A stretch of DNA of 64,000 nucleotides from Mesostigma viride (lineage: Eukaryota; Streptophyta; Mesostigmatophyceae; Mesostigmatales; Mesostigmataceae): positions 1,265,699 through 1,329,698 of the forward strand of contig RPFO01000090.1 in assembly GCA_009746045.1 (NCBI GenBank). The letters are read 5' to 3'. The position numbers and the translations under genes were made by a program. Positions 1 to 64,000 of this stretch are shown here, one piece after another. The notes beneath the pieces are model-generated. The model ran no database searches. It was not told the origin of the DNA and was given only the letters and a program-made list of their open reading frames with translations. Positions within the stretch are counted from its first letter, which is position 1. Each line of letters opens with the position of its first letter.

Positions 1-249
1 AGGTTTTCAAGGGAAACAAAAAGAATCCTTTTCTGCCATGCATATTCATGCGACTCGCTGGGCCCTTTGGTCTGACCGCATTTCAGCCCCTCTGCCGGCC
101 CCTCGACCCCACTGCCTCTTCCCGTCTCCTCTCCTCCCCATTTTCTTCCCCTCTTTCCCCTCATAGTGCTGCTCACTGCTATGCCCCTCCTATTGCTGCT
201 ATTTCTTCTTTCCCCTGCTTGAAATGGCCTGCGTCCGGTCCCGCGCCAG

Positions 250-15769
<15,520 letters not shown>

Positions 15770-15802
15770 TCGATATGAGCACTCTTCTTTTCCATTTGAA
15801 AG

Positions 15803-15835
15803 TGGATCAGGACCACGATGACGTGGATGTTTCTT
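15803..15835 (+). repeat. Echo of the HDAC 3' coding end
   Basis: GGATCAGGACCACGATGACG plus TGGA (15737-15760, last coding exon) is repeated without change about 65 bp downstream, past the TGA stop, and the copy diverges afterwards. Confidence 0.85.
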
Positions 15836-16842
15836 GATACGCCCTTCATTTCCGCTTGAGGACTCCCTTGAGGATGCTTGCTCTGTGGCGCAGTCATGAG
15901 ATCTAATCAGGCAGCACATGCCTTGGGTTGCTCCGCTCCTCTTGGATGCTAATGCTCTCAAAGATCGAGATAAACGACACGTGTGCAGAGGGTAGGGGGG
16001 CACAGGGGGTGGGGTGGGGGTTGATGGTCGTTGTGGGAGGTTGATGTCCTGAGGCTTAACCTTTGGGCGCCTAGCACACGAATGCAGCATGCTTGGCTGC
16101 ATGGTTTTTCACAATAACTTTGATTTCGAAGTGGAAGATGGCATTTCTTGCAGTAAGCGCAACTTTATTTTCTTTATTTATAACAATTACCTGACAACGT
16201 ATTTTCTGGGAATGGTCCGATTGATTGAAATTGTGAATTCAATATGTAGAATACATGAATGCATATCCGCAAATGGCCGCTCGATCAGCCTGCAGTGTTG
16301 CCCTGATATCATATTGGATCGAGGTCGTGCACCTGGCTAGGTATGCAGCCCGCACAGCTGCCAGGGCGCGCTTCATCCTCACATGGCGAGCCCCTGGCCG
16401 CGCACGGTAATTTTAAGCGGTATATGTGACCAACACTGGACTTGATTCGTGATAGGGTGGGGCTGGACACGAACTACTTACCGCCTCGTCTGCCATTGCA
16501 GTAGAGGACAGCTCGATCGGATGAGGATAAAAGCTGCTGAATCTGGCGCTGCTGCTGTTCTCAAGCGACAAGATGCTGCAATCTGCAAACGCAATATCGT
16601 GGTGTGGAACTAGTCCCGAATTAAGGCTCAGTCGCTCTCTCTCGCAAGGGGCCGTTGAGACTGATGCACCACTCCTGGACAGCATCAAGGGCCCTGCATT
16701 CTTGGGCAAGCTGGGCTCGAGCACGTACTTCGTCCGTGTTGAGCGCGCAGCTCGCGTCGGTGGTCCCACTGGGCCTGTCGTGGTGACCACGGCTGATCTG
16801 AACGGGAAGCTGGCTGTCTTGAGGGCCCACAAGGAGCTGCAT
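15836..16842. other. Region downstream of HDAC with a small LINE scrap
   Basis: Mostly unassigned. Bases 16328-16410 on + resemble the LINE C-terminal tail seen at 16.9-17.4 kb (shared TWRAPGRAR). An open frame at 16573-16845 ends at a TTAAA tail, but I cannot assign it. Confidence 0.45.
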
Positions 16843-16872
16843 TAAATTAAATTAAATTAAATTATAACATGC
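16843..16872 (-). repeat. LINE 3' tail (TTTAA)n, minus orientation
   Basis: Four to five TTAAA/TTTAA units abut the conserved LINE 3' terminus (CCACGGAGGCATGTTATAA on the minus strand). The same terminus and tail occur on + at 42050-42090. Confidence 0.75.
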
Positions 16873-17466
16873 CTCCGTGGACTCGACGGCGCCGTCACCA
16901 AGATGCTGCGATGTTAACATCCCCTTTGGTTTGCACATTAGTAATGAGGATTTGTACGCTGATTTGCCCTATGTTTCCCACATTATTAGGCACAGGCGCC
17001 TGGGCCTAGCCGGGCACCTGGCCCGCACAGATCAGGTAGATACCTCAGATAGCCTAGCTGGCACCAAGCCCGCCCAGCCTGGGCGATATGTCCTCACCTG
17101 GCGTGCCCCCGGCCGCGCGCGGCAGGGCCGCCACCCGTGGACTTTTCGTGATAGACTCGGCATGGACATGTGCTACACTAGACGTGACGGGCTCACACCC
17201 GGGCAGCCTCCTGGTTTGTCTGTAATATGGAGGCAGATGGTGCGCAAGGATAGATGGCAAGTAGTGATGAAGGAGACCACCCCCAAGCCTGTGGGGGCTC
17301 CGTGTGTGACCAAGTATGGCATTCATAGCGATTCGGGCCGCGGTGCCCACACCCCTGTAACTAGGACCTAGATAGCTTATACCATCCATTCCATCCCATG
17401 TTCCCCTCCCACTGAGGACTTATGCTCACGTGACGCAGTCACGTGTCTATTAATTAATTAATTAAT
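16873..17466 (+). mobile_element. LINE (non-LTR) 3' fragment
   Basis: A + strand frame encodes the C-terminal tail of a LINE ORF2 protein: an LDGAVTKMLR-like start, then AGHLARTDQVDTSDSLAG, LTWRAPGRARQGR, and a MVRKDRWQVVMKETTPKP end. It is followed by a short 3' UTR and a (TTAA)n tail at about 17446-17466. The reverse-transcriptase core is absent, so this is a 5'-truncated copy. Confidence 0.75.
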
Positions 17467-18125
17467 GCCTCCGTGGGGAGATCATGTAGCACATATTCCT
17501 TGATGGATGGGTGGGGTGGAAGGAGCCGCGTAATCGAACTAACCTAACTCTAGGCTATCTAGTCTAGAAAATCCTAACTACACTACTCATCAAAACGCCT
17601 CCTCCGCTTGGGGGGAGGTGGCTTGCCCACAGGGGCTGGCGTGTGAGCCTTGACAATCTTTTGCCACCGCGTCTTGTTCTGCATGGCAGTCCAAAGAAGG
17701 GAGAGAGAGTGGATGCGGTGTTCAAACTGGGCTGGGTCCACTATAGGTCGTCCAGCAACATCTGGATGTAGTTCGTGACCGATGTTTCCCTACCCTTTTG
17801 GGAATGTCCTTGGGGCCAGGCCAGGTCAGCATATGCCGCCCTGGCTGGCCAAGCCGCTGGGGGCCTGCCAGACCAAGGGCGGTGTCGACCTGGCTGGTGC
17901 GAGCAAGGTGTCCTACAAATGCTATCCTACGCTGCCTAATCTCGTCCGAAATACGAGGCATACCCTGATACAAAGACTCTAATGACGGGCGCTTGGAAAA
18001 CCCTACGTTCAGGACCTTTCGGAGCATCCTGTAAACCGTGCCGTCGAGCTTAGCTGCCAGTGTGGGTGTGATTGTCCACGCCTCGGCGCCATACGTGAGC
18101 ACCCTGAGTTGAATGCCCTTCACCG
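17446..18125 (-). mobile_element. LINE (non-LTR) 3' fragment, minus strand
   Basis: On the minus strand 18123-17722 encodes LTYGAEAWTITPTLAAKLDG, then RQRRIAFVGHLARTSQVD and further tail. This is the same ORF2 C-terminal region as the preceding element. A 3' UTR with the TACATGATCTCC...GGAGGCAT terminus and a (TTAA)n tail follows. The two elements meet tail to tail and share the tail tract. Confidence 0.8.
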
Positions 18126-18900
18126 CTGGCTAGCACGCCGGCGATGGAGACGGGATTTTTGTTGTTTGGGGAACCGATTGTGGGAGGCTGAGCCCGCAGC
18201 CGCCACTGATTGCTATTGAACCCTTGCAGCTGGCCAGGCCGCAAGGAGCTCAGCCGCCGGCGCGGCGCTAACCGATAAGGCATGCTCGAGCCTCTACCCC
18301 GAGACTACCGGTAGGCTATACCCGATAGTGCATGCTCGAGCCTCTAACCCGAGACTACCGGCACTCAGCGGATCTGTGCTACCGAGGGCGACGGTTCTCT
18401 GACCGTCCCGGCGCGCACTGGCTTCCGTACCTTGCTTAGGCACTGACTAGCATCTAGACATCAATCTTTGATGCCCACCTGACTAGGCGCCCAGGCCGGC
18501 GACTACCGGCCAGCGGATAGATGCCACTCGGGAGCACAACTCCCATCACTTTCTTTTTAAATAATTATCATAAATTATTTAAAGCGAGGGGCAATAGGGT
18601 ACTAGCACTGACCCTATATACGTACGGTCAAGTAGAGAAACACGTAACGGCACACTGGCCGTCCCCAAATCCTAAACCCCAAGGAGGGTGCCCTACGCTG
18701 GGATCTGAGCACGCCAAAAACACCCGGGCTTTGCTCCCGGCCTCCTTTTCTACTTGGGTGCAACTGCACCACATGCATCATTAGTATAGGCACATGCACT
18801 GGCCGCCTGTCAGGTCTAGGGAAATGTATTCATGGATGAAAGAAGCGCCCATTCCCATGCAAAAGACGATGTCAGGTCACACTGTAAAAAAAAACTCATG
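18126..18900. other. Unassigned spacer
   Basis: Contains an imperfect duplication (GCATGCTCGAGCCTCTACCC at 18280 and again at 18331, each with CCCGAGACTACCGG). No gene was recognised. It could hold LTR remains of the adjoining Copia-like element, but matching ends were not found. Confidence 0.4.
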
Positions 18901-18903
18901 TCC

Positions 18904-20387
18904 TCATGAGCTGCCGCAGCAGCTTGTATACTGAGGCCCCGACAGCATCGCTGGCTTGGTCAAGGCATCGGCAATATTCTCGCTCTCGGGGATCCACCGC
19001 CGCTCATCCAACACCGTGGCGGACTCGGCCAACACAAGGTAATCTAGTTTGGTGGTGGAGGCGAGCGGGTTATTCAGAAACTCCATTATTGACTTGCTAT
19101 CTGTGCACAGCCGCATGCGGAGCGACAGCGCCACGCGGGCCTTATCCGCAAGCCATTGCAAAAGTCTGACGCTGCATGCACATAACACGCATGGTCGACA
19201 GAGGAAATGAACGCGCGACACTCCGCGCGGTTGCTGTCTACCACTACCGGCTGATGGATGCGGCTATACCAGTCGACAAGAGTGGGCTGCCCATGCAGTG
19301 GGGCTATCAAGAAAAAAGGTGGCCGCCTCCCGCGCGCGCAGCTGCGTGATGGTACGCGACTCCAGGTTCGCGTCAGAGTAAATGGTCATTGCCACCGGGC
19401 GGGTGATATCAACCCCCCACACGCGCAGGCCCGGCATGATCGACGCCAAGACTTGCGTCCGAAGATGCTGCGCTCCCATGCCCGCAATTAAGCACGGCGT
19501 CGGGCGCAGGCGCGTATAGATGGACAGGTCGGGTCGCACCGTGCCCGCGAGCCACCCCAGGTCCCCAGCTGGCCGCGCAATTGCGGTCCCGCGGACGCAT
19601 CCAGCCGCTCAGGCAGCGATTGCGCGAGCTTGTCCGCGTATTCCTGCTTGCATGGCCGCCATGTCAATGCACCAGCCAACCGGTGTGCGGTGCAAAGTGT
19701 AGGTTAGGCCACAGAAAGGGACGGGGGTGTCGGGGTCCAGCCACAACGTGCGGCTAGTGGGCAAAAGCTTGGCCACAGCGGTTACGAACTGCCGGACCCA
19801 CGCCCGGGGTCCAATAAGCCGCCAGTCATCCCCCTGCCATAATTGCATGAACGCGGGCTCGTGTGGGTTGGGTGTGTGGATGTGAAAGAGGTTGCTATCG
19901 ATGCGAGAAAACACCGCCCCCATGCTAGCAAAGATGCGTTCAGCCGTCTTGCGAAAGATGATGGGGCTAGACTGCAGGCCCTCCACACCAAGGAGAAGCC
20001 GCAAGTACACACACCGCAGCTCCCCCTGCCATGCACACCAAAGGGACCTTGACCACATACTGTCACCGTGCCAAGCCACACTTCCTCGGCCACTGCATGC
20101 CGGGTCGCTATATGGAGAAAGTCCCGCTGAAAATCTGAGCAGGCCATGGCATAGTCCAAACCCCGATCCAACAGCCCCAAGAACACCGATGTTAACACCC
20201 GGCTAGTGGTCTGCGACAGCCCGGGCGTAAACAATTCCTCCTCCGACAACTGTCGCGTCTGCGTACCACAATCTCCGGCGCCACCATGGCGGCTGGCCAT
20301 GCTCAGCTTTGGTAAAACCCAAATGAGCTGAGCTGACGTGCCTGCCTTAACTGCATGCCTGGTGGGGTGGGCGAGGACCTGTCCCAT
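18904..20387 (-). pseudogene. Degenerate Copia-like pol (RT to RNase H)
   Basis: Fragments in several minus-strand frames follow Ty1/Copia order: an RT-like DFLHIATRHAVAEEVWL block (about 20150-20090), then YSDANLESRTITQLRAR, PVVVDSNRAECRAFISS, CTDSKSIMEFLNNP and ESENIADALTKP. These match the Copia RNase H signature (YSDAD, a VALSS.EAEY-like box, CDN.SA, ADxLTKP). Frame changes between blocks show it is dead. Assignment is by motif order only; another retroelement class is possible. Confidence 0.6.
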
Positions 20388-20390
20388 GAT
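20250..20390 (-). repeat. 141-bp direct repeat, copy 1
   Basis: Near-identical to 21558-21698. The two copies flank the 3' LTR exactly (20391-21556). Confidence 0.85.
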
Positions 20391-21556
20391 TAAAGAAAGG
20401 AGGGCTCTCAGCCGAGGACAAGGAACTGTCCCTCGTGCCTGATGACCACCTTATTGCCTCCCCTGCTGTAGAATACTGCTTTCACAACACACACTTTGCA
20501 CAGTCTGATGATGAAGCCGCACATGCGGAATTTATTGAGAAAGTTAATACAATTACAACACGTTGATAGTCTCAATATCGATGCACTCCATGCTCACGAG
20601 CCCGCAGTTAGGCAGCGCTCCATGACATGCTACCGGCCTTGCTCCCAAGGAAAGGGAGAAACACGAAGGCCACTAACGAGAGACTCGAAGAGACTACACG
20701 CTACGTGAGAGTCCTCTTCGACTATGAACCAAACCATTCGTCATGCCACACGCATGACACACGCCACACTTGTCAGTCCAGCCAGGAATGCCCAAACTAT
20801 CTTGCTGCCTGAACCATGCAAATAGAAACTGCATTCCAGTTGCCGTCCTGGCTTTCTACCACACATGCCAACAAAAGCAGGAAGGCATCCCGACAAATCT
20901 AAATTGCTACCCTGTTGCCGATCTCATCTCCTAGAGGCTCCGGCATTTCTGTCCCTGGGAATGTCCGGCATTGAGTCACGACCACCAAGGTCGAAGCATA
21001 ATATCCTTCAAACAATCTGCACGCTCACACCTTGCGTGTGAGTGGCCCAGCAAACATTGCTTCTAATCTTTCCTTTCTAGAAGAAATCCCTTTGTAGGGC
21101 TGCCAGCGATTTCGCATTCATTCCAGCGATCTGGCTCCGCACCGCAAATTGTCCTTTTCCATTTTCTGTCCAGTCCTCATAACGTTGACCCGCTATTCTA
21201 CACCACAAAGACACCTGGCCTGTCAATAGCCTCGGCGCTGTTGAAGTCCAGCAGTCCAGCTCCAGCTCCAGCTCCAGCTCCAGCTCCAGCTCCAGCTGTC
21301 CACTAACTCGCGTATGATCCTCTCGACGCTGCGCACTTGTGCTGCCGTCCGCTCAAGTACGTCAGTGCTGCGCGCCCAGCCGTGCCTGGCCCGGCGCGCG
21401 CGCACGTGCACTTTCGTCCGCTCTTATGCTGCAAGTGCTAGTGTCCCCCCCCGGTCACTAGCCTTTGTCGAAAATGCGCAGAAAACAAATTCCTTGCGCA
21501 CGTCACCGGTCTTGTGCATAGTGGGCGCCCGGATGACATAGCTCGCGTCCGTGACA
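20391..21556 (-). repeat. 3' LTR of the gypsy element
   Basis: 1166 bp, about 99% like the 5' LTR once the LINE insert is removed. Contains a short AGCTCC hexamer run (21256-21297). The minus-strand start is TGTCACGGACGCGAGC and the minus-strand end is CCTTTCTTTA. Confidence 0.85.
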
Positions 21557-21557
21557 G

Positions 21558-21698
21558 CTGTCGCGTCTGCGTACCACAATCTCCGGCGCCACCATGGCGG
21601 CTGGCCATGCTCAGCTTTGGTAAAACCCAAATGAGCTGAGCTGACGTGCCTGCCTTAACTGCATGCCCGGTGGGGTGGGCGAGGACCTGTCCCATGAT
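21558..21698 (-). repeat. 141-bp direct repeat, copy 2
   Basis: Matches 20250-20390. This copy lies between the PHD-finger stop codon and the 3' LTR, where an untranslated tail and polypurine tract would be expected. Confidence 0.85.
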
Positions 21699-21725
21699 TC
21701 CCCCCTCGCTGGCTCTCATGGCTCC

Positions 21726-22556
21726 TCACATGGCCAGCGACCGTGCCAACACCACAGCAGCTAAGGAAATGGTGACGCTACTGGTTGCGAAACGGGCAGC
21801 GACACAAACTGGGCAAAACCACTGGCCCGCTGGCACGGTGGTGAGCGCTGGCTGCAAGCAGTGCATGTGCCACCCACAATTACAGTGATCACACAGCAAC
21901 ATGGTATCCCCCTGGTCTACGCGATGGCAAACCTGACACTGTGCGTCCTTGACCCGCCTGGCCGTGTGCGGGGCGAGGTCAGGCAATAAGTTGGGCAACG
22001 AACACGGACTGAGGTTGCTTACGTTATCGGTGGTGCGACTGCCGTCGACGCCCTCCAAAATGGCGACCCCAGATGGCTTGATGGCGACGATCCGCAAGAT
22101 GGTCGGCCCCGCAGTCACGTCAAGAGTGTCGGTCAGCTGCGTGCGGAGAAATACGAACTGCCCCGGACGAAAATGCAGCTGACGGGCCATGTAAGCGCCC
22201 CCCCGGCGCTGAGCGTAGCGCAGGGTATCTCGGTGCTGGGCGATGAACAAGTTGTTCATGGCGATGGGCATAACCTTGCGGAAAGTAGCCGCCCGTGCGG
22301 TCACCTCAGCCAGAAACTGACTGGCGTTGTCAAACGCCATAGGGGTGGGGTGTGCACTCTGCGCCTCCGTGGGGAGCAAGGGTGCGCGCCCAAACAACAG
22401 GAAATACGGGGAGAAACAGGCGAGCGACTCCTGGGGTGACATTCGGTAACCCATGGCTATCCACGCCAGTTCACGATCCCACATAGTGAATGATGCTGAC
22501 TGCAGGCTCCACTTGCGCAAAGCCTGCTTGACAGTCTGCACCAATCTCTCAGCCAA
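21726..22556 (-). CDS. Gypsy integrase C-terminal part with PHD finger
   Basis: 276 codons. The start is the integrase catalytic-Glu helix (upstream HPQANGLAERL, then VQTVKQALRKW), then the integrase C-terminal fold (YRMSPQESLACFSPYFLLFG, HFRPGQFVFLR). Residues 207-251 form a complete C4HC3 PHD finger: Cys207/210, Cys222/225, His230/Cys233, Cys248/251, with the conserved Trp two residues before Cys248. PHD fingers read histone H3 tails (family knowledge). In this position many gypsy elements carry a chromodomain, so a role in choosing chromatin for integration is inferred. A hydrophobic tail follows. The frame is separated from the integrase N-terminal half by two small indels near 22560-22610. 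Confidence 0.85.
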   Translation of the reverse strand: MAERLVQTVKQALRKWSLQSASFTMWDRELAWIAMGYRMSPQESLACFSPYFLLFGRAPLLPTEAQSAHPTPMAFDNASQFLAEVTARAATFRKVMPIAMNNLFIAQHRDTLRYAQRRGGAYMARQLHFRPGQFVFLRTQLTDTLDVTAGPTILRIVAIKPSGVAILEGVDGSRTTDNVSNLSPCSLPNLLPDLAPHTARRVKDAQCQVCHRVDQGDTMLLCDHCNCGWHMHCLQPALTTVPAGQWFCPVCVAARFATSSVTISLAAVVLARSLAM

Positions 22557-23253
22557 ACCATTGGCCTGAGGATGCTCCGAGAAGTGCGACGGTGATCAAT
22601 GAGACATGCATCCAACAATTCCTGAAATTCCCCCGAAACTCCCCGCCCTGGTCGGTGACCACCTCCGCGGGGGCGCCAAACCTGGCGATGATGTCGGCGA
22701 AGTGCTTGGCGGTGGTGGCGGCCTGCTTGTCAGCAATGGGGATGAGCTCGACCCACTTGCTAAAACTTTCGACACACACCATGACATACTTGTGGCCATC
22801 TGCACTTTCATCAAAGGGCCCACACAGGTCTACGTGCCAGCGGTAGAAGAGCCCTCTGATGGGTAGGCTCATCAATTCTTTCGCATCGTGGTCCACATTG
22901 AACCGGGCCTTCACCCGGGCACACTGCGCGCAGCGAGCGACGACCTGCGCGACTGTGGCACGCATGCCGTTCCACCAATAAGAGGCGCGCACTAGCGCCA
23001 AAGTGCGGTTACCACCCAGGTGGCCATACCGCTCATGGGCTTGCTGGACGATGGCGACCCGCTTGTGAGGCGGCGGCACCACCACTTTGCGCTTGCCGAT
23101 CATTTTGTGGAGGACCCCGGCATCCCACGAGTAGGTGACCGCCCTATGTTGCACCCTATTCAACTCAGCGTCACGCTGGGCTGAGGACCAATCAACCGGG
23201 GTGGGGTGAGAGCTATCCCTTGGACCTGCTCCAACACACGCCCATCGAGCCAC
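22549..23253 (-). CDS. Gypsy integrase N-terminal half (frameshifted)
   Basis: Contains the HHCC zinc-binding module (HERYGHLGGNRTL ... CAQCAR) and the first two catalytic acids of the DDE core (WHVDLCGPF and VTDQGGEF). The frame is lost after GGEFRGNFR. Two compensating small indels separate it from the Glu-bearing half, so this copy probably makes no functional integrase unless they are sequencing errors. It overlaps the end of the methyltransferase/RT frame at 23160. Confidence 0.85.
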   Translation of the reverse strand: MARWACVGAGPRDSSHPTPVDWSSAQRDAELNRVQHRAVTYSWDAGVLHKMIGKRKVVVPPPHKRVAIVQQAHERYGHLGGNRTLALVRASYWWNGMRATVAQVVARCAQCARVKARFNVDHDAKELMSLPIRGLFYRWHVDLCGPFDESADGHKYVMVCVESFSKWVELIPIADKQAATTAKHFADIIARFGAPAEVVTDQGGEFRGNFRNCWMHVSLITVALLGASSGQWFG

Positions 23254-26200
23254 ACATCACCCATGTTGCATTCCACTGTGAGATGGCCAACCAACACCAC
23301 CTGGAGTGCTAGGTATCGTGCCAAGGTATTGTCAATGTCAAAGGACGGAGAATTACCTTCCTCCAACGCGAGGAGGCCAGCGGCAGGGGTGAAGGGAGAA
23401 GGGTGAACTGCATTGCAGCTTGCCGCAAAGTCTGCGACTGTATACTCGACTGCGCGCCAGTCTGCCTCGGCGTCGGCGTCAGCGAAGCCTGCAGCATTAA
23501 CAAAAACCACAGACCCAGGCGAGCTCTCGGCCCCTAGGGCCCGCGCACCAGTGTTGTCAACAGTGGTTGGTAGAGCATACCTGGACAGGACGTCCGCGTT
23601 GGAGTGATCCACACCTGGCCGATGGACGATTGTCAGGTGGTACTCCTGAATGATCATTGCCCACCGGGCCAGCTTACCCGTGAGTTTGTCGCTGGTCATC
23701 AACCACAATAAGGGCTGGTGATCAGTGACAAGTGTGAACACCCGCCCAAAGAGATATGGCCTGAAGTGCTTGATGGCCCACACAACGGCTAACGCTTCCC
23801 CCTCGTAGGAAGAGTACCGACTCTCGGCAGAGTTGTTACTCCGACTAGCGTACGCGATAACATGCTCGCGCCCCGCATCGTCCTTTTGTGCTAGCACAGC
23901 CCCTAGGCCTACCTTGGACCAATCGGTGTAAAGAATGAAGGGCAGAGCATAGTCGGGGGCGCGTAGGATAGGAGCGGCAGTCAGTTCCTGTTTGATGGTA
24001 TCGATGGCTCGCTGCTGAGCCGGACCCCACGCCCAGACATTGCCCTTCTTCAACAACTCAGTCAGGGGTTTGACTTTGGTGCTGAAATTCTGAATATATC
24101 CTCGATAATAGCCAGCTAGCCCGAGATACGCGCGCACCCCCGAGATGTCGATGGGCACTGCGGCGTTGCTGATGGCTTCCACTTTGGCTGCCTCAGGGGT
24201 CCGGCCACCTGGTACAATCTGATGACCAAGAAACCCTATGGTCTGTTGGGCGAACTTGCACTTTTCAGGGTGCAGCCGCAGGTTGGCCTTATCTAGGGCG
24301 ATCCGAACCTGATCGAGGTGAGCTAAGTGCTGGTCAAATGTCTCGCTAAAGACAATGACATCGTCTATGTAGCAGGCTGCAAATGGCAACCCTGCCAGCA
24401 CCTGGTCCATGGCACGTTGGAACACCGCACTAGCGTTGCGATGTCCGAATGGCATGCGAACCCACTCGTACAGACGGGTCCCACCCCAAAAGGCCAGCTT
24501 GCGCTGATCTGCCTCTACGACCTTGATCTGATGGAAGCCGCTACGCAAATCTAGCGACGACACATACTTGACCTGGGGAGATATTTTATCCAAAACATCA
24601 TCGACCCGAGGCATGGGGTACCTATCAACAGGAGTGTGCGCGTTCAGCTGACGCAGGTCAGTGGCCATGCGCATACCTGTCCACTCGCCTGTGATGGTAT
24701 CCTTCTTGGGTGCGACCACCGTGGCAGCTGCATAACTGGAGGATGAAGCGCGGATGATCCCAGCTGCCTCTAGCTCTCGACAGTTAGCATCTACGAATTC
24801 CAGCTCAGCCAAGCTCAGCCTATGCTGCCGCCTGAATAAGGGCTGATCCGTATCTAGTGGGACCCCCATGCAGCCCCCGTTGTAGCACCCTAGTTCTTCA
24901 CTGCTGAAAGCGAAAACTGAGCGTGCAGAATGCAACCAGTGCTCCATAGCCTTGCGTTGCGTGGCGGTGAGGTGCTCACCTATGGCCCATATGTGAGAGG
25001 CAGCAGGATCTGCGACTGCGGCACTCCTACTGTCGAGACAAGGCCCCCGGACAGCGGCATCGTGGAAAAGGGAAAATGCGGCTACACCGGGTGTGACGCT
25101 CACCTGCTGAATGGCACGGACTGCGCGACCGACCGATTGCTGCAGGGTGGGCGCTCCAGCGAACACCGTGCTGGACAACAAGGACGTCATGAGGATAACG
25201 CTCCATAGTTGAAGCAGCCGCGATCTCCATGGCGACCCAGTGCCGCCGGACGCTGTTGGCCGGACACCAGCCGCGTGGGCACTGACAGGCGGTGGCGGTG
25301 TGGGGATATCTCCCCCACCCTGGCGCACTTGCATTGCGGCCCGCAGAACATACCCAACCTGGAAGGCTGACATGGCTTGCCCAACGAGAGACCACCTAGT
25401 GGCCTCTAAAACCCCCTCAGCGGCGGACGCCCCCACATGGAACCCCATGCTCACCTCCCGAAACTCAGCGGGCGGCTGCACCAACAAACCCGTACCGGTG
25501 TCCCATACCAAACCCTTGCCCCGGTCCCTGTAGGCCGATGACCCCTGGTAACTAACCAAGGTGGGAAGAGCGCACATAGGCTTACCTACGTGATTGACGG
25601 GCGCGTAAGGGTGCCGATCGGCGACGTCTACCCGCTGCGTGACCAAATGTGGTGGCAGCGCCACCTCCGCGGGCATGCCGTCGTGCTGTCGTGTGATCGC
25701 ATCTACCACTGCCTGGATGGTGGTGGTGAGTGCAAGGTTGGTCCAGAATGCGCGGTACCTGTGGGTGAGCCCGCCCAATCCTGCATTGTCGCACGTGACT
25801 GGTGCCCCTAAGATGTCCACGATCTGGGCCCAGTCCTTCCTCACTACCTCGTGAGGGCTGTCGTCGGCCACCACGTTCTCAAAAAGATACGCTAGTGGCT
25901 GGTCCTGCAGCTGCTGCAAGAGTCCAACGACTCGAAGCAGATCCCAAAACAACCCGCTCCTAGGATCCGCAAGCCCGCGTCCTACGCCGGCCTGACTCAA
26001 CCCTTGACATTCCCAGCCCGCGAGGACGAGGTCTATCCTCTTGTGCCGCCTCAAAAGGCCTCGCACATGAACCTCCCCAATGGCACGGATATCCTGAGGG
26101 CACTCCCCAAAGGGATCTGTCCACGCAGACGGAGGAAACTGAGATGGATACAGGGCAGACAGCTGGGCACAGTGATGCCTATACACTGCCCGAGCGGTAG

Positions 26201-26840
26201 GAGACGGCTCTACGGCGATCAACGTGTGGCACGTACCGCCTGCAGCGAGAAAGCCAGCCAGCCCCCCTCCCATCCCAGCAAACAATTCTAGCAATACAAC
26301 CCCTTCGGACAAGACCCGCGACTCTGCCACAACATCGGCACAGAAGTTACCTTCGGTTGTCGCGACAGCCACTTGTGACTGCGATTGCCGCGGGAGATGA
26401 GAGAGTTGTTGCTGCCGCACCGCGTTGGTGACGTGCTGACGCAAAAGGGCCTGCCGCGCTTGCGGCTGCTGTCGCGCCGCCCACGTGCTGTGCAATGAGG
26501 CCCGTCCCACCAGCGCTGTTGGGATGCACGGCCGATGCTTATCACGCACAGCCCCCCCAGCTGCCGTGACCTCCCCCATCCGTACCTCCACCACCGCGTC
26601 GTGCGAGCCAGCCTCGACCCGGTTGACCGTCGAGACACGCACTGCCCCAGTGTCCGAGCTGTAGCAGCTCACCGGGATGCTTGCTTGGCGCATGGCGTCA
26701 CCGTCTCTGTCAACGATGTACACCGCGCGACCTTCCCACATGCGTACCTCGAGCCGCATGGGAAACATGACCTCCATGCCGACCAGCACGTCATACGATG
26801 ACTGCTCGGTCACAAGGGCATTCACAGGGATGCAGGCCAT
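23160..26840 (-). CDS. C5 cytosine methyltransferase - reverse transcriptase - RNase H polyprotein
   Basis: 1226 codons without a stop. Residues 1-30 finish the aspartic protease (VLVGMEV). Residues 175-510 are a C5-MTase: motif I LELFAGMGGGLAGF (184-197), motif IV GWECQGLSQAG with catalytic Cys278, motif VI FENVV (320-324), motif VIII HRYRAFWTN (360-368), motif X VGQAMSAFQVGYVL (486-499). FENVV and HRYRAFW resemble DNMT3/DRM-type enzymes. Residues 540-561 are hydrophobic. RT spans about 660-880 with catalytic YIDD at 824-827; RNase H spans about 960-1080 (YTDWSKVGLGAVL). RT copies the element RNA; the MTase would methylate cytosines in DNA (family knowledge). Motif IV has Glu in place of the usual Pro before Cys (codon GAA). 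The frame is intact while gag and integrase are broken. Confidence 0.93.
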   Translation of the reverse strand: MACIPVNALVTEQSSYDVLVGMEVMFPMRLEVRMWEGRAVYIVDRDGDAMRQASIPVSCYSSDTGAVRVSTVNRVEAGSHDAVVEVRMGEVTAAGGAVRDKHRPCIPTALVGRASLHSTWAARQQPQARQALLRQHVTNAVRQQQLSHLPRQSQSQVAVATTEGNFCADVVAESRVLSEGVVLLELFAGMGGGLAGFLAAGGTCHTLIAVEPSPTARAVYRHHCAQLSALYPSQFPPSAWTDPFGECPQDIRAIGEVHVRGLLRRHKRIDLVLAGWECQGLSQAGVGRGLADPRSGLFWDLLRVVGLLQQLQDQPLAYLFENVVADDSPHEVVRKDWAQIVDILGAPVTCDNAGLGGLTHRYRAFWTNLALTTTIQAVVDAITRQHDGMPAEVALPPHLVTQRVDVADRHPYAPVNHVGKPMCALPTLVSYQGSSAYRDRGKGLVWDTGTGLLVQPPAEFREVSMGFHVGASAAEGVLEATRWSLVGQAMSAFQVGYVLRAAMQVRQGGGDIPTPPPPVSAHAAGVRPTASGGTGSPWRSRLLQLWSVILMTSLLSSTVFAGAPTLQQSVGRAVRAIQQVSVTPGVAAFSLFHDAAVRGPCLDSRSAAVADPAASHIWAIGEHLTATQRKAMEHWLHSARSVFAFSSEELGCYNGGCMGVPLDTDQPLFRRQHRLSLAELEFVDANCRELEAAGIIRASSSSYAAATVVAPKKDTITGEWTGMRMATDLRQLNAHTPVDRYPMPRVDDVLDKISPQVKYVSSLDLRSGFHQIKVVEADQRKLAFWGGTRLYEWVRMPFGHRNASAVFQRAMDQVLAGLPFAACYIDDVIVFSETFDQHLAHLDQVRIALDKANLRLHPEKCKFAQQTIGFLGHQIVPGGRTPEAAKVEAISNAAVPIDISGVRAYLGLAGYYRGYIQNFSTKVKPLTELLKKGNVWAWGPAQQRAIDTIKQELTAAPILRAPDYALPFILYTDWSKVGLGAVLAQKDDAGREHVIAYASRSNNSAESRYSSYEGEALAVVWAIKHFRPYLFGRVFTLVTDHQPLLWLMTSDKLTGKLARWAMIIQEYHLTIVHRPGVDHSNADVLSRYALPTTVDNTGARALGAESSPGSVVFVNAAGFADADAEADWRAVEYTVADFAASCNAVHPSPFTPAAGLLALEEGNSPSFDIDNTLARYLALQVVLVGHLTVECNMGDVWLDGRVLEQVQGIALTPPRLIGPQPSVTLS

Positions 26841-27268
26841 ATGTCGGATGGCCTGAGCGGGTTGAGGATGACCATTACCTGGACCGCAGTCATGGCAAAG
26901 GGTTTAGCGGCAGGGCCCTGCCAGCCCGCCACGGACACATGACTGTCCCGCAGCCCGCCATTCTCCCTGGTTAGGTTGAGCAACTGGGCCAGCCGAGCAC
27001 TGATAACGAGTGGCTGGGCCCCGCTGTCCAGTTTCACGACCAATTCATGGTCAGTACTGTAGACCACGTTGCTCAGGGGCTCCCCGTGCCCCTGCGCCTG
27101 AAACGCCATTGCTGGCTCGCCATCCGGATATGAGGTGACAGTGGGTGCCCCAGGCACTACGCACGCCCGCTGCGCGTTGTCCAAGACACCATGAGCGACA
27201 TGACCCACGATTACCGAAGCCGATGCAGGGCGATGCCCGACAAATGTGGCTGTCTCAGCGTTGTGCAA
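26822..27268 (-). CDS. Gypsy aspartic protease region
   Basis: The minus-strand frame carries the retropepsin signature LVVKLDSGAQPLVISARLA (catalytic DSG). It overlaps the 1226-codon frame by 19 nt in a different frame, which suggests programmed frameshifting or a small indel. Upstream it is cut by the CACTA element: gag sequence resumes beyond 35895. Confidence 0.75.
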   Translation of the reverse strand: MHNAETATFVGHRPASASVIVGHVAHGVLDNAQRACVVPGAPTVTSYPDGEPAMAFQAQGHGEPLSNVVYSTDHELVVKLDSGAQPLVISARLAQLLNLTRENGGLRDSHVSVAGWQGPAAKPFAMTAVQVMVILNPLRPSDIWPASL

Positions 27269-27287
27269 CACTAGGAACTCGGGAACC

Positions 27288-27640
27288 GTAAAAGTGGTAA
27301 AAGTGGTAAAAGTGGGTGGTAAAAAGTGGTAAAAAGTGGTAAAAAGTGGTAAAAAGTGGTAAAAAGTGGTAAAAAGTGGTAAAAAGTGGTAAAACGGTGG
27401 GAAAACGGTGGGAAAACGCTAGGAGAAAAGCAGGTGGTAAAATCATTTTACCACCTTTTACCACCCCTTTTACCACCAAAGTGGTAAAAAATACCACCAA
27501 GTGGTAAAAGCGAGGGTGGTAAAAACACGCCACAAAGTGGTAAAAGTGAGGGTGGTAAAAAGTGGTAAAAAGTGGTAAAAATGAGGGTGGTAAAAAAATA
27601 CCACAAAGTGGTAAAAATGACAGTGATAAAAAAGGGGAAA
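27288..27640 (+). repeat. CACTA left subterminal repeats
   Basis: About 25 units of AAAAGTGG(T) and AAAAAGTGGT, first direct, then partly inverted (ACCACTTT). Such arrays bind the accessory transposon protein in plant CACTA elements (family knowledge). Confidence 0.85.
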
Positions 27641-28204
27641 ATGCAGATTTTGCCAGCATTACAACACAAGCACTGTTAAGAACAGCTTAACAGGCCATCA
27701 TTCCAAATGGTTTCTTTATTAGAAATAATAATACATCCCATTAACAGTTGTCTCTCTTGATTTACAATGAGGATTTAGCCCCACATTGGGCGTCTCATCG
27801 ATACGTTTACACCATTGTGAAATAACACAGGCCGCATCAAGCCCAGCCAATTAATTTACTTCTTCTTCAGGTGTCATCATGATCAATGATGCTTCTTTGC
27901 CTGAACAAAGCCACACAGTTGCCAGCACTCATGCTCTGGAGGCCTGCAGGCACACAGAGCACCACCATTGAAGAGGACACAAGGGCAGCAAGGCAGGGGG
28001 GGGGGGGCAGTCAGGCACGGCAGATAGTTGTTGCCCAGCAAAACATCCTATGCATGGTGAAATGGGTTATGCCTGTGGGTATGATGCATGACCTAGCATG
28101 AGAGTGATACATACATGAGTAACAAAAATATACGCACATGGCAATTGGGTGTGACAACACCACATCACTACATAGCTAAAACGTGCTTCAGAAAAAACAT
28201 TCCA
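27641..28204. other. CACTA spacer
   Basis: AT-richer untranslated stretch between the subterminal array and the minus-strand gene. Contains a G12 homopolymer near 28000. No gene seen. Confidence 0.5.
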
Positions 28205-30312
28205 CTAAATTACCGGATCAGGAGTCTGACTCTGGGACTCCTTTGCTTGCCGCTCCAGCTCAACTTTCCGCTGCGCTTTTGCCATCATGGCCTTGAGCGC
28301 GGCAAGCTCCAGTTCCGCCTCGGTGAGATCTGGCGCGGAGGGAGCATCGGCAGACGCCGTTGCGGCCGGAGAGCTAGAGGCAGGCGGGATCGCTGGCGCG
28401 GAGGGAGCACCGGCAGACTCCGTTGCGGTCGAAGAGCTAGAGGCAGGCGGGATCGCTGGCGCGGAGGGAGCACCGGCAGACGCCATTGCGGGCGAAGGGC
28501 TAGAGGCAGGCGGGATCGCTGGCGCGGAGGGAGCACCGGCAGACGCTGTTGCGGCCGGAGAGCTAGAGGCAGGCGGGATCGCTGGCGCGGAGGGAGCACC
28601 GGCAGACGCCGTTGCGGTCGAAGAGCTAGAGGCAGGCGGGATCGCTGGCGCGGAGGGAGCACCGGCAGACGCCTTCTCCTTGGGTGGCGCCCGCGCTCGC
28701 TTGGCCGGTACATACTCATCCGACACCTCCTCCTTCTCCTCTGCTGGCCCCCAACTCTCCTTCAATTTCGCACGTGCGCCTCGAAGGTCGTCGTCAGTGA
28801 CGTTGCCCAGAAGGACCCACGCATTCTCGTTGCCCTCGGCGTCACCGTAATGCATCGTGGCAAAGTCAACAAACAGCATTTGCGAGCCCCCATCACGCTC
28901 CACAAACCGCGTGCCGTAAGGGGCCTTGAGCTTCGGCTTCACCTCCACCACTTTGCCAGGCTCCCAAACATACGCAGCCGGCCGCGCCCCATCGCGCTCG
29001 TACTTGTACCTTTGTGCCACGAAGGCCCCGTGCAGTGCTTCTCCGAAACCACCAGGGCCCGGTCGCTCTTGAACCACCGCGGTTGGCAGTAAGGTGCTCA
29101 GATAGTGCGCAAGCCCCAAGTCCATGGGACCACTAGGAAGCTTTCGCTTTGCAGCCGGCTTCTTGCTGGCGGCCGGCTTCTTGCTGGCGGCCGGCTTGTT
29201 GCTGGCGGGCGGCTTGTTGACGGCGGGGCGCGACGTGATGGGCTCGAAGACATCTGGCTTGATGGCAGGCACACGAGCAGGCGGGAGACCATCCGGCATT
29301 GGCAGGTCGGCCAGCTTGGGCACCGTAGTGGGCGGCTCCACGGTGTTGTTGGGCACCGGAGGGGACGGCTGCACAGCGTTGCTGGGCACCGGAGGGGGCG
29401 GCATGACAGGCTGCGTGCCAACGGGAGGGGGCGGCGGTACAACCTTCTTGGCCACCGGAGGGGGCGGCATGACAGGCTGCTTGGGAACGGGAGGGGGCGG
29501 CGGTACAACCTTCTTGGCCACCGGAGGCGGCGGCCTCACATCCGATACCTCCACAGGTGCAGGCGCGTACCCTGCCACTTCCTGCTCTAACTCCTCCTCA
29601 AGGGCTTGGAGCCGAGCTCTGAGTCTCCGAATTTCATCTGCTCGGACGCCTGTGGCATGCTGCACAGGCTTGGCCTCCGGCTTGACCTCCGGCTTTACTT
29701 CCGGCTTTACTTCCGGCTTGACCTCCGGCTTGGCCGCCGGCTTGGCCGCCGGCTTTGCCGCCGGCTTGGCAGCAGGAGTTGTCTGCAAGCAGAGGGCGGG
29801 GCATGGAATAAGGACGTTAACATTCGGGAAGTCGGTTAGTAGCAGACCTGCGATGAAAGAAAAAACCAAGAAGCTTGCAGACTCCTGTAGCTAAAGATAG
29901 CGTTATTACCTTTGGCATGTTGGTCACGTCGCTTAGCGCTTTGGTATTTTCCTTCACGTCATCATCCTCGTCCTCGGCAACTCTGCCTCTTTTTTAAGCT
30001 GGAGTTGCTTAGCCACCGGCTCAGCTCCTTTTTTACGAATTCTTCAACACTTAGGGCTTTGGGTTTGGAGCCCTTGGGCTTCTGGGCGGTGAGCTCACCA
30101 GTCGTCGGGTCTACCACCCAGCTGGATGCCTCATACTTATCCAGCTCTGCACGGTTGTCGTCAGCCACACATGTTTCTAGAAAGTTTATGCAGCTCTTCT
30201 TTACCCGGTTAATGAGAGCATCCACCATGGCGCCATCCTGTTCCTTGAGGACATACCCCTCTACGAGGTATGCACGGCCAAAGGTCGTGATTTGCAGTCT
30301 TAAGGTCCGCAC
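28205..30312 (-). CDS. CACTA accessory (TnpA-like) proline/alanine-rich protein
   Basis: Two supported exons on the minus strand: about 30312-29910 (donor AAG|GTAATAACG) and 29782-28205 (acceptor TGCTTGCAG). Exon 1 has a DALINRVKKSCINFLETCV-type helical segment. Exon 2 has KPAAKPEVKPE repeats, a short coiled coil (RRLRARLQALEEELEQEV), poly-Pro stretches, a 21-residue repeat (about five copies, GAPSAPAIPPASS core) and a charged C-terminal helix ending TPDPVI. An A6 run near 29990 shifts frame before the donor, so a further small intron, a slip or an error must be assumed. A role as subterminal-repeat binder is inferred from position only. Upstream exons were not resolved. Confidence 0.6.
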
Positions 30313-30719
30313 ATATTCCGAGGGAACGACGTTTTGTTTCGGCTTTTCCTCTTCTCGCTTGCATCAAATCGCTCCCACTCCTCAGGACTGCACACGTGAG
30401 CTGGTCGTAGCACTGCTACCCTTCTCGGCATTTACAACGTTCGGTCGCACACCACCATGCGACCAAGGCTGGCTAAGTCCGGAATCCCCCCGTTTTGCGA
30501 ACGGAGACGGTGCCAACGTATACATGACGCACTGCACCTGCCTCTGTCCGCCGTTGGATTCAGCAGATCGACGAACCTGGCAGCATCCCGCGCAAAAATT
30601 TTTTGAACGTCTTTCGCCAAAAGGCACCAACGGCAGCTACACAAACGGCCGGACCGCACGCCTCGCGCGGGGCCCGCACGCCCCGCGCGGCTGCGTGCGG
30701 ATCGGCTAAACTCCGTACT

Positions 30720-31320
30720 GCTTGGTACAAGTACAGAGGCCTCAGGAGCTAAGGCTGTACCGTTTCAGTAGACTTCTACCAATGAGCCCGTGACTAACCA
30801 ACACTACCGTACACTGACCGTAATATCTACCATTTGAATGACTGAGAAAATGTCCGTTTGATCAAAAGGGATCGACGACATCGAAAGCGTTGGCGAGCAG
30901 ACTCAAACTTGCAACGGGTGACTTAGCGGCTATCACGGCGGCGGGTGGCACCAGAAAGATGGCGGTCCCCCACCCATGGATACCGGAATCGAGCCGAACA
31001 CTTACATCGACACACATGCTAGCTGGCCAAATTTCGTGATGTCTCCTTTCCCTTCCTCCACGGATACCTACATTGTCCAGTTTCATTGGTCATCCTGCAG
31101 GCTTCCTGAGTTTTATCGCCAAATTATGTTGGATGCGTTCCTGGAAATGTCGACTGAGCCGGACTTCATGGTCACGGTTGATTAGTGAGCTGCCAGTGGT
31201 CTCACTGGCGCAGACGCCCTAGCGTGGCTCGATTTGTGATCCCGATGGCGACTGGTTAGCCACGGAGGGCCGGCATTGACCATCAACGGTCGATGCCGGC
31301 CCTCCATGTAGAGATTGTAA
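30720..31320. promoter_or_regulatory. Divergent intergenic region of the CACTA element
   Basis: Lies between the minus-strand accessory gene and the plus-strand transposase and probably holds both promoters. A small frame at 30976-31185 has a segment (YIDTHASWPNF) resembling the transposase (FMDTHSSWPAF), perhaps a decayed duplicate. GCCGGCATTGACC...GGTCGATGCCGGC around 31269-31302 can form a hairpin. Confidence 0.45.
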
Positions 31321-34300
31321 ATGCGTCAAGGACAGACAGTCGATGAATTCATGGCCGAGGACCCTGACGACGGGTCGGCCAGTGGAGAGGATGCAGCACG
31401 CCAGTTTGCTAGAAATTATGACGAAGCAGTGGCCAGAGTCAAGGACGATACGCCATTGTACCCGGGATCTGAGAGCAAGGCCTTGATGTTTACATTGCAA
31501 TTGCTGACGCTAATGGGGGAAAACTCATGCCCTCAGAGCTTTGCTGATGAGCTCTTCAAGCTGTTGGGAAACGTTCTCCCCGCGGGCAACACTCTGCCCG
31601 ACAGTATCTGGAAGGCACGGAAAGTGATCAAAGGCTTGGGCTTGGGGTACCGTGTGTACGATGCCTGCCCATGCGAGGGTTACTTGTACAAGGACAAGAT
31701 TACTAAGAGCTGCCCTCTTTGCAAGCTGTCGCGCTACGAGACGTACACTGACAGAAACGGTGACATCGTCAACTCGCGGAAAGCGCATCGCCAGGTTAGG
31801 CACTTCCCCCTGATGGATCGGATTAGGGCCTGGTTCCGAGTCCCGGAAATGGCGGAAGCCCTTCAGTACGCTGCGAAACATGAAAACAGGGAGCCAGACT
31901 CATCCACGCGCGTTGTGGACGGCTTGAAAGGCAGGTTTGCACTTGTTTCTACGCCTTCTGTTATGCAATGTGTGCCAAAGTATCAAGTTCGAGATTTTTC
32001 CTCTTGCGCTTATCTTTTGTTTGTACTGCTCTGATGGATACCTTTCTTTTTACGTCTGGTGTTTCTTGTGCATGGACCTGTTCGTGCAGACAGCCGTGCC
32101 ATCCAGCACATAAAGAACAACTGGGACTTTCGCAGCCAGCCGCGGAACACCATCTTCCTTCTGAATTTTGACGGAGTATGTCCAAGGTCTTTCATGGATA
32201 CCCACAGCAGCTGGCCCGCGTTTGTTTCCTGTGTCAACTTGCCCGAGTGGGTGATGGTGAATGGGCGGTTTTGCCCTATGGTGCTTCTTGTGGGCGCCAT
32301 GAAGGGGAAGGCACCCAAGAACATGACCATTTTTTTGGACTTGATCGCTGAGGACTTCCTGGTACTGTGGAAGGGGTATTACATTTGTGATGTGACGCTG
32401 GACGTGGCGGGTGTTTACACTACGACATTTGTGAGGTCCATTCTTGCTGGCATAATTCACGACTACCCGGCATACTCCAAGTCCCTGAACATTCCAGATG
32501 CAGGGTACTATCAATGCGTCCTACATGGTGATGAGTGGCGTGGGGTTTTTATCTCAAATGGCCGTATCGTTCTCCTTGGCAATGACCGCATGTTTCCCGA
32601 GGGTGACCCCCGCCGGCCGGCTCACGCTCCTGTTGTTCAGGAGATGGACCATGCTGGCTACCTGAAGTACTGTGCTACGCTAAAAAAGCAGCCCGAGCCG
32701 TTTCTCAAGTTACCGTACTGGGTTCACCTGAAGATCCGTCATTCTATTGACGAGTTCCATCTGTGTCCCAACAACTTCAAGCGGGTCATTCATTGCACAA
32801 GCGGTAATTGCTAAACATTTAATTGTATCATTTCATTGTGATTGTTGCATGCATTCATTGACTGTGGCCTATCTGTTCACATGGAAAGCTGATGTAATAT
32901 TGTTTTGTTTTTTTTTTCTGTTTGTACTATATGCAGGGAAGGCTATGGCGACCGGGTCACTTCGTGGCAGGCTGAAGGTCCTCGGTCTGAACCCGGAGCT
33001 GTGGCGGCCTGATGAAGACCCACCACCGGAGGGAGACCCACCACCGGAGGGAGACCACCAAAGTCCACCGAAGAAAGGCCGCAAGAAGAAGAGGGCGCCA
33101 GCACCGCGCCCCGGGTTCCAGCTGACGGCTGAGGAAAAGGCTGATATCAAGCGTAAGTGTGACATTGGGTTTTTATTTTTCCCGTAATTTGGAAATTTAA
33201 TATGTAGGACTGACTATGGTCTGTGTGATTTACATAGGACTGACTATTTTTTTCGGCTGTCGTGTTACTACTATGTGTTATTTTTTTGCGTGTGGTTGTA
33301 ATGCGCAGGTCTCGATGACATCATGGCGCATAGCCTACCCGACTACTTCACCGGCCGGATCAGTGGCTTGCTCTGCGATGCGAAGAGTACTGAAAAATCC
33401 AAGACGCGTGACAAGATCCTCTACTTTTGCAAGCAACTCCCGACCATCTTGCGTGGGCGGTTAGATGACGATGCACGGCAAGCATTTCTCCTTCAATCAG
33501 CGGCCTGGGACTTTGTGTTTTCTAGCGGCCCGGCGACTCAGCAGCAGTTGGATGACTGCGGCGAGATGTTTTTGCTTGCTGCTGTGGCGATGGAGCGTAT
33601 AGCGCCAGCGTCTGAGATGGCAAAATCTGTTCATATGATGGCCCACCTGGCCCAGCAAATCCCCTTGTTGGGTCGATGTGACACCCGCACCATGGCGTCG
33701 GGCGAGCGGATGATGGGGGCCATCACGAAAGCTAAGCTGTCCAACGTCAATGTGGAGTGCTCCATGGACGGAGCATATCGCAAGTCTGAGGCGCTGACCC
33801 ATCTGGCCTATCACATGGTGAAAACCGGGATGGTAAGTACACGCTAGTGACCGATTTTTTTTTTTAATGGATTTGTGTGCAGATTTAGTGTTATGTACGC
33901 GCTCCTTGTGGCACGGTCTTGTGCTGCATGCAGCTAATTTCTGTGCATATTTGTGTGCGCTGCTTGCAATGTCTTGTTTGCTTTCTTTTTTTTCTTTCAG
34001 CCAAAAGACCGCTACTACATCTGGGACGTCATCCACGCAGACCCGTCCAAGAAGGTCGAGTTGGGGGGGCGCAGCCGCAAGAATTTCTACACTTTCACCG
34101 CCGCGGAATCTGATGAAGTGGGCGCGATTTTGTTGGAGTATGCGCTGCCCAATGCGGAGTACAAAGATCCCGAAGTCAACGGCGATGAGGCCTACTGGTA
34201 AGACGCCGCTGTCCTATTATTGTAAGTTGCTATTCTTTGAGCTGATTTTCTTTCAGTATAGGGAACTTCATCTGATTTCCAAGGACTACTGCCGTTATTC

Positions 34301-35430
34301 TAATTTTTTTTTCTTGCATTGCTATCTTGCTTTGTATACGATGTGCATGCAGGCGGCCCTTGTGCAGCGACCTCTCATGGCTCAAAGACTGGATCGGACT
34401 CAACCAGCAGCCGCTGGTCCCGGAGCTTGTCCAGGCTGCAGCAGCCGGCGTGCAGCTCAAGGCTGAGGAGTATGATAGGGTGCACTTGTACGGTTTCAAT
34501 TACCGGACAAAAGAAGCTGACAGGAAGCAAGCATGGCGGACTGCAAACTGTGGTGTAGCCTACCATAAGGAGGGAAGCAGCACTCAGTACGGCTACCTGA
34601 CCCACATTCTCGTGGCAAAGCTGGTGCAGCCGGTGGGGCAGTGGACTCAACAGCTTGTGCTGAGAGTAGAGCTTTTCGATGCATCGGAGGTGGCTTACAT
34701 TCGGGATCAACGCTTGGTGTTGGTCCGCAGCGCCGAGGCACCACGCACGGCAAAGCTAGTGTGGCCAACATCTGTTAGCTCTGTTGGGTTTGTGCTGGAC
34801 CCACGGCATCAGCCCCAGCTTTCGGTCATTCACTGCAAGCTGCCCCGTCACCTGGCAACCGGGTGGGCTTTGGAGAACGAGTTTTTCCAAAGCACGGCGA
34901 CAAGGTGGCAGGAAGACATCAGGTACTTCCCACCTGAGCCGCCCGCTGAACGGCCGCCCGCTGAACCGCCGCCCGCTGATCCGTCGCCCGCGCCATCAAG
35001 CACGGCGGCACGACCTTCACGCGCAGCCCCGCCGCGCAAGAAAAAGAAGCCGCCCGATGAACGGCAGCCCGCGCCGGCAACCACGGCGGCAGGACCTTCA
35101 CGCGCAGCCCCGCCTCGCAAGAAAAAGAAGCCGCCCGCTGAACGGCAGCCCGCGCCGGCAACCACGGCGGCAGAACCCTCACGCGCAGCCCCGCCTCGCA
35201 AGAGAAAGAAGAAATCTGAGGCTTTGGCGCCTGCATCACACAAGGGGAAGGAGCCCATGCCCCCGTTGCGCACAAGTGCACGCGCGCGCACGGTCAGGGA
35301 CTATAGAGAACAAACCCTAGCAACGAGGGGAATGACAGTGATTTTAACGGTAGTGATGCCAAGGATGATTCTGATTGATGCTGCTGCGCCAGCATTTTGC
35401 GGCCTCATTAGATGCTGCTCACAAGTGTAA
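31321..35430 (+). CDS. CACTA transposase (TnpD / Transposase_21-like), 6 exons
   Basis: Exons 31321-31934, 32094-32803, 32937-33152, 33309-33832, 34001-34197 and 34353-35430 join in one frame through GT-AG introns to 1112 codons, with no stop. Exon 1 has the family's zinc-binding block (YDACPCEGYLYKD ... KSCPLCKLSRYE) and PLMDRIRAWFR. Exon 2 has the catalytic-core region (FLLNFDGVCPRSF, IFLDLIAEDF, IIHDYPAYSKSLN, YYQCVLHGDEW). Exon 4 has the VHMMAHLAQQIPLLG/GERMMGAITK region seen near the C-terminus of plant TnpD proteins. Exon 6 ends in Pro-rich repeats alternating with basic RKKKK clusters, likely nuclear localisation signals. It would cut and rejoin DNA at the CACTA ends (family knowledge). 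The gene appears intact. Confidence 0.88.
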
Positions 35431-35509
35431 TCATGCCGATATTATGTTGAATAAAGATGCATCATTCATTGTTTGGGCCTAAACTGACTTGTTGTCGGTT
35501 CAGCCCTTG

Positions 35510-35876
35510 TGTTTTTTACCACTTTTGTGCTCGTCGTGGTGTTCTTTTTACCACTTCAGCCACTTTTTATCACTTTTTACCACTTTTACTGCTTTTTACT
35601 GCTTTTTACTGCTTTTTACTGCTTTTTACTGCTTTTTACCACCATTTTCCACCTTTTACCACTTTTACCACCTCCGTTAGGTGGTAAAAGTGGTAAAAGG
35701 TGGTATTTTTTACTGCTTTTTACTGCTTTTTACTGCTTTTTACTGCTTTTTACTGCTTTTTACTGCTTTTTACGGCTTTTTACGGCTTTTTACGGCTTTT
35801 TACTCCTTGTGGGTGGTAAAAAGTGGTAAAAAGTGATAAAAAGTGATAAAAAGTGATAAAAGTGGTATTTTTTACC
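35510..35876 (+). repeat. CACTA right subterminal repeats
   Basis: About 30 units of TTTTTACTGC, TTTTTACCAC and AAAAAGTGGT type, partly inverted relative to each other, mirroring the left end. Confidence 0.85.
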
Positions 35877-35894
35877 ACCCCCGAGTTCCTAGTG

Positions 35895-38250
35895 AACCTA
35901 CGGGCGTCCATTGTGTCAGCGTACCGCTGTACCTCTGACGCATGCGACCCGAGCACCTCCACGGCTCGCTGACCGAACCACTCGACCACTTGCCGGGGAG
36001 TGTATGCAGGCGTGTCCACGACCGACGGCATAGGGTATAATGGCAACAACCTGCGCCGCTGCTCTGCCCCAGCAGGATTGTCGTGTTCCAGGGTGGAGCC
36101 GGTCCGAGCGGGAGCCATGCGAAAGGACTGAGGCAGCTGCCCCACAGTCTCACTTGGCTGCCCCACCTGAAACGACGGCGGTGCACGTGCTTGCTTCCCT
36201 CGCGCGCCAACTGCGTGGATGTCCAACGCCATCACGTCGGCTGGCCGCCAGAAGTCCTCGTCCCTGTATTGAACCTGCGATCCCCCATCCTCCCTTTCAC
36301 GTCCCCCCGCCTCGCCCGTCGGCTGAATGATGACCACCCCCGCGTCCACCTTCTTGTCCTCCACGCGTCCGCAAAGTGCACCCCCGGCGCTGGGCACTGC
36401 CCCGCGCCAGATGGGTGCGGACCGTTGCCGGGTGTGACTTCTTACACGCCTTGGGACAATCACGTTTGATGTGCCCATCCTGACCGCACAGGAAGCAGCC
36501 CGATTTGCGCGCATCCGTCCTACCCGTCTGTGAGGACGTGCCCCCCCCAGCTCGCGTCGGCGGAGCGGCAGCGTCCTTGTTGCTGCCAGCGGCGTTACCC
36601 TGGGTTGCATCATGCGATGAGGCGTTGCGAGACCCCCCTTGGTTCCTGCTAGCACCGTGGCCGCCTTGCGGGCGCGCTTGTCTTGTGGCAGACGACTCAC
36701 CCGACTTGGCCTTGGTCAGCGCGTCGACCTTGGCCTGCAGCTCGGCCACCACCGTGCTTACCGAGATCCGGCCTTGCGCGTGTCGTCGCATCATGGCCCT
36801 GACCTCAATGCACAGTGACCGCAATCGCCACGGCTGGCCGTTGGGCGGCGTGGGCAGCTCCATCTCCTTGGAGCCTAGCGCTTGCAGCCATTTCTGACAC
36901 GCCAGCTTTTCGGACCAGTCCTCCACTTCGCCGGCGAACTCCATCATGAGGCGCTCGTAAGATTGCTCCGGGGTTTCACCCTCGGCTATCTTGAAACTGC
37001 GCCACTCACGCTCTGCCTTGATGGTCTCCACCGGGTATTCCTGGCGAAGGAGGCCCCACAGTTCCTCGGCAGGGTCGACACCATACATGATGTTGTCACA
37101 GTCGGGCTGGCCACGCCCGTCGAAGCCGAACCACACGTCCGTGTGACGCGTGTACAGCGAGACCTCTCTCCACTGCTCCACCAGCCTAGCCACTCGCCTC
37201 AGGGTAAGGCCGTGAAAGAAGAAATGCATGTTGTTCATCACAAACTCATGCATTACAGCGCCTTGCGTAGTCATGTATTGCAGATCAATCCATGACTTGT
37301 ACGCGTTGTAGGCCTGCGCCAGCGTGGCCAGATTGCCGGTTGTGGAGAACTTCTCGCGCATGTCCACCCGTGGTAGGGTGGGCATCTTCGCGCCTTCCGG
37401 TATGAGGCGCACCCTTTGCGGGTACTGCACCCCATCGGCATCCTCCGGCGGTCGCTGAGCTGCGCGTCCCTGCGCCAGCGTGCTTGGGCGTGCTGCCTCC
37501 CGTACTCGGAAAGCCAGCGGCGTGGTTATGTCCTCCATGGGCGGAATGCGCCCGATTGGCACACTTGACCACCGTGCAGTCGACCCGCCGGTCAGCGCCC
37601 CACCGCCTCGCCCAAACGGAATTGAGACCCCGCCTGGCAGCATGCGTCCTGGTGCACCCCTGCGTGGGTCCATCGCGCGCGCCAGCCCTGCCCCGTTCTC
37701 CTCGATCGTGCAATCCGTCTCGCGCTTGATCGAAAGGCAGGCGCCTGGGCGCCAGCGTATACTCGCCCCGTGGCTGACCATCCGCCTCACCAAGCAAGTC
37801 GTGCTGGGTTAGCGACCCAGCCAAAACCCCCGGTTCCATCGGAGCCCTTCCCGCCGCATTACCTGAGGTTGGCGGCTGGTCCCGCTCCCTCGGCTCCGCG
37901 GCAACACCACTTGGGCCCGGCATCGTTGCCTGCCCGTCCCATGGTGTGGACTGCAGATGACGACCCTCTACGGCCACCAATCTGTCGGTCACTTCCCGCA
38001 TCTGCAGCGCCAGTTGCTGCTGCAACTGAAGCGACTGTTGCTGCATCTGCGCTTGCATCTGCGCGAACAGCGCCACCATACTCAGCGGCGCTTCTTGGTC
38101 GCGACTCTCACCCACTGCGGGTACGGCGGGAGGAATCCCGCCATTCGACCCCGGAGCGGGCGTGTCGGCATCTGCTCTATTTGCATCCGCCATGGCTCGA
38201 GTCTGCGCTCGCGTCAGTGGCATGCACCAGCTGACCGATGGGCAAAACAA
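35895..38250 (-). pseudogene. Gypsy gag, frameshifted
   Basis: Three minus-strand frames make one gag. 38250-37700: start MPLTRAQTRAMADANRA near 38220 and a Gln-rich coiled coil. 37793-36297: capsid-like region and a CCHC zinc knuckle CFLCGQDGHIKRDC near 36495. 36400-35895: post-knuckle spacer that runs into the CACTA element. At least two frameshifts separate them. Gag packages the element RNA (family knowledge). The knuckle is complete, but the shifts suggest this copy depends on others. Confidence 0.8.
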
Positions 38251-38522
38251 GAACCAACAAGCCTAGGTTTCGCTGAGATCGAAGAAGCAACAACCAAAGG
38301 CTTTATAACAGGCGTCAAGGATAACGACTCGACTAGCCTGCCAGAAAAAGACAAGAGCCAGCAAATTCTGGCTAGTTCTATTTTCTTAAAATCTGTCTCA
38401 AGACACTTCCTTTACAAACTGTCAGCCAGGCCGTTCCCTGTACTGCTGATGGTTGATAAACACTAAAGCCAACGTCTTGGCTTCGAACAGAAGGAAGCAG
38501 ACTACCGGGTAGTCTCTTCGAG
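38251..38522 (-). other. Gypsy 5' leader
   Basis: Untranslated stretch between the 5' LTR and gag, where a primer-binding site is expected. I did not identify the tRNA match. Confidence 0.5.
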
Positions 38523-40486
38523 TAAAGAAAGGAGGGCTCTCAGCCGAGGACAAGGAACTGTCCCTCGTGCCTGATTAATTAATTAATTAAACTCGTGCTC
38601 CCGCTGGGGAGTCACGGAGCACCGAAGTGCTTTTAATCCCTGTGTGTGCACTGCAGGAGAAAGGGCAGAGACCCCCAGTCTCCTTCATGCCAAAGGCATG
38701 CCACAGCTGCAATCGGGCGCGGCTAGCTAAAAGGACAGGCTAACGATCCGGCAAACTGTGGGTGCAATAAGACCCATGTGAGCATATCATAGCAAGGAGC
38801 GTGGGCAAGTAATCTGAGCATAGCCAGGGCGTAGCATGGCTGTACTAGGACTAGGCTAAGGCTATGGCTGGTTGTGTACCGTGCGTTGGCGGCACGTGAC
38901 TAGGTGTGTTGGCACAGCTAGGCAACATTCTAGGCATGGCTGCCTTAGCGGCAGTGACGCCAATTGTTACAAGCTAGGGCTAGCTATTCTAGCCCGCTGG
39001 GGGCGTCCACATCTTGTGGTTGATCATCAGGTCCCCGCCCCTCCAGTACACCTTGGGCTTCTGGGGGTCCTGCTTATGGCGGAGGTATTCCGGCCACAGG
39101 TCGCGTCGCTGCTGTTGCTGAGCGGGGGTGAGGTCGTCATCCAGCGTCCAGGTGAGGTCGTGCAACCGCTTGCGACGAGAGAGGAACCGCTGCTTATCCT
39201 CAGGGGAGGGGAGTAGGACTGGTGGGGGGGCCGCCTTGTCCCGTGAGTGGGGAAGGCGGTGGCACCCGCGCAGTTCTACCTCACCTACTACCAGGCCCAT
39301 GAGGGTAAGAAGCTGGTTCTTGAGCTCGTCAGCAAGAGAGGTTGACGTGCCTGATGACCACCTTATTGCCTCCCCTGCTGTAGAATACTGCTTTCACAAC
39401 ACACACTTTGCACAGTCTGATGATGAAGCCGCACATGCGGAATTTATTGAGAAAGTTAATACAATTACAACATGTTGATAGTCTCAATATCGATGCACTC
39501 CATGCTCACGAGCCCGCAGTTAGGCAGCGCTCCATGACATGCTACTGGCCTTGCTCCCAAGGAAAGGGAGAAACACGAAGGCCACTAACGAGAGACTCGA
39601 AGAGACTACACGCTACGTGAGAGTCCTCTTCGACTATGAACCAAACCATTCGTCATGCCACACGCATGACACACGCCACACTTGTCAGTCCAGCCAGGAA
39701 TGCCATTGCAAGATAGTTTGGCAAACTATCTTGCTGCCTGAACCATGCAAATAGAAACTGCATTCCAGTTGCCGTCCTGGCTTTCTACCACACATGCCAA
39801 CGAAAGCAGGAAGGCATCCCGACAAATCTACATTGCTACCCTGTTGCCGATCTCATCTCCTAGAGGCTCCGGCATTTCTGTCCCTGGGAATGTCCGGCAT
39901 TGAGTCACGACCACCAAGGTCGAAGCATAATATCCTTCAAACAATCTGCACGCTCACACCTTGCGTGTGAGTGGCCCAGCAAACATTGCTTCTAATCTTT
40001 CCTTTCTAGAAGAAATCCCTTTGTAGGGCTGCCAGCGATTTCGCATTCATTCCACCGATCTGGCTCCGCACCGCAAATTGTCCTTTTCCATTTTCTGTCC
40101 AGTCCCCATAACGTTGACCCGCTATTCTACACCACAAAGACACCTGGCCTGTCAATAGCCTCGGCGCTGTTGAAGTCCAGCAGTCCAGCTCCAGCTCCAG
40201 CTCCAGCTCCAGCTCCAGCTCCAGCTGTCCAATAACTCGCGTATGATCCTCTCGACGCTGCGCACTTGTGCTGCCGTCCGCTGAAGTACGTCTGTGCTGC
40301 GCGCCCAGCCGTGCCTGGCCCGGCGCGCGCGCACGTGCACTTTCGTCCGCTCTTATGCTGTAAGTGCTAGTGTCCCCCCCCCGGTCACTAGCCTTTGTCG
40401 AAAATGCGCAGAAAACAAATTCCTTGCGCACGTCACCGGTCTTGTGCATAGTGGGCGCCCGGATGACACAGCTCGCGTCCGTGACA
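38523..40486 (-). repeat. 5' LTR of the gypsy element, split by a LINE
   Basis: Matches the 3' LTR at 38523-38575 and 39346-40486. Between these lies a LINE fragment bounded by CGTGCCTGAT at 38566-38575 and 39346-39355. An extra short palindromic insertion at about 39705-39722 (CAAGATAGTTTGG beside CCAAACTATCTTG) is absent from the other LTR. Confidence 0.88.
38576..39345 (-). mobile_element. LINE fragment with ORF1 C-terminus
   Basis: A (TTAA)n tail on the left, 3' UTR, then a minus-strand frame (39300-38989) encoding a LINE ORF1 C-terminal domain: LDDDLTPAQQQQRRDLWPEY and KVYWRGGDLMINHKMWTPP, the L1 ORF1/Transposase_22-type ending. It is 5'-truncated with a perfect 10-bp target-site duplication. 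A homologous ORF1 end is found at 56270-56445. Confidence 0.85.
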
Positions 40487-41012
40487 CAACTCAGACGAGC
40501 CCCTGAACTCCGTGACACAGGGCCGTACATGAAATGTGACAGGGTCAGTGGGGAGGACCTGCTTATACCGTGGCCTTGTACATGCCCGCCTACTACAGGC
40601 ACTATACCAGCGGATGCCTAGCATTTTTAGTCAATGATGTACATGTGTGCCTATGATGAGCCACACCCCAGATGATGCCTAGCTTTATGTAGTTAAGCTG
40701 TGCCCATGCAGAGAGCTGCTCTCTGCTGAGATGCCACGCTCTAGCTTTTGTATAGCTATACTGATCTTCCCCACCTATGACGGGCTCCCCTTAGCTGGGA
40801 GTTGCCCGAGACTCTGGGTGGTGCAGGTGCCCTAGTGCACCTAGAGCAAGTGTTGTTTACATTTCCGCCCTTGCAGGAAGTAGCTTAGAATGTACTATAT
40901 GCCATATGCGCCTTCTCAAGGGCTATGTGCTACAGATACGAGCCCAACGTAGTTATGTTCCTAATTAATTAATTAATTAATTATTTAATTAATTAATTAA
41001 TTAATTAATTAA
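40487..41012 (+). mobile_element. LINE 3' UTR and tail
   Basis: Bases about 40640-40960 match 56520-56880 (shared blocks such as GTGCACCTAGAGCAAGTGTT and CTTGCAGGAAGTAGC). They end in a (TTAA)n tail at 40962-41012, so this is a 3' end of the ORF1-bearing LINE family. Confidence 0.8.
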
Positions 41013-41510
41013 TAGAGCGTCCCAGAGGACATGAGAATCAAAAGCCTTGATGAAGTCGACGAAGATCAGGATGGCGGGAAACTCACCAGGTTGCAGGAGA
41101 GCGATTTCCTCGAAGAGGCGGCACGCGACGAAGATGGCCATGATGGTGTTGCGCCCAGGACGAAAGCCCATTTGACTTTCCCCTAGGTGACGGTCGAGAG
41201 CAGAACAAAGGCGGTTGAGGATCATGCGCATGAACAACTTGAGTGCGGCGCTCTGGATGCAAACTCCTCGGTAGTTGGCGGGGTCATCAGGGGAACCTTT
41301 GTTTTTGTACAGCATAATACGGTAGCTGTGCTGCCACTCAGGAATCGGCGTCGCGTCGGCAAGCAGGATCCGGTTGCAGACGTCAAGCAGGAACCCCGTG
41401 AGCGCTGTCAGCTTAAACACCGGGGCGGGGAGCTGGTCAGGGCCAACAGCGGCGTAGAAGCGGAGTACGTTGCCCCCCATGTCGTCTACTAGCTGTTCCT
41501 TGAAAGTACG
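41013..41510 (-). pseudogene. LINE reverse-transcriptase fragment
   Basis: The minus-strand frame encodes the N-terminal half of a non-LTR RT: AAVGPDQLPAPVFKLTAL, YRIMLYKNKGSPDDPANYRG, ESQMGFRPGRNTIMAIF, AILIFVDFIKAFDS. The catalytic YADD half is missing at the (TTAA)n junction. Nearly identical residues occur at 51670-52210 on +. Confidence 0.85.
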
Positions 41511-41523
41511 GACCCGTGAGGGA

Positions 41524-41830
41524 TTACGTCTTGCAAGGGTAGGCCCATGCAGTCCTAGCTGCAGGTGACTGAGGTGAGTAGGTGCCTCCCAGGCTGGGCA
41601 GCTCGAATACCTGCGCTAGGGCCACGGGCCGTGTCAATCTGGTTGGTGCGGGCCAGGTGCCCGGCCAGCTGTTGTGTAGCCTACGTTGCTTGTCAGATGC
41701 TGGGATGGCCACTGATAAGCGGCATACCTAAATACATATCTTCTCTCCGAATATGAATAGTGCTCATAGCCAATACGAAAGATATTACGTAGTAGCATCC
41801 ATCCCAGTTTGAATACCGCATGATTCACTT
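41524..41830 (-). pseudogene. LINE ORF2 C-terminal scrap
   Basis: Minus-strand LAGHLARTNQIDTAR and QPGRHLLTS match the tail domain of the LINE family, with stops in frame. Confidence 0.6.
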
Positions 41831-42090
41831 CTTTGGACTGCCATGCAGAACACGACGCGGTGGCAGAAGATTGTCAAGGCTCACACGCCTGACCCTGTGC
41901 ATGGGCAAGCCACCTCCCCCCAAGAGGAGGCGTTTTGATGAGTAGGGTAGTTAGGATTTTTCTAGACTAGGTAGATTAGCGTTAGGTTAGTTAGATTACG
42001 CGGCTCTCTCCACTCCACCATCCATCACGGAATATGTGCTACATGATCTCCCAACGGAGGCATGTTATAATTTAATTTAATTTAATTTAA
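41831..42090 (+). mobile_element. LINE 3' end with (TTTAA)n tail
   Basis: On +: TRWQKIVKAHTPDPVHGQ, then a 3' UTR ending ATGTGCTACATGATCTCC, GGAGGCATGTTATAA and four TTTAA units. It is the clean reference for this family's 3' terminus. Confidence 0.75.
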
Positions 42091-42600
42091 TCCTGGTAAT
42101 GTCCTTAGGGATGTCCTTAAGGCCAGGCAAGACGTGGCGCCGGCCTGGCTGGCCAACCCGCATGGCGGGGGCCGGCCAGGCCAAGGGCGGTGTCCACCTA
42201 CCTAGGGCTGGTTCGTGCAAGATGTCCAGCAAAAGTTATCCTTAGTACGCTGTCTATACTGATCTCGCATGATTCATGCGAGATCATGCGGGGCATTTCA
42301 AATGCGGGGCATGCAAAATTATACAAAGATTCAAGCGACTTGTGGGTGGAAAATCCGACATTCAAAACCTGCCGAAGCATCCGGGTGACCGTGCCGTCCA
42401 GTCGCGCGTTCATGGGCTCCGTGAGCGTCCCGGCCTCAGCCCCATACGTGAGCACCGTGAGGACCAGGACCTTGAAAAGCATGCGCTTACGGGCGATTTG
42501 GTCACTGCCAACACCCGCTTTCCACATAGTCCAGATGCTTTGGTCACACACACCTCGCCAACTGGCACTGAACGCTGCATGCATCGCCTAATAATGTTGT
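42091..42600 (-). pseudogene. LINE ORF2 C-terminal fragment
   Basis: The minus frame encodes LTVLTYGAEAGTLTEPMNAR, LDGTVTRMLRQVLNVGFS, then HLARTSPR. Truncated and frameshifted. Confidence 0.75.
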
Positions 42601-42639
42601 AATGCGCAAGCGTCATCAAGGATCTGTACTAGCTGCTCG

Positions 42640-43609
42640 CTCGCACTGTGATCCCCGTGGTGCGCTCCGATCATCGCATCGTCACCGCCCGCATCCGCCT
42701 GCGATTCCCCTCGCCCTTTCGTAAGCACGTGGCACCACCTGATTTGCGCACACTTCAGTTGCTTGAGAAATCTGACGACGCTCTGGAGGACTTCCCTGAA
42801 AAACGCGCCCACAATTAAGCGCGCGGCAGAGGCGTTCGTCGACGCGCTGGACATCCCGGCCAGCCACGCCCAGCTGTTCGCTGCCGGCCCGGCATCGGCC
42901 CTTCGGCACCTCGCTGACAAGCTGCCCGCGGCCGGGGCCCTGCTGCCCCCCCGCCGCCCGCCCCGCTTGAATCACCAGCCTGCACTGGCTCCCCACCGTC
43001 ATCCAGGCCCGGCAAGCCCTGCGCGACAACAGCGACCCCGCCCGCTACGCCCGCCTCAAAGCCGATTACCACTCGGCCATCCGGCAGGCGACTATGCAAG
43101 GAGCAGGAGGACCTTCATGTCCGCGAGTACTTCGCCCACCTCAAGGACCAGCACGGCAAGTACGCCAGTGGACACGCCTGCGTCACGCCCAACGGCCCGC
43201 CGGCGGCGCGCAGCCGGCGCCGCGGACGCTCTCTGGCTCACCGCAGCAGCAGCTCGACCAGTGGTATTCCTCCCAGTCCCGGCTGCATGCTCGGCGCCCC
43301 CCCGCCGCCTCCGCCGCTTGGCCCTCTGGCGGCCGCACGTCTGGCAGTAGCGCCTGCAGACGTCCCTGCGCCGCCCACGCCGCCCGCCGCTGCATGCATG
43401 AGCAGGACTACACGTACCCAGCCCTGACGGAACCCCTGCCGGCCGACCCCAACGAGCTCCCGCCGTTCACCGAGCTCGAGCTGAGCACCGCCGCCAAGCA
43501 ACTCCACTTCTACGCCGCCGTTGGACCCAGGTGACCAGCTCCCAGCCCCGGTGATTAAGCTGACGGCGCTCACGGGGTTCCTGCTTGACGTCTGCAACCG
43601 GATCCTGAA
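42640..43609 (+). pseudogene. LINE ORF2, endonuclease end to RT start (piece 1 of 3)
   Basis: On +, SDHRIVTARIRLRFPSPF matches the C-terminal SDH motif of apurinic-type LINE endonucleases. Linker sequence in shifting frames follows, then LSTAAKQLHFYAAVGP and DQLPAPVIKLTALTGFLLD. The gene is cut by the 8-kb element at 43610 and continues at 51667. Confidence 0.75.
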
Positions 43610-44202
43610 CAACGGTCCGTGCCCCGCCAAAAACGACCATCTTATTCCGTCACCAAATTGGCGCGAGATCCCGAAAATCTGGTGGGTGGGAAGGTGACGA
43701 CGAGGCAAAAAGTCACGCAGCACCCATGGCGGCCGTGAAAATATCCTAGCGACCGTCCTGAGAACACATTACGGACAGCGAATTCATTTTGAGCCTTCAT
43801 AACTCATCTACTTCACGTAGATTTTTTTTTTAAATTTTTTATCCTATAAAGAAATCGGCCCATTTTTTCAGGAAAACAGAAAAAGGGCGGGCATTTTCGC
43901 GAGGTCGGGTCAGGTCCGCTGCATTTTGCAGTGGACCCCCAAAAAGTCACTCCGGAAACTTATCGAAAAGGGCGACAGTGCAGTACGAGGTAAGCCGCTC
44001 CCTCGATTGTATGACTAATTCAAAAATTTTTGACCGAAATTTTTTTTAAAAAAACGACTGCCATTGTAAATGCTGCGCTACCGCAAATTATGTTGTTGCT
44101 GGGAGGTGCTTGCGGGAGCGGTAATAGTGCACTAACGTAAAAATATGCCACTGTTTGGTGGTTTCTTCGAATTTGGTCGTTCCACGTTCTCAGGCCGTTT
44201 AA

Positions 44203-44951
44203 ATGGCTCCCAGAGCACATCCCTCGCTACTCTCGTGCCCAAGGTGCGATGAGCGCCTGCACGCGTCGCTCAACTACGTCTGTGATTCCTGCGGCACAGA
44301 CGCGAGCTGCATGCATGGCTGCATGCATGGAGTCGACACAAGAGAGTGGTACGCACACGTCCAGAACCGCATTTACAGCTTAGTAGTGAAGCCCACACCT
44401 TTCGCCAACAAGTTTTTCAGCGTGTCTCCTTTAATCCTGAGCCGATTGAGCGCACCATGTTTACAAATTACGGGCGCCTAATAGAAAACTGGAGCCGCGA
44501 GCGTGAGGATGACCAGGCAGCGCCAAAGAAGCGTAAAGTGCGCCTCTTGATGCTTCCTCGAGACATTCAAGATCTCCTCAAGCAGGCTGTGCCTGGGGAG
44601 AATAAATGGGAGGGAGCAGTGTTGTTTTCAGCTGGCAGTGTAGGTGTTGTGGCCCCTCCCATGAAGCTTGTTTGGACTCAATCTCCCCACGAGGGCATCA
44701 CCAAGTTGACAGTTCACTTCAGCTGGGTCGTGGTAAACCCAATGGGGAGTGTGAATGTGGCTAGGGATCATCAATTCAACGAGCTTGCTGCCAACGGGTT
44801 GGGGGGGAGGAACACGGTAGAAGGGGTGAGGAATTTTGTCCATGCAGCGTGTGGCTGCCTCGCGTGCCTTAGACAGGAGCACAGCCTTAACTGCTCAGTG
44901 CCAGCCATCCCACAAGCCACGCGCGATGCAGCCATGCAATGCAGCTTTTGA
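44203..44951 (+). pseudogene. Unassigned protein with CxxC zinc ribbon (8-kb element)
   Basis: Two overlapping + frames joined by an apparent one-base slip in a T5 run near 44415. The N-terminus has paired CxxC motifs (CPRCDERLHASLNYVCDSCG), then FNPEPIERTMFTNYGRLIE, a basic KKRKVR cluster and a globular region ending AACGCLACLRQEHSLNC. I do not recognise the family. A DNA-binding accessory role in the transposon is only a guess from the zinc ligands and the neighbours. Confidence 0.45.
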
Positions 44952-44958
44952 ATAACCC

Positions 44959-45297
44959 ATGCACCTCCTGCCTCATGCAGCACCAATGAACTGGCGTGCT
45001 GACTTGCTTGGCAATGAGGGTAGCGCTAGCGGGAGTGAGGAGGAGGAGGCTCGCCCTGTCACACGTGCACGTGCTCGGCGTGCTGCTGCACCTAGGCTGC
45101 CTCGCCGTGTCACTGCTCGTGATGTGCACATCACAGGCCCGCTGGGGGGGAGGGTGAACACATTGAGCGACGTGGAGCTGGCCCAGATCACCCCTGCCTT
45201 CCAGCGGTTTAGAGAGGCACTGCTGGTAAACAACCTCGGTCACTGGGCCAACAACATCGACTGGTGCCTTCTCCGCCAAGTCAACTATCGTCCTTGA
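44959..45297 (+). CDS. Small Arg-rich unassigned protein
   Basis: 112 codons. An acidic SGSEEEEA stretch, an Arg/Ala-rich stretch (TRARARRAAAPRLPRR), then a globular DVELAQITPAFQRFREALL region. It lies 8 nt after the previous frame. No family recognised; it may be a continuation exon of that protein. Confidence 0.4.
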   Translation: MHLLPHAAPMNWRADLLGNEGSASGSEEEEARPVTRARARRAAAPRLPRRVTARDVHITGPLGGRVNTLSDVELAQITPAFQRFREALLVNNLGHWANNIDWCLLRQVNYRP

Positions 45298-45599
45298 GCA
45301 CTCCCCAGTTCAGTTGTGGCAGGTATGGACCTTGCCTTTAATCGTGCATGCCTGGTACTTGTGTTGCTGCTTGTGTGATGACGCGGCATTTTAATGTGCA
45401 TGCAGAGCATGAAGCAAGGCTCGGGAAATCATGACAACCGCCACCATGCCAGGGGCTCAGCTGGGAGGTTTAGGCCAACTCAGGTGTCCACTGTCACGCC
45501 TGTCAGCACTTCGCAGACACGCAGCACGGAACCAAGACTTGTTCAGTCGCTTAGAAGGCAGCTCAAGTCAGCACTGCATGATGTCAGCCTTGGCAATTA

Positions 45600-45840
45600 A
45601 GAAAAAGCGAAGAAACATTCCGAAAAGGGCTATCTTTGGAAGAATAGAAAAAAGAGCAGTTACTGTAGTGGGAGATCCTTGACTTTCTCGTTGTAAGCGA
45701 GATACTCTACCAACTGAGTTAATTGCCCAATTTTATTTTTCTTTCTTAGCTATCTTTTTTCTAATTCTGTATCTATGTGGGAGCATTCGTCAAAAAAAAA
45801 AAAAAAGATTTAAGGATCGTGAGACTAAGTTGACAGCAAA
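45600..45840 (-). other. Probable organelle-derived (plastid-like) insertion
   Basis: AT-rich stretch unlike its GC-rich neighbours, containing a tRNA-Val remnant (next entry), an ATTTTATTTTTC-type flank and an A16 run. Confidence 0.5.
45676..45728 (-). pseudogene. trnV-UAC: Truncated plastid-like trnV-UAC
   Basis: The minus strand reads GGGCAATTAACTCAGTTGG, then TAGAGT, a TCTCG/CGAGA anticodon stem with loop CTTACAA (anticodon UAC, 45693-45695) and AAGTC. D-arm and anticodon arm are complete, but the T-arm is lost after AAGG and the 3' acceptor strand is missing. It resembles plastid tRNA-Val genes. Not functional. Confidence 0.65.
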
Positions 45841-45915
45841 AGTAGCAGAGCTGGAGGATGAACTCAACAAGAAGCTAGAAGACTAGAAGGATGGGAGTGT
45901 TTCTTCAGTCCGCTC

Positions 45916-46212
45916 ATGGCTGGAGGGGCCGTGCCAAACCAGCATCACTTAGGGTGGGCAGGAAGGGCACTGAAGGCTGGGTATCAGCCCCCAATTGCAA
46001 GGAAGGCAGACTTGTTGCCACAGGACGATGCTAGGCGGGCACGTTTGCTGTCAAGCGATGTTGCTGAGTTTCTGCAGCAGAGGTATGGGGAGGCAGAGTC
46101 GCTTAAGGTGGATGCACTGGTAGCATTTCACAAAGCCTATACCCCGATATGTCCTCACAAGTCGTGCACGCTGCTGGCATCGACAAGGCAGCCTGTTGCA
46201 GAACAGGCTTAA
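45916..46212 (+). pseudogene. Unassigned frame in 8-kb element
   Basis: 98 codons including HHLGWAGRALKAGYQPPIAR and SSDVAEFLQQRYGEAESL, probably an exon or broken part of the element's transposase gene. No recognised domain. Confidence 0.4.
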
Positions 46213-47597
46213 TTCGCCAAGGTCGGAGAGCATGCACTGGAATGCTGAGCTACTAAGCTAGTTCACTTGCAAGGCAGGCTACAGCTAGGGAGGCGTGACT
46301 ACTACCATGCAGCTTGCCAGGATGTCCTTGTCTCACACCTACGACGAGGAGGACTGAGGGGGTCTGGGTACCGGTGAAAGTCATGGGCGTTGAGATGCCC
46401 ATGCTGCCTATAGTATTTATGAGTTGGAGAAGCTGCGGCAGTCCATGCACGATCATCCCAGCACAAGTAGAGCAGCGTGATGATGGCCTATTTGTGAGCA
46501 GGTCACTGCATCATGCCCTGGAGAAGGAGATCACCCACCTTGAGAACAAGTTTGGCAATGTCCTGCATGAGGATGGCGTCTTGATACAGGTCATGGCAGA
46601 TGCAGCCTCACTCTCTCGCAGCCAGAAGTATGTCTCCATGGTCATCCATGTGTTGCCTGCAGACCTGGAGCTGGCAAGGGGGTGTCCGATGTCATCCCCC
46701 ACCGACCTGCACTCCATGGTCATGTATGTGGGCTCTGATAGCAACCATGGTGCGCTAAAGGCCCAGTGCTATGCTAGGCTCATCCGAGAGTATGGGGAGG
46801 TCCTTGAAGCGGAGGGGGTGCACTTAGGTGATGGGAGGCGCGTGCCGGTTGTCATGCAGGATGCTCGGGGGGGGGGACAACTGGCATATGTGAATGCAGC
46901 TAGAGAGAGGGCAAGCAGGATGCTCACACCATGCAGTACCCTTGCAACAAGTGCACATGCCCCAAGGCCAAGTTCGGTGACCTGGAGGCATCCAAGCACT
47001 TCTCACCCCGCACTGTGCAGCTGGCGAGCTATATAGGGAGCTAGCCCACGATGTGCAGGTTGATCCCACTGCCCCTTTCAAGTGCCCCAGCCCTCACTGC
47101 GGCAAGGTTTTCCATACCCAGGCAGAGCTCAGAGCCACAGAGCCAAGGAACGAGAGCAAGGCAGGGCAGCATGCCCGGGACCACTTTGGCCAGAAGTGGG
47201 GCTGCACCCCTCTCCTCCCCGTTGAGCACTGTAAACACCCAACCTGTCTTCTTCACTGCCTTCTCAATAATGTATGTGCACTCCTGGACAGGACCATCAT
47301 GGCATGGATGCATAAGGGCGAGGAGGCAGAAATGCTGAAGGTGTTGCATGATGAGATGGGCGTGTTTATTAAGGAGAAGTATGTGAAAGCACCATCTAAG
47401 AATGCCAGTGCTAAGGCAGTTGAGAAGCCGCATGTCATTGGAAGGGAGGCTGAGACCTTGCTGGACAAATTCCATCTGTGTGTGAACATTGTTTGCCAGC
47501 ACAACGCTGATGAGGATGCAGAGTCGCATATCTGGACAGGGAGGAGCTGACCAGGGTGTGGCAGGGTTTGAAGGATGTCTGGTCATAATCCACTCAC

Positions 47598-50187
47598 GGT
47601 CCTAAATTTAGGACTTTGTCCTAAATTGTCCTAGTGGTCACTATAACCGAGGTACCGGGTAGGGGGGGTCACTATATGGTCCAAACCCCATGTGGACCGT
47701 ACCCGGCATGATGTACCCGTGGTACCGGCACTATGGTACCCGGATTCCGTACCCGGGTACCGGGTATTTGGGCGGGAAAGTAGGTACCTCGACCAAAAAT
47801 ATGAACGATTTGGAGCGAAAAAGTGGATGCGGGAACGATGCCTCGCGGTAATGGCGGCCTCAGGGTCGGAGCTCGTGTAAGCGCGTTAGCGTATCTTTTT
47901 GACGAGCCAGGCCAGAGAAGGGAAGATAGGTGGTCCTACCAGCGTGCTGTTGAGGCTGGCGTCAATTGGCGCACGTTTAGGATTTCGGGAGTGCATGGTG
48001 GTTAGTGAGGATCGGTCGGATGTTACCTGCACTTGGGACATCGATGGCAGCACTGAAGCAATAAAAAAAAGGGATTTGCGGGTGGAGGCTGGGCCTGAAA
48101 ATGACGCGGACGATGAGTCTAACCATCCCGAGTCTGATCCCGAAGAGCCAGGCCAGGGCGCGGTCGCTGCTGCCCGGGAGGACTCGATCGGAACCTGACG
48201 ACGACGAATTTCCAGCTGAAAATGTGATCGACCCAGACGAGGAGCTATGGGCGCGGCTGCACATCCTGGGTGCTGGCCAGGAGCCCGCGCCCATGGATAT
48301 CCCGGCCTGGGGGACCGAGCAGACCACGATTCGCGAGTGCCAGCGCCTGATGGCTGGCCACGTCGCGACCTACCCGCCGAGGTTGGTGGGCTTTTGCTGT
48401 CCAGATCCGGCCGCCGCAAGCAACTGGGACTGGTTCAAGCACTTTTTCCCCACGAGTCTGCTGCCGGAGATGGCGAAGCTGATGACGGAAAGGGGTCTGG
48501 CTGGCACGCGGCTACAAGGACTGGAAGGTCACGGAGGGCCTGATTTAATTGGGCGTACATCGCGCTGCGCTGCCTGATGATGGTCTACCATGCTGCCGGC
48601 GGCTATGCGGCTTACTGGCGTCAGGATGGCGTCATTGTTTACGATTTTGGGCGATGGATGCCACGAGTGTTTGAGAAGCTGACTGCCTGCTGGGCTGTGC
48701 CTTTTTACCCTGGAACCCAGGCAACTGACCCTTTTTGGCAGTGCCGGCGGTGGGTCGACGCCATCAATGCCTGCTGGAAGAGCGGGCTGCAGCCTGGCCA
48801 CATTATCGTCTGCGACGAGAGCATGATCACCTGGACTGGCAGCTAGGGCCATGCCCGGCTTCATGAAGGTGGGCAGGAAGCCAAAGCCGCTGGGCAGGGA
48901 GATGAAGACGGTGGCGGATGGCCAGTCCAAGATCATGCTGCACATGGAGGTGCAGGAGGGCGCAGCGGCCATGGCCCTGAAGCCCTATGCCCGGGAGTAC
49001 GGCCCCGCCTGCGCTAACACCATGCGCATGACCTAGGCGTGGCAGGGCTCGGGGCGCGTCGTCCTCGGCGACTCGTGGTTCGGCTCCAGCAAGGCCGCGG
49101 TGCAGCTGTGGAAGCGCGGGCTGTACGCCATCCTCAACGTCAAGACTGGCCACTCCAACTTCCCCAAGCAGGCGCTCTTCAGCGCGCTGGGCATGCGCGG
49201 CAGCCACGTACGGCGTTCGCGGGCGAGGCGCGCACGTTGTCGGGCCCGTGCAAGCTGTTCGCGGTCGCGCACCAGTCCAAGCAGCCCATGCTGCTGGTTT
49301 CAACCTGCTCCACCACGCTGGCTGGCCCGGACCAGGTCAAGACGTGGCCAGTGTCCACCAATGCCCAAGGTGTGCAGGAGGAGCACCGCAAGGTGACCAC
49401 GCAGCCCGAGGTCACGGCCATCTACCGCAAGGACAGCGGTGTCATCAACTGCCACAACCACAAGCGGCAGGGGGCCATGCAAGGTGGCCCTGAGCGATGC
49501 GTGGGGCACCAAGGACGCCGCGGTGCGGGAGAGCAGTGAGTGCATGAGCATCTGCCTCACCAACGCGCACCTGGCCAAGGTGTACGTTCTTCGCTGGCGA
49601 CATGGACCCCCAGGACGCCTTCCTCGATCGAGGGCCGGGCTGGCGGTGGAAATTCTGTCATCCCCGCTGGTGGCGAGTGAGAGGGCGCTGGGATCCATCC
49701 TCCCCCCGCTTCCAGGCGTGGCGCACGAGATGCGGCAGCATGAGAAGCAGGAGAAGTGCACGTACTGCAAGATAAAGTGTGGCTACTATTGTGTCACCTG
49801 CAGCCCCGCTGGCGACAGGCGTATTAACGTGTGTGGCCTGGTCACGGGCCGCCCCTGCTGGAATGACCACCAGCTAGATGGGGAAGTCTCCCCAAGTCCC
49901 CAGGGGTCATATAGGAGGCGCAAGCGGTCGCGTTCTTGAGTGTTTTAGGGCTTGTTTTATATAGTGGTCCTAATGGTCCTAAAACCCACATTTTGGCCAA
50001 ATTCGCGCTTTGAGGTCTGGCAGGTGGCAGGGCCCATTCATGCACTAAATGTAATTATTTGACCCCAGGTTTTTGATAGAAACTAAAAAAGTGTGTTATC
50101 TGTCATGGGCACGAATGCCAGGGTCAAATTTTAATGTTTGCATGATGTATATATTTTAATTCCAAGTGGTCCTAAATTTAGGACTTT
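47598..50187 (+). mobile_element. piggyBac-like element inserted in the 8-kb transposon
   Basis: Bounded by two direct copies of GGTCCTAAATTTAGGACTTT (47598-47617 and 50168-50187). Internal imperfect inverted repeats include GTGGTCACTATAACC on the left and TTATATAGTGGTCC on the right (49957-49970). It carries the piggyBac transposase relic described next. A clean TTAA duplication was not seen, so the boundaries are approximate. Confidence 0.6.
47899..49939 (+). pseudogene. piggyBac-type transposase (DDE_Tnp_1_7), broken
   Basis: + strand blocks in several frames follow piggyBac order: an acidic N-terminus (ESNHPESDPEEPG), NWDWFKHFFPTSLLPEMAKL, VDAINACWKSG, then the first catalytic motif VCDESMITWTG, PGFMKVGRKPKPLGREMKT, the second motif VVLGDSWFGSSKAAVQLW, a VKTWP/EVTAIYRKDSGVINCHNHK segment, DAWGTKDAAVRES, and a C-terminal Cys-rich domain (CTYCKIKCGYYCVTC...CGLVTG). 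At least four frame changes or stops. This family moves DNA by cut and paste at TTAA (family knowledge). The copy is dead. Confidence 0.8.
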
Positions 50188-50710
50188 TTCTGGGAAAACT
50201 AACACTGGGCTCCAGGCCCTGTGTGACTTTGATGATGATGGGCCAGGGGGGCCCAAGCGGGAGGCAAAGGCAGCCGAGGTAGAGGAGCTGGCAGCCACTT
50301 ATGTTGCCTCTTTCATCTTTTTCACTGCCCCCGAGGATGTCACCACATACATGCACGACCTGGTGGCCCACATCCCATCTCAGATCCGTGAGTTGGTTGG
50401 GTGACCTGCGCCTGTTTTCGGGGGAGGCCTTAGAACACCTCCACCATGTGAACAAGGTGACCTATGCACACCGCTCTAACAAGTGTGTCAAAACTGGGAC
50501 TGACAAGCGTGGAAGGGCCATGGGCGTTGGTGCACTTGCGCAGAGCATGCATGCTGGCATGGTGCGCCAAGAGTTGGCACACCGACTCTGCATGCCACAG
50601 GCCACTTTCCTATGCGGAACAACGAGCAAGGAAGAGGATGCTGGATCACATGAGGGCTGCAGCAAAATGAGTCGACGTGCATGCAGGGCATGCAGCTTGA
50701 TGAAGGCATA

Positions 50711-51640
50711 GCATGACGTTTGCATGCATGCCAGGCGAGCCGGCTCTTCAATGGTGGCCAGTGGGCTCTCCATGTGTTATTGATGTGTGTTATAGACGAA
50801 TAAACTGGCATTCTTATGCTTTCACATGTCACGACTTGGTGATTTTACGATGGCTATCTGCTGGATGTCTCGTTCTCATTGATGTGTATATATCATTATA
50901 CAGAGTGGTACCAAGTTTAAGCTCACTAGGACCTCAGTTGCTTGCTTGGAGGTGTGCACTTTCTAGGAAGTGCGAGTTGTTGGCTGCTGGCACACGTCAC
51001 AGTTTTTTCGCCATCTGATGCGCAATCTCAGTAAAACTTGGGAGACTTGTGTAGCATGGTGCAGCATAACTGCCTGCCAGATTTCAAGCCAAACTGAGAT
51101 CATTCGCACCACCTACGGTGTAATGAATGTCTTAATTTGGCATCGCGGTGACATGTGACAGCAGAATATTGCAATTAAATGTAAGATGCAAGTTCCCAGT
51201 CAGGCTTCATACTTCACAAATGATGTGTTTAACAATTTCTAGGTGAATCTAAGCTCATTTGCATTAATGGAGGCATCAACTTGTTAATAAAATGCCTACT
51301 AAAATAGGCTTTGTGTGACGTTTGACAGCATAATTGCTTTCCAAACCGTGTCTAACTCGGGTGCAATTTGGTAGGTAAGCTAAATGTGATGTAAATAAGT
51401 TATCTACCCATTTACAGGTCAAGCAGACATGATTTGTGATGTTTATGCAATTAATAATGAATAAAATTGGCATTTTTTTGCGTTTTTAATGCTTTTCGAC
51501 GTCACCGTTCAGTAAGCTCCATGTAGCCAGCCAAGGTGCAACTTGGCACATTAAAACTACTTTAGTATCATCATAAGGAAGCTTGCCACCAAGTTTGACC
51601 ATCATCTGAATATAACTGCAGCTAGGAGGAATAAGATGGG
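50711..51640. other. AT-rich 3' part of the 8-kb element
   Basis: No coding region seen. Several TTAATAAT-type stretches and imperfect repeats (GCATAATTGC / GCATAACTGC) up to the right inverted repeat. Confidence 0.5.
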
Positions 51641-51666
51641 TGTTTTTTGGCACTTTCAGACCGTTG

Positions 51667-52211
51667 TGTGCTTGCCGATCGACGCGCCGCCGATTCTTGA
51701 GTGGCAGCACAGCTACCGTATTACGCTGTACAAAAACAAAGGTTCCCCTGACGACCCCGCCAACTACCGAGGAGTCTGCATCCAGAGCGCCGCACTCAAG
51801 TTGTTCATGCGCATGATCCTCAACCGCCTTTGTTCTGCTCTCGACTGTCACCTTGGGGAAAGTCAAATGGGCTTTCGTCGTGGGCGCAATACCGTCATGG
51901 CCATCTTCGTCGCGCGTCGCCTCTTCGAGGACATTGCTCTCCTGCAACCTGGTGAGTTTCCCGCCATCCTGATCTTCGTCGACTTCATCAAGGCTTTGGA
52001 ATCTGTCCTCTGGGACGCTCTATGGGCTGTACTTGCTCGCGCTCGCGTCCCCACTCCCCTGATTACCGTCATCCGCACGCTGTATGAGGGGTCGACCACT
52101 TCGGTGCGCACTCAACACGGCATTACCCCGCCATGCCCACTGCAGACCGGCGTCTGGCAGGGTTGCGTCCTGTCGCCGTACCTGTTTATTATTGTAGTGG
52201 ATTATGTTATG
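51667..52211 (+). pseudogene. LINE ORF2 reverse transcriptase (piece 2 of 3)
   Basis: Resumes the RT after the 8-kb insert: ILEWQHSYRITLYKNKGSPD, ESQMGFRRGRNTVMAIFVAR, AILIFVDFIKALESVLWDAL, TGVWQGCVLSPYLFIIVVDY. It is cut at VVDYVM by another LINE and continues at 56904 with the catalytic YADD. Confidence 0.88.
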
Positions 52212-52388
52212 CCACGTTTATATTAGTAGTGGATTATGTTAAGTCAAATTCCGGCCACGAGGTAGCCATGGCTGTTGGAGCTCGTAACTTTCACGTTTGA
52301 GCACCGAATTTAGTCGTGAATATCACTATCGCTTCGTCTTTCTAAGACGCACATGCTGATATAATTTCCCGACGCTATTACGCAATGT

Positions 52389-53422
52389 ATGGCGAACAAA
52401 CGCGCCTCGACGCAACGCAGCCTGGCGGCTGCGCTCGGCAATGAAAATACGTCTGCAGCTCAGGCTGCAGCCTCGCCATCAGGTCCGGCAGGCGGCGATG
52501 ACACTAGTCGTGCACTGGACGTGGTCGTCCAGCAACCTCCCGGGCTTAACGCCTCGCCATCTGCATCGCCTGACCCCAAGCGCACCCGCCCAGCCGAAAA
52601 AACAGGAGGGTCTTCACGCCCCTCAGAACCGAGCTTTCGGCCCGGGCCTTTCAAGGTCGAAGATTACGACTGGGCCAACCCGTCTCCGACCGATGCTAAT
52701 AATGCGCTGCATCTTCTTCGGGGATTACGCTTCGCTTTACGACCTGTGCCTCCATCTCCACGCCATCAATCGCCTCCTCGGCCCAGACGGCAGCCGCTGG
52801 GCCAACATCTACCAGCTGTCCGGCTGCCCCCGCCCCCATCTCCAACACGCCATCCTCAACTCCCTTCTCCAGCGCTCTGACGAGTGACGGCGAGATCTGG
52901 GCTCCATCCCTTTCCGCCCCCACCCTCCGCTCCATCCTCACGGAAGCCTTCCAGCAGCACGTGACCCCCCTTGCTGCCGACGTAGCAGCAATCGGCGGCA
53001 CGCTGACTGCTGAACTTCCTCACATTTCCACCGCCACCGCCTCCACCTCCACTGCCATTTCCGCCTCCACTGCCGACATCAAAGCCCAGCTCCTCGACCT
53101 CGACCAACGCCTCCAAGCCACCGCCACCGCCCTTGAGAGCTTGCATGCATGACACCGCCGGCCTCACCGCCCCTGAGGCGGTGAAGGACATCGCCGCCCA
53201 GCCGGCGCCTGCTGGCTCGGCCGGCGATGCTCCCTCCACCTGGGCGGACTTGCTTAAGCATCATACCACCTCCACCACCTCCACCATCTCGGCACAACTC
53301 AAGCAACAAGCCCTCGACCTTCGCGAGGAAGCCGACATCGCCTGGCGCAGCCACAATGTCATCGTCAAGCACTTCGACCAGCCGGCAGGTGAGACCTCCA
53401 CGAGCCTTCTTGAGGCATTTAA
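52389..53422 (+). pseudogene. LINE ORF1 protein, N-terminal part
   Basis: Starts MANKRASTQRSLAAALGN, followed by a low-complexity Ala/Pro-rich region, a conserved DYASLYDLCLHLHAINRL block (in a shifted frame), a heptad-rich Thr/Ala coiled coil (TADIKAQLLDLDQRLQATAT), then KQQALDLREEADIAWRSHNV and TSTSLLEAFK. Two to three frame breaks. RNA-binding chaperone role inferred from LINE ORF1 proteins. The frame continues across the TTAA element at 56096. Confidence 0.65.
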
Positions 53423-53873
53423 GGGGACTGGTCCCTTCTGACCACCCCAAAAGTGAACTCATGTAATAACATTGTAAGTCCACATGATATGTCCAGATTT
53501 GAGTTTGGGGCATCAAAACAACATGTTTGGGCATGCATCCCCCCACCTGTAGGGTTCATGACCCCTGGCTATACACCGGATGCCAGCATAATACGCTAAA
53601 CCATAGGGTCCATGGCACCTAGCGCCTAGGTGCATGGCAAGACCAAATTCAATCAGCCATGATATTTTCTTTAAGTTCCCACTGTTTACAAAAAACCTGG
53701 CTAGTTGGGTCCCCAAAATGGTACTTCAAACTAGTAGGTGTTAAATTTTGACCTAAAAAGGGTCTTTTTTAGCACATAAAAAAATAAATCAAATCAATAA
53801 CACATGTTATATGGCCAGTGGGGTTAAAATCAAATATTACATGGTGGGAAATGTATACCCACCAATTTTCAGC

Positions 53874-54459
53874 TCAATCTGACCAGTAAAACACATATAT
53901 GATCATGGTTATAGCCCTTTTCAGGACTTGGAAAAAACTGGAAAAACTGTCAATCAAGCACACTGTTGCCCCCGTGTCATCACATGCTGCACAAAACCAG
54001 GGATCACCAGGCACGGTGGACAGCGTGAAACCCAAGCACAACATGTGGCCCCCATGGTCGCCCGGATCCTGGTTGGAACACAAGAGAAAGGGGTTCACCT
54101 TCTTGTGCTCTGCACCGCCACACACCGTGCAGAGCACACTGTCACTGCCACTGTCACTGGCTTCCCCCCCCCTTCCTGCCCCGCCACGGGCTGCCCGTAG
54201 ATGGCATAGCCACTGCCATGCTCATACTCCCCCCGGCCTTGTTATCCTTCCGCTTGCCCCCCTGGGCCTCAGTTTTTTTCTTCTTGCGCAGCCTGCGCCA
54301 GTTTGGGTCCCTCTTCTTGGCCTGCTGGCGTGCCCTCTCCAGCTTGAGGGAGGCCAGCTGCTCCTCCACAGCCGGTGTGACCGTGATTCCCAACCACATA
54401 CTACCATCCTCTGCACATATGGTACCTCCTATGTTCAAGGTTTGACGACGTTCTGACAA
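53874..54459 (-). pseudogene. PHD-like zinc-finger gene in the TTAA element, frameshifted
   Basis: Upstream frame (54459-54154): a charged helix (LASLKLERARQQAKKRDPNW) and a basic RRLRKKKK cluster. After a G8 run near 54165 the frame moves to 54137-53874, which encodes VLCTVCGGAEHKKVNPFLLC, then GGHMLC, then DPWFCAACD. This is the PHD order Cys-Cys...Cys...His-Cys...Trp-x-Cys-Cys, but the fourth Cys ligand is not evident. The position near the element's end recalls the Cys-rich C-terminus of piggyBac transposases, an alternative reading. Frame unity across the G-run is inferred. Confidence 0.5.
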
Positions 54460-55445
54460 GAACTGCCCAAGTTACAACCATTCCAAGACGGCCACCCATG
54501 TAGACACTACAAGGAAATTATAGTAACCATTCAGCCACACTAGCACCTCCTTCTTCATCAAAGACATCTGCAAACTGACCAAAGCACACATGATTAACTC
54601 TTGCACGCTGACGGCAACACATGCTCAACGTGGGGGGTCATTGTGACAAGAACTACTCAAGTTGATGGGTTTCCTATATGACCACCTGACAAGGCGCTAA
54701 GGACCACTCAGTAAGTTAGTAACCCCACAGTGCCACTTCATATGCCATCCAACATGCACCAAAACCATGCTGAGTATGTTTACAATGTACAAACGGGTGG
54801 CCACGCACCTCATATGTGTTCATCATCCCTCCAGCATGGCCAGCCTTGTAAATATGTTCATAGCCTTGACGATGGTAGCCCTAACATGCCTAAGCAGCAT
54901 TTCCTATGTTTCTCCCAGGTTAGAGTGTAAGGTTGATGCCAACCAAGCTAATCAGCTCAACAACACCTCCTAAACTGTCCTCCCCGGCATGGATGACAAA
55001 CTGGGACTATGGAGGGCAAGGAACCAAGTAGGAACACGGTATATATAGCTTGCATGCAGTCATGCATGTCAACCATGGTTGGCTCAGCACATTGTAGTCT
55101 TGTCACATCATCATAACAAAGGAAAGCTCAAACAACCATTGGTGCCAGCTATCTACATGCAGTCACACAAATGCAATATCTCCAACATCATCATCACTAT
55201 AACACTTCCATCCCTGCACGATAAAATGCAAAGAAACCATTGGCGGCCCTTCAGCGCATGAGCGCTGTGATGCCGCTGCGGCCTGCGAAGAGAGGGTGCG
55301 TCACTCTCAAACAACAAGAAGCGTCCATACGCACAACATCCTTGCCAGAACACGTTTTATGAAATGCCTTATACCTTCCCGAAGAGCTATAGGCTGCGAC
55401 TGAAGCGGCCCTGATCACGACATCAACGAAAACAATCTAAAGCTG

Positions 55446-56060
55446 TCAGGTATTCGGCAACACAACGGCAAGCGACGGCAAGCTAGCTGGCGGAAACTGC
55501 CCAAAAAGAACGCAAAAAAAATCGAACGATGAGCTCATAGAAGAAGGCACTGATAGCATATAACATTCGCGACAAATCTGTAACTCGCCCTCGTAAATCC
55601 CTCGCCCAGGCGCGCAATAACAGCCGTTATTCCATGGACAGGTCAGACACGCACTGCGCAGGTCTGAACAATTACTTACCGATAATGGCCGAAAATATGG
55701 CAAAAAGCACCAGCTCGGTTTAGAATTCGATGCAACCGCCTGCTTCACGGTCAGAACAACCCCCAAAACCGCGATTTTACAGCCGCTATCATGAATTCTA
55801 TTTCATTCCGCGCGACCAAAAAATTCAGATTACCCCCCATGCCGATGGCATAAAAAAACAACAGCGATATTGTAAACCAGCTGATTTCCGCCACAAACTA
55901 ACATCATAAACTCATCGTCTTTTAGATTCGAGTAAAATTTTTGCATTTCGCCTGCCCTAGTGTGGTAGTTTCGCCTGAACGCAGTCGCCATGGCCACTTC
56001 CGCAAGGGGTGCGCGCACCGTGCACGTGAAATTTATGACCTTCGGTACCGGCGCGAATTT
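55446..56060 (-). other. Upstream part of the TTAA element with Cys-rich frame
   Basis: A minus-strand frame at 55766-55446 has CSDLRSACLTCPWNNGCYC and ELQICRECY. The segment 56060-55800 (VRAPLAEVAMATAFRRN) has a diverged relative on + at 63010-63330. Could be 5' exons of the PHD-like gene; splicing was not resolved. Confidence 0.4.
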
Positions 56061-56099
56061 TTTGGCGCCAAAAAATTCGGAAGGGACCAGTCCCCTTAA

Positions 56100-56449
56100 G
56101 CGCGACATTTTTGCCCCCATGCTACTCACTGGTGAGCTGGACACGTCGGCTGTCGGCCTCCCCCGCGCGCGGGGGAAGGCTGGCCCGGCACCCGTGCTCC
56201 TCACCTAGCTTTAAGTACATGGCGGACAAGCTGGCGTTCCTTAAATGCCGCAAGAAGGCTCTCGGAGAGTCGCTTCACGCTGGACGACGACTTGACCCTG
56301 GCCCAGCAACAGCGGCGACGCGAGCTATGGCCGACCTACCTTCAGCTCCGGCAGAGCGCAAGGGGGAAGCCGGTATACTGGAGGGGGGCGGTCATCCACG
56401 TTGACCACAAGCCCTGGCAGCCCCCCCCTGCCACCTCAGACTAGGGAAA
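56100..56449 (+). pseudogene. LINE ORF1 protein, C-terminal part
   Basis: Continues the ORF1 frame after the TTAA element: RDIFAPMLLTGELDTSAVGL, then PRARGKAGPAPVLLT. An in-frame stop near 56207 is followed by FKYMADKLAFLKCRKKALGE, LDDDLTLAQQQRRRELWPTY and KPVYWRGAVIHVDHKPW. The RNA-binding and C-terminal domain order matches L1-type ORF1 (Transposase_22). One stop and one frame change. Confidence 0.75.
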
Positions 56450-56903
56450 ATATACCAGTAGTGTAGATTAGTCAGGCTTAGCCTAGCATGTGGCCCACGC
56501 GCATCATGTGCGCCCATAATGGCCCCCATGGATGATGCCTTCAGAATTTAGCCACGCCCTACCTATAATGGGACCCCCATGGATGTCGCATTAAGACTTT
56601 AGCCATGCTATGCCGTACAGAGAGATGCTCTCTGTCGAGAAGCCATGCCCTAGCTCTTGTATAGCCATGATGATCTTCCCCCCACATGACATACTCCCCC
56701 TTAGCTGGGCATAGTGTGAAGATCATGAGGGTGCAGGTGCCGGTGCCTTGGTGCACCTAGAGCAAGTGTTGCTTACATTCCCACCCTTGCAGGAAGTAGC
56801 CCAGAATGTATTAAAAGCCATATGCCCCTTCTCAGGGATATGTGCTACATGTACTCCCAACAGAGTTATGTTTCTAATTAATTAATTAATTAATTATGTT
56901 ATG

Positions 56904-57188
56904 CGCCAGGCACGTGCTCGCTTTGCTAGCATTGCAGGCCGTGCCCCTGGCCTAGCGATCACGAACGCGCTTGGAGAAGGGGGGCCGACTAACAAGCTGA
57001 ATTTACTAGCTGACCTCATTTATGCCGACGACATCACGCTCATCGAGAAACCGGAGTCTGCCCAACTTTGGCTGGACTGCCTGGCGCTCGAGGCTCGGGC
57101 GGTTGGTCTAGAAATCAGCCCCAAAACGGAGGTCCTGGCCCTCGGCATGGCAGGGCCCCCACCCACACTCCGCCTCTTAGACGATTAA
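56904..57188 (+). pseudogene. LINE ORF2 reverse transcriptase, catalytic YADD (piece 3 of 3)
   Basis: MRQARARFASIAGRAPGLAI, then LADLIYADDITLIEKPESAQ and LEISPKTEVLALGM: the RT palm with YADD and the following thumb start. Contiguous with piece 2 once the ORF1-bearing LINE and one target-site duplication are removed. Ends at TTAATTAATT, so the ORF2 tail domain is missing. Confidence 0.85.
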
Positions 57189-57870
57189 TTAATTCAATAT
57201 TCATAGCTCCGTTGGGGGCGTCCCCAACATCTACTGCTCCAATTTTGGTACTTTTGAAATTCCATGCCTGGAGCGCAAAGTTTGCAATATATGTGCCGTT
57301 TGTAGCTCTAGCTCTATAATAACCTGACCAACCCCGCATTCCTCAAAGTACTTAGCACTTGTTGCCTATTCTCATTATGCGAATCACATGATTAGGATGT
57401 GCTTCATGATTGCTATTGCTCGAGATTCAATTAAGAATGATTGACATCAATAAATGATGAACCAAATAAACCAAATTAGGCCACTTGACAAGTTCATGAT
57501 CCATTTAAATTGTACAATTAAGCGATTAATTAATTCATAAATCATACATTACATGGGATACCCCCGTCGACGAGCTAGTGGTACGTACAATGAAACATTT
57601 GAGTTTGTAACATGTCTCCATGGATATATACATGTATGCTGGACCTCGCGCATCTCAGCCCTCTAAGAAATGTTATTTGAACTCAGGTCTAGATCTAAAT
57701 ATATACATGATCTGGATAATATTATACACTTCCTTAAAAGAGCATGAATCGAGCTTTACAATTCAGGACAAGGAACTCGTTTGCAAATCACGGCTGAAAG
57801 GCAAGTGCTCACAACGAAGCACGTGCTCTCAAGGCTGTCCACCTCGTCCAACCAAGCCCGGGCGAGCTGG
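57189..57870. other. AT-rich spacer, no gene seen
   Basis: Contains TTAATTAATT-type runs at 57186 and 57525 and an unassigned block at 57200-57330. It may hold the left end of the next transposon; no inverted repeat with the right side was found. Confidence 0.45.
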
Positions 57871-57871
57871 C

Positions 57872-60800
57872 CTACTCAACAGGTCTCTTCTTGGCCAAGT
57901 TCGTGAGCCGTTTCTCGACGTCTGTCGGAATGGTCAAGATGGCCTGGCGATTGTTAGCTGGGTTGACAACAATGGTGTGTTCGAACCCCGCGTCCATGCA
58001 CAGGTAGCAATTGACCAAGTTTGGCTGTTCAGCTTGCGCATCGGCGTCCATTTTGAACATCGTCGCCATACCCGGAAATCTGTCCCAGTAGCGCACCCCC
58101 ACCACCCATTGTCCCTTACGGAACAACTCCCTATCGACCTTGCCGTTTCTGTCGGCCACTCGCCTCACGAAAGTAGCGGCCACCTGATAAGGCTCCTGCA
58201 AGACTTCCGCTAGCCAATATGGATGATCTGGATCGTGGGACTCATCACCAGAGTAGGACTCGACGGCAAAAATGTCTCGCAGCTTCAGTCTCCTTCCCAT
58301 CATCGTCCTCTCTGCCTGTAGTCTGTTCAGTCGCGTCCCTGCGTGCCCCCCTTGTCCGTTTGGGTTCCTTTGCACTGGCTCCCCCAGTTTGTGGAGCTTC
58401 ATCCGAGCACCTCCCACATTCCAGCCGTCCATGTCGGTCCACTCCTTTCGACAATCCCACCACCTTTCCTCGGCGCACGCACCGCCACAATAGCAGGAAT
58501 ACTGGCGCAGCATTAAGCGCGTCACATTCGACTTGTCCATGCGCCACCAGTGCGCCTTCTTCACTCCTTTGATTTCGCCGCGCCCTGGGCTGTAAGGAAG
58601 CACCTGCGCGTCGAAGACAAGATTTGCACAAGGGAAAGTTGAAGTTACGAGACCATCGAGCTAGTTGTGTTTTATTAAGCACTCCTGATCGCCAGGACTC
58701 CAAGAACGCCCTAGAAACGACGGCCGGCGTAACTATTCCCTGAACGAGGACTGTACACTTAATTACCTCGGGGAACTCGAAGAAGTTACGCCTGGTCGTT
58801 GTGGTCCCGCCCACCGCCCCCGACGCCAGATTCTCCACCAACTGGGCGGCCGTCTGTTTGTCCTGGTTCTCTTCCCTGATGTGCCACCTCCTCAACATGC
58901 ACTTCACAGTCCCACCAGCTCCATCCACCTCCCCCTTTCCGTGCTGCTCCCCAAAGTAATTCCACTCAAATGACTCCAGGTGCGGATCCTCCGTCAGCAG
59001 CCGGGCCACTTCCGCGATCACATTCCTTGACTTGAACTGCATGGAGCAATTGTCCGACCACCCAATGAAGCGCTTCACCTCTACCCCTTCTGACCGTAGT
59101 GTCGCCAGGATTTTGAGGATAGCAAAACGGAGGGCCCGCCCGTCCCTTTTCATTCCGCCCTGTCCGATGAAGTGAAACTCCCTTCTCACGACCTTTCCCG
59201 ACGCTGGATCCAAGTAGCGCACGATCCAGGGCATAAGGACGAATGTGACTGGATGCCAATACTGTGCTTGGAGATTGTGATAGGTGTAAGACTGGTAGTT
59301 CTCGGCGTAATCTGTGTGGCATACAAGGTCCCCCACCCGCATCCTTGAGAGACATTCCTTGGAGGCGTCCGCTTGCCACCACGCGTTGAAGCAATGCTGG
59401 ATGAAGTCCGGCCACTTGTCCACAATTGCCTCCTTTAGCTCCGTTGGTGTGGACTTGACGTCGACTTGCGTCAATCGCTGCCCACCAGCCTTTGCGATCT
59501 CGTCACAGTCGTCCTGCATATGCGCAGTGTGCACATACAGAAAAGACATCAACTTCGACCCACCAATGACCTGTAGAAAGAAAAAAGACAGGACCTCAGG
59601 AAAAATTGAAAAAGAAACGCCTTGGGGCGCAACCACTCCACTAAAAATTACCTCTGGCCCAAGAACTTCAGGAAACATTGCAAAAGAAACGCCTTGGGGC
59701 GCAACCACTCCACTAAAAATTACCTCTGGCCCAAGAACCGCACCCGGCGGCACATCCTGCATCTCGTATCTGGTCCATGAAATCAGGTGGTTGGAAGCCT
59801 CCTCCCGTTCGCATAACATGAAGTTCCGAATTCCACACTTGGGAGCCAGGCAAGTGCCCAACACACAAGCCTTACGCCGGATCGAGCAAACCCCCAACTC
59901 CTCGCCCAGGTCATGATCGGGCACCCCTTCCTCGTCGTCCAGCACCCTCCCATGCATGGGCAGATCCTCAAGTTCGCCCTGAAAAGGCTGAACCTGCGGC
60001 CGCGACGACCCCACAGACGACCTCGAACCTCCCCCCTCCCTCATCCCCTCCACCTCACAAGTAAACTTGTTCACCCACTCTGTCGTGTGAGTGGCTTTGA
60101 AAATGGAACATGTGGGCACGGACGACCCCACGTCGAGCTGGCTACCATGATCGCACGCGTGGCATTCAGGTCCGCACTCGCATCTGGCATGAAAAGTTGC
60201 ACGAAATTTGGCCAACCCCCCAACCATGGACTGCATGGTAGTGTGGTGCTGGCATGCGCACAAGTTCCGCATTTTCCACCGCCCCTTGACGCATGCGGGC
60301 ATATGCTTGCAAAAAGTAGTGTATCCCACATGAACTGTGCTCTTCTGATTCGTGCGTAGCATTGACATCCCTGCCTCCGTCTCCAAAATCACCTGATTTC
60401 CCCCCCTCACACCCTCCTCTCCCTCCCCCCCCCCCCTCCCTACTGTCCATCCGCCGCGGTGGCTTCAACTCCGGATGGCGGGAAATGAACACTTCGTAAA
60501 TCTTCGACTTGGAGACAGTATAGTAGCGCGCACCCTCCGAAAACGCTAGTGTATGTTTGTAATCCTTTCTGGTCCATTCACAATGAACATCCTTCATGTT
60601 CGGAGACGCCCGCGTCAAGTTATCATCCCTCCAGCACGCTTGTATCAGGGCAATGACTTCCGTCGGAAGCTCGTCTTTCCTCCTCCTCCTCTCTGGCGCA
60701 CTCATCAAAAGGTCGTCCTCCCCTTCTTCCATTCCATCCCTGTGACCCCGAACAGTTGCGACAAAGCGCCTGTCAATCCCGAACGCGCGCTCCACAATCC

Positions 60801-61356
60801 TGTCCGGGACGCCCTCCATTGCCTTCGTAACAAGTCCACACAAGGCCCACCTAAGCCCACGATCCTTCTCAGATGTTCCCAAGTCGCCAAAAGCCTTCTT
60901 GATGTTATCCCGAAGAGATTCCGCCCAATTTTCAGGAAGCCCGCCGTCACAGTTCTTCCTCTTCTTAATGCCGTTGCTCTCCGCCACCATGGCATTTAGT
61001 CTTGAAGCTGCGCAAGACAGAACCTCCGCGCTCATCTCTGGCGTCCTGTGGTTGTTTGCTTTCACGCGTTCCGCCATGATAGGAAAGATGTCATTGGCAA
61101 TTTTGTACCCCTTGTTCTCGATGTACTTGTCGCTCCAGAGACCGCGAAGTGCAGGCTCCCGGTCGTCATTGGACAAGGGACGCGAACCGTCGGAAACGGC
61201 CCCCCGCCCCGATCGCGCCATCAGACTTTGGTCAGACGGCAGCTGATTTTTTTCGCCTCTTAATCCCGCGGCACCGAAAGCCCTGAGGATGAGTAATGAT
61301 AAATAATCACCATTAAAGACACGACGAAAACGATGGGCATCAAACAAGAACGACAA
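57872..61356 (-). CDS. DDE-type transposase gene, minus strand, multi-exon
   Basis: The N-terminal block (61356-60430; a second Met near 61221) includes SKIYEVFISRHPELKPPRR. A G-run near 60425 shifts frame into 60410-58681: a Cys/His cluster (CKHMPACVKGRWKMRNLCAC, CECGPECHACDH), then the candidate catalytic core DYAENYQSYTYHNLQAQYW, GWSDNCSMQFKSRNVIAEV and FGEQHGKGEVDGAGGTVKCM. An Asp...Asp...HGKGEVDG..GTVK pattern is typical of a widespread eukaryotic DDE family I cannot name. An intron at 59723-59571 lies between the Cys region and the core. A last intron ends with acceptor CGCGCAG before VLPYSPG (about 58620), and the C-terminal exon runs to TAG at 57872 (CYCGGACAEERWW, HPYWLAEVLQEPYQV). 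Apart from the G-run the frames are open, so it may be nearly intact. Confidence 0.65.
59571..59738 (-). repeat. 72-bp tandem duplication across a donor site
   Basis: Exon end GTTCTTGGGCCAGAG|GTAATTTTT occurs twice, with donors at 59724/59723 and 59652/59651. Both the 72-bp unit and the whole 153-nt intron are multiples of three and stop-free. Confidence 0.8.
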
Positions 61357-61960
61357 GCGTCATTAATAACGCCGGCCGGCGCAACTGGATACATGTAAAC
61401 CATACAAAAGTGATTTTATGAAACACATACAGTTTGTCATTAATAACGACGGCCGGCGTAACTCGGGCGCAATTAAAAACCATTAAGAAGCAACTCAGGA
61501 TATGCAGGCAGAAATCCTTCAGGTGTAAAAAAGATGTACAAACACACTTTTGGTAATGGGGCCTGATTGCGCAACTGCAAGATACCATTGGAAACGCCGG
61601 CCGGCGCAACTGGATGCATGTACATAAACCATACAAAAGTGATTTGCACAAAACCCCTACAATTTGTCATGAGTAACGACGGCCGGCGTAACTCGGTTGC
61701 ATTTGAAAACCACAAAGAAGCAACTCAGGTAGTGAAGGCGGAAATCCCAGAGGTGATAAAATGTTTACCAACACAAAATGTTGATAAGCGTGCAAGCTTT
61801 TGCAAGTGCGCGCAAGATACCATTGGAAACGCCGGCCGGCGCAACTGGAACACCAAAACAAAAAACTTGATTTGCACGAAACCCATTCAGTTCGTCATGG
61901 ATAACGACGGCCGGCGCAACTTCATGGCACTCACCACTTTCACCAAATGCCATGTCGCCA
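61350..61960 (+). repeat. About 230-bp tandem array (3 copies) with CGGCCGG motifs
   Basis: Each unit holds two motifs about 83 bp apart, CGCCGGCCGGCGCAACTGG and AACGACGGCCGGCGTAACT (61366, 61445, 61590, 61675, 61826, 61903). The second, 19 bp, occurs without change inside the adjoining transposase gene at 58716-58734. Confidence 0.85.
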
Positions 61961-62217
61961 TTATATTGAGGAAAGCGAAGTATGCCCACTTGAAGCTGTG
62001 GTCTGCAGAACATTGACACAAAATATGCATGGTATTTCAAGCAATGAATGCTATGTGTCAGGCATCAATGTCTTTATTGTATCCAAATGTGGTTAGGACG
62101 GAGGTTTACATTGGTTGCTATTTTAAGACAATGGCGTATAACCAAACATTGCACACACTCAAGAGTGTACTTATGCTGAACTGGAAAGGAACATTAAACC
62201 CCAATAAGGTAGATATT

Positions 62218-62390
62218 TTTCTTTTACATTTTAATTTTTTATATACTACTTTATATAATATTATATTATATTATATTATATTATGCTATATTATGTTATA
62301 TGAAATAACATTAAAATTAACATAAAATTAAAATTATATATTAATTATAGTATATTATATAATTTATATTATATATTATATTCACGATGC
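62218..62390. repeat. AT-rich TATAT/TTATA low-complexity tract
   Basis: About 170 bp of TTATA/ATATT variants between the transposase-side array and the unassigned right end. Confidence 0.85.
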
Positions 62391-63009
62391 TCTGTGTATT
62401 AATGACATATCAGACACACCTACATCACATCGCCTTGATGTTTCCGTTGTATGGGTCCGGTCGGGCGTTGGTAGCTGGTCGACAACAATTCTACATTTCC
62501 TAAAAAAAAATGCGACCGTGCCTACATTCGAAGGCGCGCTGTGGCTGACCTGAACTATCGGTGAACACCTCGGCGTCACTTGACCGGCCTAGGTTGACAT
62601 TTCGGCAGAGTAACGCTGCTTAAAGGATCCTTGCGTAGTTCGCGCGATTTGGCTCTTTATATATGTTTTTGGAGACGACGAGCAAGCATCCGATTGGTCA
62701 GCCAATTCCTGTCCAGTCCTCGGACAGTGTCCAATCCGGTGCTTGGGATCCAGAAAACGTGCTCGAGCCTGGCCACTCTGTCGCGGGCGCCGCGCTAGTG
62801 GCGTCGCGCCCAAACCTGACCAGGCCATAGGAAAGGGCGGGGGCGAATGCAAGAATTATTGTTATATCCTGACCTGTCCTGGGGAAGGTCCGGGGCGAAT
62901 GCAAGAATTAATATACCTGCGTATGCAACCAACACGGCCGATCCACATACATAATCCGACTGAGCTGGACGGTACGGACCAAATTTCGGTGCAAATTGAG
63001 GCCCAAAAG
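62391..63009. other. Unassigned sequence
   Basis: No gene found. A short direct repeat (GGGGCGAATGCAAGAATTA at about 62842 and 62894) is the only structure noted. Confidence 0.5.
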
Positions 63010-63330
63010 CTATGTCGGCATGGTGCGCGCACCCCTTGCGGTAGGGGCCATGGCGACTGCCTTTAGACGAAACGTGACAAATCTGGCACGCGGAAAGCAG
63101 AAATGCTCGATTGTTGGAGAAAATTAGTTACTGATTCTAATTTATGGCGGGATGGTTGCGATCTATAATGTCGCGGGCTTTTTTTCTTTGCCATCGGCAG
63201 GGGGGGTCCGGCCTGAATTTCTGTCGGGATGAATAAAGTATATTGGATGCCTGCCGGGTTGATTGTCGATTGTTGCCAGTTTTGATGGTCGTAAGGAAAG
63301 CTAGTTTAATGATGTTTCTAAAGCCGTAAA
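63010..63330 (+). mobile_element. Diverged relative of the TTAA-element end
   Basis: GGTGCGCGCACCCCTTGCGG, then CCATGGCGACTGC and CGAAAC, align with the reverse complement of 56025-55975. The similarity continues more weakly for about 250 bp (GCAGGGGGGG against GCATGGGGGG). It encodes VRAPLA..AMATAFRRN in the same frame as the other copy. Confidence 0.55.
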
Positions 63331-64000
63331 AATTCCCGCTGCTATCTTTACCTTTCCCGTCATTTTGCGGTAAGATAACATTAGCCCTGCGCGATGCGTA
63401 CTGCCCAACCACTCCATGAAAGGGTGGACTTTCTTGTGCGCCTGGGCACGAATAAATGCCCGTTATGGTACGTTCTTGTGTTAAACGTCTTAAGCTTGCG
63501 TTTTCCTGCTTTCTTACCTCGTTGAGCGTAAGCTTTTTTGCCTTCTTTCCGGCCAGATGCAGCCAGAAAGTTGCGGGTCCTGGCGCTGAGCTGCTCGCTG
63601 GATTCCTGGGTGTCTTTTAGCTAGTTAATCGTCTGTGACGTGGCTGGCTTTCTGCAGCGCGTGGCCCGCAACCTGTCGGGAAGGTGTAATGCTTTTATTT
63701 CCATGCTTCTCTGAAATTTCTTTTGCTTTATAGACAGTTGTGTTCGAGGAAATTCACGCGGTCTCCTAAGCAGCGGCATCATTTTTCCCCAGACACTGAC
63801 GAGCTGGCACTGTCTCCTAAAGAGAGCGGCTCGTGCTTGTTAGAAAGGAGGCAGTGTGCATTTTGCGGGACACAATGCTTTGGGTGGCACATGCGTCAGG
63901 TAGGCTGTTCAATGGTTCTTCACCTTTCCCACTGAGAATGTTAGCATTTGTCATGCTAACCAGAGCAGCTAGCACAGGTTGGCTGGATAAAAGTCAGCTT
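63331..64000. other. Unassigned window end
   Basis: A + frame at 63723-63935 contains RRQCAFCGTQCFGWHMRQ followed by a possible GT donor. The CxxC...WHM spacing faintly recalls a PHD/zinc-finger exon, but the evidence is too thin for a gene call. Confidence 0.35.

Follow-up and report, generated by a model that had tools for sequence, protein, structure and literature searches.

The minus strand of the window, by which we mean the whole analysed stretch of 64,000 nucleotides from Mesostigma viride, was confirmed to carry a Ty3/gypsy LTR retrotransposon with the order gag–protease–C5-methyltransferase–RT–RNase H–integrase–PHD (Table 1). We call the family of the window copy A, its sister family (74% identity) B and a third family C. 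The order of RT, RNase H and integrase, with the integrase last, is the Ty3/gypsy arrangement in the window copy, in L044 (family B) and in L045 (family C). The initial annotation had placed the element at 21726..27268. This span does hold pol, but it is not the whole element, since gag, both LTRs and the DNA transposon nested in the copy are all located beyond its limits.

Table 1. Features of the retrotransposon copy in the window and of the transposon nested in it.
Feature	Position	Strand	Remark
5' LTR	38523..40486	(-)	interrupted by ~770-bp insertion
Insertion in 5' LTR	~38576-39345		about 770 bp; TCAGGCACG repeated at both insertion ends
Candidate self-priming site	38509..38522	(-)	CTCGAAGAGACTAC, immediately 3' of 5' LTR
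gag region	35895..38250	(-)	frames broken
CACTA/EnSpm-type DNA transposon	27269..35894	(+)	separates gag from pol; not part of retrotransposon
Protease-like stretch	26918..27052	(-)	D-S-G; sub-threshold
1226-codon frame	23160..26840	(-)	last part of the protease region, then MTase, RT and RNase H
C5-MTase domain, motifs I to X	25326..26300	(-)	Pfam part 26291-25872
MTase motif IV	25992..26018	(-)	GWECQGLSQ, Glu preceding catalytic Cys
Reverse transcriptase (RVT_1)	24216..24710	(-)	97.5 bits
RNase H (RT_RNaseH)	23640..23954	(-)	130.8 bits
Integrase, first frame	22549..23253	(-)	Integrase_H2C2 at 23076-22903, 64.6 bits; rve at 22845-22633, 40.7 bits
Integrase, second frame (C-terminal portion, with PHD)	21726..22556	(-)	
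PHD finger (C4HC3)	21804..21938	(-)	38 bits (cut-off 24); match spans all 47 profile positions
Polypurine-like run	21691..21709	(-)	GCGAGGGGGGA, then AATCATGGG
3' LTR	20391..21556	(-)	

The LTRs of the window copy are direct repeats, 97.5% identical over 1141 aligned columns, with 11 substitutions at 1123 compared positions. A 147-bp repeat adjoins the 3' LTR, and no clear target-site duplication was seen at the two outer ends. The candidate self-priming site is complementary to GTAGTCTCTTCGAG within each LTR (39609-39596 and 20697-20684), and the same candidate pair is present in L044. One gag frame (37793-36297) encodes a CCHC zinc knuckle (25.6 bits, cut-off 20.8). The inverted ends of the CACTA transposon begin with CACTAGGAACTCGGG; the insertion has a 2-bp duplication, TT, contains a Transposase_21 (tnp2 transposase) match at 32059-32814 (60.2 bits) and is missing from copies L042 and L043. 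The integrase is split over two frames, and L042 has the same split. Because its frames are broken, the window copy is a defective relic.

Domains were called on the translated frames with Pfam profiles and their cut-offs. All named domains of the window element exceeded these cut-offs except the protease, which reached 16.6 of the 28.2 bits needed, with a readable D-S-G. The 1226-codon frame with MTase, RT and RNase H had already been recognised in the initial annotation, and DNA_methylase, RVT_1 and RT_RNaseH indeed scored above threshold, with the YIDD of the reverse transcriptase at 24371-24360. The domain order given there, protease-MTase-RT-RH-IN-PHD, held as an order, while its protease part stayed sub-threshold. 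The MTase and the PHD, for which a profile test had been proposed, both passed it.

The element is not restricted to the window. In the 440-Mb genome, which has an rbcL of the green type, at least 23 family-A and at least 93 family-B MTase rows were found (116 scored of 527 candidates), and a second copy search gave at least 35 and at least 105 rows, respectively (140 scored of 2279 candidates). Family C contributed at least 30 MTase rows among 116 scored, with six frames of 1642 aa among the rows listed. The single frames of L044 and L045 exceed the Pfam cut-offs for six domains, namely DNA_methylase, RVT_1, RT_RNaseH, Integrase_H2C2, rve and PHD. Among the matches listed, at least 38 family-B MTase rows have a 2,074-aa frame, and all 28 listed PHD rows with a frame of this length have such an MTase row within 6 kb; thus, at least 28 family-B copies carry both the MTase and the PHD in a single 2,074-codon frame. 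For family A, 9 of the 23 MTase rows have a same-strand PHD row within 6 kb and 14 have none, among the matches listed and with truncations and insertions not separated. MTase and PHD are therefore present in other family-A copies as well as in families B and C, which answers the concern, raised beforehand, about a one-off chimera. The family-B copies that we compared are near-identical and have therefore spread recently.

Both domains are conserved between the families despite near-saturated synonymous sites. The MTase has pN of 0.175-0.254 and pS of 0.73-0.77, and the PHD (72-76% identity) has pN of 0.12-0.18 and pS of 0.58-0.92; for the linker ahead of the MTase, pN is 0.44-0.52. Transitions among copies were found at 28/512 CpG positions and 35/1583 other C/G positions (Fisher p=4.8e-4), a modest excess of ~2.5-fold among copies which share ancestry, and one that host enzymes could cause. 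This count was taken from copies other than the window's own (L015), from alignments of at least 500 bases and at least 85% identity, and at sites covered by at least four sequences. In family B, CpG transitions were seen at 0/609 positions, because its copies hardly differ.

The DNA_methylase match (40.8 bits, cut-off 22) is confined to positions 4-111 of the 324-position profile, and the phage family phrog_363 aligns to residues 5-332 of the 351-aa MTase domain. The stretches that we take to be motifs I (LELFAGMGGG, 26291-26262), IV with its Cys, VI (FENVVA, 25883-25866), VIII (THRYRAFWTN, 25766-25737) and X (RWSLVGQAMS, 25397-25368) are all present in order from 26291 to 25368; the initial annotation had named these five motifs. 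C5-MTases normally have a proline before the motif IV cysteine, and this is a near-invariant feature. Families A, B and C have Glu-Cys (GWECQG) instead of Pro-Cys, while retaining the catalytic Cys, ENV and the SAM-binding motif. Two counts of motif matches from the fetched phage and prokaryotic loci, 182 and 37, taken in forward frames with ENV within 80 or 90 residues downstream, contained no glutamate at this position. Since the glutamate is shared by A, B and C and absent from these matches and from L126 (see below), the chemistry or the activity of the enzyme may differ.

A profile built from four MTases scored 51.0 bits with DNMT3A, 44.8 with DNMT3B, 35.9 with DRM2, 32.5 with HhaI and 21.3 with DNMT2. 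DNMT3A was the best solved match, mainly over motifs IV-VIII. In the MTase tree, A, B, C and the relative L126, described below, form one 100/100 clade on a branch of 3.22, with no DNMT3 row included. The tree and its alignment hold 68 phage or prokaryotic/stray rows that we chose from 126 found, and the tree carries warnings for long branches and unlike composition. With the same warnings, the host DNMT1-like enzyme and the host dcm-like MTases (L004, L005) were rejected as the nearest source, since they stand apart from this clade. One host MTase frame has a BAH match just below the cut-off (30.2 vs 30.8). We read the MTase, placed between protease and RT, as a putative DNMT3-like C5 methyltransferase; the explanation to which this belongs has, as a whole, an even chance of being right.

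The full C4HC3 PHD finger claimed for the end of the integrase was recovered over its complete profile, and no chromodomain matched in the window copy, L044 or L045 with Pfam. A chromovirus identity was rejected for this lack of a chromodomain on the integrase. Among the best 60 of 118 matches, the PHD was closest to BAZ2B (60.3), CHD4, WSTF and Lid, and thus resembles the PHDs of BAZ2, CHD4 and KDM5/Lid. These PHDs read H3 unmethylated at K4. The same specificity is predicted for the PHD of the element from its similarity to such readers.

The MTase and PHD order also occurs on one contig of a second organism. This stray contig (CADCWO010000201.1) comes from a "cyanobacterial" MAG and shares the domain order, PHD included, with an MTase identity of 41%. 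Its element, L126, has Pro-Cys in motif IV and a sub-threshold protease match (20.5 bits vs 24.3). No relative was found in the viral contigs scanned with the pol frame of the window copy, the MTase domain, an alignment (A2) and the integrase-PHD alignment, in the plasmid search or in the initial scan of genome contigs.

The closest known system, compared by description only, is KnitGypsy-Dnmt3 of the streptophyte Klebsormidium nitens, likewise an LTR Gypsy with a Dnmt3-related DNMT within the Pol ORF, intron-free, in several copies and with Ka/Ks <0.2 (PMC5890265). The statement in the initial annotation that retrotransposon MTases had been reported in algal lineages was thus correct. However, the repeats of KnitGypsy-Dnmt3 are arranged as in DIRS elements according to a figure legend, whereas ours are direct LTRs, and the main text on it does not mention a PHD, which the present element has at its C-terminus (PMC5890265). 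Set against that description, the motif IV glutamate is also a feature of the present element. SymbioDIRS-Dnmt3 and SymbioLINE-Dnmt of Symbiodinium are retrotransposon proteins with a DNMT too, but they are described as tyrosine-recombinase or endonuclease elements with no DDE integrase, and a PHD is unmentioned in the accessible text; the SymbioDIRS DNMT showed de novo CG methylation in the authors' yeast test, and the role of retrotransposon DNMTs is left open there (PMC5890265). Ectocarpus Gypsy integrases also end in a chromatin reader, but this is a chromodomain or Tudor, with no occurrence of PHD and no mention of a C5-MTase in the accessible text (PMC12477816). Ginger1 has a Gypsy-like integrase/transposase, and one of its listed families, Ginger1-9_HM, carries a PHD at the C-terminus; however, the text describes a cut-and-paste DNA transposon with the PHD beside Ulp1 and without RT or MTase (PMC2836005). 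Literature searches for PHDs at Gypsy integrases turned up no description of an MTase-plus-PHD pairing. This pairing, its recurrence and the conserved Pro-to-Glu change in motif IV are new.

The common view of DNA methylation and histone marks is that they are host weapons against transposons. Since the pairing recurs in three families and a second organism, elements of this kind may mark the DNA of their own copies and select their landing sites. The MTase would travel together with the RT and methylate cytosines of the newly synthesised double-stranded element DNA. Copies would then arrive methylated, and host maintenance methylation would preserve this state. The PHD fused to the integrase would read H3 tails unmethylated at K4 and steer the element into chromatin that lacks active-promoter marks. 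In combination, self-methylation and targeting would limit harm to the host and help the element to persist. The domain conservation, the modest CpG-transition excess and the PHD similarity fit this functional reading, which the initial annotation had already put forward in outline. That the window holds a relic of a gypsy lineage which methylates its own DNA and steers integration by its PHD is a proposal we consider evenly balanced. A bolder form is possible but less likely than not: an old writer-and-reader lineage would methylate its own nascent DNA through the polyprotein and target H3K4-unmethylated chromatin with a PHD-tipped integrase, and its MTase would have acquired and retained a new Glu-Cys active site, which perhaps alters chemistry or substrate. 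Here, the putative writer of methylation and the putative reader of histones sit in one polyprotein, both under constraint across the families, and the lineage has recently spread to many near-identical copies. Such elements would allow direct study of why a parasite should methylate its own DNA, whether the host methylome is shaped by them and how integrase-borne readers select sites. If the Glu-Cys motif is active, a near-invariant C5-MTase feature is called into question.

The MTase might no longer methylate DNA and serve the polyprotein as a structural or DNA-binding part or as a SAM pocket; DNMT3L is a precedent for such a part. The conservation of GWECQG across three families, together with its absence from the matches counted elsewhere, would suit this loss, but we consider it unlikely since the catalytic Cys, ENV and the SAM-binding motif were kept while synonymous sites nearly saturated. 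Several PHDs bind bulk chromatin, so the PHD could merely tether the integrase to nucleosomes with no choice of mark, and methylation could serve to hide the cDNA from nucleases or deaminases of the host instead of establishing tolerated, silent copies. Such protection or mimicry has been proposed for the known cases (PMC5890265), but here it appears rather improbable, as the PHD residues are conserved and resemble those of the readers named above. Still less probable is an MTase acting on the genomic RNA of the element or on tRNA to aid packaging, translation or priming. SymbioLINE-Dnmt, which left DNA unmethylated in yeast, was suggested to act on RNA (PMC5890265), and our element has its candidate self-priming site; however, the MTase profile lies nearer to DNMT3A than to DNMT2. 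Finally, a chance chimera or an assembly error uniting unrelated genes, as the mosaic window copy with its nested transposon and broken frames might suggest, was rejected with near certainty, since copies of three families lie on many contigs and an independent contig of another organism comes from another project.

The joint presence of a C5-MTase and a PHD finger in the retrotransposon, and its recurrence in the host genome, is firm. In the window copy, the 1226-codon minus-strand frame passed the Pfam search with the C5-MTase (40.8 bits), RVT_1 (97.5 bits) and RT_RNaseH (130.8 bits) in that order, a second frame with Integrase_H2C2 (64.6 bits) and rve (40.7 bits), and a third ended in the PHD finger (38.0 bits), as the initial annotation had claimed. 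The protease scored below threshold with a readable D-S-G, and in the gag region 5' of pol a CCHC knuckle scores 25.6 bits against a cut-off of 20.8. We searched the 440 Mb genome (2243 contigs); all copy counts are lower bounds. The window MTase retrieved at least 23 matches to its own family A (89-100% identity, window copy included) and at least 93 to the sister family B (74%) among 116 scored of 527 candidates. With the integrase-PHD frame these were at least 35 (97-100%) and at least 105 (81-82%), among 140 scored of 2279. Of 116 rows scored with the MTase of a third family, C, at least 30 are 87-100% identical to it, and the remaining 86 stand at 65%. The MTase and PHD thus recur in all three families, which disposes of the one-off chimera that the initial annotation had considered.

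Single frames of L044 (family B) and L045 (family C, 1642 aa, a frame seen in at least six family C rows) pass the Pfam cut-offs from MTase through RVT_1, RT_RNaseH, Integrase_H2C2 and rve to PHD. Among the family B rows listed, the MTase lies in a 2,074-aa open frame in 38 of 93 and the PHD in 28 of 105, and each of these 28 has such an MTase row within 6 kb. Of the 23 family A MTase rows, 9 have a same-strand listed PHD row no more than 6 kb away and 14 lack one. Seven family B loci are 99.89-99.98% identical to L044, and therefore family B spread recently. Families A and B are modular recombinants with a junction near the gag knuckle, because LTR, leader and gag are common to both (93-100% in pieces) while pol DNA is only about 75% identical.

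Between the families, pN and pS were 0.175-0.254 and 0.73-0.77 for the MTase, 0.12-0.18 and 0.58-0.92 for the PHD, 0.087-0.132 and 0.67-0.92 for RT, and 0.44-0.52 and 0.61-0.70 for the linker preceding the MTase; saturation, reached or nearly reached at synonymous sites, makes Ka/Ks rough and often not computable. By these values the MTase and PHD clearly are held, unlike the linker.

Among the best 80 of 152 relatives confirmed in the genome_contigs search, the highest identity (41%, residues 4-339; next best 28%) was with L126, a contig of 9,285 bp (CADCWO010000201.1) that is assigned to a Synechococcales MAG (AVDCRST_MAG81). It carries gag with two CCHC-like knuckles, a protease with D-S-G, MTase, RT, RNase H and integrase in this order, and a PHD at the C-terminus of a 1047-aa frame (46.7 bits in the whole-record search, 41.0 in another). 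Cyanobacteria are not expected to carry gypsy elements, and the contig is very likely a eukaryotic stray.

Against solved structures, a profile of the A, B, C and L126 MTases scored highest with DNMT3A (51.0 bits), DNMT3C (48.9) and DNMT3B (44.8), then DRM2 (35.9), HhaI (32.5) and DNMT2 (21.3). In IQ-TREE (75 rows; long-branch and composition warnings) the four formed a 100/100 clade on a branch of 3.22, apart from 66 phage/prokaryotic rows and four host MTases. Because the tree had no DNMT3 row and motifs IV-VIII make up much of the profile match, 'DNMT3-like' describes a sequence resemblance, not a placement. Motif IV reads GWECQG in families A, B and C and has the usual Pro-Cys in L126. Of 182 matches in the retrieved phage/prokaryotic loci, 181 have Pro before the Cys and one has Val; a further set has Pro in all 37. 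This Pro is near-invariant in C5-MTases, so the Glu is derived within the three families and kept. The main rival to a methylating element is that this unusual MTase has a non-catalytic or RNA role.

When 22 family A copies were set against the window pol, transitions fell at 28 of 512 CpG positions; the figures were 35 of 1583 for other C/G positions and 28 of 1406 for A/T positions (CpG vs other C/G, Fisher p=4.8e-4, a test weakened by the relatedness of the copies). This modest excess fits past CpG methylation without singling out the enzyme. Family B had 0 of 609 and is too young to tell. Maintenance by the host is plausible because it has its own MTases, among them L211 (979-aa frame, MTase 169.1 bits, BAH match just below cut-off). 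The host rbcL (454 bits, 481-aa frame) is presumably of green plant type, and we take the host to be a green alga. Its genome also holds stand-alone C5-MTase genes in several sets of identical copies, with frames of 364, 313 and 325 aa. They recur on numerous contigs, most of them small (L005-L011, for example, lie on contigs of 22-704 kb), and may belong to endogenous viruses or other mobile elements.

The C4HC3 PHD matched 118 distinct solved sequences at E<=0.01, the nearest among the best 60 being BAZ2B (60.3 bits), CHD4, WSTF, Lid and PHF12, several of which read H3 tails unmethylated at K4. PHDs that read H3K4me3 carry Trp-Tyr/Phe-His; the element has Gly-Trp-His there. This favours K4me0, as do the nearest PHDs, and speaks for a predicted H3K4me0 reader. 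Another very abundant repeat has an identical PHD match at 44.1 bits, in frames mostly of 162-276 aa, and accounts for most of 150 scored rows; in one example, L209, the sequence that could be read showed no MTase.

The element would methylate its own DNA, and the PHD would guide integration. As predicted functions, self-methylation and PHD-guided landing are the best-supported reading, about as likely as not. Dnmt3-related DNMTs are described in the Pol ORF of a Klebsormidium Gypsy element and in Symbiodinium DIRS and LINE elements, and a SymbioDIRS enzyme was shown to methylate CG (De Mendoza et al. 2018, PMC5890265); PHD does not occur in the main text of that paper. A 2025 survey (PMC12344493) repeats these cases. 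Ectocarpus Gypsy integrases bear chromodomain or Tudor readers (PMC12477816), whereas the present one bears a PHD, and Ginger1-9_HM has a PHD on a Gypsy-like transposase (PMC2836005), here found on an LTR retrotransposon integrase. In the open-licence literature, outside which most subscription journals lie, we found no description of MTase and PHD in one element.

A nested transposon insertion, together with the splitting of integrase between two frames, makes the window copy a relic. The LTR pair has 11 substitutions in 1123 compared positions, and an insertion of about 770 bp breaks the 5' LTR. The same split in L042, another family A copy, means that this type has multiplied. The split may be either shared damage or a frame-shifting mechanism, and the type may have spread before breakage, with help in trans or via such a mechanism. 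The gag–pol gap is due to the nested transposon, which has perfect inverted ends CACTAGGAACTCGGG, a tnp2 transposase (Transposase_21, 60.2 bits) and subterminal repeats resembling GTGGTAAAAA in long arrays. It is missing from the family A copies L042 and L043, which give the natural empty site TAGGTTGCAC, against which the window junctions TAGGTT...TTGCAC show a 2-bp duplication.

In several copies a 147-bp segment separates a polypurine-like run from the LTR, at which run the true LTR may start. In the window the segment occurs again immediately past the 3' LTR and runs on into an old copia-like reading frame. Families A and B both have a 14-base sequence just past the LTR that is complementary to an LTR-internal stretch, a candidate self-priming arrangement resembling that of Tf1; the pair was not found in the examined stretches of L045, L042 and L043. 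Two overlapping minus-strand frames in the window (721 and 396 aa) had no Pfam or PHROG match. The window also holds three tandem arrays.

Coordinates of the element, its relatives and neighbouring features
Feature	Locus	Position	Detail
Flanking direct repeats	window	20434-21556; 39346-40486	97.5% identity
Extension of direct repeats	window	20388-20443; 38520-38575	
Split integrase	window	22549-23253	two frames
Split integrase	L042	7707-9189	two frames
CACTA/EnSpm-type transposon	window	27269-35894	8.6 kb, between gag and pol
tnp2 transposase	window	32059-32814	
A/B shared part	window	36438-38575	
A/B shared part	L044	1061-3124	
147-bp segment	window	20245-20391; 21553-21699	
147-bp segment	L042	9219-9365	
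147-bp segment	L044	9220-9368	
14-base candidate self-priming pair	window	38509-38522; 39596-39609; 20684-20697	
14-base candidate self-priming pair	L044	807; 1114	
PHD	L126	6459-6593	
Abundant PHD repeat	L209	7049-7834	
Overlapping frames	window	58245-61356	minus strand
Tandem arrays	window	3732-5310; 6392-8253; 28267-28736	periods ~82, 74, 63 bp
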